The translations under genes were made by a program, and so were the position numbers. The notes beneath the pieces are model-generated. The model was not told the DNA's origin, made no database searches, and saw only the letters and a list, made by a program, of their open reading frames with translations. A DNA stretch of 64,000 bases, taken from positions 124,001 to 188,000 of the forward strand of contig JANQPV010000036.1 of assembly GCA_028285305.1 (NCBI GenBank), written 5' to 3'. This document shows, piece after piece, positions 1 to 64,000 of this stretch. Every line of letters starts with the position of its first letter. The stretch's first letter is position 1. The DNA is from Alphaproteobacteria bacterium. Lineage in GTDB: Bacteria; Pseudomonadota; Alphaproteobacteria; SMXP01.

Positions 1-481
1 CGATGCCCATGAGAAAAACAAAAAGACCCCGCGCCACTGCTGATAAAAGGATCTCTCCAAAGTGGAACCTGATCGCGCTCGTACTATCCAAGAACTCGTC
101 CAAATGATGGATCTCGTGAAACCGCCAAAGCAGCGGGACTTCGTGATTGAGGCGGTGCCAAAAGTACAAATAGAGATCTAAAAGGATGAGATCGAACAAA
201 AGGACCGCCGGCCCGGACATCCATTCCGGCCGCCAGTTCAGCGCATGCGCCGCAGCAAAAGCGGAGATCGGCAAGATAATCAGCGGCGACATGAGCGCGT
301 TCAAAACCCACAGCAGACCGTTCTTGATCACACGGTTAGAATCCGGCCGGCGCGCCGCAGCCCACACGCGTTCCGCCAAAAAGATAGCGATAAAGAAAGC
401 GGCCACCACACCCGATTTGAGGGCGAGAAGACCTTCGGAAGTGGTTACATCTACGAAGTTCACACCAAGTCCTGAGATCAC
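1..481 (-). CDS. Fatty acid hydroxylase/sterol desaturase family membrane protein, partial
   Basis: This reading frame runs off the left edge, so the C-terminus is missing. The visible part has two hydrophobic segments, then the histidine boxes HRLNH and HEIHH, which are the di-iron ligand motifs of the fatty-acid-hydroxylase/sterol-desaturase superfamily. Members are integral membrane oxygenases acting on lipids or sterols. I chose GTG at 481 because it overlaps the stop of the upstream cupin gene as GTGA, suggesting translational coupling; GTG at 463 is the alternative. The gene is last in a minus-strand run SDR-cupin-hydroxylase. Substrate cannot be read from the sequence. Confidence 0.72.
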   Translation of the reverse strand, partial: MISGLGVNFVDVTTSEGLLALKSGVVAAFFIAIFLAERVWAAARRPDSNRVIKNGLLWVLNALMSPLIILPISAFAAAHALNWRPEWMSGPAVLLFDLILLDLYLYFWHRLNHEVPLLWRFHEIHHLDEFLDSTSAIRFHFGEILLSAVARGLFVFLMGI

Positions 482-789
482 TTAAACCAAATCTCGATCT
501 CCGCCGTGTCTTCCTCAAAGCGCGCCGCATGGCGCACATGCCGGTCCACGTGATACCAGTCCCCAACCCCGTATTCGGTCTCAACGCCATCCAAGATCAG
601 CACCAACCGCCCCTTTGTGATGACGCCGTAATTCTCTGTATCATGATCATGCTCTTCAATCACCGTCCCGGCAGGATAGCTGGCAAAATAGACATCCGCC
701 TGTTCGTTTTCCACCCGGCGAGCTACAAAGCGTTCGGTAAATGAAGACAGTTCCAGGAGCTTGTCCGGAAAGAAATGGGGATTGGACAT
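478..789 (-). CDS. Small cupin-domain protein
   Basis: A 103-residue single-domain cupin. The first cupin motif is visible as HDHDTENYGVITKGRL and the second around the GDWYHVDRHVRHA stretch, giving several histidines suited to metal binding. Such stand-alone cupins can be small dioxygenases, isomerases or ligand sensors. I chose ATG at 789, with AGG about 8 bases upstream; a TTG at 813 would extend the protein by 8 residues into the end of the SDR gene. It sits between an SDR and a membrane hydroxylase on the same strand and is probably co-transcribed. Specific activity unknown. Confidence 0.75.
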   Translation of the reverse strand: MSNPHFFPDKLLELSSFTERFVARRVENEQADVYFASYPAGTVIEEHDHDTENYGVITKGRLVLILDGVETEYGVGDWYHVDRHVRHAARFEEDTAEIEIWFK

Positions 790-809
790 CTGTCGACCTA
801 TCTGATCTT

Positions 810-1622
810 TCAAATTTGCACGATGGACTCACTTATCGTTCGTGCACGCCTCTCAAAGACTTCTTTGGTTTCGCCGTCATCGGTCGCGCACACCAAATAA
901 CCGCCACCCTCACCCACAACCCGTTCGACGTGCGGCCACATGAGATAGGGATGCTTCGCTTCCTTCCACTGACTGGAGATCGCGGGGTCCATCCGCCGCA
1001 CACCACCATATTTTTCAGGCCGCGCCCGCGCGGCATCCCAAATATCCGTATTCAGAAGACCGGGGCACAATATTGTGGTTCCGATACCATCCTTGGCAAG
1101 TTCACCTCTGAGCGCCTCCGCCGCAGCAAGCGTCGCGTGCTTGGTCATGGCGTAAAGGGGAAAGTCTCCTTCCGGTTCGCGCAGGGCCGCTGACGATGCT
1201 GTTACGCCGACATGACGGGGCTCGCCCGCCTCCTCCATCAACGGACAAAAGAGTTGCGCCGTCCAGATCACACCCAGCAGATTTACATTGACGCCCCACT
1301 CCACGGCGTTCTGGCGCCCTTTGATGACGGGAGAACCAACACCAACGCCCGCATTAATCCAAAGGAGGCTGAGTTTTTCACCCCGGCTCACCAACGTCTC
1401 CGCCGCTTTTTCAGTCGCCGCCCGATCGCTGACATCGAACGCAAGTGGAAACGCGCCCTCGCCGATTTCCTCTGCCACGCGCGCGGCCGCGTCTTCGCGG
1501 ATGTCTTGGACGCAAACGCGCATGCCGGCCCCCGCGAAACCTTTGGCAAGCATTTCTCCAATCCCGTCACCCGCACCGGTGACCAGGGCCAGCTTGCCGC
1601 TGTATGCTGAGAGTCCAGCCAT
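810..1622 (-). CDS. Short-chain dehydrogenase/reductase (SDR)
   Basis: A 270-residue classical SDR expected to oxidise or reduce an alcohol/carbonyl with NAD(P). The glycine-rich nucleotide motif TGAGDGIG lies near residues 15-22, the structural NAG motif appears as WINAGVG, and the catalytic pair is in YAMTK with an upstream serine in the VTASSAAL segment. The start ATG at 1622 has AGGGACG upstream. It heads a minus-strand group with a cupin and a fatty-acid-hydroxylase-like protein, consistent with lipid or terpenoid modification, which is inference only. Confidence 0.85.
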   Translation of the reverse strand: MAGLSAYSGKLALVTGAGDGIGEMLAKGFAGAGMRVCVQDIREDAAARVAEEIGEGAFPLAFDVSDRAATEKAAETLVSRGEKLSLLWINAGVGVGSPVIKGRQNAVEWGVNVNLLGVIWTAQLFCPLMEEAGEPRHVGVTASSAALREPEGDFPLYAMTKHATLAAAEALRGELAKDGIGTTILCPGLLNTDIWDAARARPEKYGGVRRMDPAISSQWKEAKHPYLMWPHVERVVGEGGGYLVCATDDGETKEVFERRARTISESIVQI

Positions 1623-1721
1623 CTCACGTCCCTCTCATGGATTCATTGCAAACAACTGACATTTATCATGATTGCCTGCCTGTCTCTAGAGCACTAAGTT
1701 CTCTTAAACGGGAACGTGATC

Positions 1722-2162
1722 ATGAACGCCAAAATCATCAATATACGCAAGTCCGAATGGAGTAAGGGAAAGAACGATCGCGGCGAAGACTGGGCCCATA
1801 TCGATCTCAGCGGCGAACAACTGGGCGTCCGTATCGAAGAATTGCCGCCTGGCTCAAGTTCAAGCGAGCACCACTATCATACGCATGAGGAGGAACATGT
1901 CTTGGTGATGGAGGGGGAGGCAACCCTCTTCCTTGGAGACGATGAGATTGACCTCAAATCAGGCGACCATGTTTGGTTTGCCGCAGGAGACGATACACCT
2001 CATCATTTGGAGAATCGCTCCACCGAGAAACTAACCTACCTCGTATTTGGCGAACGGAAAGAGGGTGATGTCGTGCTGTACCCAAATCGGAACGTTGCGC
2101 TCGTGAAGAGCTTGGGAAACAAATTGCTTCCATACAGAGAAGATTCTGAGTCCAATAGCTAA
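1722..2162 (+). CDS. Cupin-domain protein
   Basis: A 146-residue cupin, unrelated in detail to the one on the other strand. The metal-binding first motif is HHYHTHEEEHVLVMEGEA and the second contains GDHVWFAAGDDTPHH. The C-terminal tail ends in a short acidic stretch. The ATG at 1722 is preceded by GGGA at a good distance, so I prefer it to the GTG at 1716. The gene is alone on the plus strand, divergent from the SDR gene. Proteins of this type are often annotated as mannose-6-phosphate-isomerase-like or auxin-binding-like cupins; no exact role is claimed. Confidence 0.8.
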   Translation: MNAKIINIRKSEWSKGKNDRGEDWAHIDLSGEQLGVRIEELPPGSSSSEHHYHTHEEEHVLVMEGEATLFLGDDEIDLKSGDHVWFAAGDDTPHHLENRSTEKLTYLVFGERKEGDVVLYPNRNVALVKSLGNKLLPYREDSESNS

Positions 2163-2269
2163 TTGTTGACGCCGATATCGGCTTTACGGTGGAAGAACTC
2201 GACGCGTTTCAATCCGGCGAGAGCGCCCCAACCGAGCGCGAAGAACCACACTCAAACGAAGCGGCTTAG
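2159..2269 (+). pseudogene. Possible C-terminal coding remnant
   Basis: Just past the cupin stop a short frame opens after TAG at 2156-2158 and ends at TAG 2267-2269. It encodes an acidic peptide containing GFTVEELDAFQSGES and has no credible start codon. Its composition looks like the tail of a protein rather than random sequence. It overlaps tail to tail with the receiver gene on the other strand. It may be a decayed gene end or chance. Confidence 0.2.
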
Positions 2270-2679
2270 ATAGCGATCCGGTCCGAGGATGGAGCCTGGG
2301 TATCAGGCACCCACTTTTCCAAGACGTTCGCGAGGCTCTGCTTGTCGAGAGGTTTCGACAAATAGTCGTCCATTCCGGCCTCAATGAACCTTTCCCGATC
2401 CCCAGCCATGGCATGGGCCGTGAGCGCTATGATCGGTGTGCGATCTTTCCCAGTCTCCAATTCAAAGGCACGAATCAAGGCTGTCGCTTGCATGCCGTCC
2501 ATCAACGGCATGGAGATGTCCATCAGCACGATGTCGAAACTCTCCGCTTTGTAAAGGGCGACCACCTCTTCACCATTCTCGGCAATGGTCATCGCAAACG
2601 CAGATGTATCGATCAGCGCCTGAAGCACCTTCTGGTTAATCAGGTTGTCTTCTGCGATAAGGATACGCGGGACAGTCAC
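2266..2679 (-). CDS. Stand-alone response-regulator receiver protein
   Basis: A single receiver domain of about 137 residues. The acidic pocket (AEDN, about residues 9-12), the phospho-acceptor Asp54 in LMDISMPLMDG, the conserved Thr in ALTAHA and the Lys in LSKPLD are all present, so it should be phosphorylated normally. The sequence type resembles receivers attached to hybrid histidine kinases. I placed the start at GTG 2679 with a GAGAG element upstream; the frame stays open to a GTG at 2781, but the extra 34 residues do not look like protein. There is no kinase or output domain nearby, so it probably acts in phosphorelay with a distant partner. Confidence 0.8.
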   Translation of the reverse strand: MTVPRILIAEDNLINQKVLQALIDTSAFAMTIAENGEEVVALYKAESFDIVLMDISMPLMDGMQATALIRAFELETGKDRTPIIALTAHAMAGDRERFIEAGMDDYLSKPLDKQSLANVLEKWVPDTQAPSSDRIAI

Positions 2680-2838
2680 AGACTGATCTCTCAATTCCAA
2701 GTCACCAGCACAGCCACTTTGGCGGCAGATGGAACAATACCGGGTGATCGGTAAAAATATCGCGAATCTGATCGTCGACACCCCGCCTTAACGTCGGATT
2801 TTTCCACTTTTCTGAAGAAAATCGTACGAGCCCAACGC

Positions 2839-2873
2839 AAAAAAATGCCCGGTTCACTTCAGGCAAACCGGGC
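2839..2873 (-). terminator. Rho-independent terminator of the selenoprotein operon
   Basis: Read on the minus strand, GCCCGGTT pairs perfectly with AACCGGGC across an 11-base loop (2847-2854 with 2866-2873) and is followed by a run of T (plus-strand A at 2839-2845). It lies about 30 bases after the UGSC gene stop and closes the minus-strand selenocysteine operon. Confidence 0.85.
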
Positions 2874-2902
2874 TTCACTCAAATAATAGAGTTGCATCTA
2901 CC

Positions 2903-3421
2903 TTATTGGGTCAGTGCATTAATGACGTCCTCAAGCGCGTTTTGAGCTTTCGCTTTCATTTCATCGTCCGTTGCATCTTGTATCGGATGCTCGACGAAAA
3001 CGCAGCGGGCGTCTTTCATTCCCAAAGCTGAGGCCTGTGTATTCGCAGCCTCGACAAATTCCGTTGAAGCAACGGACACTGCGGGAACACCCTGAATTTC
3101 AAACCAAACCGTGTCATGCAAACTGCATGTAGTGCAGGACCCTCAATCGGCGAGAGCCTCAACGACGTAGTCGCATTCGCCCTTGATGGCGTGCCGAACG
3201 TCATCGGGCGCCGGCTTGGTAAATGTTGGCTTAAAGAATCTCTTAACCTGGACGTCTGGAAGCTGCTCCTTCATGAGTCCTTCTAAGGCATCCAAAAACA
3301 CATCGCCACGCGGCTTACGGATATCCATCAAGCCCACCACGCCGGAAATCGATCCGGTCCGCGGTGTCACTTGACGCTCAACGGGGACCCGCTCGTCTGT
3401 CGGATCAAGAATTGTCGTCAT
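2903..3421 (-). CDS. UGSC-family selenoprotein (UGA at 3143-3145 read as Sec93)
   Basis: Two frames are joined by one in-frame UGA, giving a 172-residue protein. The readthrough reads ADUGSCTTCSLHD, which is the signature of the UGSC family of (seleno)proteins known from marine selenoprotein surveys. Sec93 is followed by Cys96 and Cys99, a likely redox or metal centre; the second half is a small alpha/beta fold including EIQGVPAVSVAS. The start is ATG at 3421. A GU-loop hairpin sits 14 bases after the UGA, and selA, selB, selD and tRNA-Sec are a few kb away, so readthrough is more likely than a nonsense mutation. It is the last gene of the operon, directly after its thioredoxin-fused partner. 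The biochemical role of the family is not established. Confidence 0.88.
3115..3129 (-). promoter_or_regulatory. Candidate bacterial SECIS hairpin of the UGSC gene
   Basis: On the mRNA, CATGCA pairs with TGCATG around a GUU loop, beginning 14 bases after the UGA. Bacterial SECIS elements are stems just downstream of the Sec codon with G and U (or G) in the apical loop, and this one fits in both spacing and loop. It would be bound by SelB. Confidence 0.55.
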
Positions 3422-3485
3422 AGTGCCACTCCTTTTTGAACAGTCACATTTTGACAGAGATCAGCCAAAAGGCAAATCCCGCGAT

Positions 3486-5075
3486 TTAGAATTCGATCTT
3501 CCTCGACACGGACACAGAGCCGATCTCGCCCGTGGCCCAGCCATGGAACGCGCCCGAGAATTTACCCGCATCAGAACCCGCCACCACAATATGAATGTAG
3601 TCCTCGCTGGCGAATTTAGGGACCAGCGCTTCCAACTTGTCTGTGGGCATCTCAGCGGCCCGCGCCTTTTTGAGACCGGAGCCCGACACGTCGTCTTCTA
3701 CCATTTCCTTTAAAGGTCGCGACGTAACCTCTTGAATACGTTGCCTTAAACGCGCCTTGGGATAGTCGCCGCCGGCCGACATGAGGGTGTCGACATGCTC
3801 CGGACACACCACGAGGAGCGTGTCGATAGGTGCCATATGGATTTTCGGCAGAAAGGCGCTCTCCAACCCCAAACCGAGCGAACCTGCGAGCTGGTCGGGC
3901 GTCCTCGACTCTTGGTCCACGATCAATGTGGGACCGCTGGTCATGGCGAAGATCGTAATCACCGAGTCGTCCTTCTCGAACCCACGCTCTACATGGAGAG
4001 GCTCCCAAGGGCTTCGTTCCTCCCACTCCGCAAAGCACATTGTGAACTTGTTCGCATTGCCGAGCGTGGAGCGGTCCGTCCCCCCCGGTTTTGAGCCTCC
4101 GACATTGCGGGTAAGCAATCTCAGCGCACGCCCAATCGTAGCGTTGGCCCGGTTGCCATGCCCCAACGCGCCCAATTGCATGTTCATACCGATTTTGTGG
4201 CGGATGGGACCGTTCACAACCATCACCGGAGACGCGCCCATCGTCGTGGCCATCACCCCATGGATGTTAAACTCATCCGTACACACCGCCTCAACGGCGG
4301 CAATGAGAATCGGCATGTATTCCGGTTTACATCCCGCCATGACGGCATTGATCGCGACTTTCTCTATCGTGACATCCCCCATGTTCGGCGGCATGTGCGC
4401 GATCACGTCTTGGCTGCCGCGGGGCGAGCCGTCCAGCATCCGCATCACACGCTCTGGGATCGGCGGCACCAAAGGAAGACCATCCGAAAACCCCTGATCG
4501 AACATAAACTCGAACACGTCGTCGGAGGGCGCAATCTCGATCTTCCGGGCGCGAATTGGACTATTCTCCGCCTCTGCGCGTAATTTGTCTGCAATGAGAG
4601 GATCAACCGACTTTGAGCCGCAACCGGGTCTCCACTCGGGCAGCGCCGCCCAGTCGGCCCCGCTGGGATCTACGCTCAATGCCTCGCAGATCGTTCGTTC
4701 GAGCGCTTGCCAGTCATCACGTACAAAACCAATGACCGGCTCAGCCGCTTTACCCTCCCCATCACACCAAAAGGCCGTCGGCACAGTTTCAATGTCCCAG
4801 TCAAATGAGACTTTGCAGGCGGAGTCATCAAGTATGCAAACCCCAAGACCGTGGCGCTCAATCAGGATGTCGTTGCCCTCTTTTGTCTGGCCAAGGACAA
4901 GTATGTCTGCCGATCCATTCCACTTTCGATGAAACGCATCCAACACCGGCATGACAAGATTGCAGGTCGGACAATCTTCTTTCACGAAGCAAACAAGGGC
5001 GGGACGACCGGTCGGAAATGAGATCTCGTTGCCGGATCCATCCACCAAAGTGAAGGAGGACATTACATCGGCCAT
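3486..5075 (-). CDS. Thioredoxin-fold protein fused to an UGSC-associated domain
   Basis: A 529-residue protein. The N-terminal ~110 residues are thioredoxin-like, with VCFVKEDCPTCNLV carrying a CPTC active site near residues 35-38. The C-terminal ~340 residues form a separate conserved-looking domain starting around DGLPLVPPIPERV and containing many Met/Asn/Gly-rich helices plus several cysteines; I do not recognise its enzymatic class. The start ATG is at 5075. The gene lies 31 bases after the AhpD-like selenoprotein and 64 bases before the UGSC selenoprotein on the same strand, so the thioredoxin domain may reduce one or both of those Sec centres. The protein itself contains no UGA-encoded residue. 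The function is inferred only from context. Confidence 0.75.
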   Translation of the reverse strand: MADVMSSFTLVDGSGNEISFPTGRPALVCFVKEDCPTCNLVMPVLDAFHRKWNGSADILVLGQTKEGNDILIERHGLGVCILDDSACKVSFDWDIETVPTAFWCDGEGKAAEPVIGFVRDDWQALERTICEALSVDPSGADWAALPEWRPGCGSKSVDPLIADKLRAEAENSPIRARKIEIAPSDDVFEFMFDQGFSDGLPLVPPIPERVMRMLDGSPRGSQDVIAHMPPNMGDVTIEKVAINAVMAGCKPEYMPILIAAVEAVCTDEFNIHGVMATTMGASPVMVVNGPIRHKIGMNMQLGALGHGNRANATIGRALRLLTRNVGGSKPGGTDRSTLGNANKFTMCFAEWEERSPWEPLHVERGFEKDDSVITIFAMTSGPTLIVDQESRTPDQLAGSLGLGLESAFLPKIHMAPIDTLLVVCPEHVDTLMSAGGDYPKARLRQRIQEVTSRPLKEMVEDDVSGSGLKKARAAEMPTDKLEALVPKFASEDYIHIVVAGSDAGKFSGAFHGWATGEIGSVSVSRKIEF

Positions 5076-5105
5076 AGATGGAACCTTCTGAGCGTGAGTC
5101 GTGAG

Positions 5106-6281
5106 TTAAGAGCCCAAAGTATGCACAGCCGAAGCAAACGAATTCAAGCCAAGATCTTCCCGCATTTCTTCGGTTGCGTCTCGCGCATAGTCGTCGAGCG
5201 GGATGCCGGTCCCGTCGGCGATCCTAACCATCCGCTCGAAATTGCCGACAACACCGGCCGCATCGACAAACTCTTCCGGCGATGCCACAGACAAGAGAGC
5301 CGTTCGGGCGGCGGTCAGCTCTTCCTCCGACCCCGCCACGACCGCGTCGGCGAATGCAACCAACTCTTTGGACGCGGGCATCCGGGTGTCGACAGCATCT
5401 ACCCCTTGGACGACCCCATCCAATTCAACTTCTTCACCGAGGGACTGACTGCTCGCACGGAGCAGCATGGCGTGGGCGGTCGTTCAGTAGAAACAGTCGT
5501 TCAGCGCCGACACCCTCCCGGCAAGCAACTCGATCTGCGGTCTCGAGAGGGAACGGCCTTCCGTCACGTGGCCGAATTGTGCAGACGGAATGTATTGCGC
5601 ATTGCTAAGAACGAACCATTCGTACACGGCATTGGGAACGAGGGTCAACGCGCGCGCAACATTCGGAACGCCGCGGCCCGGGGTGAAGTCCTGATCTTCG
5701 GTCATGAACGCATCCGCAGGCACCATGGGAACATAGGCCTCCGCTTCGACCATGTTTTCGGGACGAATCCGCGTCGGCGTTCCATCAACCACCGACGGCA
5801 AGGTGTGCAAAGGCACGCCCAGCCCGCGGCAGGTCTGATCCATACTGCGCATGACGACCACTACGCCCAGCGCTTCCACGTAATGAGCGTCGCTCAATCC
5901 CGCGTCCGCAAGATCGTCAATGGCTTTCTTAGTGATCCGCGTGACATCAGTCACAGCCATATGGACAAGGTCGATAATTGGATAGGGCAAAACGCCCGCC
6001 GTCCCGGGTGCGAGTGTATGTTCACCTTTAAATGTATACGGACTAAGCGCCTTTTTCCGTTCAGCACAATAGGGGCATATGTTCGCCGCGCGCGACTCGG
6101 CAGCAATCGCCAGTCTTTCCGCCCCAGTCCACCACGTTCCCGCACGGCGCAAGCGGGAGAGAACAAAACCATGGGCGTCGGCGAGATCTGAGCGAACGGG
6201 CACCGGGCACCCGGCGAAATCGCCGACAACGGAGTCCAGAACGTCTCGATCAGTCTCGTTTGACAACGCCTTCGAAGACAT
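5106..6281 (-). CDS. Double AhpD-like selenoprotein (UGA at 5484-5486 read as Sec266)
   Basis: Joining two frames across UGA gives 391 residues with two AhpD/carboxymuconolactone-decarboxylase-type halves. The first half has NICPYCAERK (CPYC near residues 69-72) and helices resembling the peroxidase-partner fold. The second half has LNDCFYUTTAHAMLLR, which matches the AhpD signature CxxCxxxH with Sec in place of the second Cys. AhpD proteins are thiol oxidoreductases that reduce peroxiredoxins. The ATG at 6281 lies 10 bases downstream of the membrane peroxiredoxin-like gene, so the two are surely co-transcribed and may be partners. A hairpin with GU in its loop follows the UGA. Substrate unknown. 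Confidence 0.87.
5449..5465 (-). promoter_or_regulatory. Candidate SECIS hairpin of the AhpD-like gene
   Basis: In the mRNA CTGCT pairs with AGCAG around a 7-base loop CCGTGCG that contains GU. The loop begins about 24 bases after the UGA, within the spacing window of bacterial SECIS elements. Confidence 0.45.
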
Positions 6282-6291
6282 CGTGTCCCTC

Positions 6292-7080
6292 TTATTCCTT
6301 TAAAGCGGAACGGACCGCCTTGAGCACCCGTTTCGCATCTGACCGCACGCGGTAATCGCCGGATTGATCAATCCAGCGGATTGTGCCCGCCCCATCGATC
6401 AAGATCGTAGTAGGAACCGCCAAAGGACGTCGCATGCCACGATCATCATTCGGATCGCCTGCAAACCCTTTGGGGTGTCTGACCCCGTAAAGATCGATCA
6501 CCTTGAGCTCGGGATCGGCGATTTGATAGATCGAAATCCCATGCTCATTCCGTACACGGTCCGCTTGCTCCACCGTATTCGGGCTGACGGCTGCCAGCTT
6601 GACGCCCATCTTATTGAATTCGGGTTTCATGTCCTGCCAACGCCGCAACTCGGCGATGCAATACGGTCACCAATGCCCGCGGTAAAACTTGAGCAAGAGC
6701 GCGTCCCCCCCGCCGGGCTCGAATGCAAACTGAACGCCATCCCAATCCTCAGCTTGAAAAGCAGGCGCCTTTTCACCGACATTCACACCAATACTGGCGG
6801 GCACGCCGCCCTGCGAGAACAGGAAAAGAACAAAACTGCCCGCAAGAACGGTCAATCCGGCCAGCACATATCCGAGAATGCCTGGCGAGAGGAAAAAGGA
6901 CCAAACGGCAAGGGCAACGCCGGTAAACACGAGGACCTCGCTCAGCCAGGGACGGCTGCCAAACCCCTTCTTGGCCACCATGATTCTACGGAAATAGAGA
7001 ATCATGCGCCCGAAAACGAAGACAAGGGCGACGGGAATGACGAACCAAGGGTCCTGTAAAAGGGCGGTCATGTACTCCAT
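6292..7080 (-). CDS. Membrane-anchored peroxiredoxin-like selenoprotein (UGA at 6667-6669 read as Sec138)
   Basis: Readthrough of UGA gives 262 residues. The N-terminus has a first hydrophobic segment (WFVIPVALVFVFGRMILYF) and two more around residues 48-90, then a soluble AhpC/TSA-type domain. The active site reads KFYRGHWUPYC: Sec138 takes the resolving/peroxidatic position and Cys141 completes a UxxC motif. The C-terminal half contains VSPNTVEQADR and DLYGVRHPKGFAGD, typical of the peroxiredoxin-like family. It is the first protein gene after tRNA-Sec, whose 3' end is only 45 bases upstream, and is followed 10 bases later by the AhpD-like gene. It probably reduces peroxides or disulfides near the membrane. 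Confidence 0.88.
6641..6655 (-). promoter_or_regulatory. Candidate SECIS hairpin of the membrane peroxiredoxin gene
   Basis: CGCCG pairs with CGGCG around the 5-base loop AGTTG, starting 12 bases after the UGA. The GU in the loop and the spacing match bacterial SECIS elements well. Confidence 0.55.
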
Positions 7081-7125
7081 AGTCCAAGAGCCTACCCGCG
7101 AAAATGAACCAAACGCAAGCCATGC

Positions 7126-7220
7126 TGGCGGAGACGGATGGGAATCGAACCCACCACACGCATTGGCTGCGTGTCACTGGTTTTGAAGACCAGGGAAGCC
7201 ACCAGACTCCATTCGCCTCC
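7126..7220 (-). tRNA. selC: tRNA-Sec (anticodon UCA)
   Basis: A 95-base tRNA ending in genome-encoded GCCA. The 5' end GGAGGCGA pairs with the 3' acceptor strand. The anticodon arm is CTGGT-CTTCAAA-ACCAG, with TCA as anticodon. A long variable arm (ACACGCA pairing with TGCGTGT) and the extended acceptor region are hallmarks of tRNA-Sec. The T loop reads GGTTCGATTCC. It lies 45 bases upstream of the membrane selenoprotein gene on the same strand and may be part of the same transcript. Confidence 0.95.
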
Positions 7221-7340
7221 GGTACGCACATGAACGCGTCACGGATACGTGAACGCCCCTCTATTGTGAACCATACACGTTGGACTATCCAGGGGGCATT
7301 GGGTAGAAAACGAACACCATGAATTCTAGGAAAGAGAAGG

Positions 7341-8405
7341 ATGACGACGGAACCAAAGGTTCGGCTCACCCAATATGCTGCCTCCGCTGGTTGAGCGGGC
7401 AAGTTAGGGCCTGAACACCTGTCGCAAGTTTTGCGGCCGTTGAAAGATATATTTCCGCAAGCTGACTTCCCGGACGTCCTCAGAGGATTGAGTTCACCGG
7501 ACGATGCAGCTGTGCTTAGGATGGGCGACGGCCAAGCGCTGGTGGCCACGACAGACTTCTTTGCGCCTGTGGTTGACGACCCCTATTGGTTTGGCGCCAT
7601 CGCCGCAGCCAATGCTCTGTCGGATATTTACGCCATGGGCGGTCAGCCCACGCTCGCCCTCAACCTGGCGGGTTTTCCCAAAACTCTGGACATGCAGATC
7701 CTCAATGACATTTTACGGGGCGGGGCGGAAAAAGTACGCGAAGCCGGCGCAGTCATCGCGGGTGGCCACTCCACCTACGATGACGAGCCCAAATATGGGT
7801 TGGCGGTGATCGGCATGGTGGCCGAGGACAAGATCTTCACGAACGGCGGCGCGCGACCGGGGGATACACTCTTCCTCACCAAACCGATCGGCACAGGAAT
7901 TATCACCACGGCATTGAAGCAAGGAAAACTGGCCGAGGAAGAGGCCCAACCCGCGGTCGAGAGCATGGCCCGTCTCAACGGCGGCGCGGCCAGGATTTTG
8001 CGGGAATCCCCCGAAAACACCGTACACGCCGTAACGGACATCACGGGATTCTCTTTAATGGGGCATGGCCGGGAAATGGCTGAACAGTCGGGCGTATCCC
8101 TTCGGATCGAATTTTCCAAGATCCCCTTGTTGCCCCATTCCCAAGAGCTTGCCGAACAAGGTGTCGCGCCGGGCGGCGCCGACCGGAACAAAGACTATTA
8201 CGGCCAATGGGTCCATCGTGCTTCGTCCCTGCCGGATTGGTCGGACTTAGCGCTTTATGACCCTCAAACATCCGGCGGTCTGTTGATTGCGGTCGCGGCC
8301 GATCACGCAGCTGACTTATTGAATGAATTCACCGATGCTGACGAACCGGTATGGGAGATTGGACGGGTTCAGTCGGCCAAACCCGGAAGAATTGAGGTTA
8401 ATTGA
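7341..8405 (+). CDS. selD: Selenide, water dikinase SelD (UGA at 7392-7394 read as Sec18)
   Basis: SelD makes selenophosphate from selenide and ATP, the selenium donor for tRNA-Sec. The true start is ATG 7341 with AGGAAAGAGAAGG directly before it; the first 17 residues include RLTQYAASAG and are followed by in-frame UGA, giving GUAGKLGP. Sec thus replaces the catalytic Cys17 of the E. coli enzyme, and the essential Lys is kept, but the second Cys of the usual GCGCK motif is Gly. The ATP-binding segments DDAAVL and ATTDFFAPVVDD, and AGGHSTYD, follow. The protein is 354 residues. A gene caller starting at an internal codon would lose the active site. It is first in selD-selA-selB and divergent from tRNA-Sec. 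Confidence 0.93.
7397..7412 (+). promoter_or_regulatory. Weak candidate SECIS hairpin in selD
   Basis: Just after the UGA, GGGC can pair with GCCT (one G-U pair) around an 8-base loop AAGTTAGG that contains GU. The stem is only four pairs, so this is the least convincing of the SECIS candidates together with that of the soluble peroxiredoxin gene. Confidence 0.25.
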
Positions 8406-8465
8406 GCCCTTTTCTCCCGGCAATCTGGCGTTAAAATGCCCTCTCGAGCAAGAATAGGGCAAAAC

Positions 8466-9866
8466 ATGGATTCCAGCCTTTTTCGCAAGATCCCGCAGAT
8501 TGAGCAGCTCATGCAGCAGCCTGAAATCGCTGCATGTGAATTGGCGTGGTCCCGCTCCGAGACCATCGATGCTCTGCGTGCGATTCTTGGCGAAGTGCGC
8601 GACGAGTTGCGGAGCGGGGAGCCGCTCCCCGACTTTGCCTCTGCTGCATTTGCTGAGAGAGTGCGAACAGCCCTGGAAAAGATGAGGGAACCGAGCCTCA
8701 AGCCACTCATAAACGCCACAGGCATTGTCATTCACACAAACCTTGGCCGCGCGCCGCTGGCACCGGCAGCATTGGACGCAATCAAGTCAACGGCGGCAGG
8801 CTACACCAACATCGAGTACACGCTTGAGACAGGGAAGCGCGGGTCCCGCTATGATCATACGCGAGACCTCCTCTGTGAACTGACGGGTGCCGAAGACGCC
8901 ATCGTCGTCAACAATTGCGCCGCGGCGGTGACGTTGTGCCTCGCCACGTTTGCGAAAGACAAAGAGGTGATCGTTTCCCGGGGGGAACTTATAGAAATCG
9001 GCGGCTCGTTCAGAGTTCCCGACATTATCGCTCAAAACGGAGCCGTCCTTAAAGAAGTCGGGACCACCAACAAAACAAAGCTTTCCGACTACGAACAAGC
9101 GATATCCGAAAACACGGCCGTCTTACTGAAAACCCACACCAGCAACTACAAGATCATAGGCTTTACGGCAAAACCGGCCCTGCAGGAGCTGGCATCTCTC
9201 GCAGAAGATCACGACCTCATCCTGATCGAAGACTTAGGCAGCGGAACTCTTCTTGATCTTTCAGAATACGGAATTGGCGACGAACCCACAGTCAAGCAAA
9301 GGATCTCCGAAGGGGCCCACCTCCTCACTTTTTCAGGCGACAAGCTTTTGGGGGGTCCCCAGTGCGGTATCATCACGGGACGCAAAGACCTGATCGCCCA
9401 GCTCAAGACCAATCCCCTTTTGCGAGCGATGCGAATAGACAAGCTGTCGCTCGCCGCCCTTGAAGCGACATTGCGCCTGTACAAACCTCCTTTCGCGCCG
9501 GAGCAGGAAATCCCCGTGCTGCGCATGCTGACGGCCACCCTTGAAGACCTGGAGCAAAAGGCCGTCAAACTGCAAAACATGCTGGCATCCCAAACGCAGG
9601 CAAACACCAAAGTAGATCGGATCGAAGGTGAGGCCGGCGGTGGATCGCTCCCCGGCACATCTCTTCCTTCCTTCGGCGTCCGCCTTGTCTGCGCGGCGCT
9701 CACCCCAGGTCACCTCATTGACGCATTGCGGCGCAGCCGGCCGCCGATCATTGCGCGAATTACCGGCGGAGACGTAATCCTAGATGTGAGGACCATTTCC
9801 GAAACCGATTTTCACTATGTCACAGACGCCATCGACGACATAAGCCAGCATTCCCTCAGTCAATGA
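8466..9866 (+). CDS. selA: L-seryl-tRNA(Sec) selenium transferase SelA
   Basis: A 466-residue PLP enzyme that converts seryl-tRNA-Sec to selenocysteyl-tRNA-Sec using selenophosphate. The family segments PLINATGIVIHTNLGRAPL (about residues 80-98), GKRGSRYDH and VNNCAAAV are clear, and the PLP lysine is Lys293 in FSGDKLLGGPQ. I chose ATG 8466, which has AGGG at proper spacing; an ATG at 8436 lacks a ribosome binding site. The stop overlaps the selB start by four bases, indicating translational coupling. The gene sits 60 bases after selD. Confidence 0.96.
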   Translation: MDSSLFRKIPQIEQLMQQPEIAACELAWSRSETIDALRAILGEVRDELRSGEPLPDFASAAFAERVRTALEKMREPSLKPLINATGIVIHTNLGRAPLAPAALDAIKSTAAGYTNIEYTLETGKRGSRYDHTRDLLCELTGAEDAIVVNNCAAAVTLCLATFAKDKEVIVSRGELIEIGGSFRVPDIIAQNGAVLKEVGTTNKTKLSDYEQAISENTAVLLKTHTSNYKIIGFTAKPALQELASLAEDHDLILIEDLGSGTLLDLSEYGIGDEPTVKQRISEGAHLLTFSGDKLLGGPQCGIITGRKDLIAQLKTNPLLRAMRIDKLSLAALEATLRLYKPPFAPEQEIPVLRMLTATLEDLEQKAVKLQNMLASQTQANTKVDRIEGEAGGGSLPGTSLPSFGVRLVCAALTPGHLIDALRRSRPPIIARITGGDVILDVRTISETDFHYVTDAIDDISQHSLSQ

Positions 9867-11752
9867 CAGATCAACTCACGATCGGAGTCATCGGTCATGT
9901 CGATCATGGCAAAACCACTTTGGTGAAAGTTCTCACCGGCATGGAGACCGATCGCCTCAAAGAGGAAAAAGAACGCGGGCTTTCGATCGTCCTTGGCTTC
10001 GCCCACATAAAGACAAGTGACGGCATCATCGACGTCATCGACGTACCGGGCCATGAGGATTTCGTTCGCACAATGATTTCAGGTGTGAGTGGTATCGACG
10101 CAGCGCTGATTGTGGTTGCCGCGAACGAAAGAATTATGCCGCAAACCACCGAGCATATCCGAATCGTATCTCTGTTGGGCATCGACCAGGGCGTCGTTGC
10201 GATCACCAAGGCGGACCTGGTTTCAGAAGACGAATTGATTGCGGCGAAAGAGGAAATTGAGAACCATTTACGCACGACTCCGTTTGCAGGCTCATCTCTT
10301 GTGCCCGTCAGTGCAGAGACGGGGATTGGACTAGAAGGTCTCAAATCCGAGTTGAACGCGCTGTTCGCCCTGCGCCCTCCCCGGCCCCAAACCGACCAGT
10401 TCTACCTCCCCTTTGATCGTGTCTTCTCAATGAAAGGACACGGCACAGTCGCCACCGGAACCCTAAACACGGGGACTTTGCGCGTCGGGTCCACCGGCAC
10501 AATCGCCCCCGATGACAGACGAGCGCGCATTCGTGGGCTAGAGGTACACGGACAGTCAGTGGACTTAGCAAGCGCAGGCCAAAGGGTCGCTGTGAATTTT
10601 CGCGTTGATGGAACCGGCCAGATCAAGCGCGGCGACACACTTTTATCCGCAGACTGGCTTCAACCCTCCACCTTTTGGGACGGCACCTTGCATCTGCTGA
10701 ACGATGCGCCCAAACCTCTCAAAAGCGGAGAAAAACTGCGAATACTGCACGGCACAACCGAAGAAATCGTGGCGCTGAGATTACTGGATCGTGATCGCTT
10801 GATCCCAGGAGAAACGGCGAACGTTCAATTCCGCCTGCCTAAACCCGCACTTGCTTGGCACCGTGAGCGCTTCATCGTCCGCTCGATCACACCCGTCACG
10901 ACGATCGGAGGGGGCCAATTCACGGACACACAATCGCGCCGCCGCTCCCGGACGAACGCTGCGTCCACTTTGGTTGACACATCCCCCGCAGGCCAACAAC
11001 TAACGACATTGCGGGCAATGTTGGAAACCGCCGCATTCGAAGGCATATCGAAGGCCGCTTTGTGCGAGCGGATCGGGATTTCCGGCACCGAATTAGCAGC
11101 GCTTCTCATGGAGGCAAACGGCTTTGCCGCGAACGATGAAATCTGCTTCAGCCAAAAGGTCTTAAACTCGCTCGAAGAGAAGCTGCTGCGGACGCTTGCA
11201 ACGTATCATGCACATCACCCTGCGAAAATTGGCATGCCGAAAAAAGAGTTTGTCTCAACCGCTCAGGCGCCTGCCCCTACGGTGGATTTGGTTCTTGCAC
11301 GACTCGTTGAGCGGCAAGCCGTTTCTGAGTCCGGAGGAGCCGTTCACCTTTCTGATTTCGATCCGTTCTCTCATCTCGAACCCGAGCACCGGGAGGCTCT
11401 AACAGCCCTTGAAGCCAAAGTTCTCCAAGACGAATTCACACCGCCAACGCTCAAAGAGCTCGCTGCGCTCAACCCTCTTTACAAAGAGCTCTCTAAGCAT
11501 TTAGTGGAGAGCAACCGTGTGTTCCCGATCTACGATGAAAAACGGACGAATTTGTTCTTTTTCCACCGCGACACCGTCACAAACGCGGTGAAGAAGCTCC
11601 GATCCGCCTTTCCGCCTCCCACGGAATTCCGTGCCGGAGAAGCCAAAGACGTCTTGGGAATGACGCGAAAGTACGCCATGCCTCTTCTGGGTTTTTTGGA
11701 TAAGCAGAAAATCACGAGACGGAACAAAGATTTCCGCAGGCTGGTTCAGTAG
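9863..11752 (+). CDS. selB: Selenocysteine-specific elongation factor SelB
   Basis: A 629-residue translation GTPase that delivers Sec-tRNA-Sec to UGA codons marked by a SECIS hairpin. The G1 motif GHVDHGKT spans residues 11-18, G3 is DVPGH at 60-64 and G4 is TKAD at about 115-118. The C-terminal ~250 residues, from around PAGQQLTTLRAML, have the pattern of the winged-helix repeats that bind SECIS RNA. The start ATG overlaps the selA stop. The length is normal for the family. It is the last gene of the operon and is followed by short tandem repeats. Confidence 0.96.
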   Translation: MTDQLTIGVIGHVDHGKTTLVKVLTGMETDRLKEEKERGLSIVLGFAHIKTSDGIIDVIDVPGHEDFVRTMISGVSGIDAALIVVAANERIMPQTTEHIRIVSLLGIDQGVVAITKADLVSEDELIAAKEEIENHLRTTPFAGSSLVPVSAETGIGLEGLKSELNALFALRPPRPQTDQFYLPFDRVFSMKGHGTVATGTLNTGTLRVGSTGTIAPDDRRARIRGLEVHGQSVDLASAGQRVAVNFRVDGTGQIKRGDTLLSADWLQPSTFWDGTLHLLNDAPKPLKSGEKLRILHGTTEEIVALRLLDRDRLIPGETANVQFRLPKPALAWHRERFIVRSITPVTTIGGGQFTDTQSRRRSRTNAASTLVDTSPAGQQLTTLRAMLETAAFEGISKAALCERIGISGTELAALLMEANGFAANDEICFSQKVLNSLEEKLLRTLATYHAHHPAKIGMPKKEFVSTAQAPAPTVDLVLARLVERQAVSESGGAVHLSDFDPFSHLEPEHREALTALEAKVLQDEFTPPTLKELAALNPLYKELSKHLVESNRVFPIYDEKRTNLFFFHRDTVTNAVKKLRSAFPPPTEFRAGEAKDVLGMTRKYAMPLLGFLDKQKITRRNKDFRRLVQ

Positions 11753-11763
11753 CTGACGTGACC

Positions 11764-11822
11764 CAGCCCTGTCAGGGACCCACCAGCCCTGTCAGGGACC
11801 CACCAGCCCTGTCAGGGACCCA
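11764..11822. repeat. Three tandem copies of a 20-bp unit with internal dyad
   Basis: The unit CAGCCCTGTCAGGGACCCAC occurs at 11764, 11784 and 11804, the last missing its final base. Each contains CCCTG-T-CAGGG, an inverted repeat that could form a small hairpin. The array begins 12 bases after the selB stop. It could slow or end selB transcription, but there is no T-run. Confidence 0.9.
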
Positions 11823-11861
11823 ATTGAAGGGTCAAGCGCAGCTGCCACGAAATCTAGAGTT

Positions 11862-11964
11862 CGTCATTGCGAGTCACCAGAGTGGTGGCAAAGCAATCCA
11901 AGATGCTATCTCCAAGAACCGCGGCTCTGGATCATTTCGTCGCCTACGGCGCCTCGTGATGACG
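11862..11964. repeat. Dispersed intergenic repeat, copy 1
   Basis: This ~103-bp element starts CGTCATTGCGAG, contains AAGCAATCCAAG and CTGGATCA, and ends CCTCGTGATGACG. Its ends are imperfect inverted repeats. It is clearly related, in the opposite orientation, to 36601-36705. Elements of this type are common between alphaproteobacterial genes and look like non-autonomous mobile repeats. Confidence 0.85.
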
Positions 11965-12014
11965 GATTCCCTCAAGAAAGAACCCTCGTTTCTCCAAGAT
12001 GGAGAGCCCCCTTG

Positions 12015-12659
12015 CTAAAGCCCCTTCATCGCTTCCAGCGTCTCTTCCGGCTCCGGACGATAAGTGTAATCCGGATTGGCTTCGGCATAGCGAACCACGC
12101 CGCCTTGATCCACAACAAATCGGCCGGGCATGGGCATCGTCCAGCTGGGATCGTCATTAAACGTGGGCAAGTCGATACCGCCGCCGGAATAGACCTTTTG
12201 AAGATCTTGCGGAAAAACGAAGGTCAGACCGAGCTGCTTGGTATAAGCGTTTTGGGCATCGAACAGAATATCGAAGCCATAGCCTTTTTCTTCGTGGAGC
12301 TTTTTGTTGTGCTCCGTAAGCTGAGGGCTAATGGCAACCAGATTGCCGCCAAGGCCTTGTATGTCACCTAGAATGTTTTGCAGAGCATCCAGCTCCAGCT
12401 TGCAGTACGGTCACCAGGAGCCCCTGTAGATGGTCAGCATAAGGGGACCACGTGCCAATAGGTCGGCGCTCTCAACAGCTGCGCCATCTTGATTGGTTAG
12501 CGTAAAGGACGGGAGCGTTGAGCCGACTTTGATCACACGATCAACGGCCCCGCCTTTGACGAGATCATCCGTTGCCCGGTGCATAATCTCGGCCACCTGC
12601 GGCGGAAAATTCTTCGCTGCAGCCTCCCTCATTTCGGTGAGTTTTTCAGCCAGGCTCAT
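12015..12659 (-). CDS. Soluble peroxiredoxin-like selenoprotein (UGA at 12411-12413 read as Sec83)
   Basis: Two frames joined by UGA give a 214-residue AhpC/TSA-type protein. The N-terminal half includes LPSFTLTNQDG and ends in TIYRGSW; readthrough then gives UPYCKLELDALQ, so the active site is a UxxC motif (Sec83, Cys86), the same motif as in the membrane paralogue at 6292-7080. The second half holds LVAISPQLTEHNKKLHEEKG, FDILFD and FVVDQGG, all usual for the Prx-like family. The start ATG is at 12659 and the true stop TAG at 12015-12017. It is near but outside the main selenoprotein operon. Without Sec it would be called two broken genes. Confidence 0.9.
12391..12400 (-). promoter_or_regulatory. 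Weak candidate SECIS hairpin of the soluble peroxiredoxin gene
   Basis: In the mRNA AGC-TGGA-GCT forms a short hairpin with GG in its loop about 15 bases after the UGA, with a possible outer GCA/TGC pairing. The position is right but the stem is short. Confidence 0.25.
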
Positions 12660-12746
12660 CGCGCAGTCTCCTCAATTCAACTCCCAGAATTTAGCCACGA
12701 ACGAAATCCCTTGTCCAGGGCAATCACGAGGTCCGCAAAAAAGTGA

Positions 12747-13910
12747 TCATCCACCGAGCGACTCCAGAGCCTGACTTAAGTCCGCCTTCAAATCATCCAC
12801 ATCCTCAACGCCGACAGAAAGACGCAGCAGGCCGTCTTCTATGCCAATCTCGCGCCGGCGATCCGCAGGAATGGACGCGTGCGTCATGATCGCTGGATGT
12901 TCAATCAGGCTTTCCACACCGCCCAGACTTTCGGCAAGAATAAAGAGATCGAGATGGGAGAGAAACGCGCGGGCCGAGTCCAACCCACCCTTCAAGACGA
13001 CCGAAATCATCCCGCCAAAGCCGTTCATATGCCGTTTCGCCACCGCGTGACCTTTGTGGGAAGGAAGGCCGGGATAGAGTACTTTTTCAACCTTAGCATG
13101 GCCCTCCAACCACGTGGCCAACTCCAAAGCGTTCGCGCAATGTCGTTCCATTCGGAGCGCAAGAGTCTTCAGTCCACGATGCACAAGAAAACTTTCAAAC
13201 GGTCCCTGAATGCCGCCGACAGCATTCTGTAAGAATCCCAATTGCTCCCCCAATCCATCATCCTTCACCGCTAAGACACCGCCAATGACGTCCGAATGAC
13301 CGTTCAAATATTTAGTGGAGGAGTGCATGACCACATCCGCACCCAGATCAAGAGGCCGCAAACAATAAGGCGACGCGAAAGTGGAATCACAGGCGATCAG
13401 AATGGTCTTGTCCGCTACGAGCTGAGCCACCGCTTCAATATCGACAATCTTCAGCAAAGGGTTGGTGGGCATCTCGATCCAGATCAGACGCGTTTCCGGC
13501 CGGACCGCTTCAAGCACCCGCGCCGGCTCCGTCAGGTCGGCATAAGTAACCGTCAGTCCCGCCGTTGATTTCCTCACACGTTCGAACAAGCGGAACGTGC
13601 CCCCATAGATATCATCCATGGCAATCACATGACTTCCGGCCGGGAGGAGATCTATGACCGCGGTTGTCGCGGCCATACCGGACGCAAAGGCAAAGCCATG
13701 ACGACCGTTCTCTAGGTTGGCGATACACTTCTCATAGGCGAAGCGCGTCGGGTTTTGCGATCGCGCATACTCGAAGCCGGAATGCTCGCCCGGCGCGGAC
13801 TGGCGATACGTCGACGTCGCATAAATGGGCGTAACCACACTCCCCGTATCGGGAATGTACAAATCTCCGCCATGGATCACGCGTGTTCCAAACTGATGTT
13901 CATTTTTCAT
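12747..13910 (-). CDS. Trans-sulfuration family PLP enzyme (cystathionine gamma-synthase/beta-lyase type)
   Basis: A 387-residue Cys/Met-metabolism PLP enzyme. The cofactor lysine is Lys200 in SSTKYLNGHSD; other family marks are TPIYATSTY, YARSQNPTR, FASGMAATTA and MPTNPLLK. The family includes cystathionine gamma-synthase, cystathionine beta- and gamma-lyases and O-acylhomoserine sulfhydrylases, and sequence inspection alone does not settle which this is. These enzymes often accept selenium analogues, so its place next to the selenoprotein genes is suggestive, though not evidence of a link. The gene is followed 88 bases later by the soluble peroxiredoxin-like selenoprotein on the same strand. 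Confidence 0.88.
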   Translation of the reverse strand: MKNEHQFGTRVIHGGDLYIPDTGSVVTPIYATSTYRQSAPGEHSGFEYARSQNPTRFAYEKCIANLENGRHGFAFASGMAATTAVIDLLPAGSHVIAMDDIYGGTFRLFERVRKSTAGLTVTYADLTEPARVLEAVRPETRLIWIEMPTNPLLKIVDIEAVAQLVADKTILIACDSTFASPYCLRPLDLGADVVMHSSTKYLNGHSDVIGGVLAVKDDGLGEQLGFLQNAVGGIQGPFESFLVHRGLKTLALRMERHCANALELATWLEGHAKVEKVLYPGLPSHKGHAVAKRHMNGFGGMISVVLKGGLDSARAFLSHLDLFILAESLGGVESLIEHPAIMTHASIPADRRREIGIEDGLLRLSVGVEDVDDLKADLSQALESLGG

Positions 13911-14070
13911 CTAAAAAACCCACCGAGCGGCGGCCCTCCTTCACTCAAGAAATCACGTTTTCAGCTATGCAGCCAAGACGCGGCGGATCAACTCCGATCC
14001 AGTGCAATTGCGTTTTTCCAATAGGCTTCCTATTTGTTGTACTAGAATGGCGTCGTACTTGGGGGGGAAT

Positions 14071-15288
14071 ATGCGCATTCTCGGCTTTTGGTTTGTGGCG
14101 ATCTTGGCCGTCGCTGCCGGGGCCTTCATTGCGGCATACAATTGGATCTATCCTGATGTCACCGTCGTCAGCAATGCCGTCTCGTTGGAAACATGCGACA
14201 ATGGCTCAGACTCAGTTCCTTGGCCCACACGGTCCCCGTCCGATGCGGGATTTGACGAGAGCAAACTCAACGATCTAACCGCAAGCATATCCTCTGGCCA
14301 AATTCCCGGGATCCATAGCGTTCTGGTCGTTAGAGCGCAGGACCTCATTTTTGAAGAGTACTTTGCAGGAGAAGACTGGATATGGGCCAGACCCCAAGGG
14401 CTCACCCAATTCAACGACCAGACCCTTCACGATTTGCGCTCTGTTACAAAGAGCATCATCAGCATACTGTATGGAATTGCCATCGAAGACGGCGTTATCT
14501 CAGATTTAGATCGACCCATTTTGGATATTCTATCTAACTACAAACCAAGACTCGGCTTTGACCTCTCAAAACGGATCGAAAACATCACTCTTCGCGATGC
14601 GCTTACCATGACGGCGGGTCTTGGTTGGGACGAGCTTTCCCACCCCTATTGGCATCCGGAGAATGATGAATCCGCCATGTGGCGGCAGTCCGACCCCGTC
14701 GCCTATGCGTTAACCCGCCCGGTAATCGCCGAACCCGGAGAAACATTCACCTATAACGGGGGGCTTCCTACGCTCCTCGCGGCGAGCCTCGAAGCCTTAA
14801 CAGGCATGGACGTGGTGACTTATGCACACACGAAACTGTTCTGCCCTCTTGGCATTCAATCCTATGAATGGGTGATGCATAATCCTTCCGGGGTGCCGGT
14901 CGCCGCATCTGGGCTTCGATTGACGCCTCGAGATATGGCGCGCATTGGCCTGCTGATGGCGAACGATGGAAAATGGCAAGACGAACAACTGGCTTCGAGC
15001 GAATTCGCTGAGGAAGCGATCAGCCCCCTGACCGAGACAAACAGCCCCATCGCGCCCGGCTATGGCTATCAATGGTGGATAACGCCGATGGAGACCAATT
15101 TTGGGAAAGTCGACGTGCCCATGGCCATGGGAAACGGCGGTCAGCGCATCATTCTGTTTGAACCGGCCGAACTCGTCGTCGTCATGACCGCGGGAAACTA
15201 CAATTCACCTACCCAAGGCGAACCGAGCCGCCAAGTGTTCGAGGCGATATTGGATGCGCTACCTGAGAAGGAGAGGCCGACGGGCTAA
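14071..15288 (+). CDS. Beta-lactamase-family serine hydrolase, membrane-anchored
   Basis: A 405-residue protein with an N-terminal hydrophobic segment (residues 4-24) that is a signal anchor or signal peptide. The catalytic Ser-x-x-Lys is Ser124-Val-Thr-Lys127 in LRSVTKS, and the second motif appears as TYNGG. This is the class C beta-lactamase/6-aminohexanoate hydrolase (NylB)-like group, which hydrolyses amides or esters in the periplasm. I chose ATG 14071 because GGGGGGA precedes it; the frame is open upstream. The gene is divergent from the PLP gene and converges on the TPR gene. Substrate not known. Confidence 0.82.
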   Translation: MRILGFWFVAILAVAAGAFIAAYNWIYPDVTVVSNAVSLETCDNGSDSVPWPTRSPSDAGFDESKLNDLTASISSGQIPGIHSVLVVRAQDLIFEEYFAGEDWIWARPQGLTQFNDQTLHDLRSVTKSIISILYGIAIEDGVISDLDRPILDILSNYKPRLGFDLSKRIENITLRDALTMTAGLGWDELSHPYWHPENDESAMWRQSDPVAYALTRPVIAEPGETFTYNGGLPTLLAASLEALTGMDVVTYAHTKLFCPLGIQSYEWVMHNPSGVPVAASGLRLTPRDMARIGLLMANDGKWQDEQLASSEFAEEAISPLTETNSPIAPGYGYQWWITPMETNFGKVDVPMAMGNGGQRIILFEPAELVVVMTAGNYNSPTQGEPSRQVFEAILDALPEKERPTG

Positions 15289-15293
15289 CCAAG

Positions 15294-15317
15294 CCGGCCC
15301 AAAGGAGCCGGATTTTT
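15294..15317 (+). terminator. Probable terminator after the serine hydrolase gene
   Basis: CCGGC (15294-15298) pairs with GCCGG (15307-15311) around an 8-base loop, followed by ATTTTT. It lies between two convergent genes. Confidence 0.55.
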
Positions 15318-15318
15318 A

Positions 15319-18300
15319 TCAGTATTCGAATTTCACTGTTCCGACGAGACCACCGTCATGATCATCCGGGCGGTTATCGGCCAGAGAGAAGCGGTACTGA
15401 ACGCGCACATCCATCGTTGTCGGGCGATGCCCTTCCGGATCATCGAACCAATACCTGAAGCCAATGCCAGGCCCCAACTCTACCGTCGTATCCGAATTGT
15501 TCTCATCGTCTGAGAACTGAACGGCAAAAACGCCGTGGGGATAGATGGCGAAGCTATCGGCGAAGGCGAACATTCTGCCCTGCAAGAGTTCGGCATAGGC
15601 GGTCGCGACTTCCGGCTCGTTCGGGATATAGGCAACTTCACCTTCGAACGCGGTAAAGTTCCAGTTGAGATCGTCATCGCGGAAGACGCCGCCATGTTCC
15701 CAATTGTACGAAGCCGTCACAAACCATGCATCGCGAGATCTATCGCCAACTTCGATGAGCCGCTCAACATCCAAAACGAGATCATGCTTGGCAAACGGAA
15801 TGAAGCGGATGCCCACACCGGCTTGAGTTGTATCCCCATCATAATCGATGGTGTCTTCTTCGAATGCTCCAAAGATACGGCCGGTTACGGCGATCCGCAT
15901 TCCGGGCCAATTCGAGGGAGTTGGAAGAAAGATGCCACCCTTTGCAAAAATGAACGACTGTGAAGGACCAGCCTCAGGAAGCGTGGCTTCTGAAGGATTC
16001 TCACCTTCCCGGTAAACAAACTCGCTATCGAAGAAGAAGCGATCCTTTTTGTGTTTCGCAGGGGGACGCTCTTCGGTCCGCTCGTCCTCTACGGTGCGCT
16101 CTGCAACCTGAGCAGGCTCGGCTTTCGTCGGTTCCTCAGAAACCGCTTTTTCTACCTTGAGCTTCATCGGTGGCTTCACAGGCGCCACGTCGGGCTCGGT
16201 AACAAGAGGAGCGGGCTCCTCGACCGGATCAACTTCGGCGACAACGGGTTCTTCAACCGGCTCAGCCTCTGGCGCAACGGCGTCGTCAGACAACCGGGCA
16301 AGTTCGGCCTGAGCCGCCGAATTACTGGGATCCAAGTTAACCGCGCGCTCGAACGCCGCCCGTGCTTTGGCGGGTTGATCGGCGGCGATATAGGCATAGC
16401 CCAACATGCTTTGAATGCTGGCGTTGTCAGGCTCAAGGATCAAGGCTTGTTGCAGTTCAAGAACAGCCTCATCATGGCGGTCGAGCTTGCCGAGAAGCTC
16501 CGCCACTCGTGCACGCCGGAAAGCAGCATCTTTGGCGAAAACCGCCTTGCGAGCAGGATCGAGGGCCGCAGCAACACTGTCTCGTTCAAAAGACATGGAG
16601 ACTTCATCGAAATAAACAGCCCTCAGATTGGGGGACAAACGGTCTTCGACGATTAAGTTTAAGAACGTGCGGGCTTCGGCATATTCACCGGCCAATCGCG
16701 CCGTGCGAGCGATTTCAATCGCGGTCTCGACCTTTCGATCAACGCCGTACAACCGTTTCCAGTTCGCACTCGCATTCGGGTAGTCTTCTTGCTGTTCGTA
16801 GAGCTGGGCCAAAGATCTGTACAATCTCTCCCGCTGAGAAGCGTCTAAGGGAGAATCGTCTTTGGCAAGATCTTCAAAGGCCGTGATCGCCCTTTTCGTG
16901 CGCCCGTCGATGGCGAGGGCTTCAGCGGCGTCAAGACGTTCGGCCATCTCTTTCTGTGCTGCATCGGCAGCTTCCCGTGCCGATGCGATCTCTTCTTCCG
17001 TCGGCCCCGTGGGAAGGTCAGGCGTTTCTTCGACCTCGGCCTCTGCGGTCATCTCCGTCTGCGTTTCTTCACTTTCTGGTGCAGCCTCTTCCTCTTGGAC
17101 CGTTGCCAGTTTCTGCCGGTAAGACGTATCGCCCGACAGCTCAAAGGCTTTGGTATAAGCAAGAACAACCGTTTCCGTGTCGTTCTGCTCCGCTGCGAAA
17201 CCAGCGATTGCGTCCCAAGCACGGATGCGGTCCGCAGTTTCGGCAGCTTCATCATCGGCAAGGTTCTGAAGAGTCGATTGGGCGAGCGCCGGCTCTCCGG
17301 CCTTTTCATGAAGTTCGGCTAATTGGAAAGCGTACGCCCCTTTCTGGGCACCGGACGCACTTTCAAAAAGATCTGTTAAATGTCGCTTGGCTTGATCCTC
17401 GTCGCCGGCTTCGATCGCGTGATCGACGTACGCAGACTTCTCTTCATCGCTGAGAGAACCCGAAGCTTCAACAATGTCGAGAGCCGCCATCGCCTTCTTA
17501 TGATTGTCTCTCTGGCCCTCAACCTGAGCCAAAAGACGCGCAGCCTCCGTGCGCAGATCCCCTTCAATATCTTCATCGGTCAGATCACTTAGATCCTTGG
17601 CAGCATCTTGAAGCTTGCCAACTCGAAAGGCGTTCTGTGCGCGTTTTAGAACCAGCGCATTGTCAAGATCGGCCGCGTCCTTAAGTGCGTTATAGGCCCC
17701 CTCGTAATCCCCTGATTTTTCGAGCTCGTCCACACGCGCAACAAGATTCTCTTCGGTGCCGGTTTCTCCATCGGGCGCTTCTTCACTGGCTTCGGCCTGT
17801 TCACCCTCGGCTTCCGCAACCATCATCTCCTCTCCCGCCGGATCAAATCCGAGAGACTCCAGAGATTTCTCCGCCATGGTCTTTTCGGCCCGGGTGAGTT
17901 GCTTCGAGCCCAAAGCAGCCGTCAAATCTGATTTCGCGCCTTCAGGGTTCTCGAGCTGACCCCGCGCCATACCGCGGTAAAGGCGCGCAATTGCATTCGT
18001 ATCGTCAAGCTCTAGAGCGCGCGTTGCATGTTCTTCGGCAACTTTCGGATTGTCCCGCCGCAACTCGAGCAAGGCCGACACCCGCCAGATCCTTGGATTG
18101 TTTGGATCTTGCTCTATAGCGCGATCCAAAAACTCGCGAGCCTGATCGAAGGCGCCGCGATCCATGAGCCGCTGGGCCCGATCGACCAGCGGATAACTGC
18201 GAAACTGCTTAAACAGAGACGTTGGTTCATCGGAGCGTGTTTCTGATCCCTGAACCAACAATATCCGAGGATAGCTGTCTTCCGTGTGCGTCTTTGAGTC

Positions 18301-18513
18301 TTGCAGAGCCACTTCGCCGAGAATTTCAATGCGTCCGGACAAGCGCGTGAACGCCCGGGATTCCAGTTCCGTCACCGAAGTGACCCGCCGGAGGGGATTT
18401 CCCCGCTCTTCAAGGTCGGCTGTAGGCGACACTTTTGAATAGCTTGTAGCCGACACTGACAATACAGCAAGCGCGCATACTGACGTTTTGAGTGTTTTTT
18501 TCAGATAGCTCAT
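15319..18513 (-). CDS. Large TPR protein with NfrA-like C-terminal domain
   Basis: A 1064-residue exported protein. A signal peptide is visible at residues 1-26. Residues ~100-730 are tetratricopeptide repeats, clear in VDRAQRLMDRGAFDQAREFL and in LGYAYIAADQPAKARAAFER, broken by acidic linkers rich in Glu and Ala near residues 220-260 and 480-515. A further Pro/Glu/Val-rich linker leads to a ~230-residue C-terminal domain ending in VQYRFSLADNR and KFEY, which resembles the C-terminal domain of phage N4 receptor NfrA and of exopolysaccharide outer-membrane components. It probably works in the envelope as an assembly or export scaffold. It is transcribed away from the micro-ORF and the other TPR gene. 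Confidence 0.72.
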   Translation of the reverse strand: MSYLKKTLKTSVCALAVLSVSATSYSKVSPTADLEERGNPLRRVTSVTELESRAFTRLSGRIEILGEVALQDSKTHTEDSYPRILLVQGSETRSDEPTSLFKQFRSYPLVDRAQRLMDRGAFDQAREFLDRAIEQDPNNPRIWRVSALLELRRDNPKVAEEHATRALELDDTNAIARLYRGMARGQLENPEGAKSDLTAALGSKQLTRAEKTMAEKSLESLGFDPAGEEMMVAEAEGEQAEASEEAPDGETGTEENLVARVDELEKSGDYEGAYNALKDAADLDNALVLKRAQNAFRVGKLQDAAKDLSDLTDEDIEGDLRTEAARLLAQVEGQRDNHKKAMAALDIVEASGSLSDEEKSAYVDHAIEAGDEDQAKRHLTDLFESASGAQKGAYAFQLAELHEKAGEPALAQSTLQNLADDEAAETADRIRAWDAIAGFAAEQNDTETVVLAYTKAFELSGDTSYRQKLATVQEEEAAPESEETQTEMTAEAEVEETPDLPTGPTEEEIASAREAADAAQKEMAERLDAAEALAIDGRTKRAITAFEDLAKDDSPLDASQRERLYRSLAQLYEQQEDYPNASANWKRLYGVDRKVETAIEIARTARLAGEYAEARTFLNLIVEDRLSPNLRAVYFDEVSMSFERDSVAAALDPARKAVFAKDAAFRRARVAELLGKLDRHDEAVLELQQALILEPDNASIQSMLGYAYIAADQPAKARAAFERAVNLDPSNSAAQAELARLSDDAVAPEAEPVEEPVVAEVDPVEEPAPLVTEPDVAPVKPPMKLKVEKAVSEEPTKAEPAQVAERTVEDERTEERPPAKHKKDRFFFDSEFVYREGENPSEATLPEAGPSQSFIFAKGGIFLPTPSNWPGMRIAVTGRIFGAFEEDTIDYDGDTTQAGVGIRFIPFAKHDLVLDVERLIEVGDRSRDAWFVTASYNWEHGGVFRDDDLNWNFTAFEGEVAYIPNEPEVATAYAELLQGRMFAFADSFAIYPHGVFAVQFSDDENNSDTTVELGPGIGFRYWFDDPEGHRPTTMDVRVQYRFSLADNRPDDHDGGLVGTVKFEY

Positions 18514-18932
18514 TATCCCCGTCCGCGTTTAGTCTCGGAGTCGACTGCCTCATATTGGAATTTCGTTCATGGCAATCGTCCCTACGTATGCAAAGAGAGT
18601 GCCTTTCCGGAAAATTGCCCAAAATACAGACAGAACACGATAACGAAGGCTACAAGAAACCCTCTTTAGGCAGACAACTTTATGGGGACTACAGACAAAT
18701 TAACCATTAATATTGAAAGATTTCATGGTCTTAAGAGCGTGGCGAAAAAACCACTTCGGTTTCGGTGCATTCGAATGAGTTAAGAAGCATCCGAAAGGCC
18801 GCACTTTTCGTCTGAACAGTGAGTATTCAGCTTGCAGGGGAATCCAGTTTCTTCGTTGGAGGGCGCTGAAAGAGAATTAGCCATAATCAAGCGCTCAGCG
18901 TCCCGGCAAACGAACCAAAAAATGTTCACCTA
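18514..18932. other. Intergenic region without a gene
   Basis: Between the TPR gene start and the first CRP-type palindrome I see no credible coding frame. The stretch near 18690-18720 is AT-rich (ATTAACCATTAATATTG) and could hold a promoter for the TPR gene. Confidence 0.5.
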
Positions 18933-18950
18933 GAGTGATGCGCATCACTC
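18933..18950. promoter_or_regulatory. CRP-type operator, perfect 18-bp palindrome
   Basis: GAGTGATGCGCATCACTC is a perfect palindrome containing GTGAT-N4-ATCAC. It lies 85 bases before the 28-codon ORF at 19036. Two further sites with the same GTGAT and ATCAC half-sites occur at 21770 and 23031. Confidence 0.7.
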
Positions 18951-19035
18951 AGAGGCCGATCGCTTCCACCTATATCCAATCTATCGGACAAACGAGCGAG
19001 ACTTCAAAGAAAGAAGAATCGCGGGAGAAGAACAA

Positions 19036-19119
19036 ATGAACCCGTCTACACTCTATTCGACCGTTGCAATCGCCCTTTTTTCGTTCGCGCTCATGGGCGC
19101 GGTTGCACCAATGGTTTGA
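19036..19119 (+). CDS. Micro-ORF 1: 27-residue hydrophobic peptide
   Basis: ATG at 19036 preceded by GGGAGAAG at good spacing opens a 27-residue frame with a single hydrophobic core (VAIALFSFALMGAVAPMV). A CRP-type palindrome lies upstream and a strong terminator 47 bases downstream, so the unit is a complete short transcript. It may be a small membrane protein or a chance frame inside a regulatory RNA. I do not recognise it. Confidence 0.45.
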   Translation: MNPSTLYSTVAIALFSFALMGAVAPMV

Positions 19120-19165
19120 CCGCCCATCGCGGCCTTTTTCCATTCCTCTCGTAACCAAACTGAAC

Positions 19166-19200
19166 GCCCGCACTCACAATTGCTGAGTGTGGGCTTTTTT
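19166..19200 (+). terminator. Rho-independent terminator of micro-ORF 1 unit
   Basis: GCCCGCACTCA pairs with TGAGTGTGGGC (one G-T pair) around a 7-base loop and is followed by six T. Confidence 0.85.
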
Positions 19201-19331
19201 GGTTGAGAAGACCAACTTGCAATCGGACGTAGTGGAATAACACTTTGAAATAGAAAGACCGAAACGGGACGAACTTTACCGGTTTGACCTTTTTCAGTAA
19301 GGTCTCAAAAAAAGCCTTGGGTAACGAAAAA

Positions 19332-20798
19332 ATGGTGGTGCGATTGGGCGCGCCCGGCCGCGGAGGGGCGGTGGGCCGTTGCAAAGTGCTTAGAAGCAGC
19401 AAAGATTTGAACCGCGTTGGGCGGACTGCGCGGGCGCACTCTTATCCTTTGTGTTTGGGCAAAAGAGTTTTTGCCGTTGGGTTTGTCATGACTTGTTTTG
19501 CAACAAACGTTTACGCACAAGGCCCGAGCTATGTTCCCCCGCGCGCAGATCCTCAAACCGAATTCCGGGTTTCTTTCGAAGCGTTGCAGCAAAATCCCAC
19601 CGACACGAGCGCCATTTGGCGCTTTGTGGCAGCTGCTACGGAGATCGGAGATTACGAGGCAGCCATCGGCGTCCTGGAGCCATTGTTGCTCGTCGACTCG
19701 AGTCAGCAGGTCATCCGCTCCGAGGTAGGTTTGTTATACTATTTGCTCGGCTCCTATGCCGCAGCCGAACCCCATCTCAGGCAAGCACTTGACTCCGGCA
19801 AGCTCTCGCCCAAGCGCGAAAGCCTGGTGCGCCGAGCCCTATCGACGACCCAAAAGCGGAACCGGCGAAACTCACTGACCGGGTCAGTCACGCTGGGCGC
19901 GCGGCACCAATCCAATCCCACAGCATTTCCGGAATCGGATTCCGCAACCGTCGGAGGAACGGATATCGCATTGGCCGATGAGTTTGTGCGCGACAGTGAC
20001 ACCAATGCGTTCGCGTCTGGCTGGCTTCACCACAAATTCGACCTGGATTGGCAAAACGAAGCCGCCTTCGACACGCGAATCTACGCCTATGCAACCCGTC
20101 AATTCGAAGCCACAGAAACCAATGTGCTGACCGCAACCATCGAACCGGGATTCTCATTCCGTCCCCTACGTAAGACCGCACACTGGCTGGAGCTGAGGCC
20201 GCACCTCGTTGGCAACGCGTTGAGCATTGAGGATCAACTCTACGCGCTCACCTACGGTGTCGGAGCTGACCTGGGCGCCGACTTCGAAAGCGGAATCAAA
20301 GTTAACGTTCGCTACCAGTTCCGCGAGCGCGACTTCAGGTCAAGCGCCGAACGTCCGCTCGCGGATGATCTAGACGGAAACGAACATCACTACAAGCTGA
20401 GCATTGGCGCCCCTCTACCCTCCAATTTTACGATCGTTGCAAAGGGTTACGTTATCGCAACCAACGCCGATGCCGAACGGCGCGACAACATAAACTATCT
20501 CATTTCCGGCGCCCTCTATAAAGACTACAAGGCGCCCCTTGGCATTGGCTCGACGAACTGGCGCGCCTGGATCAGACTGGACCGGGAGTACAGGAATTTC
20601 GACAATGTGGACCCGGTAATCAGCACCACAATCAAACGCGAGGACCGTCGATGGATCGTTTCCGCCGGCAATACGGCGAACATATTCGAACAAATCGACC
20701 TCAACATTGAATACACATACTATGACCAATCATCGGCCTTTCGTCAGTACGAGTATTCCAATCACACGGGCACCCTTAGCCTGTCTTACCTGTTTTAA
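19332..20798 (+). CDS. TPR plus outer-membrane beta-barrel protein (SLAM-like architecture)
   Basis: A protein of up to 488 residues. A hydrophobic stretch VFAVGFVMTCFATNVYAQ near residues 48-65 looks like the core of a signal peptide, so the N-terminus may be annotated too long; ATG 19332 is the first ATG and a TTG at 19284 is also possible. About 100 residues of TPR-like helices (YEAAIGVLEPLLL, YAAAEPHLRQAL) follow, then ~320 residues of alternating strands ending in LSLSYLF, an outer-membrane barrel C-terminus. This arrangement is that of surface lipoprotein assembly modifier-like proteins, a tentative comparison. It is followed 10 bases later by the FecR-domain gene. Confidence 0.7.
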   Translation: MVVRLGAPGRGGAVGRCKVLRSSKDLNRVGRTARAHSYPLCLGKRVFAVGFVMTCFATNVYAQGPSYVPPRADPQTEFRVSFEALQQNPTDTSAIWRFVAAATEIGDYEAAIGVLEPLLLVDSSQQVIRSEVGLLYYLLGSYAAAEPHLRQALDSGKLSPKRESLVRRALSTTQKRNRRNSLTGSVTLGARHQSNPTAFPESDSATVGGTDIALADEFVRDSDTNAFASGWLHHKFDLDWQNEAAFDTRIYAYATRQFEATETNVLTATIEPGFSFRPLRKTAHWLELRPHLVGNALSIEDQLYALTYGVGADLGADFESGIKVNVRYQFRERDFRSSAERPLADDLDGNEHHYKLSIGAPLPSNFTIVAKGYVIATNADAERRDNINYLISGALYKDYKAPLGIGSTNWRAWIRLDREYRNFDNVDPVISTTIKREDRRWIVSAGNTANIFEQIDLNIEYTYYDQSSAFRQYEYSNHTGTLSLSYLF

Positions 20799-20808
20799 GG
20801 GGCATCCA

Positions 20809-21684
20809 ATGGTTCACTCGGTAAAGCACGTTCTCCTTGGTCTCGCAGTCACCGCAGCACTTATCGGTCCGGCATCAACCCAAGAACTTGAAAAGGCCGG
20901 TGTTTCCAGCGTCGTGAACCCGGATGCGTCGTCTTATTTTGATCCGTCCAAAGCAAAGAAAATCTTCGCCGGCGACAACATCTACCGTAATCAAACCATC
21001 GAAACCAACTCCAACGGCCAGGTCCAAGTCTTATTTGTCGATAGAAGCTCATTGACGGTCGGACCCAACTCGAGGGTCGTGATCGATGAGTTCGTGTACG
21101 ATCCAAATCGCAACGCCAGCGGCATGGCGATGAGCGTCACAAAAGGCGTCATGCGATTTGTTGGCGGCAAATCGAGTAAACAACAAAGCGTGGACATCGA
21201 AACACCGCAAGCGACGATTGGCATCAGAGGCGGCATCGTCCTGGTGAGGATCATAAATGGCCAAGTCCAGGCCATCTTCCTCTATGGCGATGAGTTAACC
21301 GTCGAATCGAACACAGGTGAAACCGCGTCCGTGACCCGGCAGGGCTTTATGGTGACCGTTAATCCGGACGGCTCCCTCGACATCAGCCGGGCAAGCGATG
21401 CCAACATAAACGGCATTCTCCAGGATCTGCAGGCTCAAACCGACGCCCAATTGGCAGATGGCACGACGATCAACTTAGGCGCCATCGACGACGAGACCAT
21501 CGATCTGCTGGCCAATGCGGATGCCGCGGGGCTCGGCCCTCTCACGCTCGAAGAACTCGAAACCGAGCTGGGCATCGACTTCGATCGATTCGAAGAAATC
21601 CGCGAGATTGTGGAGGAGAACCGGCCTGATCCTGAGCCGGATCCCAAGGACGACCCCATCATCATTTTGTGCGGCAACTGTTAG
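20809..21684 (+). CDS. FecR-domain exported protein
   Basis: A 291-residue protein with a signal peptide (residues 1-24, ending near ASTQ). The FecR-type domain spans about residues 45-190: VLFVDRSSLTVGPNSRVVIDEFVYD and SVDIETPQATIGIRGGI are its typical strands. The C-terminal third is acidic and ends in a short CGNC. Such secreted FecR proteins, without a sigma factor, often accompany adenylate cyclases and beta-barrel export systems. I chose ATG 20809 with AAGGGG upstream. It is co-transcribed with the preceding barrel protein. Confidence 0.82.
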   Translation: MVHSVKHVLLGLAVTAALIGPASTQELEKAGVSSVVNPDASSYFDPSKAKKIFAGDNIYRNQTIETNSNGQVQVLFVDRSSLTVGPNSRVVIDEFVYDPNRNASGMAMSVTKGVMRFVGGKSSKQQSVDIETPQATIGIRGGIVLVRIINGQVQAIFLYGDELTVESNTGETASVTRQGFMVTVNPDGSLDISRASDANINGILQDLQAQTDAQLADGTTINLGAIDDETIDLLANADAAGLGPLTLEELETELGIDFDRFEEIREIVEENRPDPEPDPKDDPIIILCGNC

Positions 21685-21769
21685 AGGCGCACTTCGGCAA
21701 GCAGCTGTAAGTTTCTCCTGCCACCTGAAAAGCGCCAATTCTCAAAAAAAATCAAAAAAATCTGCCTAG

Positions 21770-21783
21770 GTGATGCCCATCAC
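21770..21783. promoter_or_regulatory. CRP-type operator, second site
   Basis: GTGATGCCCATCAC has the same half-sites as the sites at 18933 and 23031. It lies 72 bases before the micro-ORF at 21856, after an A-rich tract. Confidence 0.65.
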
Positions 21784-21855
21784 ACAGTTTCGCACGCCCT
21801 CCTCCTATCTTCAGTTTCAGAGAGAGGAACAACTCAAACCCAAGAGGGCAAGACA

Positions 21856-21963
21856 ATGAACTTCGAAACCAAAACCCAGCAGATCCCCTTCGCACTGACC
21901 GCCACGATCGCCGCTGCTATTCCCTTTGTTTCGATCGTCCTCACCGGGCTGTTGGGCCTCTAA
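21856..21963 (+). CDS. Micro-ORF 2: 35-residue hydrophobic peptide
   Basis: ATG at 21856 follows GAGGGCAAGACA and encodes 35 residues with a polar start (MNFETKTQQ) and one transmembrane-length core (ALTATIAAAIPFVSIVLTG). It is the first of two micro-ORFs between an upstream CRP-type site and a downstream terminator. The ribosome binding site and topology support real translation; function unknown. Confidence 0.5.
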   Translation: MNFETKTQQIPFALTATIAAAIPFVSIVLTGLLGL

Positions 21964-22027
21964 AAACGAGAAACAAAGAATTCAGAGACACGCTTAAAGC
22001 GAAAAAGCAAACACAAAGGGTAAAAAA

Positions 22028-22123
22028 ATGGACACCGGAACATTCATCTACATCTCAATCGGCTTAGTTGTTTTCTGCCAGATGATCGCCGTTGGCTCGG
22101 CCTTTATGCGCCCTGCCAAATAG
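22028..22123 (+). CDS. Micro-ORF 3: 31-residue single-pass peptide
   Basis: ATG at 22028, after AAAGGG, encodes 31 residues: a hydrophobic helix IYISIGLVVFCQMIAVGSAF and a basic end MRPAK, which predicts an N-out, C-in membrane peptide. It lies 64 bases after micro-ORF 2 and 41 bases before the terminator stem, so both are probably on one transcript. Not recognised. Confidence 0.5.
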   Translation: MDTGTFIYISIGLVVFCQMIAVGSAFMRPAK

Positions 22124-22164
22124 ACCACGAAACTCCTTCCCCAAGCACCACACGTGCACCACTG

Positions 22165-22199
22165 AAAACGCCGAGGCTCACACCCTGCCTCGGCGTTTT
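22165..22199. terminator. Terminator of micro-ORF 2-3 unit, probably bidirectional
   Basis: AAAACGCCGAGGC and GCCTCGGCGTTTT form a perfect 13-pair stem around a 9-base loop, with T-runs in both directions. Confidence 0.85.
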
Positions 22200-22297
22200 C
22201 GCATTGTACGCAACCCTCCGATTGCTCAAAGTCGCTGAGGATCGTAACATCTCTCCAAGAGCCCAGCGGTGTTGGTCATCCGGGCGCTCCAGGCCTG

Positions 22298-23011
22298 ATG
22301 GAGATCCAGATCACTCAGATAGAAACAAAACTCCCGGACAATCTTCCTCCCGACACGATCTTTGCAAAAATGTCGGACGAGGAACGCAGAGGCCTTTTGA
22401 AGCTTGCAACAACCAAAAAGCTGTCACGGGGCGACGTACTCTACGAGCAAGGCGAGATTGGCCTAAGCCTCGCGATTATAACGAATGGCCTCTTCAAGAT
22501 TTGCGTCTACTCCTCCGAGGGAAAAGAGATTGTCTTTGACTATGTCGGCAAGGGCAACGTCATTGGGGAAATCAGTCTCTTTGATGGCAAGCCAAGAACA
22601 GCAAGTGTGATCGCGGTTGAGTCCGGCGAAGTGCTGGTGCTGCAGAAGTCCGAAGTGCTGCCCTATCTTCAGCACCATGGCGACACGGCGCTCAAGATCA
22701 TTGCCTGGCTCTGCGAGAGACTGCGGAAAACGGACGCTCTGATTGAGCAAAACATGTCCCTTGCCATGGAACCCAAGTTGGCGCGGGGACTGTTGAGGCT
22801 GGCAAGCGATCACGGCAAGGAAAATCAAGACGGCACGATTGATGTCAAAATCCGCCAAAGTGATGTCGGAAGCTATGTGTCTCTGGCCCGTGAAAATGTG
22901 AATCGGCAACTACGGGAATGGGCAGACTCGGGGATCGTGGAATTGACACGGGGCCACATCATCATCCGCGACCAAGACGCCCTCGAGGATATTGCGCACG
23001 ACCTGGAATAG
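22298..23011 (+). CDS. CRP/FNR-family transcription regulator, probably cAMP-responsive
   Basis: A 237-residue regulator. Residues ~20-130 are a cyclic-nucleotide-binding domain; the phosphate cassette reads IGEISLFDGKPRTASV (about 89-104) with the Arg-Thr pair that contacts cAMP in CRP. No FNR-type N-terminal cysteines are present, so no iron-sulfur cluster is expected. The winged helix has LARENVNRQL, where Arg198, Glu199 and Arg203 align with the CRP residues that read GTGA. This agrees with the GTGAT-N4-ATCAC sites around it. The start ATG 22298 has only a weak AGG upstream. Directly downstream is an adenylate cyclase gene, the likely source of its ligand. Confidence 0.85.
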   Translation: MEIQITQIETKLPDNLPPDTIFAKMSDEERRGLLKLATTKKLSRGDVLYEQGEIGLSLAIITNGLFKICVYSSEGKEIVFDYVGKGNVIGEISLFDGKPRTASVIAVESGEVLVLQKSEVLPYLQHHGDTALKIIAWLCERLRKTDALIEQNMSLAMEPKLARGLLRLASDHGKENQDGTIDVKIRQSDVGSYVSLARENVNRQLREWADSGIVELTRGHIIIRDQDALEDIAHDLE

Positions 23012-23030
23012 CGGGGCCAACCAGCACGGG

Positions 23031-23044
23031 GTGATATGGATCAC
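23031..23044. promoter_or_regulatory. CRP-type operator, third site
   Basis: GTGATATGGATCAC lies between the CRP-like gene and the adenylate cyclase gene, 151 bases before the latter's start. It suggests feedback control of cAMP synthesis. Confidence 0.6.
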
Positions 23045-23195
23045 AGACCGCCAATCCTTCGAAATGTAGAAGACGGGAACGAATACAGATTCATGTCTAA
23101 ATCACGCTGCGCTGCTTATAGTCTGTGCCATAAAGATCAAAGACTTACGACGAAGCCTTGAGTCAGAAAATCAGAATTCGGAGGGGCCCCAGAAC

Positions 23196-25451
23196 GTGGC
23201 GGGACACACGAAAAAGGCAATCAGTTCGCGACAACGGCGCTGGTACTTGATAGGGATTGGTCTCACCCTGATGGCAATAATCTTTGTCGCGCACAGCGTC
23301 GGTACGAGGACCCAGAACCCGCTCACCAATTTAGTGTTCGACACGTATCAGAGAATTCTGCCCCGTCCCTACAGCCCAGCACCGGTTACAATTGTCGACA
23401 TTGACGAAGAAGCTCTGGCGCAGTTCGGCCAATGGCCTTGGCCGCGCACGCGTTTGGCCGACTTGACCGACCGCCTATCGACTGCGGGCGCAGCGGCCAT
23501 TGCCTATGACATTATTTTTGCAGAGCCCGATCGCACATCTCCGAACCGACTTATCCCCATCATCGAGGGCAATCCGCTCGTCGAGCGAACATACAGCGAG
23601 CTCTCTTTGCTGGCGGACCATGACGAGATCTTGGCCCGGTCTTTTGAGGCGGCCCCCGTCGTAGACGGCTTGGTCGTCTCTCGTGGCCAAACAGAGCGAA
23701 AACCCCCTATCAAAACCGGGCTCGTCTATTCGGGCTCATCACCTGCATCGATCCTCACTCCCTTTGAAGGCGCAATCACATCCCTGCCTGTACTGACAAA
23801 TGCGACTAAGGGCACGGGCAGCATCAGTTTGTTGGGCGACAACGATCGCATTGTCAGGCGCATTCAATTGTTCTCGCGCATCGGCGACCAGCTCGTCCCC
23901 TCACTCAGTTTGGAAGCGCTCAGAATAGCGCAAGGCGCAAAGTCTCTCATAATCCGATCGAGCGACGCCAGCGGCGAGATCAGTGGGGGCGACCCTGTCT
24001 TTACATCTGTCAAAGTCGGCGAGTTTGAGATCCCGACCAACGAATTGGGCGAGGCGTGGGTGTATCACACAAAGCCCCAACCTCAGCGCTTCATATCTGC
24101 TGCACACGTCCTAAATCCCAACACGACCCTGCGGGAGCTGACCGAAAAGTTCTCAGGACACATCGTATTCGTGGGCGCCGGGGCCACTGGTCTAAGGGAC
24201 ATCATCGCCACGCCCATCACACCCTATGAGGTTGGTGTGACCGTCCACGCAGGATTCACGGAGCAGGTGATACTCGGTCAACACCTTGTGCGACCCGATT
24301 GGGCAATCGGTTTTGAACGAACCATCATCATATTGATTGCAGCGACCATAATCGCCTCGACTATCCTGGCCGGAGCGATCGGAACGGGCGCCCTTACAGC
24401 TCTCAGCATCGCGGCCGTCGTGGCATATTCCTGGCATTCATTCTCCACTTCGGGTTTCCTCGTGGACCCCGTATTTCCCGTCTTGTCATCAATTGCTCTG
24501 TTTTCGGTTTTAACCGCTTACAGATTTTTTCAAACCGAGCGAGAAAAAGGAGAAGTCAGACGCGCGTTTAGCCAGTATCTTTCTCCCGCCCTCGTTGAGC
24601 GCATTGCCAATGACCCCAGTGTTCTCAAACTCGGCGGAGAAGAGCGCGAAATTTCAATTCTGTTTGCAGATATCCGCAACTATTCCAGTATTTCGGAGAA
24701 CCTGTCTCCGGAAGAGCTAACTGAACTTCTCAACCGGTTTTTGTCTCCTATGACAGATACACTCCTCCGGCATGGCGCAACGATCGACAAGTATGTGGGA
24801 GATTCCACCATCGCCTTTTGGAACGCGCCGCTCGCCACCCCCGACCACGAAAGAACAGCCATAGAGGCAGCCCGCGCCATGGCGGGTGAACTCAGGGCGC
24901 TCAACGCCCAGCTCAAAGATCAAAACACACCGTTTGGATCGAAGGGTATTCGGATCGGAATTGGCATCGCGTCCGGACCTGCGTGTGTTGGCAATCTTGG
25001 GTCCGACGCCCGCTTCAGCTACTCGGCGATTGGCGACACCGTTAACCTGGCAGCCCGCCTGGAAGGACTGACAAAACAGTACCAGGTTCAGACCATTTTA
25101 GGCGAAAACACGCTCTCCGGCCTAGCGGACGACTGCACATTCGAGTTGGATCGCATTCGCGTTGTCGGCCGTAAAAGACCGGAGAAGATCAGCACACCCG
25201 TATACCCGCCCGCTGGAGCATCCGGAGAGCAGTGGGAGACGATCCATCGCTCGCACCAAGAGATGCTCGAATTTTACCGCACGCAAGATTGGGAAGCGGC
25301 CCTCGCAAAAATCGAAGTATTGAAAGAGGATCCCGCTATAGAAAACGAGCTCGGTGGTTACTACCAAGTCATGTCGGACAGAATAACCGCATACCAATTA
25401 TCTCCCCCTGGCGATAACTGGGATGGAGTGTTTACGGCAACGGAAAAATGA
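23196..25451 (+). CDS. CHASE2-domain adenylate/guanylate cyclase
   Basis: A 751-residue membrane cyclase. An N-terminal transmembrane segment (about residues 13-30) is followed by an extracytoplasmic CHASE2 sensor domain (about 35-355, with VTIVDIDEEALAQFGQWPWPR), then three transmembrane helices and a class III catalytic domain (about 460-650). The metal-binding aspartates are in LFADIRNYSS and DKYVGDSTIAFW. A ~80-residue C-terminal tail follows. The start is GTG 23196 behind GGAGG. It probably senses an envelope signal and makes cAMP for the CRP-like regulator encoded just upstream. Confidence 0.88.
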   Translation: MAGHTKKAISSRQRRWYLIGIGLTLMAIIFVAHSVGTRTQNPLTNLVFDTYQRILPRPYSPAPVTIVDIDEEALAQFGQWPWPRTRLADLTDRLSTAGAAAIAYDIIFAEPDRTSPNRLIPIIEGNPLVERTYSELSLLADHDEILARSFEAAPVVDGLVVSRGQTERKPPIKTGLVYSGSSPASILTPFEGAITSLPVLTNATKGTGSISLLGDNDRIVRRIQLFSRIGDQLVPSLSLEALRIAQGAKSLIIRSSDASGEISGGDPVFTSVKVGEFEIPTNELGEAWVYHTKPQPQRFISAAHVLNPNTTLRELTEKFSGHIVFVGAGATGLRDIIATPITPYEVGVTVHAGFTEQVILGQHLVRPDWAIGFERTIIILIAATIIASTILAGAIGTGALTALSIAAVVAYSWHSFSTSGFLVDPVFPVLSSIALFSVLTAYRFFQTEREKGEVRRAFSQYLSPALVERIANDPSVLKLGGEEREISILFADIRNYSSISENLSPEELTELLNRFLSPMTDTLLRHGATIDKYVGDSTIAFWNAPLATPDHERTAIEAARAMAGELRALNAQLKDQNTPFGSKGIRIGIGIASGPACVGNLGSDARFSYSAIGDTVNLAARLEGLTKQYQVQTILGENTLSGLADDCTFELDRIRVVGRKRPEKISTPVYPPAGASGEQWETIHRSHQEMLEFYRTQDWEAALAKIEVLKEDPAIENELGGYYQVMSDRITAYQLSPPGDNWDGVFTATEK

Positions 25452-25828
25452 TACTAGACTTATTCCCGCTCGCCGCGGACTATCCAATCCTCTCGGCGTT
25501 CCTTTTGCTCCTGGTGGGTCATGCCTTAGGCGACTACGCTCTTCAAACGGAGTTCATGGTCGAAGCCAAATCTCCGCGAGCCGGTTCGATCTGGCCTTGG
25601 GTGCTGGGCTCTCACTGTTTGATCCATGGGTTTCTTGTTGCCATCATTCTCGGCAATCCCATCTTCGGGATACTAGAACTGGCCGCCCATTTCGTAATTG
25701 ATCTGGCCAAAAGCGTGGGGCTCTTCGGCCGCGGTGACGTCTCGTTTCACATTGACCAAATTCTTCACATCGGATGCAAAGCGCTCTGGGTAGCGATGAT
25801 GATCGGTGCGGTCCCCGTTCCTTTCTAG
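25448..25828 (+). CDS. DUF3307-type small membrane protein
   Basis: A 126-residue hydrophobic protein whose start ATGA overlaps the cyclase stop. The pattern LVGHALGDYALQTEFMVEAK, a His-containing middle (LGSHCLIHG) and AAHFVIDLAKS followed by DQILHIG fits the DUF3307 family. Three to four membrane helices are likely. Tight coupling to the cyclase gene suggests a shared role, but the function of the family is unknown. Confidence 0.7.
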   Translation: MILDLFPLAADYPILSAFLLLLVGHALGDYALQTEFMVEAKSPRAGSIWPWVLGSHCLIHGFLVAIILGNPIFGILELAAHFVIDLAKSVGLFGRGDVSFHIDQILHIGCKALWVAMMIGAVPVPF

Positions 25829-25837
25829 TCTCTTCCC

Positions 25838-27220
25838 CTAACCAACCGGCTTGGCTTGAAGAACAGGCTTGGCAAGAATGAGTCCCGGCAGGAGCGCAGC
25901 CACTGTAAACAGGGCGCCCACCAAAAAGATCATCGGCATACCAACCACGTCATCAGGAAACGCGAGAAGCACACCAAACAAACTCAGACCAAAGGACGAG
26001 CCCACCTGACCGATGAGACGCGAGACGCCGGAGGCCGCGCCGAACATACGAGAAGAAACACTCAGGCTGATCAAGGCCGTGAGCGCCGGAAGCGCGAACC
26101 CATGCCCCACCCCCTGCAAAAGAAGCCCAACCGACACGATTGCGAGATTGGCCTGCAAGATGCCGACACCCACCAGAAGGAGACCGGCGGTTTGGAGTGA
26201 GGTCCCCAATTGCACGCAAAACTTTTCACCCCATCTGGCGGAAATTCGTCCCGCAAACGGCGACGCGAAGGTAAGGCTTGCCGTGCGCAAAAGCATCAGA
26301 AGAGACGCAGCCGAAATCGAATAGTTGAAGTAACCAACGAGCACGAGCGGGGTCGCAATAAGTGCGCCCGTATAAGCAAGCTGCAAGAGAAAATTGGCTG
26401 CGACAGAGGCATTGAAATTGCGAAGGCCAAAAAGATCGGGCGGCACGATCGGCTCCGCTACACGCCGCTCGTGCCGGAAAAAGATCACCAAACCAGCAAC
26501 GCCCATAACCAGAAAAAGCATCCGCACTCCATGCGTCACTCCCGGTTCCGGAAGCGTACCCACCACGAATAACAGGCAGGACAAACTGATCAGCAAGATG
26601 ATGTTACCCATGTGGTCGAACGCGGCCGGCAGCTGCTTCGTTTCAGGGACGAAACGCACGGCAAGCAGGAGCGCAATCACACCGGCCCCGGCTTGTACAA
26701 AAAAGACGGACCGCCACCCTAAGAGATCAACAAGCGGACCGCCCAGAATCAGTCCGAGTGCTGCCGACCCCGGTCCGCTCATCGACCACCAGCTAATGGC
26801 CTGTGTCCGGTGTTCAGGCGGATAGGCGTGAAAAAGAATAGCCATGGCGGAGGGGCCAGAAGCGCCCGCCAGCACCATAGTCAGGACCCGAAACGCGATC
26901 AGCGACCAAATATCCCAAGCAAGAAAACACAGACCAGCAAAGACGGTGGACCCCAATAGGCCACCCAGAAACACGCGCCGGTGGCCATACATATCCCCAA
27001 GCTTGCCGAACAGCGGAAGCGTCGCCGCGGAAATCAGCATGGGCGCTGATACCGTCCACGCGACAAGCGCTTCGCTCACGCCGAAGTCGGCCGCGATCGG
27101 CTGCAAAGCCACGGTCAAGATCGTGAACGGAAAGCCCGTTGCCATCATACCTAATATGACAGCGTAAAGAGTCTTCCGCGATGTTGCGGGATCAAAGTCC
27201 ACCGAAGACAGGGAGGTCAT
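25838..27220 (-). CDS. MFS transporter, DHA2-like multidrug type
   Basis: A 460-residue major-facilitator protein with about 14 hydrophobic segments. The MFS loop motif is present as GKLGDMYGHRRVFLGG, and the motif C region as SMSGPGSAALGLILGGPLVDLLGWRSVFFV, which is typical of proton-coupled drug exporters of the DHA2 family. The start is at 27220. It stands alone, divergent from the MBL-fold hydrolase gene. The substrate is not predictable. Confidence 0.85.
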   Translation of the reverse strand: MTSLSSVDFDPATSRKTLYAVILGMMATGFPFTILTVALQPIAADFGVSEALVAWTVSAPMLISAATLPLFGKLGDMYGHRRVFLGGLLGSTVFAGLCFLAWDIWSLIAFRVLTMVLAGASGPSAMAILFHAYPPEHRTQAISWWSMSGPGSAALGLILGGPLVDLLGWRSVFFVQAGAGVIALLLAVRFVPETKQLPAAFDHMGNIILLISLSCLLFVVGTLPEPGVTHGVRMLFLVMGVAGLVIFFRHERRVAEPIVPPDLFGLRNFNASVAANFLLQLAYTGALIATPLVLVGYFNYSISAASLLMLLRTASLTFASPFAGRISARWGEKFCVQLGTSLQTAGLLLVGVGILQANLAIVSVGLLLQGVGHGFALPALTALISLSVSSRMFGAASGVSRLIGQVGSSFGLSLFGVLLAFPDDVVGMPMIFLVGALFTVAALLPGLILAKPVLQAKPVG

Positions 27221-27372
27221 GGCACCGCCATACCATTATTCGGACTATGGCACGCATCGAAAAAGCGAATGTGAGCCGTGCGTGAAACGCGCTGCACGTC
27301 CCAAACATGTCTTGGTGTTGGAGAACATCCATCTTAGAAGAACGTACAACAATACCTTCAAGGAGACGCTGA

Positions 27373-28284
27373 ATGCAGTGGAGAATCGGCTCGGTCCGAA
27401 TAACAAGCATCATTGAGCAGGAACTGGGCGGACTGAACGATTTGATCCGGGGCGCGCTGCCGGACGCCGTGAAGGAGATTGGTTGGCTCCGCCCCCTCTT
27501 TGCCGATGAGGACGGCCATTTGAGCGGCTTGATCCAATCGTTCGTTATTGAAACCCCGAAACACTTGGTTGTCGTGGACACCTGCGTCGGCAATGACAAG
27601 GAGCGGCCCATCGTCGAAGCTTGGCACAAAGCCCAAACCGAATTTCTATCTCGCTTGCGCCAAGCCGGCTTCAAAGAAGACGGCGTCGACTTTGTTCTGT
27701 GCACCCACATGCATCTCGATCATGTCGGCTGGAACACCTACTGGGACGGAACCGCTTGGAAACCCACCTTTCCAAATGCGCGGTATCTGTTCGCAGACAC
27801 CGAAATAGATCATTGGACCACAGAGAACGCTAAGGACTTCCCAGACCCCAGCACGGCCTCATCACGGCGTGAAGAGGCGGACTTGGCTTTTTCGCTGGCT
27901 CAGGTCCAAACCCACCGCGATTCCGTCCAGCCCATATTCGACGCCGGGCTTGCCGACATCGTACCGACGGATCACGTCTTGTGTTCTGAAGTAAAGCTCC
28001 TTCCGACGCCAGGTCACACACCCGGTCATGTCAGCATACACATTAGTTCTGATGGTGAAGAAGCCATCATATCTGGGGATTGCGTCCACCATCCCTGTCA
28101 GATCGCCCATCCCGAGTGGAAAACATCCGTAGACGTGGATCCGGACTTGGGGATTGAGACCCGAAAGAAGCTGTTCTCCCGATTGGAAGAACAGCAAAGC
28201 CTCTTGATTGGCAGCCATTTTAACGAGCCAACCGCAGGGAAAGTGGAAAAAAAAGGAGACGGTTACATCCTGATTGTTGATTGA
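27373..28284 (+). CDS. MBL-fold metallo-hydrolase
   Basis: A 303-residue metallo-beta-lactamase-fold hydrolase. The metal-binding HxHxDH motif is CTHMHLDHVGWN (His112, His114, Asp116, His117); later ligands are in TPGHTPGHVS and SGDCVHHP. Lactonases, organophosphate hydrolases and arylsulfatase-like enzymes share this pattern. It precedes a P450 gene by about 115 bases on the same strand, so they may form one unit acting on the same compound. Confidence 0.85.
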   Translation: MQWRIGSVRITSIIEQELGGLNDLIRGALPDAVKEIGWLRPLFADEDGHLSGLIQSFVIETPKHLVVVDTCVGNDKERPIVEAWHKAQTEFLSRLRQAGFKEDGVDFVLCTHMHLDHVGWNTYWDGTAWKPTFPNARYLFADTEIDHWTTENAKDFPDPSTASSRREEADLAFSLAQVQTHRDSVQPIFDAGLADIVPTDHVLCSEVKLLPTPGHTPGHVSIHISSDGEEAIISGDCVHHPCQIAHPEWKTSVDVDPDLGIETRKKLFSRLEEQQSLLIGSHFNEPTAGKVEKKGDGYILIVD

Positions 28285-28398
28285 TCAGCCCCGTTTTTTG
28301 CCAACGGTTGGCCGTTTTCCGAAGCAGTTGACGACGATCGCACCGAAGAGTTTAGTACCCACCAGACGATCGAGAGAGCTGATCAGAGGAAACGCCAA

Positions 28399-29673
28399 AT
28401 GGAGACCACTGCCGGTTGCCCCTTTCACAAGGCAGAAGACATCGACTTCATGGACCCCGTCGTTCAGGAGAATTGGTTCGACGCTTACGATATCATTCGG
28501 GAGGAGTCGCCCGCTTATTTCATGCCCCAGATCGGCATGTACGTGATCACCCGTTACGATGACATTGAGCGCATATTACGCGACTCAGAGACTTTCACCC
28601 ACGGTCCCGTGGAAGAGGATGTGGAACCTTTGCTCAGATACGAGGAAGCCCGCTCCATCTACCAGGAAAAGGGCTGGCCCCGCATTGCGCCTCTTGGTTT
28701 CGATCTCCCTCATCACCCCCATTATCAGGCTTTGGTGGCCGATCCCCTGTCCGCCGCCGGTATTCGCAAAAGAGAAGACTTCGTCAGACAAACCGTCAAT
28801 GAACTGATCGACGGTTGGATCGACAAAGGCGAGATCGAATTCCTGAAAGAGTTTGCAGAACCCCTGCCCATGCTCGTCATTGCCAAGATATTGGGATTTC
28901 CCCCCATGGATGTGCCGCAGCTAAAAGAGTGGTCGGAAGCTTGGGTGCTCCCCTTCTCGCGGGGCCTCACCTTGGAACAAGAGGTCTGGGCGGTGACGAA
29001 ACATGTGGAACTGCAGCATTATATTCACGACGCCATAAAAGAACGCCGGGAGCGTCCCCGGGACGATGTCATCTCCCTCCTGATCAAATCGGAATACGAA
29101 GATATCGATATTGGAAAAAAGCGTCCGCTGACGGATGCCGAGATCATCGGCATGATTGATCATATGTTGATCGGCGGCAACGAAACCACGGCCTTCGCTC
29201 TGTCCAACGGCCTGTGGCTTCTTTTCCGAAATCCAGACGTCTATGCAGAAATCGAGGCGGACCACTCCAAAATCAAAGCCTTTGTCGAGGAAGTTCTAAG
29301 GATTGAATCCCCAACACAAGGGCTTATTCGACATGTCCAACGCGATGTGGAAATCGGCGGTGTTCCAATCGCGAAAGGGGCCGTACTGAGCATTCGCTAT
29401 GGCGCCGGCAACCGGGACCCCCGGCGCTATCCCAATCCCGAAAAGCCCGATCTGACACGAAAAGGGATCGGGCGCCACTTGGCTCTCGGCATGGGCGAGC
29501 ATGTTTGTCCCGGTGCGACCCTCACACGGATGGAACAGATTTGGGCGTGGGACATATTGCTTTCGCGGCTCCGCAACATACGGCCCGTCGAAGCGAAGAA
29601 CAGCTACGAGCACCTCCCCGGCATGTGGGTGCGGGCGCTCAAGTCGATCCACATGGCTTTCGACAAAGCCTGA
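28399..29673 (+). CDS. Cytochrome P450
   Basis: A 424-residue soluble bacterial P450. The I-helix motif IGGNETT lies at about 258-264, the ExxR pair is Glu298-Arg301 in EEVLRIESP, and the heme ligand is Cys370 in LGMGEHVCPGA. Such class I enzymes hydroxylate small hydrophobic substrates and need ferredoxin and a reductase, which are not encoded nearby. It resembles the other two P450s of the window (39587 and 60092) in its EIEFLKEFAEPLP-like region, so they may be related subfamilies. Confidence 0.93.
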   Translation: METTAGCPFHKAEDIDFMDPVVQENWFDAYDIIREESPAYFMPQIGMYVITRYDDIERILRDSETFTHGPVEEDVEPLLRYEEARSIYQEKGWPRIAPLGFDLPHHPHYQALVADPLSAAGIRKREDFVRQTVNELIDGWIDKGEIEFLKEFAEPLPMLVIAKILGFPPMDVPQLKEWSEAWVLPFSRGLTLEQEVWAVTKHVELQHYIHDAIKERRERPRDDVISLLIKSEYEDIDIGKKRPLTDAEIIGMIDHMLIGGNETTAFALSNGLWLLFRNPDVYAEIEADHSKIKAFVEEVLRIESPTQGLIRHVQRDVEIGGVPIAKGAVLSIRYGAGNRDPRRYPNPEKPDLTRKGIGRHLALGMGEHVCPGATLTRMEQIWAWDILLSRLRNIRPVEAKNSYEHLPGMWVRALKSIHMAFDKA

Positions 29674-29679
29674 GAGGCG

Positions 29680-30069
29680 CTATTGAGGCGTTTCGCCCGC
29701 GATCGCAGCACCGCTTGCGCTTCCTGCGCTCGTTCCAGTGTCTGAAGGCTGGTTGGCACACTGTGTATTTTGCGCCACATCAAAAAGTTCACTGGCCGCC
29801 ATGGCGGTGTCTTCACCAAGCGTGGCCTTGAGAGCCGCAGCCTCATCGTCCCGCGTCCAAATCTCCAGCGCAACGAAGGCGGCCGCGTCCTCACCATGGG
29901 CCGCCACAACCGTATCAGTAATGCAGCGGCAGGGTTCTCCGTCAATCCCCAGGGCGGCACAGGCCGGCTCCATCAGTTCCCAAACTTGTGGAGCGGTATA
30001 CGTGTTTGCGCCCCACGCCGGGCTCCCAAAGGCCAAACAAATCGCCCCAACCGAGAACAACACAGTCAT
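29680..30069 (-). CDS. Small secreted protein of unknown function
   Basis: A ~129-residue protein with a signal peptide (MTVLFSVGAICLAFGSPAWG, cleavage near the Ala-Asn that follows). The mature part is Ala/Asp/Glu-rich and has five cysteines, including CRC, and a Gly/Ser/Ala-rich tail. The frame is open upstream but lacks a better start than ATG 30069. I do not recognise a family. It converges on the P450 gene and is divergent from the GNAT gene. Confidence 0.55.
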   Translation of the reverse strand: MTVLFSVGAICLAFGSPAWGANTYTAPQVWELMEPACAALGIDGEPCRCITDTVVAAHGEDAAAFVALEIWTRDDEAAALKATLGEDTAMAASELFDVAQNTQCANQPSDTGTSAGSASGAAIAGETPQ

Positions 30070-30177
30070 GATTCTCTTGTGCAACGTCCCATCCCCCGCA
30101 TTTGAATTGTTTTGATGACACACCCTATCACGGTTACGATTGAGCGCCCATGAACCGGTTAAGCTGATTTGTTCACT

Positions 30178-30678
30178 ATGTTCATTCAAGAAGACGACTT
30201 GTCTGATGACAGGGTTATTGCCCTCGTAACCGGCCATCTCAGCCAAATGAAAGAGGTCACACCGGAAGAAAGCGTTCACGCGCTCGGGCCGGGGGCGCTG
30301 CGCGCGGATGACATCACAGTTTGGACAGCCTGGAGCGACCCGGGTAAGAAAGAGCTCATGGGCTGCGGTGCGCTAAAGGAAATAGATCGCGAGCACGGCG
30401 AAATCAAAGCGATGCGGACGGGAGAGTCTCACCTGCGCCGCGGGATTGCAACCGCACTCCTGCGCCACATGATCAAAGAAGCCCATCGTCGATCATATGC
30501 GCGCCTTAGTCTGGAAACGGGGTCAACAAGCCACTTTGCGCCCGCGAGAGCTCTTTATGCCCGATTTGGCTTCAACGAGTGCGGGCCGTTTGAAGGCTAC
30601 ACGGAAGATCCGCACAGCACATTTATGACGTTAACTCGGCTGGACCAAGACTCAACAGAGGACCAGAAAAAATTATGA
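30178..30678 (+). CDS. GNAT-family N-acetyltransferase
   Basis: A 166-residue acetyltransferase. The acetyl-CoA-binding motif A is at HLRRGIATALLRHMIKEAHRR and the family strand/helix pattern continues with YARLSLETGS and ARALYARFGFNECGPF. ATG 30178 is preferred; a TTG lies three codons upstream. Its stop overlaps the following hydrolase start as ATGA, so the two are co-translated. The acetyl acceptor is unknown. Confidence 0.85.
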   Translation: MFIQEDDLSDDRVIALVTGHLSQMKEVTPEESVHALGPGALRADDITVWTAWSDPGKKELMGCGALKEIDREHGEIKAMRTGESHLRRGIATALLRHMIKEAHRRSYARLSLETGSTSHFAPARALYARFGFNECGPFEGYTEDPHSTFMTLTRLDQDSTEDQKKL

Positions 30679-31424
30679 CGACACCAAAGATCTTTGTGCA
30701 CGGAGTACCGGACACGCCCGCGATCTGGCGCCCCCTGCTCGATGCCTTGGACACAGTCGCTGACCCAGCGTTTTCTTTGTCGTTGCCTGGCTTCGAAACG
30801 CCGCCGCCGAAGGGCTTCAAAGGAACCAAAGACGCTTATGCGAACTGGCTTTTCGAGATTGTGGAAGATCTTTACGAGAACAATGGGCCGGTAGATCTGG
30901 TGGGACACGATTGGGGAGCGCTTCTTGTCCTACGTGTGGCGTCTCTCAAGCCACAAATGATTAAATCCTGGGTCATCTCTAACGCGGTGATCGATGCCGC
31001 GTATCAAGGCCACCGGGTCGCCCGCATTTGGAACACGCCCATCTTAGGCGAAGTCTTCATGTCGCTCGTGTCTGACAAACAAATCCACAAAGGCTTCATC
31101 GATGCCGGCGTCCCATCCGACATCGCAGAACACGAAGCGGCGGCATGGCGAAACAAGCACATGCGTCAATGCATTTTGCAGCTCTATCGCTCAGCGAACG
31201 GGCTCAGGTTCAAAGGGCCATGGCTCGAGGATCTTGCAAACCTTCCCCGAAACGGCTGCATCATCTGGGGGCAGAATGATCCTTATGTCGATCTCAGCGT
31301 TGCCGAGCGGTTCTCCAAGACCTATTCGATCCCCCTCCATGTGGTCAATGGTACCGAGCATTGGGTAATTGCAGAAAGGCCAGGGGAAGTTGCGGGAATC
31401 CTCACCCGATTTTGGAGAACGTAA
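30675..31424 (+). CDS. Alpha/beta-hydrolase (haloalkane dehalogenase/epoxide hydrolase-like)
   Basis: A 249-residue alpha/beta-hydrolase. The nucleophile elbow is GHDWG with Asp79, as in haloalkane dehalogenases, epoxide hydrolases and fluoroacetate dehalogenases, rather than the serine of esterases. The oxyanion region FVHGVPDTPAIW near residues 7-18 and the late acid/His (WGQNDPYV and EHWV) complete the triad. It is coupled to the GNAT gene and followed by an acyl-CoA ligase. Confidence 0.83.
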   Translation: MTTPKIFVHGVPDTPAIWRPLLDALDTVADPAFSLSLPGFETPPPKGFKGTKDAYANWLFEIVEDLYENNGPVDLVGHDWGALLVLRVASLKPQMIKSWVISNAVIDAAYQGHRVARIWNTPILGEVFMSLVSDKQIHKGFIDAGVPSDIAEHEAAAWRNKHMRQCILQLYRSANGLRFKGPWLEDLANLPRNGCIIWGQNDPYVDLSVAERFSKTYSIPLHVVNGTEHWVIAERPGEVAGILTRFWRT

Positions 31425-31517
31425 AACCCTCCCACGTCCAAAAGTGCCTGGAAACTCTTACGCCAAATTGCTAGGCAATCAGACAAAGACAAAACCATCC
31501 TCAAGGGGGGGAGAGCC

Positions 31518-33221
31518 ATGTACAGCGAACTCAGAGCCGTTTGGGACGAAATGATTGCAGAAGGAGAACTTTTCTCCATTACCGAAGTCGATGTTCGCGG
31601 CTCGAAGCTTAAAACCTACGCCATGGCGCCCCCAAACATGAGAGACGTTTGGCTGGCCTCTGCCGCCTTTGCTGAGCGAGACTATCTCGTTTATCAGGAC
31701 GAGCGCTGGACGTATGCCGAGGCCCAAAAACAAGTCGCCTCCATTGCAAACTGGCTCATTAGGAATGGCGTCAAGCCAGGCGATCGGGTCGCCATCGCCA
31801 TGCGGAACTATCCAGAATGGATGCTCTCTTATTGGGCCATCCTTGCGACGGGTGCAGCGGTCGTCGGCATGAACGCATGGTGGGTCACCCACGAGATGCT
31901 TTACGGAATTGAGGACGCAACCCCCAAGGTCATCATCGGTGATCAGGAACGGCTCGAAAGGATCGCCGACCAGACCGACAAGCTGGACGGCGCTGTTCTT
32001 GTCGGTGTACGCCTCACGGATCCCTTGCCGTGTGATGTTGTACCGTGGTCGGACGTCGTTTCCGAAGGCGGCGACTTGCCGATGGTCGAAATCGACCCAG
32101 ACGATGATGCCTGTATTTTCTACACGTCCGGCACAACAGGCCGCCCCAAAGGCGCCCAGCTCACCCATCGGGGCTGTGTTGCAAACGTCATGAACCTAGC
32201 ATTCGCCGCAACCGCTCAAGCACGCGCGATTGCACGTGTCGAGGGCACGGAAGAGGAGCTCCTCGCTCAAGAGCCCGTTGTTCCGGCCGCTTTGGTGACG
32301 ACACCCTTGTTCCACGTCACCGCAAATAATTGTGTTGCCCACGGCGCCACGTTGGCCGGCGGCAAGCTCGTGCACATGTACCGCTGGGATCCGGGCGAAG
32401 CCTTAAAGCTGATCGAACAAGAAAAGATCACTGGACTGACCGGTGTGCCGGTGATGGCCCGGGAAGTCATCAACCATCCCGACTTCGAGAAGACCGACAC
32501 ATCAAGCCTTCTGACGTTGGGCGGGGGCGGCGCTCAATTGCCGCCTGACCTGGTGGGCAAGATCGACAACGCGGTGGAAACGGCCAAACCCAACACCGGA
32601 TACGGCATGACGGAAACCTGCGGCATCATCACAGCCATCGCAGCAGAGTTCTTCGTTGACCGGCCGGACAGCGCCGGTCCGCCGATGCCAACATTTGACG
32701 TCAAGTGCGTGGACGGCGATGGCGTCGAAGTCCCGCGCGGACAAACCGGAGAGTTGTGGGTCAAGGGCGCCCCTGTCATCAAGGGGTATTTGAACCGTCC
32801 CGACGCAACGGCCGAAACAATTACCGACGGCTGGCTGCATACGGGTGATGTTGCCCGCATCGACGAGGACGGCTTTATCTACATCGTCGACCGCGTAAAG
32901 GATATGGTCCTGCGGGGCGGCGAGAACATCTATTGCGCCGAAGTCGAAAACGCCATTTTCGAGCATGACGCCGTCGCCGAAGTCTCCGTCTTCGGATTAC
33001 CGGATGACCGTCTGGGCGAAGAAGTCGGCGCAGCCGTAGTCCTTCGCGACGGTTTGTCGATCACGGCTGAAGAATTGCGCGCCCATTGTTCGGACATCAT
33101 CGCAAAACACAAAATCCCCCGCTATATTTGGTTCAGGGACAAACCCTTGCCGCGCAACGCCAGCGGTAAGTTTTTGCGGCGCGAGCTGAAGGAAACGCTT
33201 AAGGTAGACGAGGCCGCATAG
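31518..33221 (+). CDS. AMP-dependent acyl-CoA synthetase
   Basis: A 567-residue acyl-adenylate-forming enzyme that activates a carboxylic acid to its CoA thioester. The P-loop-like motif is FYTSGTTGRPKGAQLTH, followed by NTGYGMTETCG, GWLHTGDVARIDEDG and DRVKDMVLRGGENI, and the catalytic lysine lies in ASGKFLRREL near the C-terminus. The N-terminal 40 residues are longer than usual. It is about 95 bases after the hydrolase gene, with GGGGGGAG before its start. Likely substrate is a fatty or aromatic acid. Confidence 0.9.
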   Translation: MYSELRAVWDEMIAEGELFSITEVDVRGSKLKTYAMAPPNMRDVWLASAAFAERDYLVYQDERWTYAEAQKQVASIANWLIRNGVKPGDRVAIAMRNYPEWMLSYWAILATGAAVVGMNAWWVTHEMLYGIEDATPKVIIGDQERLERIADQTDKLDGAVLVGVRLTDPLPCDVVPWSDVVSEGGDLPMVEIDPDDDACIFYTSGTTGRPKGAQLTHRGCVANVMNLAFAATAQARAIARVEGTEEELLAQEPVVPAALVTTPLFHVTANNCVAHGATLAGGKLVHMYRWDPGEALKLIEQEKITGLTGVPVMAREVINHPDFEKTDTSSLLTLGGGGAQLPPDLVGKIDNAVETAKPNTGYGMTETCGIITAIAAEFFVDRPDSAGPPMPTFDVKCVDGDGVEVPRGQTGELWVKGAPVIKGYLNRPDATAETITDGWLHTGDVARIDEDGFIYIVDRVKDMVLRGGENIYCAEVENAIFEHDAVAEVSVFGLPDDRLGEEVGAAVVLRDGLSITAEELRAHCSDIIAKHKIPRYIWFRDKPLPRNASGKFLRRELKETLKVDEAA

Positions 33222-33249
33222 ACCGGACGCATCAGGAGACAGCGAACAC

Positions 33250-34671
33250 TTAGGATACAACTGGCCGGAATCCGATCATGGTCTCGCCGAAGAAGTTCGA
33301 GTGCCTTTTCATCTCTTCAATCGCCTTAAGATAATCATCCGTAGACAACTTAAGGCGTTCAGGTGGATTGTCCGGCACTTCCGTAGCGATTTGAACAGCC
33401 CGATAGGTCCATTCCTTCAGAAAGGCTTGTGTGGCGCCGTCGGCTTCTTCGGCGAGTTTGGAAAAGTCGACGCTCTCGCAGTCATAAAACTTCGCATACT
33501 GCCTGAGATACTTCTGGCGCAGTTCGCTCGCGGGCGGACCAAAATAGATCAACTGGCTTATCCGCCCAGGACGATCTTTAATGGCTTGCTCCATCCGGTC
33601 GAGGGAGTTGGTGGTGACGATGATGGTGATTTCATCGTTTCGCTGCAATCCGTCCATATGATCTAGCAGGTCTCCCAACACCGAGCTCTGTAGCTGCATG
33701 TCACGCCCCGCATAGACCAGGTCCGCATCCTCCAGAAACACGCAACTGGGCTTCATCAACCGAGCAAGACTAAAAACTGCACTGACCTGCGTGAGCGCGG
33801 GTCCAGCCACATAGATCTTTGTTGTCTTGGGCAATCGGCTCGACAAGTAGCGGCATGCATAGGTCTTTCCCGTACCCGGCGGGCCGTAAAAAAGGATACC
33901 CCGCCGAATAGGCACCCCGACGGATTTAAGCACGTCACGGCGCGTATGCAGATCAATGACGTTCCGCTTGAGCAAATCGAGAATCGTCTGATTGACGATG
34001 AACTGCTCATCCGACAGGTCATCCGAAGGTTGAAACACAATCCTCAGCTTACTCATCATCTCGACATCGGCATACTCATCCTTTGTTCCCGGTTCAAAAG
34101 ACAAACGAATAACCTGATTACGATAGATACTGTTTTCCGCGCTGGCACTGACGATTTCTTCCAAGAAGTTTGCCGACAGAGCTGCATCCGCAGCAGCGCA
34201 TTCGAGAATCGCTGAATCCGTGTATGCATCCTTTCGCAAGCGGACGATAAGGATTGTGGACTGGCCGCTTTCGCGCGTTCTCGCCAGCCAAAAACGATCC
34301 GACGGAAAAAACTCTTCGCGATCCACACCGACAGCCCAGGGGAGATTGGTGCTCTTGTTGATCCGGCGATGGGTTTTGGGGTGCGGCACGAATGACAAAA
34401 TAGCGCCAAGATCTTCATAGTAAGAAGAATCAAGCGTCTCCACCTCGAACGCTTCCATCCGGCGTTCGATCTCATAGAAAAGATCGGGAAACCGATAGTC
34501 GGGCATTCGGCGCTGACTGGTGACCAGTTGCTTCATATTGGTCGGCACACAGAACTCTGCTATCCGCTCATGAATAAACGGTTGCGTTTCGAAGAGTTCA
34601 CCAAGGGTTTTTAGGTGCTGGCGCAATCGAGCCGAAAGTTTCAATCGAGGAGCATCAAATGTATAGGTCAT
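33250..34671 (-). CDS. AAA+ ATPase with a novel N-terminal domain
   Basis: A 473-residue protein. Residues 1-250 form a domain I do not recognise, without transmembrane segments. Residues ~250-470 are an AAA+ module of the classic type: Walker A is GPPGTGKT (263-270), Walker B is CVFLEDAD (310-317), sensor 1 is IIVTTNSLD and the arginine finger region is DRPGRISQLIYF. It resembles the ATPases of the Bcs1/CDC48-like group in the core only. I used ATG 34671; the frame is open to 34854 but the extension overlaps the neighbouring GST gene. Possible roles are protein unfolding or membrane-complex remodelling. Confidence 0.78.
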   Translation of the reverse strand: MTYTFDAPRLKLSARLRQHLKTLGELFETQPFIHERIAEFCVPTNMKQLVTSQRRMPDYRFPDLFYEIERRMEAFEVETLDSSYYEDLGAILSFVPHPKTHRRINKSTNLPWAVGVDREEFFPSDRFWLARTRESGQSTILIVRLRKDAYTDSAILECAAADAALSANFLEEIVSASAENSIYRNQVIRLSFEPGTKDEYADVEMMSKLRIVFQPSDDLSDEQFIVNQTILDLLKRNVIDLHTRRDVLKSVGVPIRRGILFYGPPGTGKTYACRYLSSRLPKTTKIYVAGPALTQVSAVFSLARLMKPSCVFLEDADLVYAGRDMQLQSSVLGDLLDHMDGLQRNDEITIIVTTNSLDRMEQAIKDRPGRISQLIYFGPPASELRQKYLRQYAKFYDCESVDFSKLAEEADGATQAFLKEWTYRAVQIATEVPDNPPERLKLSTDDYLKAIEEMKRHSNFFGETMIGFRPVVS

Positions 34672-34817
34672 GAAAAATGATAGCGTTTGACGTTGTACTA
34701 GACACGAGGACTGGAGTTGCACCCTAGAGCGCAATCGGCAAGCTGTTTTTAATTGTCCGAAAAGGAGCGATATGCTCCGGCCAATCACCCTCTCATACGA
34801 GGCTCGAACGTGGCTGG

Positions 34818-35804
34818 TTACTCTAGGTGTTCTCGTTCCGGCGGTGCCGACCAATCGATGTCCGGTCCAATGGCCACAATTCGAAACGGATTGATGACCT
34901 TATGGCTGTGGTAATAGTGCCGGCGCATATGGGCAAAGTTGCACGTCTCGGCAACGCCAGGCCATTGATATAGGTCGCGGGTGTAAGGCCACAAGTGCTG
35001 ATATTCGATAAGCTTCTTTCGATTACACTTAAAGTGACCGTGATAGACGAGATCGAACCGGAGAAGCGTGGGCAGCAAACGCCAGTCCGCCTCCGTTGGC
35101 AGGGCACCAACGAGAAACCTACGGCTCGCCAGGCGATCATCAAGCATGTCCAACGTGTCGAACAGCTCCTCGACAGCTTCTTCGTAGGCCTCTTGAGAGA
35201 ACGCAAATCCTGTGCGGTAGACGCCATTATTCACCGCATGATAAATGCGTTCATTCAACGCATCGATCTCCGGCCGCTTATCGTTCGGATAGAAATCGGC
35301 ATCATTTCCGGAAACGCCTACAAACGCCGTATTCAGCATTCGAATGATCTCCGAGGACTCGTTTGAGACGACAGTACCTGTGTCTTTGTCCCAGAGGACC
35401 GGAACTGTCACGCGGCCTGTGTACCGCGGATTAGCTTTTTGGTAGATTTCAAAGAGATAGTCAGATTCAAAAAGTTCGTCGCCTCCTTCTCCCTTGTCGT
35501 CTTTTTCGAACGTCCACCCATGTTCCCCCATAAACCAATTGACGACGGAATAGCCGATCGCACCATCTAGTTCCTTGAGCGCTCGATAGATCAGGGTACG
35601 GTGCGCCCACGGACAGGCATAGGATACATAAAGGTGATATCGGCCCGCCTCGGCCTTAAAACCCCCGTTCCCAGTGGGCCCGGCAGATCCATCCGCCGTA
35701 ACCCAATTTCGGAACACGGAGTCCGCGCGGACAAATTTTCCGCTGGCGCGCTTTTTGCCATCGAGAGCATCTTGTTCCCATTTACCGTCAATGAGTTGTC
35801 CCAT
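34818..35804 (-). CDS. Glutathionyl-hydroquinone reductase (Xi-class glutathione transferase)
   Basis: A 328-residue enzyme of the YqjG/Ecm4 type, which removes glutathione from glutathionyl-hydroquinones. The catalytic cysteine is Cys64 in YACPWAHRT. The N-terminal extension with RYHLYVSYACPW and the C-terminal NPFRIVAIGPDIDWSAP match the family, as does the length. The start ATG is at 35804. It lies downstream of a VOC/hydrolase group on the same strand but with a gap. It may handle quinones formed by the aromatic monooxygenases nearby. Confidence 0.9.
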   Translation of the reverse strand: MGQLIDGKWEQDALDGKKRASGKFVRADSVFRNWVTADGSAGPTGNGGFKAEAGRYHLYVSYACPWAHRTLIYRALKELDGAIGYSVVNWFMGEHGWTFEKDDKGEGGDELFESDYLFEIYQKANPRYTGRVTVPVLWDKDTGTVVSNESSEIIRMLNTAFVGVSGNDADFYPNDKRPEIDALNERIYHAVNNGVYRTGFAFSQEAYEEAVEELFDTLDMLDDRLASRRFLVGALPTEADWRLLPTLLRFDLVYHGHFKCNRKKLIEYQHLWPYTRDLYQWPGVAETCNFAHMRRHYYHSHKVINPFRIVAIGPDIDWSAPPEREHLE

Positions 35805-35868
35805 TGGGCAGAACCCTACCTCAATCCATTACGTTTTTATTTGTCCACGCCTCCATTGGACGCGCTCC

Positions 35869-36561
35869 TCAAGACGCGACCTTAACAGGCGGCTCATTCG
35901 GCACGCTATGCAACATATCTTCGTCAGAAATCCGCATGATCCGCTCATAGAGACCGTCGGGATATCCCGTCAGGTGAGGCCCAGGCGCCGATGCGGGATC
36001 AGGTTGAGGCACAGCGCCCCCTTGATCCGCAAACGCTTCCGGATTCTTATACTTTTCCAGTTCCTGGGCGCTAATCCCCGCAAGCTCAACCACCTCCGGA
36101 TCGATCCAGGCCCGGGCATCAATCGGTTCATCCGAGTACGACAGTTCGAGCGCCAGATTCTCAAGACCGGCGAAATAAATCGACATGCAGAAACCGTGAT
36201 CGATCGGCCCCATAACGGGCACACCCTTTGACCGCAAACGATCGCGCATCGCCAACAGCTCCTCATGGTTTTTCACCTTGAGCGCCACATGTTGCATCGT
36301 TCCCTTTGCACTGTTGGCGCCTGCATTTCCCGCATGGGAAAGGCCAATCTGCGGCTCTATCTTGGCGATGTCCGGATTGTAAACGAAAGCAACCGAACTC
36401 TCGTCGTTCAAGCGCAGAAAGCCATGAAAGGTATTTTCCACCCCGTGCATCCAGTAAAGCGCAACAAGTTCCATGCCTAGTTTGTCCGTGAAGAACTCGA
36501 TCTGTCCCTTCATGTCGCCTGTCGAAATCGCCAGGTGATGCAATCCTTCGACTTTGTTCAT
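35869..36561 (-). CDS. VOC-family (glyoxalase/dioxygenase-like) protein
   Basis: A 230-residue vicinal-oxygen-chelate protein. The first beta-alpha-beta-beta-beta unit begins GLHHLAISTGD and the second MQHVALKVKNHEEL; the metal ligands are probably the His residues of these strands and the Glu of NLALELSY. The ~60-residue C-terminal tail is not part of the fold. Families with this fold include extradiol dioxygenases and glyoxalase-type lyases. It precedes the GST gene on the same strand; a repeat element lies upstream. Confidence 0.82.
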   Translation of the reverse strand: MNKVEGLHHLAISTGDMKGQIEFFTDKLGMELVALYWMHGVENTFHGFLRLNDESSVAFVYNPDIAKIEPQIGLSHAGNAGANSAKGTMQHVALKVKNHEELLAMRDRLRSKGVPVMGPIDHGFCMSIYFAGLENLALELSYSDEPIDARAWIDPEVVELAGISAQELEKYKNPEAFADQGGAVPQPDPASAPGPHLTGYPDGLYERIMRISDEDMLHSVPNEPPVKVAS

Positions 36562-36600
36562 GAGCCGTCTCCCTTCCTAGATCGCTAAAAACTAAACAAA

Positions 36601-36705
36601 CGTCATCACGAGGAGCGTTTCGCGCGACGACGTGATCCAGGACCGCAAGTCCAATCCACACCGCCTTGGATTGCTTCTCCCGGTCTCCGACCGGGATCGC
36701 AATGA
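36601..36705. repeat. Dispersed intergenic repeat, copy 2
   Basis: This ~105-bp element starts CGTCATCACGAGGAGCG and ends CGCAATGAC, which is the reverse complement arrangement of the copy at 11862-11964. The shared segments are GTCATTGCGA, AAGCAATCCAAG, CTGGATCA and CTCGTGATGACG. Confidence 0.85.
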
Positions 36706-36742
36706 CAAATCCACACAAATCATTACAAAACTACTCTCCAAT

Positions 36743-37564
36743 TCAGATATTCTTTCGTACCCACTCGTGGATCTTGGCTGAAAATTCTTCCGTATGGAAA
36801 AGCATCAACTGGTGCTTTCCACCTTCCAAGCAGTAGAACTCGACCGGCCCTGCGATTCCGTCCGCAACCATTTTCATGATTTCCGGAGAGAAAGACGGAT
36901 CTTTCTCTCCGCAAGCCACCAAAATCGGTTTTTCGTTCTTATCGACCGGCACTTTCGGGTCGAACGTGAACAGGGTCGCCCACGACGCCAAATCGTAGGA
37001 CCACGTATTCCATGGGTCCAGTCGTTTTTGCTCGCCTGCGCCTGCATAACCGTAATCTTCGTCAAAATTGAAAAGGATATTGCAATCAAGCCGGGCCGCA
37101 CGCCCCACGGACGCGAGCATCTGCTGCACTTCTTCAGACCGCCAAGGTCCCGACGCAAGCGAGAGGGCGGCGCCCCCTGGAACAGCCGGTGACCCCATGA
37201 GAATGGCCCCAATGATCGCATCGGAATAGAGCGCGCTGAACGCAGCCCCGACACCCAAACTGGAACCCAACGTAAAGACGGGCAACCCAGTCTTCTCCTT
37301 CACATACTCCGCATACATTGCAGAAGCATCCGCCCACTCTTCCATCGTCCATTGACCACGCGGCCGATTGGTCGTTGACTTGCCATGTCCGGGCGCGTCA
37401 AACGACCAAATCTCAACGCCTTTCTCCGCATGATGACAACAGAATATGTCATAGATCGCCCCATGAGACGCGATCCCGTGCGAGATAATGAGCGCATACT
37501 GTGGGTCATCACCGCAATACCTGTAAGCATGAATTTCATTCACCACATGTTCTTCACGAATCAT
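36743..37564 (-). CDS. Alpha/beta-hydrolase (monoacylglycerol lipase/lysophospholipase-like)
   Basis: A 273-residue serine hydrolase. The nucleophile elbow is LGSSLGVG with Ser102, the HG of the oxyanion site is in IISHGIASHG, and SFDAPGHGKS is the usual strand after it; the catalytic His is near GGKHQLM at the end. It lies 33 bases after the flavin monooxygenase gene, so the two are probably one operon under the nearby TetR regulator. Confidence 0.85.
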   Translation of the reverse strand: MIREEHVVNEIHAYRYCGDDPQYALIISHGIASHGAIYDIFCCHHAEKGVEIWSFDAPGHGKSTTNRPRGQWTMEEWADASAMYAEYVKEKTGLPVFTLGSSLGVGAAFSALYSDAIIGAILMGSPAVPGGAALSLASGPWRSEEVQQMLASVGRAARLDCNILFNFDEDYGYAGAGEQKRLDPWNTWSYDLASWATLFTFDPKVPVDKNEKPILVACGEKDPSFSPEIMKMVADGIAGPVEFYCLEGGKHQLMLFHTEEFSAKIHEWVRKNI

Positions 37565-37597
37565 CCGACACTATCCCCTTTCCCAACGTTGAGTGCC

Positions 37598-38770
37598 TTA
37601 CCCCTCATGTGCAGTAAGCGCATCGTATCTAAACAAGCGGTCCAAGACTCTCCCGCCGGCAACGCCCGCTGCCGCATTTCGAGCGACCGCCTTGAGACCG
37701 CGGGCATGAAAGATCTCCGCGTTTCTGCGGGAGCCCAGTTGGATTTGAGCCGTCCGCTCACGCCGCAAGTCTTCATACTTTTGAAGAGCTGACGGCACAT
37801 CGCTCGCCGAAGAAACGCATGCTGCTAACACGGCGCCATCTTCAATAGCCATTGCCGCCCCTTGCGCCATAAAGGGTAAAGTTGGGTGGCACGCGTCCCC
37901 CAACAATGTGATTCTATCCCTTCCCCATTGCCTCATGGGCGGACGATCATAGAGCGCCCACTTGTAACAGCTATCCTTATCCATATTGGCGATGAGCGTC
38001 TCAATCGTGTCGTGCCATCCGGCAAAGTCTGACGCGAGTTCGGCATGATCGCCTTTCTCCGTCCACGACTCGATGTCCCAACCTTCCTTTTCAACGACAC
38101 AGACGCAGTTGAGCAGCTCCCCACCACGAACATAATAATGCACAAAGTGCTTTCCAGGGCCCCACCAAGCGGCGGCCACGGGGCGCACGAGCCCGTTCGG
38201 CAAACGCTCTGCGGGTACAAGCCCGCGCCAAGCCACATTGCCTGTAAAGATCGGTGATTCATTGCCAAATAATCTGCGCCGGACAACCGAGTGAATCCCA
38301 TCCGCCCCGACCAGGAAATCGCTAGTAAAAGACTGTCCGTCATGTAAGACCGATACGAACTCGTTCTTTTCTTCGACTTTTTCAACACACGCGTCTGTAT
38401 AAAGATCAATATTGGGGGAAGATCCAGCTGCGTCGGCAAGCACACGCATCAGATCCGCGCGGTGAACATGATAATAGGGATAACCGTAGGTCTCGATGAC
38501 CGATGTGCCCAGCTCGTTCCTTGAGATCACCTTGCCGGATTTCCAATCCCGCATTTCCGTGCCTTCGGGAATGAAAGCCACGCCTCGAAGCGCGGGTTCC
38601 AATCCCAGATGATGTAATACGCGCGTGCAATTGGGGCTCAATTGGATTCCCGCACCGATCTCGCCAAACTCTGACGCTTGCTCAAAAACGACAACATGGA
38701 CGTTCCGCTTCGCAAGGCATAGAGCCGCACTCAACCCTCCAATACCACCGCCAACAATAATTGCTTTCAC
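37598..38770 (-). CDS. FAD-dependent aromatic monooxygenase (salicylate hydroxylase-like)
   Basis: A ~390-residue class A flavoprotein monooxygenase. The Rossmann motif GGGIGGLSAALCLAKR opens the protein; the second FAD motif FLVGADGIHSVVRR and the third GDACHPTLPFMAQGA are intact. I chose GTG 38770 (VKAIIVGGG), with GGAG eight bases upstream, because the longer frames would begin inside the operator pair at 38839-38881. Salicylate, 3-hydroxybenzoate and kynurenine hydroxylases share this layout. It starts a minus-strand operon with a hydrolase and is divergent from a TetR gene. Confidence 0.87.
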   Translation of the reverse strand: MKAIIVGGGIGGLSAALCLAKRNVHVVVFEQASEFGEIGAGIQLSPNCTRVLHHLGLEPALRGVAFIPEGTEMRDWKSGKVISRNELGTSVIETYGYPYYHVHRADLMRVLADAAGSSPNIDLYTDACVEKVEEKNEFVSVLHDGQSFTSDFLVGADGIHSVVRRRLFGNESPIFTGNVAWRGLVPAERLPNGLVRPVAAAWWGPGKHFVHYYVRGGELLNCVCVVEKEGWDIESWTEKGDHAELASDFAGWHDTIETLIANMDKDSCYKWALYDRPPMRQWGRDRITLLGDACHPTLPFMAQGAAMAIEDGAVLAACVSSASDVPSALQKYEDLRRERTAQIQLGSRRNAEIFHARGLKAVARNAAAGVAGGRVLDRLFRYDALTAHEG

Positions 38771-38838
38771 GGACCGCACTCCATCGAGCAGATCAGCGCT
38801 TCGGAACGGCTTCCAACTTTCTTTCGCAAAGCCTTGAC

Positions 38839-38881
38839 TGATCAACTGATCAGGATACTATCACGCCTGATCAATCGATCA
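38839..38881. promoter_or_regulatory. Paired operator TGATC-N4-GATCA, probable TetR sites
   Basis: Two 14-bp inverted repeats, TGATCaactGATCA (38839-38852) and TGATCaatcGATCA (38868-38881), lie 29 bases apart between the divergent monooxygenase and TetR genes. Spacing and place fit autoregulation and control of the monooxygenase. Confidence 0.7.
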
Positions 38882-38905
38882 AGAAGATATTTTGGGACGT
38901 AACGC

Positions 38906-39523
38906 ATGCAAAAGACCAGAGCCGTTCGGACCCCGGATGCAAATTCCGACGCCCGCGCCAGGATCATAGACGCCGCCCGCGAACTCTTCGCCACCCTTGG
39001 GTTCGAGGGAGCGAGCACCCGGCGTATCGCTGAGAACGCAGGCGTCGCCCAGAGCCTTTTGCTCTACCATTTCGGTTCAAAAGAGATCCTTTGGAAAGCG
39101 GTGATGGACGACATTTTTGAGTGGGCGAACGGGATGATTCACGAGTTCGAAGCATCTGAACAACCCGACACCGTTGAAGAGCGCATCATGGTGGGAGTGC
39201 GGGCATTTATCCAAATGTGTCAGGAACGGCCGGACTTTCATCGGCTGATGACACTGGAAGGGCGCAGCGAAAGCGAGCGATTAATATGGCTGGCCGAGAC
39301 CCATCTTAAGCCCATGTTCAAGCAGAACACGGATCTTCTTAGAAAGGGGCAAATAGCAGGAAGCATTCGCCCTGGCGATCCAACCCTGCTTCATTACAGC
39401 ATGATTGGGATCGCGGGCACCGCCTATGCCTTTGCGCCGGAGATCAAACTCTTGACCGGCAAATCTCGCCCACCTGATCCAAAGGCGATAGAGGAACAAA
39501 TCCGCGCATTGTTGTTCAAATAA
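38906..39523 (+). CDS. TetR/AcrR-family transcription regulator
   Basis: A 205-residue TetR regulator. The DNA-binding helix-turn-helix is in ATLGFEGASTRRIAENAGV followed by LLLYHFGSKEILW, typical of the family. The rest is the helical ligand domain. It is divergent from the flavin monooxygenase/hydrolase pair and its promoter region holds two copies of TGATC-N4-GATCA, its likely site. The effector is probably the aromatic substrate or its CoA ester, by analogy only. Confidence 0.9.
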   Translation: MQKTRAVRTPDANSDARARIIDAARELFATLGFEGASTRRIAENAGVAQSLLLYHFGSKEILWKAVMDDIFEWANGMIHEFEASEQPDTVEERIMVGVRAFIQMCQERPDFHRLMTLEGRSESERLIWLAETHLKPMFKQNTDLLRKGQIAGSIRPGDPTLLHYSMIGIAGTAYAFAPEIKLLTGKSRPPDPKAIEEQIRALLFK

Positions 39524-39586
39524 TGTCCGCGCGTTCCGCTGAAGCGTCACAGCGCTGAATCGCCGACCCACCGGCGAGAGCAGAGA

Positions 39587-40918
39587 CTATGCCTTTGTAA
39601 ACTCCAAGTGCAATTCCAAAGTCCCAAGCATGATACCGGGTTGATGAAGGAAAGTATTCCCTGGCGCGTACCGCATGGAATCGATTCGATCAAACAACCG
39701 CTCCCAAGCAATATTCTGCTCCCTGCGGGAAATTCCTGAACCCGGACAACTCCGCAAACCCTGAGAAAACGTAAGATGTCGAGTGAGCCCCTTCCTTTTC
39801 AAGTTTATGTCCATTGGACACTCAAATTCATCCGCATCCAGATTGGCCGCCGCCCAACGCAAGTGGAGAATGGAGCCCGCGGGCACTTTGACCCCCTGGA
39901 ACTCTTCGTCTTGGACTGTCATGCGCGTTGAAAGGCCTTGCGTCGGCGCTCGCAGGCGCAGCCCCTCTTCGACAAAATTCTTGATCTTGGAGCGGTCCCC
40001 TTTCAGCTCAGCAAAGAGGTCCGGGTCTTCACAGAGTAGCTGAGCCTGTTCGGCAATGGCATATTGAGTCGTTTCCAACCCTCCAATATGCATGGCATAC
40101 ACAATTCCCACGATCTCGACATCCGTCAGCTTACGATCGAACGGCTCGTACGTCACCTGCGTGAGCCAAGTGATCATATCGTCCTTTGGATAAGCGCGTT
40201 TTTCCGTAACGAGCGCTTGTACATAATCCCCAAATTCCGAGAGGTCTTTGACCTGCTCCGCCTCTTCCGCACGGGTCAGAAAGTTACGATGACCGGTGCC
40301 GTACACAAATCGCTTCACTTGCGCATCGCTCCAAACTCTGAGTTGCGCCATGTCTTCGTGGGGGAACCCTAAGACATTGTTCATGACAATTTGCGGAAGC
40401 GGCGCTGCAAATTCCTTCACAAAGTCGACTTTGCCGTGATCGATCCAATTATCGATAAGGCTGTTGACCGTCTCGGTGATCATTTCATCGTGACGCGCGG
40501 CGCCTGGTCCAACCCACGGATCCGTAAGCTGAGTCTTATGGGCCTTCCAAAGTTCCGGATTGGGCCGCAAGGACATAATGGATTTGGCCATGGCATGTAG
40601 GGGGATCGGCATGTCCTTTGGATCCACCCGCTCTTTGGGCGGATCCAAAACAGGCATCATCTTGTATTGAACGGGCGGAAAACGCTGAATGTCTTTGACA
40701 ACATGGGAGATATCTTCATGCTTACAGAGTATGAATCCATCCGTATCTGGACTTGTGCCTTCCCCGGGGATTCGGTGCACGGGCGCCTCCCGATGAAGAA
40801 TCTTATAGGCCTCATACCAATGCTCTTGTGCGCCGGGCGAGAAGAGATCCACATCCGCCAAAGAGACAGGACATTTCATCGCGCTGAGTTCATGATTGGG
40901 TGTTTTGCTTCCGGCCAT
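39587..40918 (-). CDS. Cytochrome P450, divergent heme-binding segment
   Basis: A 443-residue P450. The I-helix reads IGGLETT (278-284), where the usual Asn/Asp is Leu; ExxR is Glu318-Arg321; the heme ligand is Cys391 in FSQGLRSCPGSG, which differs from the common FGxGxHxCxG. The proximal loop is still intact around the Cys-Pro-Gly. The N-terminal region is longer than in the P450 at 28399. It is convergent with the TetR gene. Class I redox partners are not nearby. Confidence 0.9.
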   Translation of the reverse strand: MAGSKTPNHELSAMKCPVSLADVDLFSPGAQEHWYEAYKILHREAPVHRIPGEGTSPDTDGFILCKHEDISHVVKDIQRFPPVQYKMMPVLDPPKERVDPKDMPIPLHAMAKSIMSLRPNPELWKAHKTQLTDPWVGPGAARHDEMITETVNSLIDNWIDHGKVDFVKEFAAPLPQIVMNNVLGFPHEDMAQLRVWSDAQVKRFVYGTGHRNFLTRAEEAEQVKDLSEFGDYVQALVTEKRAYPKDDMITWLTQVTYEPFDRKLTDVEIVGIVYAMHIGGLETTQYAIAEQAQLLCEDPDLFAELKGDRSKIKNFVEEGLRLRAPTQGLSTRMTVQDEEFQGVKVPAGSILHLRWAAANLDADEFECPMDINLKRKGLTRHLTFSQGLRSCPGSGISRREQNIAWERLFDRIDSMRYAPGNTFLHQPGIMLGTLELHLEFTKA

Positions 40919-41123
40919 TGCCTATCCTCCCGCATCCATTCCTTCGGTTTGATCCCCGTAAAAGAACAGACAAACACCTGAAAGTTCAAGAGGTTTTGCG
41001 CGTTCCGGTGCAAGTCGCAATCCTTCGCGTCAATAGATGCGACACACCTGTACGCCAGCCTCCTTCCCAAGGCAGGCAGGCGTCACAAGCCAGCATAATT
41101 TTCCGCAACCCTTGACGAGGTCG

Positions 41124-41693
41124 CTAGTCTTCAGCGCGCCCCACATACGCGACTTCTCTCGTGTCGACGGTGATGCGTTCTCCCGGGGCAACAAACTGGG
41201 GAACGGTGATGCGAAGCCCATTTTCCAACAGCGCCGGTTTGTAGGACGCGCTTGCGGTTTGGCCCTTGATCACCGGCTCCGTTTCCGACACCGTAACGGT
41301 GACCTGTTCCGGCAGGGCCACATCGATGGGCGTATTCTCATAGAACGATATTCTGACACTCATTCCTTCCGCCAGAAAACTGGCACTCTCGCCGATTGTA
41401 TCTGCACTGACTTCGATTTGTTCGAAAGTATCGGCATCCATAAACACAAATTGCGGATCGCTCGCATAAAGGAATGTATAGTCTTTTTCTTCCAACCGCG
41501 CTCGTTCAACCGACTCTGATGCCCGGTAGCGCATATTGAGTTTGGTGCCACTTATAATGTTTTTCATTTCGACTTGATTGTAGGCACCGCTCTTGCCCGT
41601 CTTGGTGGCTTGCGTCTTTTGGACTTTCCACAACCCCCCTTCGTGGAGAATTATGTGGCCTCGGCGAACCTGATTACCGTTGATCTTCACCAA
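41124..41693 (-). CDS. efp: Translation elongation factor P
   Basis: A 189-residue EF-P, which relieves ribosome stalling at proline stretches. The N-terminal KOW-like domain has KTGKSGAYNQVEMKN, with Lys34 at the position modified in E. coli, and the two OB domains follow (FMDADTFEQIEV, then VTVTVSETEPVIKGQTAS and IRVDTREVAYVGR-like end). The Lys34 loop is KSGA rather than the E. coli KGQA. The length is normal. It is divergent from rlmB with about 95 bases between. Confidence 0.95.
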   Translation of the reverse strand: MVKINGNQVRRGHIILHEGGLWKVQKTQATKTGKSGAYNQVEMKNIISGTKLNMRYRASESVERARLEEKDYTFLYASDPQFVFMDADTFEQIEVSADTIGESASFLAEGMSVRISFYENTPIDVALPEQVTVTVSETEPVIKGQTASASYKPALLENGLRITVPQFVAPGERITVDTREVAYVGRAED

Positions 41694-41789
41694 TTTCTCC
41701 CGTTTTAATTCCTTGAATTGCGATCATAGCACTGGCGTGTTTCAATGTGTCAACAGATCCATTATACAGCCGCGCAACCAAACACAACC

Positions 41790-42554
41790 ATGTCTAGTGG
41801 GACCGAACTCGAATTGCACGCGAAAGAAAAGATATTCGGAAAACACTCTGTAAGAGGAGTGTTTATCGCCCGGCCACAAGAGATCGACTCCGTTCTGCTC
41901 GCGGGCAAAGAAGACTATCACGGTGACATCATCGAGCTCGCGGCAAAACACAACATCCCCTACGAGTTCACGACGTGGCCCAACTTCAAACAGCAAGGTG
42001 AATTCACCGAAGACGATAAGCATCAGGGCGTGCTCGCTTTCGTCCGCCCAAGACGCATCTACAATGAGGACGACTTTGATGAGCTCCAAGATGCCAAATG
42101 TGTATTGATGCTGGATCAGATTACCAATCCGCAAAACTTCGCGACTATTATCCGAAGCGCGGCATTCTTCGGCGCAGATGCGATCATGTTCATGAAGAAT
42201 CGCGCGGTTGATATCTCGCCCACCGTAACGCGATATGCCGTTGGCGGTGCCGAGTTCGTGAAGTTCTTCCAGATCACCAATGTTTCCCAATCGTTGGAAG
42301 ACTTAAAGAGAATGGGATTTTGGACCTATGGTTTTGATGAGCGGGGATCCGATCCCCTCAATCAATGCAACTTTGCCGAAAAGTCCGTTCTCGTCGTCGG
42401 CGCCGAGGGCCAGGGGCTGAGAAAGAAAACGAAATCCTATTGCGACTTCCTTGTCAGCATTACCGGCGGGGTAAACGGCGTTGAATCGCTCAACGCCGGC
42501 ACGGCCACCTCTATCGCTCTCTACGAGTTCTTTCGCGCGAAGGCGGCGCAGTAG
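41790..42554 (+). CDS. rlmB: 23S rRNA (guanosine-2'-O-)-methyltransferase RlmB-like, TrmH family
   Basis: A 254-residue SPOUT methyltransferase. The N-terminal substrate-binding region begins IFGKHSVRGVFIARPQ; motif 1 is LDQITNPQNFATIIRSAAFFG, motif 2 VLVVGAEGQGLRKKT and motif 3 GVNGVESLNAGTATSIALYEF, whose knot binds S-adenosylmethionine. This is the RlmB layout (Gm2251) rather than TrmH proper. I chose ATG 41790; the frame also opens at 41745 without a ribosome site. The name is by family, not tested. Confidence 0.85.
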   Translation: MSSGTELELHAKEKIFGKHSVRGVFIARPQEIDSVLLAGKEDYHGDIIELAAKHNIPYEFTTWPNFKQQGEFTEDDKHQGVLAFVRPRRIYNEDDFDELQDAKCVLMLDQITNPQNFATIIRSAAFFGADAIMFMKNRAVDISPTVTRYAVGGAEFVKFFQITNVSQSLEDLKRMGFWTYGFDERGSDPLNQCNFAEKSVLVVGAEGQGLRKKTKSYCDFLVSITGGVNGVESLNAGTATSIALYEFFRAKAAQ

Positions 42555-42841
42555 ATCGCTTGTGTGACTGCGCCGAGGGGGACACTTAACCGGAGCGCAC
42601 CAGCTTGTCTCGCCCAACACAACCCCAATGTCTGTTGTCAGATATCGCGGCCCTATTGAAGCGAGAAGAAAGAGCCCCGGAGAGCGCTGTCCAATGTGCC
42701 TTCCACGATCGCGCGTAGATTCATTCGGCGTTTCACGACAATTTGCCCCAAGTCCAGGTCGTTGGCCCAATGATCTTGAGTGTTTCGGAATTTCGTTCGC
42801 GTCTGTATTGACTAGCTGGACACCAGCATCGCGAGCGAACG

Positions 42842-44701
42842 TCAGCTTAGCCCTCGTCGCCACAAGGCGCCCAAAATCAAAGACACGAATGCCAATAGCG
42901 CGATGAAGACAATTGACCTCAAAGGGGGATCGATGATCAATTCAGCAACAGAAAATCTCATCTCGCACTCAAATCCGCACTCACCCACATAGGTGCCGCG
43001 AATGCTGCGGACGATTTGTGGATTGGGTTCAATGACCCCTACCTCTTTGGCATATGTTTCAAAGGCTGAACTGTATTCAGCGACGACGTCCGGGTGATCC
43101 TCTGCAACGTTTTTGGACTCTCCAGGGTCGTTGTACATGTCGTACAACTCCCAAGATCCGTCGCCGAACGGGTTTTGCAATTGCACCAGTTTCCATTGAC
43201 CTTTCCAGACGGCCTTATTGCCGAAAAGTTCAGTGAACAGATATCGCTCAGGTAGGGTCCTTCCCGATTCCCAGTTTCCGTGAAGCGAAATCCCACGAGG
43301 TTGGGCTTTATCCGCAAACAATGGATCAGATTTGGGCTCGACGCCTGCAAGCTCGTAGATCGTTGGCGCAATATCTGAAATATGAGCGAGTGTATCCAGG
43401 AAGCCACCCGTGGGTATCGTCGGCCCGGCAACGATAAGCGGGGATCGCGTTCCGCCCTCCGTAGTGACTGCTTTGAAGAACCGCCAAGGGGTGTTCGATG
43501 CTTGCGCCCACTCTCGACCCAAGAATGTATGAGAGCGCGGCTTGCCGGCACTTCCAACATCCATATCTCTTTCGTCAAACAGCCACTCTCTCGTCGTACC
43601 AGGATAATTCAAGGGTGTTGCGGCACTGGACCCATTGTCAGAAAAGAATAAGACGTACGTGTTGTTCAGCTCTCCTTCGGCCTCAAGGTATCGCAGTACG
43701 CGCCCAATTTCTGTGTCCATCAGCTCAATCATCGAAGCGTAGACTTCCATCGCCCTAGAAGATTGATGCCGCTGTTCGTTTGTGCGCTCTCCCCACGGAG
43801 GCAAGTAAGAAGGAAGGAACTTGGGAATACTAATCCCTTCTGCTAACGCCGCCGTCTCGGGAAACAGACCTTTCTCTTTAAGTCTCTCAAGGCGCCGCAA
43901 CTGGATAACCTCCGGCCCCTCATCGTAGGCTCCGCGGTAGTGCTCCAACCATTCATCAGGAACTTGGAGCGGGTCATGAGGCGCTGTATAGGCCAAATAT
44001 GAAAGGAAGGGCTTGGTCTTGTCGCGAGCCTTAAGATAACCGATCATTTTGTCAGTATAGCTGATAGTTGAATAAAAATCCGGAGGCAGAGCAACCACCT
44101 GGTCATCTTCAAGATAAGTGACGAGCTCGGATTGATTGAGGATGAGTTCATCGCCGAAATGGCTGGCCCCGCCCTCCTTTAAGACAAATGATCGGTCAAA
44201 CCCTCTGGCGTTCGGATACTGGTCAGGATGAACTCCGACGTGCCACTTTCCCGCTATCCAGGATTGATAGCCTTTTGCCCCCAGCACCTCCGCTATCGTC
44301 ACAACGCCATCGTGAAGCTCACCGGCATAGCGGATATCATCTAACTGATTTGCAACTTGTTGGCCTTGCTGCGTACCCACCCCGGCCTCGTGATTTGAAG
44401 CACCGGTTAGCAGCATCGCCCTTGTGGGCGCGCATGTTGGTGCAACATAAAAGTGAGACATCACAATACCGCTTCCCGCCAACGCATCTAGATTGGGCGT
44501 TTGAATTTCGCCGCCCATCACGCCCAAATCCGACCACCCCATGTCGTCAGCGACAATGATAAGAAAGTTTGGAGGTCTCTCATCTTCGTTCCCATCTGAA
44601 TTGTTCTGAGAATTTGCTTGCACACTGAAAAAGAGCGAAACTACCCACAACGCTCCCACTAACACGGGCGCACTTTTCAACACACCGACCCTTGAAGACA
44701 T
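42842..44701 (-). CDS. Type I sulfatase, membrane-associated
   Basis: A ~619-residue sulfatase. The formylglycine cysteine is Cys90 in APTCAPTRAMLLTG (C-x-P-x-R), and the metal-binding residues are in IIVADDMGW near the N-terminus and FFSDNGSS later. A hydrophobic segment around residues 12-28 is a signal peptide or anchor, and a second one near the C-terminus (IVFIALLAFVSLILGALW) ends the protein, so it is probably held at the membrane. The ATG at 44701 was preferred; the frame runs to 44767. Two genes upstream is an MFS permease that may import a sulfated or sugar substrate. Confidence 0.85.
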   Translation of the reverse strand: MSSRVGVLKSAPVLVGALWVVSLFFSVQANSQNNSDGNEDERPPNFLIIVADDMGWSDLGVMGGEIQTPNLDALAGSGIVMSHFYVAPTCAPTRAMLLTGASNHEAGVGTQQGQQVANQLDDIRYAGELHDGVVTIAEVLGAKGYQSWIAGKWHVGVHPDQYPNARGFDRSFVLKEGGASHFGDELILNQSELVTYLEDDQVVALPPDFYSTISYTDKMIGYLKARDKTKPFLSYLAYTAPHDPLQVPDEWLEHYRGAYDEGPEVIQLRRLERLKEKGLFPETAALAEGISIPKFLPSYLPPWGERTNEQRHQSSRAMEVYASMIELMDTEIGRVLRYLEAEGELNNTYVLFFSDNGSSAATPLNYPGTTREWLFDERDMDVGSAGKPRSHTFLGREWAQASNTPWRFFKAVTTEGGTRSPLIVAGPTIPTGGFLDTLAHISDIAPTIYELAGVEPKSDPLFADKAQPRGISLHGNWESGRTLPERYLFTELFGNKAVWKGQWKLVQLQNPFGDGSWELYDMYNDPGESKNVAEDHPDVVAEYSSAFETYAKEVGVIEPNPQIVRSIRGTYVGECGFECEMRFSVAELIIDPPLRSIVFIALLAFVSLILGALWRRGLS

Positions 44702-44865
44702 TTTCCGCACTCTAGGACCCTTTCTATGTGGACCAGAACTAAGGCGCATCTCGCAAACGCGATACATTAAAGCTGGTCAGTCTTTCTTTGTTTGACCCAG
44801 CGCTTCCGCGCATATCAAGTTCGTCAAACCGATGAATTGGCTCGAGTCAACTGACCCTCATATCT

Positions 44866-46329
44866 TCATTCTTCATAATCAGCAGACTGCTTTTCAAGAA
44901 TCTTGGTACTACTTTTGATTTCATCATCTTTAATTGACCGAGTGATTTCAGCGTCAGAAGACGCAAGGACAGCAATCCCCGGAGCACCATGGCCGTGGAT
45001 CGATGAACCAGTAAGCATCCGCTTGCGAAGGGCGACTTGCTCACTCTCACCAAGTGGGAAATTCCACATGATCAAGATGACAAGACCGAAAGTCACTCCG
45101 GGAAAGAGCACCATCATCATCCGTAAGCCAAATAAGGCACCGTCTGGATTGATGGCCTCTGGTGACGGATCGTAACCCACCATACTCAAAATGGGGTAGC
45201 TTAGGCCGATCGCGAGGGCTGCCGCCACTTTGCTCGTGGATTGCAAAAGCGACATGTAAAGGCCGGTCTGCTGAACACCCGACTCGGCTGTATCAATGTC
45301 GGTCACATCGGCCATGATGGCCCTGGGGATGTAGGTGCCGACGGCTTGGTTGGCTCCCAAGAATAAGAACGCAACGCTCGTAATGAGAACGCTTCCAACT
45401 GGTATGATCAAGTAGAGAATACTTGCGGCAATCTGATAGATAAGCGCATAGCACAAGGTCCGATGTTTTCCGATGCGCCGGCTGAGCGTGACGAACAGCG
45501 GCAAAAACAAAAGCCCGGAAAAGAGAAACGGAACGAGGGCAAAAGAAGACCAGCTGCCTAGTTGCAGGGCATCTTCAACATAAAACAGGACCATGCCCGC
45601 CGCACCGCCGGCCGCAATACCCAAAAGTAGATTGGCAGCTAACAACAAGCGAAGTGGCCTATTTCCCATCAGCACACGAAGTGTCTTGCGCGACCTCTGT
45701 TTAATTGATTTGTCGGTGTTGGGTTCAGGAGTTGACCAGAGTGCGGCAGCGACCGAACTTGGGAGCAAAACCAACAGAGTGAGCGCTATTAAGCGCATTC
45801 GATCAGCATCGCTGGAGTTGCCTGCACCGTCCGCATAGGCAACCAGAAGAATAAGACCCAAGCTTCCCACGAGAGCAGCACCCTGTTTATAGGCCGATAT
45901 CCTTGAGCGCTCATGATAGTCCGTCGAAAGCTCGGCCGCCCAAGCGATGTGCGACACTGATCCAATCGTCCAACCGACATAGAGTAGAACCATCCAAAAC
46001 CCAAAATAAGCTCCTCCCACAGAAGGACCAGGTACAAATGTCATGTATGTGCAAAGGCCCAAAACAGGCACGGAAACAACAAGCCATGGCAGGCGCCGGC
46101 CCCACCTTGTGTGCCAGCGGTCGGAAAGCACGCCGAACACCGGGTCAGTAAACACATCCCACAGTTTTGTCAGCCCAAAAATCAAGCCGACGGTGCTCAG
46201 ACCTAGGCCCATAGACCCGGCGTAAAAGGGTGGCACGAAGACAACGACCGCCATAAGAAAAGCCGAAAACGGCGCCTCTGGCGAAACAAAGGCTGACAGC
46301 CTCACCGCGCTCAGTCTGGATGCAGACAT
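44866..46329 (-). CDS. GPH-type MFS sugar/cation symporter-like transporter
   Basis: A 487-residue transporter with about 12 membrane segments. LWDVFTDPVFGVLSDRWHTRWGRRLPWL is the characteristic first loop of the glycoside-pentoside-hexuronide (MFS_2) family, with the Asp pair involved in cation coupling. The start ATG 46329 was used. It lies between a small membrane protein and the sulfatase on the minus strand. It is the same family as the truncated gene at 62836. Confidence 0.85.
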   Translation of the reverse strand: MSASRLSAVRLSAFVSPEAPFSAFLMAVVVFVPPFYAGSMGLGLSTVGLIFGLTKLWDVFTDPVFGVLSDRWHTRWGRRLPWLVVSVPVLGLCTYMTFVPGPSVGGAYFGFWMVLLYVGWTIGSVSHIAWAAELSTDYHERSRISAYKQGAALVGSLGLILLVAYADGAGNSSDADRMRLIALTLLVLLPSSVAAALWSTPEPNTDKSIKQRSRKTLRVLMGNRPLRLLLAANLLLGIAAGGAAGMVLFYVEDALQLGSWSSFALVPFLFSGLLFLPLFVTLSRRIGKHRTLCYALIYQIAASILYLIIPVGSVLITSVAFLFLGANQAVGTYIPRAIMADVTDIDTAESGVQQTGLYMSLLQSTSKVAAALAIGLSYPILSMVGYDPSPEAINPDGALFGLRMMMVLFPGVTFGLVILIMWNFPLGESEQVALRKRMLTGSSIHGHGAPGIAVLASSDAEITRSIKDDEIKSSTKILEKQSADYEE

Positions 46330-46353
46330 TGACCCAACCTCTTTCAATTGCCT

Positions 46354-46812
46354 TTATGCGGGCTCCGTAAACAGGAAAATCGCTGCGTCTCTGTAGTCAA
46401 ACACCAAGGAAAACGTGATGACTGCGAGCATCAAATACCGCCATCCGCCATAGACCGGTGCACTCATTGTGGGTGCCCCTCTAAACGCGAGATAGAGTGC
46501 AGCCGGAGTCCAAAACACCACGTGATTTATGGCGATAACTCCCACGGTGAGAGCCGTCGGTCCGAACACCAATAATACAGCGGCCGAAGCCAAATGGCTC
46601 ACCACAACCGATGCCACAATCCACCGCGCAGCTAGATGTGTTCGGACAAAGAGAAGCCCCGCAAAGAAGGTGCAGAGCATGAAGATGATCCACCACTGCA
46701 CCCAAAGGGGAGACGCCGCGCGCGCTTCCTCATTCCAAACCGAAAAAGGCGTTAGCTCGGCAGCTGCGATCTGATCGGAAGCCGCTGCAGCAACGTCGAC
46801 AAACACGATCAA
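46354..46812 (-). CDS. Small membrane protein, four helices
   Basis: A 152-residue protein with four hydrophobic segments: one in WVQWWIIFMLCTFFAGLLFV, then WIVASVVVSHLASAAVLLVF, VGVIAINHVVFWTPAALYLAF and a last one in YLMLAVITFSLVFDYRDA. The start codon overlaps the stop of the PPOX gene, so translation is coupled. I do not recognise a family. It lies between PPOX and the GPH transporter. Confidence 0.65.
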   Translation of the reverse strand: MIVFVDVAAAASDQIAAAELTPFSVWNEEARAASPLWVQWWIIFMLCTFFAGLLFVRTHLAARWIVASVVVSHLASAAVLLVFGPTALTVGVIAINHVVFWTPAALYLAFRGAPTMSAPVYGGWRYLMLAVITFSLVFDYRDAAIFLFTEPA

Positions 46813-47321
46813 TCACGCCAGGGTAAGTTGGCTCCCAGCCCATGTTTGAACTCTTTCCTGAATTCCTTGTCCTGAACTTCTTCCGCTTTGTTAAGATGGA
46901 CGGGCGGCGTGTAGAAAGTGGAGCGGGGCTTGACGCGCACCACGATTCGTCCTTCTTTCTCCACCAAATCCCTTACGAAGGGTCGGGCGTCTTCGGGCAG
47001 TGTTTCGCCCGCCATGACGCCTCCGATCTTCATGCCAACGTCAATGGCTTGTTCTTGATCCTCTTCAATCTCCGCATCGCCATAGACAACCAGATACGTG
47101 GGAGGCCACTGTCCGTCCAAGACAGCAATGGAGAGCTCACCCTCCCGGTCGACGGCCTTAGCCTTCTGGCGTTCGCGCATTGTCGAGAAGCAAATATCGT
47201 CACCGTCCATGACGTAGTACACGATCGACATTGAGGGTGGTCCGTTCTTGCGCGTGTATCCAACAACACAAGTATTGTTCTTTTGAACAAATTCGCGGCG
47301 TTCAGCAGCATCCATAGTCAT
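46809..47321 (-). CDS. Pyridoxamine 5'-phosphate oxidase-fold protein (PPOX)
   Basis: A 170-residue split-barrel flavoprotein or F420-type oxidoreductase: NNTCVVGYTRKNGPPSMSIVYYV followed by DICFSTMRERQKAK is the typical FMN-binding beta-barrel. The C-terminal tail is charged. I chose ATG 47321 because the longer frame starts inside the operator. It is the first gene after the tandem TetR-type operators and is probably directly repressed. Confidence 0.8.
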   Translation of the reverse strand: MTMDAAERREFVQKNNTCVVGYTRKNGPPSMSIVYYVMDGDDICFSTMRERQKAKAVDREGELSIAVLDGQWPPTYLVVYGDAEIEEDQEQAIDVGMKIGGVMAGETLPEDARPFVRDLVEKEGRIVVRVKPRSTFYTPPVHLNKAEEVQDKEFRKEFKHGLGANLPWRD

Positions 47322-47346
47322 GATGTGATCCCTTGTTATATTAAAA

Positions 47347-47377
47347 TGGTAACACGTTACCATATGTAACGCGTTAC
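47347..47377. promoter_or_regulatory. Tandem palindromes, probable TetR operators
   Basis: TGGTAACACGTTACCA (47347-47362) is a 16-bp inverted repeat and GTAACGCGTTAC (47366-47377) a second one whose centre is 17 bases away. They lie between the TetR gene and the PPOX gene. Confidence 0.75.
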
Positions 47378-47466
47378 CAAAATTAGTCAAGACAAATCCT
47401 TCCCCGAGCACCATATTGTGCCGGCGATCCCTAATCGTGGTGTTGGTTCTGATAAATCAGGAGAAA

Positions 47467-48159
47467 TCAGGGCGATTTCAGATGAGCCTTGAGGACAGAC
47501 AATCCGGGATGTTTTTTGATTTCCGCGCGCGCTTTCGCAATCCCTTGCGATGTCAGCACAGGCAGCAACACCCAGATCGAGGCGATCACCATCTCGTCCG
47601 CTAACCTTTTCGCCTCGATGAATCCTTTGGACCAAAGCAGCATCGGCCCCCAGGTGGCCATCGTCAATTGCTTGGCCAAATGATCGGCGTCGGTTTTGGC
47701 GTCGATCTCGTCAAGTTGCTTCATATCCTTGACAGTGAGAGTTCTGGCCCTAATTGCATTTGCTAGAAGAATCTCCGTAGCCGGAGCGCCCGCTTCTGCC
47801 ATAAAGAGAAGTGTTGGAATCGCCTCCCCCACCGCTTTGTCGTCTGTCACGTTGACGGCAAAAGATCGCAGCAGCGCGAATAGTCGACCAACACCTGCAG
47901 TCTCTTTTTCCGCGACAGATGACGTGATCCTATCGATTTGATCTCTTACAGTTGCAAGAACCAGAGTCTCCTTGCTGTCGAAGAGCCGATAGAGGGTGGT
48001 CGGCGAGACATCGGCTGCTTCGGCCAAATCACGCATGTTGACGTGGTCGTAGCCATGCTTTCGGAGATGATCTGTCGTCACCTTGAGAATCCGTTCACGT
48101 CGTTCTTTTTGTTTGGGGGTCATCTTCATTCCAAAATCGAGCGAGCCATGTTCATGCAT
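47467..48159 (-). CDS. TetR-family transcription regulator
   Basis: A ~230-residue TetR protein. The helix-turn-helix is HGYDHVNMRDLAEAADV followed by TTLYRLFDSKETLV. The frame is open to 48294, but ATG 48159 (MHEHG) avoids an implausible N-terminus. It precedes the tandem TGGTAAC operators and probably regulates the PPOX-transporter-sulfatase run and itself. Confidence 0.85.
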   Translation of the reverse strand: MHEHGSLDFGMKMTPKQKERRERILKVTTDHLRKHGYDHVNMRDLAEAADVSPTTLYRLFDSKETLVLATVRDQIDRITSSVAEKETAGVGRLFALLRSFAVNVTDDKAVGEAIPTLLFMAEAGAPATEILLANAIRARTLTVKDMKQLDEIDAKTDADHLAKQLTMATWGPMLLWSKGFIEAKRLADEMVIASIWVLLPVLTSQGIAKARAEIKKHPGLSVLKAHLKSP

Positions 48160-48375
48160 TACCACAGAGCTTTCAATCTGAAAACTGGAACTTGTTACCG
48201 AAATATCAGGCAGGCCTACTAATTCGACAAGGCTCGATGGCAACAGAGCAGGTTTGGCTATGTTCGGCCCAAAAAATGACCTCCGCGGCTCCAATTGATT
48301 TCATCCGCTTCAGTCACCGACGAGACACATGCTGAAATTTGAGTGAGTCTGCGGTGGGATAGACTGCGGGTTAGC

Positions 48376-49581
48376 CTACTTGAACACCAACCCTAAAAGC
48401 TGCTTTGCAATGATTTCGCGCTGGATTTCGTTGGTCCCGCCGAAGATGCTCCAGCAACGTCCGTAGAGGTACTGATAGCCAAACCGCGTAGCGCAGGCAC
48501 TTTCCGTCTCGTTCTGGCCAAGCCCTTTGATGGCGGCCAATTCGTACGCGGTCGCGCGGTCCCCAAAGAGTTTGAGCGAGAACTCGGCCATATCTTGCAA
48601 AATCTCGGTACCGCGAATCTTCAAGACAGCCGATTCCGGCCCTGGGGAGCCACCATCTGCAATCCACTTCTCCACATAGCCTTTCTCCACAGCACACAGG
48701 GAGGCCAAACGAGTTTCCAATCGCGAGAGCTCTCGGATCAAAGCGTCCTTGTCGCGGGCGCGTCCCCCTGAGTTAAAGACATCACTCGCTTTGTCTTTTA
48801 TTTTGTTGAGCAGGCTGATCTTAGAGCCGGTTTCCGCGATAAAGGCGCGCTCATTGCCCAAGAGAAAGCGGGCATAAGACCAACCTTTCCCAACTTCGCC
48901 AATGACGTTCGAAACGGGGATGCGAACATCCTCCAGAAAGATCTGGTTGGTATGGTGAACATCATCGATAGTGATGATGGGCGTGACCGATAGACCCCGC
49001 GCGTCCATATCGATAACAACATAAGTGATGCCTTCTTGCTGGCGGCCGTCCGAACTGGTGCGCACAAGGCAATGGAGCTTGTCCGCCCATTGAGCCTCAG
49101 TCGTCCACATCTTGGTGCCGTTGATAACGTACTCGTCACCATCGAGCACAGCAGACGTGCGCAGTGCCGAGAGGTCGGATCCGGCGCCTGCCTCCGAATA
49201 CCCCTGTGCCCACCAAACATTGCTCTCAAGAATGTCGTTCAAGTGCTCTTTCCTGTGGGCATCAGACCCGAACGTGTAAATGATCGGGCCGATCATCTTC
49301 ACGCCGTACGGAATGATAGGCGGGGCATCGGCCAGTGCACACTCTTGATAGAGCATAAGTTGGCGCTTCACGTCCCATTCGGCCCCTCCATACTCTTTGG
49401 GCCAACCAACGGCGAACCACCCCTGTTTGTGCAGGATCTTTTGCCAGGTCACATAGTCTTCTTTGATCAAGTAGACGCCGTGTGCGACTTTTTCTTTGAT
49501 GTCACGCGGGAGCTCCGACGCCACAAACTCCCTGATTTCTGCGCGGAAGGCGGCGTCTTCTTTTGACTCGCGGAAATACAT
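48376..49581 (-). CDS. Acyl-CoA dehydrogenase, subunit 1 of a pair
   Basis: A 401-residue acyl-CoA dehydrogenase. The FAD region YSEAGAGSDLSALRT and the C-terminal GGTNEIQREIIAKQLLGL are family marks. It follows a second, smaller dehydrogenase whose stop overlaps this start. Paired genes of this kind encode heterotetrameric dehydrogenases that act on bulky sterol or polyketide CoA esters, as in mycobacterial ChsE1-ChsE2; that comparison is inference. It is the last gene of the minus arm of the catabolic locus. Confidence 0.88.
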   Translation of the reverse strand: MYFRESKEDAAFRAEIREFVASELPRDIKEKVAHGVYLIKEDYVTWQKILHKQGWFAVGWPKEYGGAEWDVKRQLMLYQECALADAPPIIPYGVKMIGPIIYTFGSDAHRKEHLNDILESNVWWAQGYSEAGAGSDLSALRTSAVLDGDEYVINGTKMWTTEAQWADKLHCLVRTSSDGRQQEGITYVVIDMDARGLSVTPIITIDDVHHTNQIFLEDVRIPVSNVIGEVGKGWSYARFLLGNERAFIAETGSKISLLNKIKDKASDVFNSGGRARDKDALIRELSRLETRLASLCAVEKGYVEKWIADGGSPGPESAVLKIRGTEILQDMAEFSLKLFGDRATAYELAAIKGLGQNETESACATRFGYQYLYGRCWSIFGGTNEIQREIIAKQLLGLVFK

Positions 49582-50720
49582 TAGGCTGCACCCTCCAGCT
49601 CCGCCAGCAAGCCGTCCCCATGCCGTCTTTCATGAAAGGTTTCATCCCCAAACGCGTGGGCGATCGCCTTTAGTCTCTTGGCACCGTGACTGATGAACAG
49701 CTCATCTGAAACGCCCATACCGCCGTGAAGTTGGATGGCGTCATGGGCGACCTTCATCGCGGTTTCAGCGATACAGATGCGGGTGGCGGGAAAGAGCGGG
49801 TCAGACACGTCGCGTTCTTCATCCAATGCATCGACAGCCAGGCTCGCCATCGCTTTCGCCTCTTCTACCGCAACAAACATATCGCTGGCCCGATGTTGCA
49901 GAGCTTGGAACTGACCAATCTCGACGCCGAATTGTTTTCGGGTTTTGAGATAGTCTACCGTGTCGGTAAGCAGCTTCTCCATCAAGACAACCGCTTGCGA
50001 CCCTAAAATGGCATCGGCCCGATTTTGGACCCGCTGCAGCCAACGCCACACTTCTTCGTCTTGGAAAAGACGATGAACGGCTGGTGACTCGGTGAAGGTG
50101 ACGTCAGCCAAAACCGCCCCGTCAAATGTTCGGAAAGAACTGCGTTGGACGGACTCATCTTCCGCTTCAACCAAAAACAAACCGATTGCGTCCTCTTCCA
50201 CGATCCTCGCTGAAACGACAAACCAATCGCAGTCGCCGCCGGCGCGCACGCCTGTCTTTCGTCCGCTCACATACCAGGTATCGCCGCGCAACTCGGCAGA
50301 AGCGAGAATATTTTCGGGTCCATCCGGATGATAGTCTTCCCCATGAGCAAACCCGGCCATAGACGCTCCCTCCACGATCGGACCAAGCCACTTCGCCGCT
50401 TGATTTGGGTGGAGCCCGTGTTCGAGCAGCCACGCGGCAACAACCATCGACTCAACGTACGGATCGGGCGCGAGATTGAGCGCCAGAGCCTGCGCCACCA
50501 ATGCGGACGCCCGCGAAGGCAATCCGGCTCCTCCCAAATCCTCCGCCACCGTCGCACCCAACAAGCCGTTTTCAGCAAGTGCCTTCCACGTCGGCAGGCA
50601 ATCGGGATGTTCCGCTGCGGCCCTCATACGATGTGTCTCGAACGGATGGGCATCTGCGACGATCCGTCTGGCGGACTCTTCCAGTAACTTCAAAGTCTCT
50701 TCGGCGGCGCCTTCAGTCAT
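49581..50720 (-). CDS. Acyl-CoA dehydrogenase, subunit 2 of a pair
   Basis: A ~379-residue dehydrogenase with the general acyl-CoA dehydrogenase fold (DLGGAGLPSRASALVAQAL and the IQLHGGMGVSDELF region). Its FAD-binding segment is weaker than that of its partner, in keeping with a heteromeric enzyme whose subunits split the active site. The start ATG 50720 was preferred; the frame extends to 50774. It lies five bases after a 7-transmembrane gene. Confidence 0.85.
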   Translation of the reverse strand: MTEGAAEETLKLLEESARRIVADAHPFETHRMRAAAEHPDCLPTWKALAENGLLGATVAEDLGGAGLPSRASALVAQALALNLAPDPYVESMVVAAWLLEHGLHPNQAAKWLGPIVEGASMAGFAHGEDYHPDGPENILASAELRGDTWYVSGRKTGVRAGGDCDWFVVSARIVEEDAIGLFLVEAEDESVQRSSFRTFDGAVLADVTFTESPAVHRLFQDEEVWRWLQRVQNRADAILGSQAVVLMEKLLTDTVDYLKTRKQFGVEIGQFQALQHRASDMFVAVEEAKAMASLAVDALDEERDVSDPLFPATRICIAETAMKVAHDAIQLHGGMGVSDELFISHGAKRLKAIAHAFGDETFHERRHGDGLLAELEGAA

Positions 50721-50724
50721 TCTC

Positions 50725-51456
50725 TTACGCGGCTTTCGCCATCGCTCCTTCGAGTTCCCGCTCGTCCGGCTCATATGCGGGCAGTTTGCTCAGCAGCCAG
50801 ACATTCGCGATGCCCCAGCAAACGGCCATTGCCGTGAACGCCAAATATAGGGGTGAGCGGAAGAAAGGATCGACCTGCCACAGGGCCCCTTGAAACGACA
50901 GCATAATGAAAACAACGCAGATCTCCAAGAGATAGGACTGACCCCGCCGCGATTGGCGTTTGAGCATGAGCGTCGTGCTAAAAGGTAGTGCCCAGAAAGC
51001 AGTAATCGGAAACGAGACAAGGAACAGGGGGTCATCTAAGGCGCACTTCACCAAGAGCCACAGCACACCGATGGCCATCGTTGTTAAGGCAACGAGGCCA
51101 GCGAATTGCCATTGGGTCGCCCATGGAGCGAGCTCTTGCCTTCCGTATTTGATCACCATGCCGACCAAGGTAAACTCAATGGCTGTTGTAAAGACAAGAG
51201 CCACCCACCAGGCTTTCACCCACCAATGATCATAGACATTGAACCAAAGATCGTAGAGCAGCACGAACTGGAGGTCATGAACCGCAAACCAGGCAACGGC
51301 AGCCAACGGCGCCGAGTACGCTTTGTGCACACGCGCCAACCGGAACGACTCGATGAGAAACGAGAACGTAAACGCGGCTGCGCCCAGAAAGAACAAGAGA
51401 ACGAGCACCACATTGCTGTCGATCGACTGTAGAGCTAGATGTGGATCGTAGGTCAT
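50725..51456 (-). CDS. 7-transmembrane protein of an unrecognised family, paralogue A
   Basis: A 243-residue membrane protein with seven hydrophobic segments. Conserved with paralogues B and C in this locus: HDL at the end of helix 2, then LLYDLWFNVYDHWW before helix 3, an acidic Glu inside helix 3, VIKYGRQE after it, and DPFFRSPLY before helix 7. No lysine in helix 7 of the retinal-binding type is seen. Its start overlaps the CoA-transferase stop as ATGA. It resembles in size and topology the membrane terpene cyclases of fungi, but I see no motif to prove that. Confidence 0.7.
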   Translation of the reverse strand: MTYDPHLALQSIDSNVVLVLLFFLGAAAFTFSFLIESFRLARVHKAYSAPLAAVAWFAVHDLQFVLLYDLWFNVYDHWWVKAWWVALVFTTAIEFTLVGMVIKYGRQELAPWATQWQFAGLVALTTMAIGVLWLLVKCALDDPLFLVSFPITAFWALPFSTTLMLKRQSRRGQSYLLEICVVFIMLSFQGALWQVDPFFRSPLYLAFTAMAVCWGIANVWLLSKLPAYEPDERELEGAMAKAA

Positions 51457-52661
51457 CTTTGCTGGCCCCTCGTCTCGACCAAATTGAATGGATCGTGTAA
51501 CACGCCCTTCGAATGATGCTGGGACACTTCTTCTGCCGTCCATCCAAGCCAATCGCTGAGGGCGTCGAGATTATGCTCTCCCCGGACCGCCGTCCGGCTT
51601 TCTTGAGCGACGCCGCTTCGAGCGTCAGAAAACTTGTAAGGCGACTGAACAGTGCGGCACGTGCCCCCAATACCATCATCCACGTCGACGAAAATACCGC
51701 GCCCCTCGACACTTGGTTGCGCGTACGCGTCTTTGCCAGGCTCGCGGACCTTGCCCCAGGCAAGCCTCAACTCGTCCAACCGTTTGGTGAGCGCATCGAA
51801 CGATGCAAAGGAAAGGATATGATCTGCAATCGCTTGCTCTCGCAAGGCGACCTTTTCGTCCAAGCTCGCCCCTTTCGGGGCACCGTCGGTCAATCCGTCC
51901 CCTCTTGAGAAGGCGTGCCAAAGACCCTTCAAATGGCCCGCAATGCCGATTTTGTTGCCTTCCGGCGCCTCCCAAATCCGGCCAAAGCCATCATGAGTTT
52001 CTTTGCTCCAAATTCCATCTAGGATAAAACTTGCAAAATCATCTGTGGAGTGAACAACATCGATCATGCCGATATCGACATGTTGACCTCGCCCGGTCTC
52101 GTTCGCAAAGCGGAGCGCGGCAAGCAGACCAACCAATCCGTGGAGGGAGCTCAGCGTGTCGGCAACCGACACCGAAAAATCCGTTAGCTCATGTCCGGCA
52201 ACCGCCGCTTGCCTCGCCATTAGACCTGTTTCCATATGCAGTACTGGCGCATAGGCGGCGCGATCCCGCTCCGGCCCCACTTGCCCAAAGCCGGAGATGG
52301 ACAACATCACAAGCTTAGGATTAACAGCGCTCAGCGCTTCCCAGCCGATTCCCAATCGATCCATCACGCCGGGGCGGTAGTTTTCAATGACCACATCCGC
52401 CACTTTGACGAGATCCTTGATCAGCGCCGCCGCCCCGTCGGCTTTTAGGTCGATACATATGTTCCGCTTTCCAATGTTCTGCTGAATGAAGTAGCCCGAC
52501 AAGTCGCCCCTCTTCAGACCCAGGCCTCGAGTCACATCACCCTCCGGTGACTCCACTTTGACGACATCCGCGCCGAGATCCGACAGCATGCGTCCGGCAT
52601 AAGGGCCAGCCAAGACACGAGAAAAATCGAGGACTTTGATCCCTTCGAGTGGATAGTTCAT
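51453..52661 (-). CDS. CaiB/BaiF-type CoA-transferase
   Basis: A 402-residue family III CoA-transferase, which moves CoA to a carboxylic acid. The start region LEGIKVLDFSRVLAGPYAGRML and the segment VIENYRPGVMDRLGIGWE are highly typical. The catalytic Asp is expected near the AYAPVLHMETGL segment, where I do not see the usual Asp clearly, so the activity deserves a check. It lies between enoyl-CoA hydratase and the 7TM paralogue A. Confidence 0.88.
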   Translation of the reverse strand: MNYPLEGIKVLDFSRVLAGPYAGRMLSDLGADVVKVESPEGDVTRGLGLKRGDLSGYFIQQNIGKRNICIDLKADGAAALIKDLVKVADVVIENYRPGVMDRLGIGWEALSAVNPKLVMLSISGFGQVGPERDRAAYAPVLHMETGLMARQAAVAGHELTDFSVSVADTLSSLHGLVGLLAALRFANETGRGQHVDIGMIDVVHSTDDFASFILDGIWSKETHDGFGRIWEAPEGNKIGIAGHLKGLWHAFSRGDGLTDGAPKGASLDEKVALREQAIADHILSFASFDALTKRLDELRLAWGKVREPGKDAYAQPSVEGRGIFVDVDDGIGGTCRTVQSPYKFSDARSGVAQESRTAVRGEHNLDALSDWLGWTAEEVSQHHSKGVLHDPFNLVETRGQQR

Positions 52662-52665
52662 CGAA

Positions 52666-53448
52666 CTAGCCCACCTTTCTCGACTCTAAGAATTTCTCCA
52701 CCGCATTCAGATGAAACTTCTCGTTCATGCTGAGGGCTTCATAGGCCATCCCTGCATCCATCACCGCATGCATTTGCCGCTTGAGACCAAGATTGGTCAC
52801 AGCCTTCGTCCAAGCGATCGCTTCCGTTGCTCCATTGGCCAGACGTTGTGCCAGCTTGTCGACCGTTTCATCCAACTGATCGGCGGAACACACCCGATTA
52901 ATCAGCCCAAGATCTTTTGCTTCCTTCGCGTCAATGAGATCGCCGAAGAGAAGCGCCTCCTTGGCGCGCGCATAACCAACCAAGTGCGGCCAGATAAGAC
53001 AGCCCCCATCGCCCGCAACCAATCCGACGCGAACGTGGGGATCGCCAATATTTGCATTTTCTTCGGCAACGATAATATCGCAGAGTAACGCCACAGAGGC
53101 CCCCAAACCAATCGCATCGCCGTTCAGTCGGCAGATGATCGGTTTTTCCGCCTCAAGCAAACTGTAGACAATGCGTTTCCCTTGAATGTTTTGGAATGTA
53201 TAGCGCGACGCATCTTCACCCATCCGCTCCATCATGGAGACATCGCCGCCGGCACAAAAGGCGCGTCCTTCCCCGGTCAGGATTACCACATCGCACTCTT
53301 GGTCGAGCGACACATCATAAAAGACTTGCGCCAACTCATGATGCAATTGCTCGTCGACGGCGTTCAATACATCAGGCCGGTTCAGCGAAACCCTCAAGAT
53401 CCGCCCCTCGCGTTCGAATTTGATGCATTCGTAATTTGAATAGTCCAT
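52666..53448 (-). CDS. Enoyl-CoA hydratase/isomerase
   Basis: A 260-residue crotonase-fold enzyme that hydrates or isomerises an enoyl-CoA. The oxyanion hole is in GRAFCAGGDVSMM and the second is in CRLNGDAIGLGASVAL; the following DIIVAEENANIGDPHVRVGLV helix is normal. The ATG 53448 has AAGGAAAG upstream. It precedes the CoA-transferase by four bases. Confidence 0.9.
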   Translation of the reverse strand: MDYSNYECIKFEREGRILRVSLNRPDVLNAVDEQLHHELAQVFYDVSLDQECDVVILTGEGRAFCAGGDVSMMERMGEDASRYTFQNIQGKRIVYSLLEAEKPIICRLNGDAIGLGASVALLCDIIVAEENANIGDPHVRVGLVAGDGGCLIWPHLVGYARAKEALLFGDLIDAKEAKDLGLINRVCSADQLDETVDKLAQRLANGATEAIAWTKAVTNLGLKRQMHAVMDAGMAYEALSMNEKFHLNAVEKFLESRKVG

Positions 53449-53473
53449 TGATCTTTCCTTATCGTTCGAAGTC

Positions 53474-54211
53474 TCAAGCCGGAGCAAATGCGCTCTGGTC
53501 CGACGTCTGAGCGGTTACTTGAAACCTTTTGATGAAGACCATGACAAAAACCGCCCAAATCACCGTGATAGCGCCGAGGGCCACCCATCCCGGTGAGCGG
53601 AAGAAGGGATCGAGTGGCCAGACGGCGGACCACCAACACAAAGCCATAACAATGTAGGCAGACCACATGAGGGTTGATTGACCCACTGTGCTTTTCCGCT
53701 TCAGCATCATCGGAATTGTGAACGGGAGACAGAACCAGACGGTCCAGCCAAAGCTAAAGAACCACAGCTCATCAGCAAGCATCATTTTCACGCTGTACCA
53801 ACTGACCGACGTGCCCGCGAGTGCGATCAACATAATGGCCACAAACGTCCTTTGAGAAACCTGCGGCATGATTTCTTTTCGCCCCCAACGCAGAACCTGG
53901 TAGAAGAAGATGAACTCCATGATGTTCGTGATAATCAAACCCACAAAGAACAATTGCATAAACCAGTGGTCGTACTGATTGAACCACTTGTCATACATCA
54001 TGAGATACATGAGATCGTGAGGAATGAAGAGGAGCGTACACGCGACCGGCATTGTGTAAGTTTTGAGCCTGAATCCATTGCGGATACCGGAACCAAAATA
54101 AATGAAGTTCGCAATGAGAGAACAAGCACCAAGCAAAAGGAGGCGAGGCACGTCGGCGTCGATATTCGCAAGAGTTCCCGAAACATCGTAAAGCGCTAGA
54201 CCCTCAGCCAT
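53474..54211 (-). CDS. 7-transmembrane protein of an unrecognised family, paralogue B
   Basis: A 245-residue membrane protein with the same seven-helix pattern as paralogues A and C. It carries PHDLMYLMMYDKWFNQYDHWF, EFIFF in helix 3, VLRWGRKEI and DPFFRSPGW. It starts 11 bases after the MarR gene. The three paralogues share about a quarter to a third of their residues by eye, so the duplication is old. Function unknown; location within a CoA-ester pathway suggests a membrane enzyme or a transporter of a hydrophobic intermediate. Confidence 0.7.
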   Translation of the reverse strand: MAEGLALYDVSGTLANIDADVPRLLLLGACSLIANFIYFGSGIRNGFRLKTYTMPVACTLLFIPHDLMYLMMYDKWFNQYDHWFMQLFFVGLIITNIMEFIFFYQVLRWGRKEIMPQVSQRTFVAIMLIALAGTSVSWYSVKMMLADELWFFSFGWTVWFCLPFTIPMMLKRKSTVGQSTLMWSAYIVMALCWWSAVWPLDPFFRSPGWVALGAITVIWAVFVMVFIKRFQVTAQTSDQSAFAPA

Positions 54212-54222
54212 CGTTCTTGCTC

Positions 54223-54756
54223 CTAGCTATCCTCTTCCTCAGCAAAGATGGATTTCAGATTGTGTTTCATCGTTGAAAGCACCTTCGTGGCAATCTCTAG
54301 GTCTTGGGCGCTAATTCCTTCGACAATCTTTTCATTCGCCGGCGCGGCGATCTCCGTCATCTCACGGAGCTTTCTGAGACCTTCATCCGTCAGCATGACA
54401 TGCTTTGCTCTGCCATCGTCCGGTGAAGAGATCCGCGCGACAAATCCGGCAACTTCCATTCTGTGGATCAGGGCGCCAATTGAGGCTTTGCCCATATCGA
54501 GCACCCGCCCCAGTTCAACTTGCGAAAGCGTGCGTTCCCGATTTCTCGCCAGATTGGCCAGCACCCACCACTGCGATCGCGTCACGCCGTGCGGCTTCAG
54601 CAACTGATCAATGAGCGTTTTCCGCATCCTGGAAACGTCGTGAACATGGAACGCCAACCGATAAGGGCTTCGTTCGAAAATATCGTCTTGGAAGCGCGCT
54701 AAACTATTCGCCTCGTTTCCAGCGACTTGTTTCGTTTTCTTTATTTGTTTAGACAC
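54223..54756 (-). CDS. MarR-family transcription regulator
   Basis: A 177-residue MarR regulator. The winged helix is in LGRVLDMGKASIGALIHRMEV followed by GFVARISSPDDGRAKHVMLT. It is part of the minus-arm operon and lies 23 bases after the MaoC gene. The paired GTATG-N4-CATAC sites in the divergent promoter at 58751 are plausible targets, but this link is inferred. Confidence 0.88.
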   Translation of the reverse strand: MSKQIKKTKQVAGNEANSLARFQDDIFERSPYRLAFHVHDVSRMRKTLIDQLLKPHGVTRSQWWVLANLARNRERTLSQVELGRVLDMGKASIGALIHRMEVAGFVARISSPDDGRAKHVMLTDEGLRKLREMTEIAAPANEKIVEGISAQDLEIATKVLSTMKHNLKSIFAEEEDS

Positions 54757-54779
54757 GTGTGATTGTTCCTTGGTCCCAG

Positions 54780-55232
54780 TCAGTTTCGTTTCGGTAGACG
54801 CACGATATATTCCGCAGGCGTGGTTTTTCCGACGCGTTCGTTTTCAAGCCATACATCAAGCTTCACAACCGGCTGCCCGGACTCATCTTCATATTTGTCG
54901 ATGACTTCGCCTTTTGCTGAAACGGTATCCCCGTTCATATTCATATCGCGCATTTGAAAGGAAAACTTCTTCACCCAACCGTCGATCCCCATCCAATCAG
55001 TGACCGCGCGCGAGAGCATGCCGGCAGTCCAACCTGTATTGTAAATGATGTCGGGCAGACCGCTGTCCTTCGCATAGTCCGGATCATGATGAATTTTGCT
55101 CCAATCTTGAGAGCCGTGAACCTGGGTCGCCATCGTCGTCCAATTGAGATCCATAGAGAAGCCGGGAAGCGAATCCCCAATAAGGACGTCATCCCAATAT
55201 CGGGTTTCGCGGTGAGAGTTCGGTGATGTCAT
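54780..55232 (-). CDS. MaoC-like hydratase, catalytic subunit
   Basis: A 150-residue hot-dog-fold hydratase. The active Asp-x4-His pair is Asp43 and His48 in GSQDWSKIHHDP, the R-specific enoyl-CoA hydratase signature. It overlaps its partner gene by four bases (ATGA). The pair resembles ChsH1-ChsH2 of sterol degradation, in which only one subunit is catalytic. Confidence 0.85.
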   Translation of the reverse strand: MTSPNSHRETRYWDDVLIGDSLPGFSMDLNWTTMATQVHGSQDWSKIHHDPDYAKDSGLPDIIYNTGWTAGMLSRAVTDWMGIDGWVKKFSFQMRDMNMNGDTVSAKGEVIDKYEDESGQPVVKLDVWLENERVGKTTPAEYIVRLPKRN

Positions 55233-55825
55233 GCCGCCACCTCGCGCGCATCGTCTGCTTTGATTTGTTTGGGGGAGCGATGAACCAGTGTCGTATTGTG
55301 CCAGATCGCGACCGGCACGCCGTCTTGATTGGAGAACGTCATTGCAGATTTAATCCACACAGACTTTTCGTCCATTCTCGTAGGTTTCATGAAGACATCT
55401 GTCACTTTTTGTTCCGCACGCATCCTGTCCCCTACACGAATGGGTTCCAGAAACTCCCATTCGGTACCCATATTAATGCCGCGATCACCGGGCGTCGGCA
55501 CACCCAACGTAAAGAAGGGCCGCTTCGCTTTCTTATTTTGCGGTGCCCCTTCGATTTTCCTTTCGCGTTTCGGCCAAGGACCGCCGCTCGCAAAATAGGT
55601 CGGCAGCAAGGAAGGGGGCACCACAACCTCTCCATGCGGGCCGACGTCTCTGGCAAACTCAGGATCAAGGAAAAGCGGGTTGGTGTCGCCAGTCATGTGG
55701 CAGTGACGTCGGATTGGATCATACTCCACCGGAAACCGCCCTTCGCTTTGACTCACGACTTTGCCGATCCACTCGGATCGAACAGCGTCGATATCGTAGT
55801 CGTCAGGGTGAATGCAGTCACTCAT
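55229..55825 (-). CDS. MaoC-type (FAS1-like) dehydratase, non-catalytic subunit
   Basis: A 198-residue protein with the N-terminal MaoC-like fold. At the hydratase motif it has Asp47-x4-Phe52 (TGDTNPLFLD), so the essential His is replaced, predicting a non-catalytic subunit. The partner gene downstream has an intact Asp-His pair and overlaps by four bases, suggesting a heteromer that takes a bulky acyl-CoA. Confidence 0.8.
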   Translation of the reverse strand: MSDCIHPDDYDIDAVRSEWIGKVVSQSEGRFPVEYDPIRRHCHMTGDTNPLFLDPEFARDVGPHGEVVVPPSLLPTYFASGGPWPKRERKIEGAPQNKKAKRPFFTLGVPTPGDRGINMGTEWEFLEPIRVGDRMRAEQKVTDVFMKPTRMDEKSVWIKSAMTFSNQDGVPVAIWHNTTLVHRSPKQIKADDAREVAA

Positions 55826-55837
55826 CAGGTACTTACC

Positions 55838-57313
55838 CTAAATTGCAAAGCGAAACTGTCCGTCTCGCATTTGAATACGTCGCCCACAGATTTCCTCCGC
55901 TTCCATCGTCGCCATATCTTGCGGGTCTTCAGTGTGGGCGATGCTTCGCCTGTTATCAGGCAGATCCACAATGACGATACCGCGTTTGGGCTCTTTTCTT
56001 TCATACATCACGGTGTACCCAGCAACCGTTGCCTGGCCTGAATAGTCCGGCACCACGTCGCGGCGCCTGGCCGCCTTTTCAACGTCCTCTGTTACATCAA
56101 TGAACTGATAGCCGTTGGGGCTGGGCTCTCCACCCCAGATAGCAAAACCCTGTTTGGTGAGTACGCCAGAGACGGTCGTCACCATGCCTCGGCTGCCGGA
56201 CTTAGAGCGAATGTGTTCCGCCAACTGACCGGTGGCATGAAGAACAAAACTGTTAAACGGCCCCCCAGCGAACGGCATCGCGCCGGTAAAACTCCAATCA
56301 ATGTCCCGCGGGATCTCTGCCTCTGCGGCATAGACATCCTGGGCGATGGGGAAACAAGTGTAGAGCTCCAAGAAGTCAAGCTCTTCCGGTTTCATGTCCG
56401 CTGCTCTAAAGGCCGCTCGCCCTGCCAATTCAGCGCCCGGACAGCGATGGAGCTCGTCCCGCGCGGTCAGATTGATCATGTGATTGGCTTCTGTGAAAAC
56501 TTGCGAGAACACCCACTTCTCGCGCGGCACACCGAGCCGCTCCGCTTCAGCGACGGAACAAAACAGCAAAGCGGACGCTTGGTCGATATTCCACGAACTA
56601 TTGTGAAGTTTCGTATACGGAAAGGCAAGCATACTGTTTTTTGAACTATGCTCGCGAATAAAGTCAGCAGCAAAAGGCTTGTCGTTCCAGCCTTGTGGAT
56701 TGTCGGCTGCGATTTCGCTGAACCGGCTGTAGAGTTCCGCCATCTGATCACGGCGCTCATCGATCGTCTGTCCCTGAGCATGCCGAAAGGCGTTGTCGAT
56801 AATCGCATAGTACCCGACCGGCATCTGACCGAGACCGCTGTCTTTTTCATAGTCAGGCTGCATCTCATCATGGGGCTTTAAGACAATATCAGCGAGCTCT
56901 GTACTAACTGTATCTTCAAGCTTCACACCTTCAATCTGGGCACGAAGCAGACGATAGCCGGCCTCCCCGCCCACGACCATGGCCTTACATATCTCTCCGC
57001 TAGCGATGGACGTGCACGCATCACTAATAATCGTCTGCTGCGACACACCGGGAAGGGCACTGATCGATTTCACAGTACCGGCCCCAATCCCATCGCCGAT
57101 AAGCTTGCCAGGATTCCTATACCGCCAGCGGCCAACCGGTACGTAGATGTTTTCAAGCTCCGTCAGCAACTCAGACGCGCCCGCATCGTCACCGGCAGCC
57201 GCGGCCGCTTCGATCATGAGCGCAATTGGCTCTTTCGCTTTGGTCGGATCTTCTTCCTTCTGCTGGATCAGACCGACGCCCACAAGGACAGGAGTGTTTG
57301 GGTCGATACTCAT
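55838..57313 (-). CDS. Thiolase-like (acetyl-CoA acetyltransferase/SCP-x type) protein
   Basis: A 491-residue thiolase-fold protein. The candidate nucleophile is Cys100 in IISDACTSIASGE; the later segment GAMPFAGGPFNS contains the family glycine pattern. The C-terminal ~100 residues are an added OB-like domain seen in some SCP-x/aldolase-type thiolases. Such proteins do retro-Claisen or retro-aldol cleavage of side chains. Its start overlaps the Rieske oxygenase stop. No separate DUF35 partner is seen nearby. Confidence 0.8.
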   Translation of the reverse strand: MSIDPNTPVLVGVGLIQQKEEDPTKAKEPIALMIEAAAAAGDDAGASELLTELENIYVPVGRWRYRNPGKLIGDGIGAGTVKSISALPGVSQQTIISDACTSIASGEICKAMVVGGEAGYRLLRAQIEGVKLEDTVSTELADIVLKPHDEMQPDYEKDSGLGQMPVGYYAIIDNAFRHAQGQTIDERRDQMAELYSRFSEIAADNPQGWNDKPFAADFIREHSSKNSMLAFPYTKLHNSSWNIDQASALLFCSVAEAERLGVPREKWVFSQVFTEANHMINLTARDELHRCPGAELAGRAAFRAADMKPEELDFLELYTCFPIAQDVYAAEAEIPRDIDWSFTGAMPFAGGPFNSFVLHATGQLAEHIRSKSGSRGMVTTVSGVLTKQGFAIWGGEPSPNGYQFIDVTEDVEKAARRRDVVPDYSGQATVAGYTVMYERKEPKRGIVIVDLPDNRRSIAHTEDPQDMATMEAEEICGRRIQMRDGQFRFAI

Positions 57314-58701
57314 CTGTTCTGGCCGGCCTCCAGATATTTATCGAGCGTTTTATGGAAATGCCGTATACGAATTTCCTGGTAATTACCAAGAGTCACACCT
57401 TCCCTCGCCGCCTTCAGACCCTTCTGAATGCGGTGGAGATTTCCCATGTCTTGCTCGAACACCGGAGAGATCTGATTGAGTTCCGGCGCATCGGTAAAGG
57501 GATCGTCAGGACCCAGTTCCCGCCGCGTCACAGGCTCGGGCCGCGGCCCCTCATCGGGTACTGGGTGAAGCAGCTGCGCTTCCATAAGGCACTTGTCGGG
57601 GTCATTGCCAAACGGACGGAATCGGTAAACGAGAGGCAAAGAAGGCGCAAGCCACGGACAGAAATTTGGAAAGACAAAATACTGTGTGGAATCGACAATC
57701 TCTGTAATCGTTAAGTGGGACAAATCGGCCTTGTAGACCTCTTTCATCTGCGCCTTCAAAAGCTCGGCAAGGGCGTGGCGTGCAGTGGGCGCATCAGGCA
57801 AGTCCATCCCCTCCGCCCGCGCCTCGGTCCCCACACCATAGACAAGCATCGAGGTGATATCTTCATCGCTGGGCGGATTATCCATGTGCGGACTGGGGAT
57901 TCCCGACCAAGTGAGAAGACGACTGATATTATCTCCCCAAACATCGTATTTGGTGTTGGAGTCGCCGGTAAAGGGAAGCGCTTGTGGGTGGGTTTGAACC
58001 ACATGATAGGCCTCTAGAAAAGCCTCCAGAGCCACTTTCCAATTGCAATTCAACTGGCGTTGTACATTGGCCGTGAGATAGCGGTCTTCCAAAGGCCAAC
58101 GCTCAAAGTGAGACGGCAGAACCCCCAAATAATTCTCTAAACTTTCCGCACTTGGATCAAGATTGATGAAGACATAGCCTCCCCACGTGTCCACTTGAAC
58201 CGAGGAAAGCCGGTAGCCCTCATCCGTCACTTCGGGAAAATCCCATCGGCACGGGATGGACTGCAACGTGCCATCAATCTCCCACGTCCAACCATGAAAG
58301 GGGCACCGGAACTGACTGACGTTTCCGCGCGCACCGGATTCTCTCAATTGAGTGCCCCGATGCCGGCAAGCGTTCAGAAACGCATCGAACTTATCTTCCT
58401 GACTCCGTACGACAATCACGGAGATATCGCCCACTTCGTAGACGAGGTAGTCACCCACCTTTGGGATCTCTTCCTCTCGGCACGCCATCTGCCAGACCTT
58501 AGTCCACATATATTTCATCTCGAGATCGTGAAATTCGCGCGACGTATAGCGCTCGGGCGCGAGCGTTTGATTTCCTAAAGACTCGTACGACTCTTCGGTA
58601 ATAAAGCTTGGTGGATTGTCGCCGTCTTGGCTGAAGATGTCTTCTGCAGTCGGACCAATACTGCGCGCGCCTTGTTTCTCAATGGGTTTCACGTCGGACA
58701 T
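57310..58701 (-). CDS. Rieske non-heme iron oxygenase, alpha subunit
   Basis: A 463-residue ring-hydroxylating oxygenase. The Rieske cluster ligands are Cys112-x-His114 and Cys133-x2-His136 (CRHRG and CPFHGW). The catalytic iron ligands are in EAFLEAYHVVQTHPQ. It is the first gene of the minus arm. No reductase gene lies nearby, so electron partners must come from elsewhere. ATG 58701 has GGAGG at seven bases; the longer frame crosses the operators. Confidence 0.92.
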   Translation of the reverse strand: MSDVKPIEKQGARSIGPTAEDIFSQDGDNPPSFITEESYESLGNQTLAPERYTSREFHDLEMKYMWTKVWQMACREEEIPKVGDYLVYEVGDISVIVVRSQEDKFDAFLNACRHRGTQLRESGARGNVSQFRCPFHGWTWEIDGTLQSIPCRWDFPEVTDEGYRLSSVQVDTWGGYVFINLDPSAESLENYLGVLPSHFERWPLEDRYLTANVQRQLNCNWKVALEAFLEAYHVVQTHPQALPFTGDSNTKYDVWGDNISRLLTWSGIPSPHMDNPPSDEDITSMLVYGVGTEARAEGMDLPDAPTARHALAELLKAQMKEVYKADLSHLTITEIVDSTQYFVFPNFCPWLAPSLPLVYRFRPFGNDPDKCLMEAQLLHPVPDEGPRPEPVTRRELGPDDPFTDAPELNQISPVFEQDMGNLHRIQKGLKAAREGVTLGNYQEIRIRHFHKTLDKYLEAGQNR

Positions 58702-58750
58702 TTCTCGACCTCCGAAGCGGGGTTTCGATGACAACAGATTTTTTGATATA

Positions 58751-58795
58751 GTATGGTTGCATACCATGTCAATCTGTTTTAGTATGCTTCCATAC
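58751..58795. promoter_or_regulatory. Paired operators GTATG-N4-CATAC in the divergent promoter
   Basis: GTATGgttgCATAC (58751-58764) and GTATGcttcCATAC (58782-58795) lie 31 bases apart between the Rieske gene and 7TM paralogue C. They probably bind the MarR regulator of the locus and control both arms. Confidence 0.75.
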
Positions 58796-58858
58796 CTAAT
58801 GTACGCTACCAAGACCGAGGGTCACTTTCCAGAAATCAATTGGTCCCGAAGAGGAAAA

Positions 58859-59599
58859 ATGTACGATCCCCAAGAAGCCCTTGCCGCGCTCGACACGAAC
58901 ATCGTTCCGATTGCGGCCGCTTTTGCCGTGGTTATCATTGCGGTCTTCGTCTACTGGCTCACCGCTTGGAGGCAGACGCGCATTCACGGTCTGTACTGCG
59001 TGCCCTTCGTGGGGATATCGGTCTTTTTCTGGCACGACCTGTCATTCGTTCTGCAATACGACAAATGGTTCAATGTCTATGATCACTGGTGGCTAAAGGT
59101 TTGGTGGGTTGGCCTCGTTGCCTGCATTCCGTTCGAATCTCTGTTTCTCTACCACGTCATAAAATACGGCCAAAAGGACGTACTCCCGGGTCTGACAAGA
59201 ACTCAGTTCATCACCGGTGTGCTGCTTGCCCATTGCGCCATTGGCGCGCTCTTCTTCTTCTTCAAGTTCCTCCTCCAAGACGAACTCTACTTTGTCACTT
59301 TCGTCATCACGGCCATGTGGTCGGTCCCGTTCCATACCGGCGTCATGGTGATGCGCGGCAACACCAAGACCCAGTCTGTGGTGATGGAATTGTCGACCAT
59401 CGTGATGGTTGTTTGTCTCAGTTACGCGTTCTCGCACGTGGCCGGGATATTTCACTCGCCGCTCTATTTCCTCGGTGTCGGGACATATATCTTGTGGTCG
59501 CTCGCCAATGTCTGGCTGATCTTGAATTTTCCAAAGGCGCTTGAAAAGGGCGGCGAGACTTCGGCGATCGGTAGATCCACCGACCCCTATCCCGCTTAG
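58859..59599 (+). CDS. 7-transmembrane protein of an unrecognised family, paralogue C
   Basis: A 246-residue membrane protein heading the plus arm. It contains WHDLSFVLQYDKWFNVYDHW, an acidic residue in helix 3 (PFESLFLY), VIKYGQKDV and HSPLYFLGVGTY. It has GAGG at five bases before ATG 58859; upstream starts would lie in or past the operators. Seven helices are predicted, with a Glu/Lys-rich cytoplasmic tail. It is closest to paralogue A. Confidence 0.72.
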   Translation: MYDPQEALAALDTNIVPIAAAFAVVIIAVFVYWLTAWRQTRIHGLYCVPFVGISVFFWHDLSFVLQYDKWFNVYDHWWLKVWWVGLVACIPFESLFLYHVIKYGQKDVLPGLTRTQFITGVLLAHCAIGALFFFFKFLLQDELYFVTFVITAMWSVPFHTGVMVMRGNTKTQSVVMELSTIVMVVCLSYAFSHVAGIFHSPLYFLGVGTYILWSLANVWLILNFPKALEKGGETSAIGRSTDPYPA

Positions 59600-59656
59600 A
59601 ATACGACTGTAACGTATGCGAACGAAACGATGAAACAACAAAAAGAGGATGCAGTT

Positions 59657-60061
59657 ATGTCTGAGTCTGCCAACAAACAGATCGCTCGTGCCTTCATGAA
59701 CGCCCTTTCGACTGGAGACGTGGAGGCGATGTCGGGAATTATCTCCCAAGACATTGAGGCGGTCGCAACCGGCACATCCGTCTTATCCGCCAATCGCAAT
59801 TATGATGCGGTGTTGGAAGCCGTTGCTGGCCTTAAACAGGCAACGAAAGACGGCATTGCTATCGAGATCTTAAGTCTGACGGAAGAGGACGGCCGCGTTG
59901 TCTGCGAGTGGAAGGGCTCCTCCGAACTCGTGACGGGCACCCCATACAACAACGAGTACGTCTTTATTTTCCAGATCGAGGACGGAAAAGTCCGTCGGAT
60001 GACGGAGTATATGGACACCAAACTCGCCGATGAAGTGATGGGGCCGATTTTGGCGGGATGA
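59657..60061 (+). CDS. SnoaL/NTF2-like small protein
   Basis: A 134-residue alpha+beta-barrel protein: ARAFMNALSTGDVEAMSGII, then VCEWKGSSEL and NNEYVFIFQIEDGKVRRMTEYMDT, which is the NTF2/SnoaL fold. Members include polyketide cyclases, ketosteroid isomerases and limonene-epoxide hydrolases. It lies between a 7TM protein and a P450, so an isomerase or hydrolase role in the pathway is plausible. Confidence 0.82.
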   Translation: MSESANKQIARAFMNALSTGDVEAMSGIISQDIEAVATGTSVLSANRNYDAVLEAVAGLKQATKDGIAIEILSLTEEDGRVVCEWKGSSELVTGTPYNNEYVFIFQIEDGKVRRMTEYMDTKLADEVMGPILAG

Positions 60062-60091
60062 ACTTGAGCAGAATTTGGGAAGGATATTTCC

Positions 60092-61315
60092 ATGACTGAA
60101 AAATCTCTAATGGATCAAGACATCCAGGAATGTCCGTGGGCGTTCTATAAGGAAATGAGGGACGAAGCCCCGATCTACATGGACCCTCAACTCGGGTGCG
60201 CCGTCATTAGTCGCTATGAAGATGTGGTCCAGGCCCTGCGGTCCCCTGAGATTTTTTCGACAAAACATGCCTTTCCCAAGTTTACGAACGAGGCTGTTCG
60301 AAAAATCTACGACGAAAAAGGACATGGCGAGATGATTGCCGTGCTGGTTCAAGATGATCCGCCGGAACACACGCGCTTTCGCTCGCTCGTGAACCTGGCC
60401 TTCACCGCAGAGAGGGTTCAAAAAATGGAACCCTACATCGAGGACATCACGAACTCTCTCATCGATGGGTTTATTGACAAAGGGGAAGTCGATATCCTCA
60501 GAGAGTTCTGCATGCCGTTGCCCTTGACCGTCATCGCCGATCAAATCGGTGTTTCACGCGATGACATTTGGAAACTGCGCGAATGGACCAATGCCGGCGT
60601 CGCCGCGACGGTCGATTTGATGGCCTCGGAGGAAGAGCAAATTGCGCTCGCCGAAAAGATCGTCGAGTTTCAGCTTTACTTCGCCGACCGCATTGAGGAG
60701 CGCCGGACAAACCCTCAAGACGACATGATCACGGATTTGATTCAGGCCGAGATCGAGGGGGAGCGCTCGCTCAATCTGCCCGAACTTCTTGCCGTTATCC
60801 AGCAACTGTTGGTGGGCGGCAACGAAACGACAACGAACGGTCTGGCTGCCGGAATCATGCAACTGATCAAAAACCCTGACCAGGCCGAGGCGTTGAGGGC
60901 TGACCCCTCTCTGTACACGAAGTTACCGGAGGAAGTGTTGCGCATCGAATCACCCGTGCAAGGACTTTTCCGAATGACCATGGAAGATGTGGAGATCGGC
61001 GGAACGACTCTACCTAAGGGAACGCTGTGCCAGGTGCGCTTTGGTTCCGCCAATCATGACGACCGCCGGTTCGAATGTCCCGAACAGTTCGACATTGAGC
61101 GTAAGGCGGCAGGAAAACACCTGGCGTTTGGTTCGGGCATTCATTTGTGCATTGGCAAAATGCTGGCGCGCCGGGAGATGACGGTTGGGCTCCGAGCCAT
61201 CAACGAACGACTCAAAAACTTAAGGCTCACGGTTCCGGAGGACGAGCTAAGCTACGTGCCGAGCGTCGCCATGCGCGGTTACACCAGACTGCCGGTATCA
61301 TTTGAAAGGCGTTAG
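60092..61315 (+). CDS. Cytochrome P450
   Basis: A 407-residue P450. The I-helix is VGGNETTT (241-248), ExxR is Glu281-Arg284, and the heme ligand is Cys353 in FGSGIHLCIG, a textbook motif. It is 30 bases after the NTF2-like gene in the plus arm and is followed by an SDR gene, an arrangement fitting hydroxylation followed by oxidation. Confidence 0.94.
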   Translation: MTEKSLMDQDIQECPWAFYKEMRDEAPIYMDPQLGCAVISRYEDVVQALRSPEIFSTKHAFPKFTNEAVRKIYDEKGHGEMIAVLVQDDPPEHTRFRSLVNLAFTAERVQKMEPYIEDITNSLIDGFIDKGEVDILREFCMPLPLTVIADQIGVSRDDIWKLREWTNAGVAATVDLMASEEEQIALAEKIVEFQLYFADRIEERRTNPQDDMITDLIQAEIEGERSLNLPELLAVIQQLLVGGNETTTNGLAAGIMQLIKNPDQAEALRADPSLYTKLPEEVLRIESPVQGLFRMTMEDVEIGGTTLPKGTLCQVRFGSANHDDRRFECPEQFDIERKAAGKHLAFGSGIHLCIGKMLARREMTVGLRAINERLKNLRLTVPEDELSYVPSVAMRGYTRLPVSFERR

Positions 61316-61346
61316 GCCCACGAAAGTCGAACAAGGAGATCGTTGA

Positions 61347-62144
61347 ATGAGCAGGTTTGAAGGCAAAGTAGCAATCGTAACGGGAGGTGCCAGCGGGATA
61401 GGTCGGGCGACAGCTCAGCTACTCGCCGAGCAAGGGGCCAAGGTCGTCATTTCAGACATTAGTGATGCAGACGGAGAAACGTTGGCCGATACGCTGGGAA
61501 CGCGAGACGACGTGGTTTATCAGCATTGCGACGTTAGCAACGCTGACGAAGTCAACGCATTAGTTGATCGAGCTATTGACGCTTTTGGCCGCCTAGATAT
61601 TTTGTGCAACAACGCTGGGGTGGTTTCGATTGGGCAAGAAGCTCCCGACTTCTCTGCCGAAGATTGGGAGAAGGTCATCGCAATAAATTTGAATTCAGTC
61701 TTTTATGCAGCGAAAGCCGCGATCCCAAAGATGAAAGAAGGTGGCGGTGGCGCCATCGTCAACACAGGCTCCACTTCAGGGCTATTTGCTGACGCCGGCG
61801 GAAATGCATACAATGCGACCAAGGCGGCCGTTATCAACTTTACACGCACTTTGGCAATTGATCATGGCAAAGATAATATCCGCGCAAATGCTGTATGCCC
61901 CGGTCCCACTTTGACGCCTATGACCGAGGACGTGTTGTCCACCGACGAAATGAAAAAAATCTGGTTTCCCCTGCTCCCCCTAAGGCGGTACGGCACGGCA
62001 CAAGATTTGGCGAAAGCAATCGCATTCCTAGCTTCTGACGAAGCGTCCTTCATTACAGGACACGCGCTCGTGGTTGACGGTGGCATTACATGCCAAACGG
62101 GCCACCCCAATCTTATGAACTTTACCGAGGGTCTTGATGGCTAA
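61347..62144 (+). CDS. Short-chain dehydrogenase/reductase
   Basis: A 265-residue classical SDR. TGGASGIGRA near residues 12-21 binds NAD(P), DISD fits an NAD-preferring enzyme, LCNNAGV and YNATKAA (catalytic Tyr and Lys) are complete, and the C-terminal LVVDGGI is normal. It is 31 bases after the P450 gene, with AAGGAG before its start, and probably oxidises the hydroxyl produced there. Confidence 0.92.
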   Translation: MSRFEGKVAIVTGGASGIGRATAQLLAEQGAKVVISDISDADGETLADTLGTRDDVVYQHCDVSNADEVNALVDRAIDAFGRLDILCNNAGVVSIGQEAPDFSAEDWEKVIAINLNSVFYAAKAAIPKMKEGGGGAIVNTGSTSGLFADAGGNAYNATKAAVINFTRTLAIDHGKDNIRANAVCPGPTLTPMTEDVLSTDEMKKIWFPLLPLRRYGTAQDLAKAIAFLASDEASFITGHALVVDGGITCQTGHPNLMNFTEGLDG

Positions 62145-62257
62145 CAACCGAAATTCGCACGCAGCCGCGATGTTGCGCCCAACTGGATAGTCTGTCCCAT
62201 CGCATCGCGCGGAAGGCCCGCAAAGATACAAATCTGGATAGGAAGGAGCCATTCACC

Positions 62258-62656
62258 ATGCTGCACAAAAACATCACTATGGGGATCTGTTACTTCTTTT
62301 TCGTCATCGCTTTGATCACGGGCAGCCTCGGCTTGGTCCTGGGGCTGGGGCTCGTGCCCGATTCGCAAGCCATTGAAGCATCGAGTGACAATGAGTTCAG
62401 GTTCTTCAGTGCGTTTTGGTTGGGGTACGGTCTGTTTTGTTTCTGGGTCGCTCGGGATCTGTCCTCCAGAGGTCAGTTCATACCATTCCTGGCGCTTGTA
62501 ATGTTTGTTGGCGGTGTGGGCCGCTGCCTATCCTACCTGCTCGTGGGCCCTCCAGTTCCCCTCTATTCGGTCGGCGCCCTCATAGAACTCGCGGTCCCTA
62601 TCCTTTGGTACTTTTCGCACCGGCAACTTCCCAGTTCAGCGAATACTGCCGCTTAG
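62258..62656 (+). CDS. DUF4345-type membrane protein
   Basis: A 132-residue protein with four hydrophobic segments. The stretch DNEFRFFSAFWLGYGLFCFWVARDL fits the DUF4345 pattern. AAGGAG lies upstream of the ATG at 62258. It may end the plus arm of the catabolic locus, after a 113-base gap. Function unknown. Confidence 0.7.
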   Translation: MLHKNITMGICYFFFVIALITGSLGLVLGLGLVPDSQAIEASSDNEFRFFSAFWLGYGLFCFWVARDLSSRGQFIPFLALVMFVGGVGRCLSYLLVGPPVPLYSVGALIELAVPILWYFSHRQLPSSANTAA

Positions 62657-62835
62657 TCCCCGTCAAACTGAGAGGCGTTCGAAGATCCCGAGGCCTCTGA
62701 ATATCCGACAAATCACAAACGTGATATTGCGACTCAACCGCCTATGCAGGTTTTGGCCGCGGGTTCAAAGAACGAACTTCGTCGCCTATAAGGACGTATG
62801 AAGAATGAACGAAGCCAATTCGGTAGGGCATAACC

Positions 62836-64000
62836 GTGTCCGATCATGAACGCACCAAGATCCCGGTGTTACTCGCCTATGGGAACTTAGCCCTACCGAT
62901 CGCTTTTCTAGGATACCCGTTGGGTCTCTTTCTTCATCCCTATTACGCAAAAGAACTCGGATTGGGCCTTGCGGCAATCAGTACCGTGTTGCTTGCAACA
63001 CGGATCTTCGACTTCATTACCGATCCACTTATAGGATGGGTCAGCGACCATACACGTTCGCGATTTGGCAGGCGGCGCCCCTTCCTCGTGTTGGGAACGC
63101 CTATCACAATGCTTGGCGTTTGGATGTTGTTCTTCCCTCAACCGCCTGTAGACATTTGGTACATGCTGATTTGGAACAGCGTGATGTATTTCGGCTGGAC
63201 CATGATGGTCCTTCCGTGGGGGGCGTGGGGCGGAGAGCTGAGTGAAAACTATATGGAGCGCTCTCGGATTATGAGCGTGAGGCAGGTTTTCACTATTTTT
63301 GGGCTAATTGGATCAGCAGGCGTTATATGGCTCGCCCAAGAACACTTCGGCCGGGAAACGCCAGGAGAAGTTCTAGATCTATTGGGCACGATCGTGTTGG
63401 TTTCATTGCCGCTTTGCGTGATGCTGCTTGTCCTCGGCGTACCGGAATCCAAGCGCCACATTCCGTCTGCGTCGCTTTCCGTTGCCAGAAGCCTGCGGAG
63501 CTTATTCAAAGTGGGCCCGTTTCGCCGGATCATCTATATGGCCCTGGCCATCGTTGTGGGTGAAGCGTCTCGTCATGCTGTTGCATACTTTTTTATCCAG
63601 GATGTACTCGAAGCCGGACATCGGATCGGCGCGGCATATACGGCCTATTTCACGTTCGGTGTCCTTGCGATTCCGTTCTGGCAGTGGATGGCTAAGAGAT
63701 ATGGCAAGCATCGCGCGCTCGCCGTTGCAATGCTTAACGGCGCCGTCACATCCATTGGCGCCGTCGCACTCGGCCCCGGAGACTTCAACATCTTCCTCGT
63801 GCTGTTCATCATCAAAGGACTCAGTTTCGGTGCGTTTGCCTATTTGCCTCTAGCGATGATTGCTGATGTCGTTGACGTGGATCGTGCGATGCATCGACAA
63901 GAACGGGCGGGAATGTTTTTTGCCTTCCAAGCAGCCGTGGACAAGATTGGCATGGCTGTGGGGCTGTTCATCGCATTACAATTGCTTAATCTGTCGGGGT
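62836..64000 (+). CDS. GPH-type MFS transporter, truncated by window edge
   Basis: This frame starts at GTG 62836 with TAGGG upstream and runs off the right edge without a stop. The 388 visible residues contain the MFS_2/GPH signature FITDPLIGWVSDHTRSRFGRR and about 10 membrane segments. The type is the same as at 44866. An upstream TAG in frame excludes an earlier start. It may import the substrate or an analogue for the locus on its left. Confidence 0.85.
   Translation, partial: MSDHERTKIPVLLAYGNLALPIAFLGYPLGLFLHPYYAKELGLGLAAISTVLLATRIFDFITDPLIGWVSDHTRSRFGRRRPFLVLGTPITMLGVWMLFFPQPPVDIWYMLIWNSVMYFGWTMMVLPWGAWGGELSENYMERSRIMSVRQVFTIFGLIGSAGVIWLAQEHFGRETPGEVLDLLGTIVLVSLPLCVMLLVLGVPESKRHIPSASLSVARSLRSLFKVGPFRRIIYMALAIVVGEASRHAVAYFFIQDVLEAGHRIGAAYTAYFTFGVLAIPFWQWMAKRYGKHRALAVAMLNGAVTSIGAVALGPGDFNIFLVLFIIKGLSFGAFAYLPLAMIADVVDVDRAMHRQERAGMFFAFQAAVDKIGMAVGLFIALQLLNLSG

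Follow-up and report, generated by a model that had tools for sequence, protein, structure and literature searches.

A probable chromosomal selenocysteine island in an alphaproteobacterium, with a UGSC selenoprotein and its thioredoxin-domain partner gene

The stretch of DNA analysed here (the window; 64,000 nucleotides of contig JANQPV010000036.1 in the alphaproteobacterial assembly GCA_028285305.1) carries a block in which tRNA-Sec, selA and selB lie together with five genes that each contain an in-frame UGA, one of them being selD (Table 1). With good though not full confidence, this block is explained as a chromosomal selenocysteine (Sec) island that encodes a redox set, in which UGSC and a partner protein form a reductase, and whose core is inherited as a unit. 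As summarized in this model, tRNA-Sec, SelA and SelD would generate Sec-tRNA, and SelB, guided by a hairpin just 3′ of each UGA, would insert Sec at the five UGA codons. The products probably constitute a thiol/selenol redox set of two UxxC peroxiredoxin-like proteins, one of which is probably membrane-anchored, a CxxU AhpD-like protein, SelD and UGSC. The same decoding set would also serve selenoprotein genes elsewhere in the genome.

Genes of the island and their UGA codons

An earlier note on this DNA had proposed the decoding genes and five one-UGA genes with the motifs UGSC, CxxU, UxxC (twice) and GU (SelD), and all of these were borne out by ARAGORN, RF01852, TIGR00474, TIGR00475 and the family models. 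The tRNA-Sec matches RF01852 at 78.3 bits (cut-off 47) and is the only strong copy in the whole genome; because long-arm tRNAs can also score as high as about 54 bits against RF01852, acceptance in relatives was limited to matches of at least 68 bits. SelA, SelB and SelD all score above the curated cut-offs, the winged helices of SelB match PF09106 and PF09107, and selA and selB overlap by 4 nt.

Table 1. Genes and candidate SECIS hairpins of the island (positions in the window)
Feature	Position	Strand	Details
UGSC-family selenoprotein gene, 172 aa	2903-3421	-	NF041046 and PF24696; Sec UGA 3143-3145
UGSC SECIS-type hairpin	3115-3129	-	Stem of 6 bp with a GUU loop, which lies 19 nt past the UGA
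UGSC partner gene, 529 aa	3486-5075	-	No UGA; between UGSC and AhpD-like genes
Alkylhydroperoxidase-related (AhpD-like) selenoprotein gene, 391 aa	5106-6281	-	NF041238; motif CFYU; UGA 5484-5486
AhpD-like hairpin	5450-5464	-	Loop CGUGC; 3′ of AhpD UGA
Peroxiredoxin-like selenoprotein gene, 262 aa	6292-7080	-	PF00578; UPYC; hydrophobic N-terminal segments; UGA 6667-6669
Hairpin of 262-aa peroxiredoxin-like gene	6641-6655	-	CGCCG-AGUUG-CGGCG; 3′ of its UGA
tRNA-Sec (selC)	7126-7220	-	Anticodon UCA; ARAGORN and Rfam RF01852
selD, selenophosphate synthetase, Sec-containing	7341-8405	+	TIGR00476, 382 bits, E 2.2e-114; SAGU; UGA 7392-7394
selD hairpin	7422-7436	+	UCGCAA-GUU-UUGCGG; 3′ of selD UGA
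selA, selenocysteine synthase	8436-9866	+	TIGR00474, 587 bits, E 2.9e-176
selB, Sec-specific elongation factor	9863-11752	+	TIGR00475, 311 bits, E 1.5e-92; C-terminal winged helices
Second peroxiredoxin-like selenoprotein gene, 214 aa	12015-12659	-	PF00578; UPYC; UGA 12411-12413
Hairpin of 214-aa peroxiredoxin-like gene	12383-12395	-	GAGC-UGGAU-GCUC; 3′ of its UGA

When the frames on either side of the UGA are joined, every protein exceeds the curated cut-off of its family; the note had held that each join is in phase and restores a known family motif. The joined UGSC protein scores 169.1 bits against NF041046 (cut-off 125; E 6e-50) and 163 bits against PF24696 (E 1e-47) and contains the UGSC motif, and the AhpD-like protein, with its CFYU motif, scores 422.3 bits against NF041238 (cut-off 175; E 1.7e-126). 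Both peroxiredoxin-like proteins have UPYC at the active site, as in the UxxC type of the AhpC/TSA family, and score above the PF00578 cut-off of 26 bits (85.3 bits for the 262-aa and 78.3 bits for the 214-aa protein; both E < 1e-21), and SelD carries U in its N-terminal motif. The expectation that all of these genes would be split by standard annotation is partly outdated, since UGSC and AhpD-CFYUT are now covered by (seleno)protein models of NCBIfam; one submitter-annotated record does have a UGSC gene divided in two.

In a draft genome of 77 contigs, such split frames could in principle stem from ordinary Cys genes that were disrupted by a frameshift, a nonsense mutation or faulty assembly. 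The probability of this is practically negligible, and the reading is refuted because the UGAs are conserved in independent genomes: all five, including that of selD, occur at the same codon in G123, a genome of another family; that of UGSC is kept at the same codon in 96 UGSC loci; and a single in-frame TGA is present in all 25 AhpD-CFYUT relatives that score above the NF041238 cut-off. Moreover, each of the five independent genes contains exactly one UGA, at a redox motif and nowhere else, and the Sec machinery lies between them. For UGSC, Cys homologues, which the note had named as a check, do align at the UGA position, with CGSC in eight relatives. Sec is probably inserted in vivo at the five UGAs.

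SelB-compatible hairpins had likewise been expected after the UGAs; one was found 3′ of each, but their energies are no better than those elsewhere in the same genes, so that energy is uninformative as a SECIS test. The UGSC hairpin is supported as a SECIS element by covariation and codon choice: in 75 sequences, 98% of cells are paired and one pair covaries, Ser is encoded by AGT in 67 of 67 cases, and Leu/Val by NTG only. Its consensus is RUGCA-GUN-UGCAY. The other four hairpins have SECIS geometry and occupy the same place in G123. That of the 262-aa peroxiredoxin-like gene reads CGCUG-AGUUG-CAGCG there, a two-sided compensatory change; the selD hairpin keeps an identical loop, with U-G replaced by U-A at the stem base; that of the 214-aa gene is identical, and hence conserved but not covarying; and the AhpD hairpin is 95.6% paired in 18 sequences, with covariation not above that of shuffles.

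UGSC, its partner and selenoprotein B

The gene between those for UGSC and the AhpD-like protein encodes a TlpA/ResA-like thioredoxin domain with CPTC, followed by a C-terminal domain of about 350 aa that matches no Pfam or NCBIfam model. Its AlphaFold model has a pLDDT of 91, and the N-terminal domain matches DsbE/ResA (Z 18.5); in the structure search of the whole protein, the thioredoxin domain filled the match lists, and the C-terminal domain received no fold assignment. This 529-aa open reading frame was omitted from the earlier note. Across 80 loci the partner almost always adjoins UGSC, and no relatives of it were found in viral contigs. In some plasmids the partner is a separate gene that adjoins trxA/trxB: UGSC and a separate partner gene lie beside trxB-trxA in an Arthrobacter plasmid record and beside trxB in a Roseovarius one, with trxB nearby in a Variovorax one, and beside a gene for an NAD(P)/FAD oxidoreductase in a Haloterrigena one. 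The presence of trxA/trxB is not general, and the window has the fused thioredoxin-like domain instead. A survey of the neighbours of the UGSC-partner pair revealed no consistent pathway, any one family being represented by at most 6 of 115 or 5 of 100 neighbours.

UGSC looks like a distant relative, by its Sec domain, of selenoprotein B of the glycine, sarcosine and betaine reductases (GrdB, GrdF, GrdH), whose Sec-bearing domain it weakly matches in one register. Matches to GrdF were obtained for 28 of 51 UGSC members (best E-value 1e-5) and matches to GrdB for 26 (best E-value 8e-6), and the aligned region falls each time at profile positions ~325-411 of 431-435 and covers the Sec site. The similarity to GrdB extends over ~40-90 residues with E-values of 1e-5 to 0.1 and is absent for the window's own protein alone; UGSC, at ~170 aa, stays far below the curated cut-offs for selenoprotein B (best 25 bits versus 602). 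In some relatives, genes for thioredoxin or thioredoxin reductase lie close to the pair, which may be a further likeness to glycine-type reductases. None of the Grd subunit models of Pfam or NCBIfam matches the partner.

Alternatively, UGSC could be another thioredoxin-fold selenoprotein of the peroxidase type, belonging to an oxidative-stress set and unrelated to selenoprotein B; a thioredoxin-like fold has been proposed for it (PMC2398784), and its neighbours in the window are peroxiredoxin-like and AhpD-like. We regard this as unlikely, because a five-stranded, flavodoxin-like alpha/beta fold is predicted (pLDDT 93), peroxiredoxin genes are missing from beside most UGSC genes, and the matches to GrdB, GrdF and GrdH speak against it. 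By sequence, UGSC has no match in the PDB, and its structural matches (top Z 10.8, tied with a designed protein) reflect only a common alpha/beta fold. Given the likeness of its Sec domain to selenoprotein B of glycine-type reductases, the most likely role of the UGSC-partner pair is that of a thioredoxin-driven reductase, with electrons probably flowing from the N-terminal thioredoxin domain of the partner to the Sec and Cys residues of UGSC.

Inheritance and probable exchange of the island core

In G123, the whole block recurs in the same order between unrelated flanks, and the 214-aa peroxiredoxin-like gene has a 70% identical copy, 5.6 kb from selB there. Identity between the window and G123 is 79% for RpoB and 55-80% for the island proteins; the divergence is not lower than for RpoB and hence gives no sign that this copy was transferred recently. 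Other Alphaproteobacteria have a compact core, selA-selB-tRNA-Sec-partner-UGSC. Trees of SelA+SelB and of partner+UGSC conflict alike with that of RpoB, which argues for co-transfer of the core among Alphaproteobacteria. The conflict is clear for the copies of the Hyphomonas type (p-AU 0.003) and those of Rhodobacterales (p-AU 1e-5), not for the window's own copy.

The island might be a self-mobile, integrative element by which the entire Sec trait spreads between cells. In favour of this are the different flanks in G123, the lack of a strong tRNA-Sec in four further members of the window's family and the tree conflicts. In Paracoccus, moreover, a plasmid classed as conjugative has UGSC with UGA and its partner, and a second replicon combines UGSC, partner and selB. 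This second replicon, however, also carries ribosomal protein S1 and so resembles a chromid. No AhpD-CFYUT gene was found on plasmids. Neither integrase nor transposase was detected among 20 flanking proteins scanned with Pfam (part of the flanks), no long direct repeats span both island ends, GC and GC3 are normal, and, with tRNA-Sec as the window's sole tRNA, there is no sign of insertion in a tRNA gene. Together with the divergence from G123, these findings make self-mobility quite improbable. At least six further genes with UGA at a redox motif lie on other contigs of the genome (counts from family searches being lower bounds), which also contradicts the earlier view of the island as the whole package. 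The PF07355 matches in this genome are other, Cys-type proteins. The suggestion that the package moves as a unit has indirect support from the G123 block and the core trees, and none from mobility genes, flanking repeats or odd composition.

Ancient vertical inheritance, with loss in small-genome relatives and no transfer of this copy, has nearly an even chance; it concerns history only and is compatible with the chromosomal-island explanation. The RpoB comparison and the ordinary composition point to it, as does genome size (non-carrier relatives 1.9-3.2 Mb, the two carriers 5.4 Mb), and loss in small-genome relatives would fit as well as transfer. Against it, the flanks of the window and G123 differ in the flanking stretches compared, and in the core tree L061, a member of Hyphomonadaceae, joins the window and G123, which conflicts with RpoB. 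In the chromosomal-island explanation, the core would have been passed on as one unit, with exchange between families among relatives, and the island itself is probably not a mobile element.

Relation to known selenoprotein systems

The earlier note had held such dense clustering of Sec genes to be unusual, but precedents exist. fdoGHI-selABCD clusters, for which exchange between classes has been proposed, occur in Alpha-, Beta- and Gammaproteobacteria (PMC8124441), and there too the decoding genes adjoin the selenoprotein genes that they serve; here, the proteins served are UGSC, AhpD-CFYUT and the peroxiredoxin-like proteins rather than formate dehydrogenase, and tRNA-Sec lies apart from selB. 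SAO and Tso operons and peroxiredoxin-like/AhpD-like pairs (reviewed in PMC13188914) are further precedents; the SAO and Tso operons likewise combine several selenoprotein genes per cluster, of other protein families, and the island adds the decoding machinery. UGSC was a major family in the GOS survey, in places fused to 'Unknown_1' (PMC2398784); the island gene shares the sequence and the UGSC motif, mostly with Sec, of this family (NF041046, PF24696), and the differences from that description are the regular partner gene and the flavodoxin-like predicted fold. The AhpD-like gene is a full-length match to the CFYUT type with its CxxU and shows no sequence difference from it; its placement in a row with UGSC and peroxiredoxin-like genes is the distinction.

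All five selenoprotein families are already catalogued, most of them without known function, and what is new is the reading of UGSC and its partner as a module. Tentatively, and with somewhat less than even confidence, the pair may be a hitherto overlooked reductase system that is driven by thioredoxin, a minimal relative of the glycine-type reductases distributed from bacteria to haloarchaea (with Cys in the latter); many Alphaproteobacteria may keep a compact, transferable Sec-decoding set for the sake of this pair. The SECIS consensus of UGSC can be used for finding further members, and the gene linkage provides a testable function for UGSC, that of a reductase of two components whose thioredoxin is either built in or encoded nearby. 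The island itself may represent a small, natural and portable Sec-decoding unit.

The selenocysteine island and its genes

The earlier note, made from the sequence alone, proposed five in-frame-UGA genes beside a selenocysteine (Sec) decoding set, and this is borne out: UGSC, an AhpD-like gene, two peroxiredoxin-like genes and selD carry a single UGA apiece, each at a redox motif, and curated families take in every joined protein in profile searches. The selenoprotein island with its decoding machinery is real and well conserved, and the families of its genes are already known; the products besides UGSC, including the AhpD-like and peroxiredoxin-like proteins, fit a peroxide/disulfide defence set. 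The window spans 124001-188000 of contig C73 in a draft genome of 5.4 Mb, whose nearest named loci, in the RpoB tree and the island trees, are Alphaproteobacteria. The dense clustering had been called unusual; the cluster is real, but the literature holds precedents for clusters of this kind.

Features of the island (window coordinates) and related genes elsewhere in the genome
Feature	Position	Strand	Remark
UGSC	2903-3421	-	first of minus-strand row
529-aa partner gene	3486-5075	-	between UGSC and AhpD-like gene
AhpD-like	5106-6281	-	in minus-strand row
Peroxiredoxin-like	6292-7080	-	in minus-strand row; hydrophobic N-terminal segments
tRNA-Sec	7126-7220	-	last of minus-strand row
selD	7341-8405	+	
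selA	8436-9866	+	
selB	9863-11752	+	
Second peroxiredoxin-like	12015-12659	-	
Outside-island selenoprotein genes (L191, L193, L195, L200, L203, L150)	contigs C9, C39, C8, C5, C51		

Other contigs carry at least six more genes whose UGA falls at a redox motif, namely a second AhpD-CFYUT copy and five of AhpC/TSA type, in which the motif is UxxC or xxUGC; they are part of a wider selenoproteome and must depend on the island decoding set. Immediately past selB, a 20-nt unit, CCAGCCCTGTCAGGGACCCA, stands in three perfect tandem copies (11763-11822), and a row of FecR, Crp-type regulator and CHASE2-cyclase genes, adjoined by a large TPR-type protein, occupies 20707-25448.

Conservation of the UGA codon and its hairpins

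The Sec-position codon is UGA in 96 UGSC loci, which were retrieved via the partner gene, so that their selection was not biased to UGA. Cys homologues, expected at this position, are found in eight relatives (haloarchaea, Arthrobacter, Roseovarius, Variovorax), and one TGA is present in all 25 AhpD-CFYUT relatives scoring above the cut-off. UAG replaces UGA in one of 77 named loci, that of Candidatus Blastococcus massiliensis, consistent with the UAG-decoding tRNA-Sec that was reported, with UGSC selenoproteins, in Geodermatophilaceae (PMC5330540). On the Paracoccus ferrooxidans replicon pFER4, the in-frame-UGA UGSC gene (7407-7976 of locus L224) is annotated as two hypothetical proteins; no more than 5 kb separates it from the partner gene and selB, and an IS5 element follows selB.

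The hairpins anticipated past the UGA are present in all five genes with bacterial SECIS geometry (loop 16–33 nt past the UGA), and at the matching place in all five genes of G123, a second genome with the same island. Over 75 sequences, 98% of cells fit the UGSC stem, RUGCA-GUN-UGCAY, in which one pair exchanges G-C, G-U and A-U, and the observed values are reached by at most 3 of 500 shuffles. Its codons are restricted (Ser is AGT in 67/67, Cys is TGC in 73/74, Leu/Val is NTG only), unlike the mixed Ser and Cys codons directly past the UGA. Between the window and G123, the first peroxiredoxin-like stem has a compensatory change on both sides and the selD stem a change on one side only. The expectation is less well served by the AhpD hairpin, which is conserved but in which a search for covariation showed none, and by hairpin energies, which in the five genes show no excess over the background of the same genes.

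Transfer and inheritance

The earlier note also suggested that the whole package is mobile as a unit, which stands in part for the core (selA-selB-tRNA-Sec-partner-UGSC) in relatives. In 17 alphaproteobacterial loci, selA, selB and tRNA-Sec lie no more than a few kilobases from the partner and UGSC. The tree of SelA, SelB, partner and UGSC places two Hyphomonas-type copies with Rhodobacterales, contrary to RpoB, and a constraint uniting the five Hyphomonadaceae rows defined from the RpoB tree is rejected (p-AU 1.6e-5). Taken separately, SelA+SelB (p 0.003) and partner+UGSC (p 1e-5) conflict alike, as co-transfer predicts, and transfer of the core among relatives is supported by these phylogenies. 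Around the window's copy, however, the 20 flanking proteins scanned include no product of a mobility gene, the ends show no terminal repeat and composition is ordinary, and self-mobility of the island is not supported. One locus labelled Candidatus Sulfopaludibacter (Acidobacteriota) comes from a genome whose RpoB nevertheless falls with Hyphomonadaceae, and is probably a mislabelled bin.

G123 belongs to a different family of the class and keeps the same nine genes in order, with proteins 55–80% identical; the single displacement is that of the last peroxiredoxin-like gene, which lies 5.6 kb further off. The compared flanks share no gene order with those of the window. Within the window's family, four genomes showed no strong tRNA-Sec, and the two of these that were searched lack the partner gene and AhpD-CFYUT. 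Old transfer would be compatible with these data, and old inheritance plus losses would fit equally well, because RpoB identity between the window and G123 (79%) is similar to values inside the window's family. In a genome of another family of the class (G007), selA-selB-tRNA-Sec is followed by AhpD-CFYUT and a peroxiredoxin-like gene, a second recurrence of AhpD next to decoding machinery.

UGSC and its partner

Of 80 loci from Alpha- and Gammaproteobacteria, Chloroflexota, Actinomycetota, Myxococcota and others, nearly all have the partner gene, overlooked by the earlier note, next to UGSC, and most of the few that do not are on truncated contigs. In its structure model, the partner protein has a DsbE/ResA-like thioredoxin domain with CPTC over the N-terminal 134 residues, and its C-terminal ~350 residues have no family match in Pfam or NCBIfam. 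Shorter relatives without the thioredoxin domain likewise adjoin UGSC-like genes, and plasmid records with separate genes have trxB-trxA, trxB or an NAD(P)/FAD oxidoreductase as neighbours. Because a thioredoxin domain is fused in one lineage and neighbouring in another, these arrangements point to a thioredoxin-fed system.

The predicted UGSC fold is flavodoxin-like, whereas a thioredoxin-like fold was proposed previously (PMC2398784). Among 51 UGSC members, more than half match profiles of GrdF or GrdB, selenoprotein B of glycine-type reductases (up to E 8e-6), always across the Sec-bearing part. The family cut-offs lie far above these scores, which keeps UGSC from being classed as a GrdB/GrdF member, although it may work like one. 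Given these matches and the thioredoxin link, the best guess, held at slightly less than even odds, is that UGSC and its partner would form a thioredoxin-driven reductase. What is new here is a functional interpretation of UGSC and its partner that can be tested.
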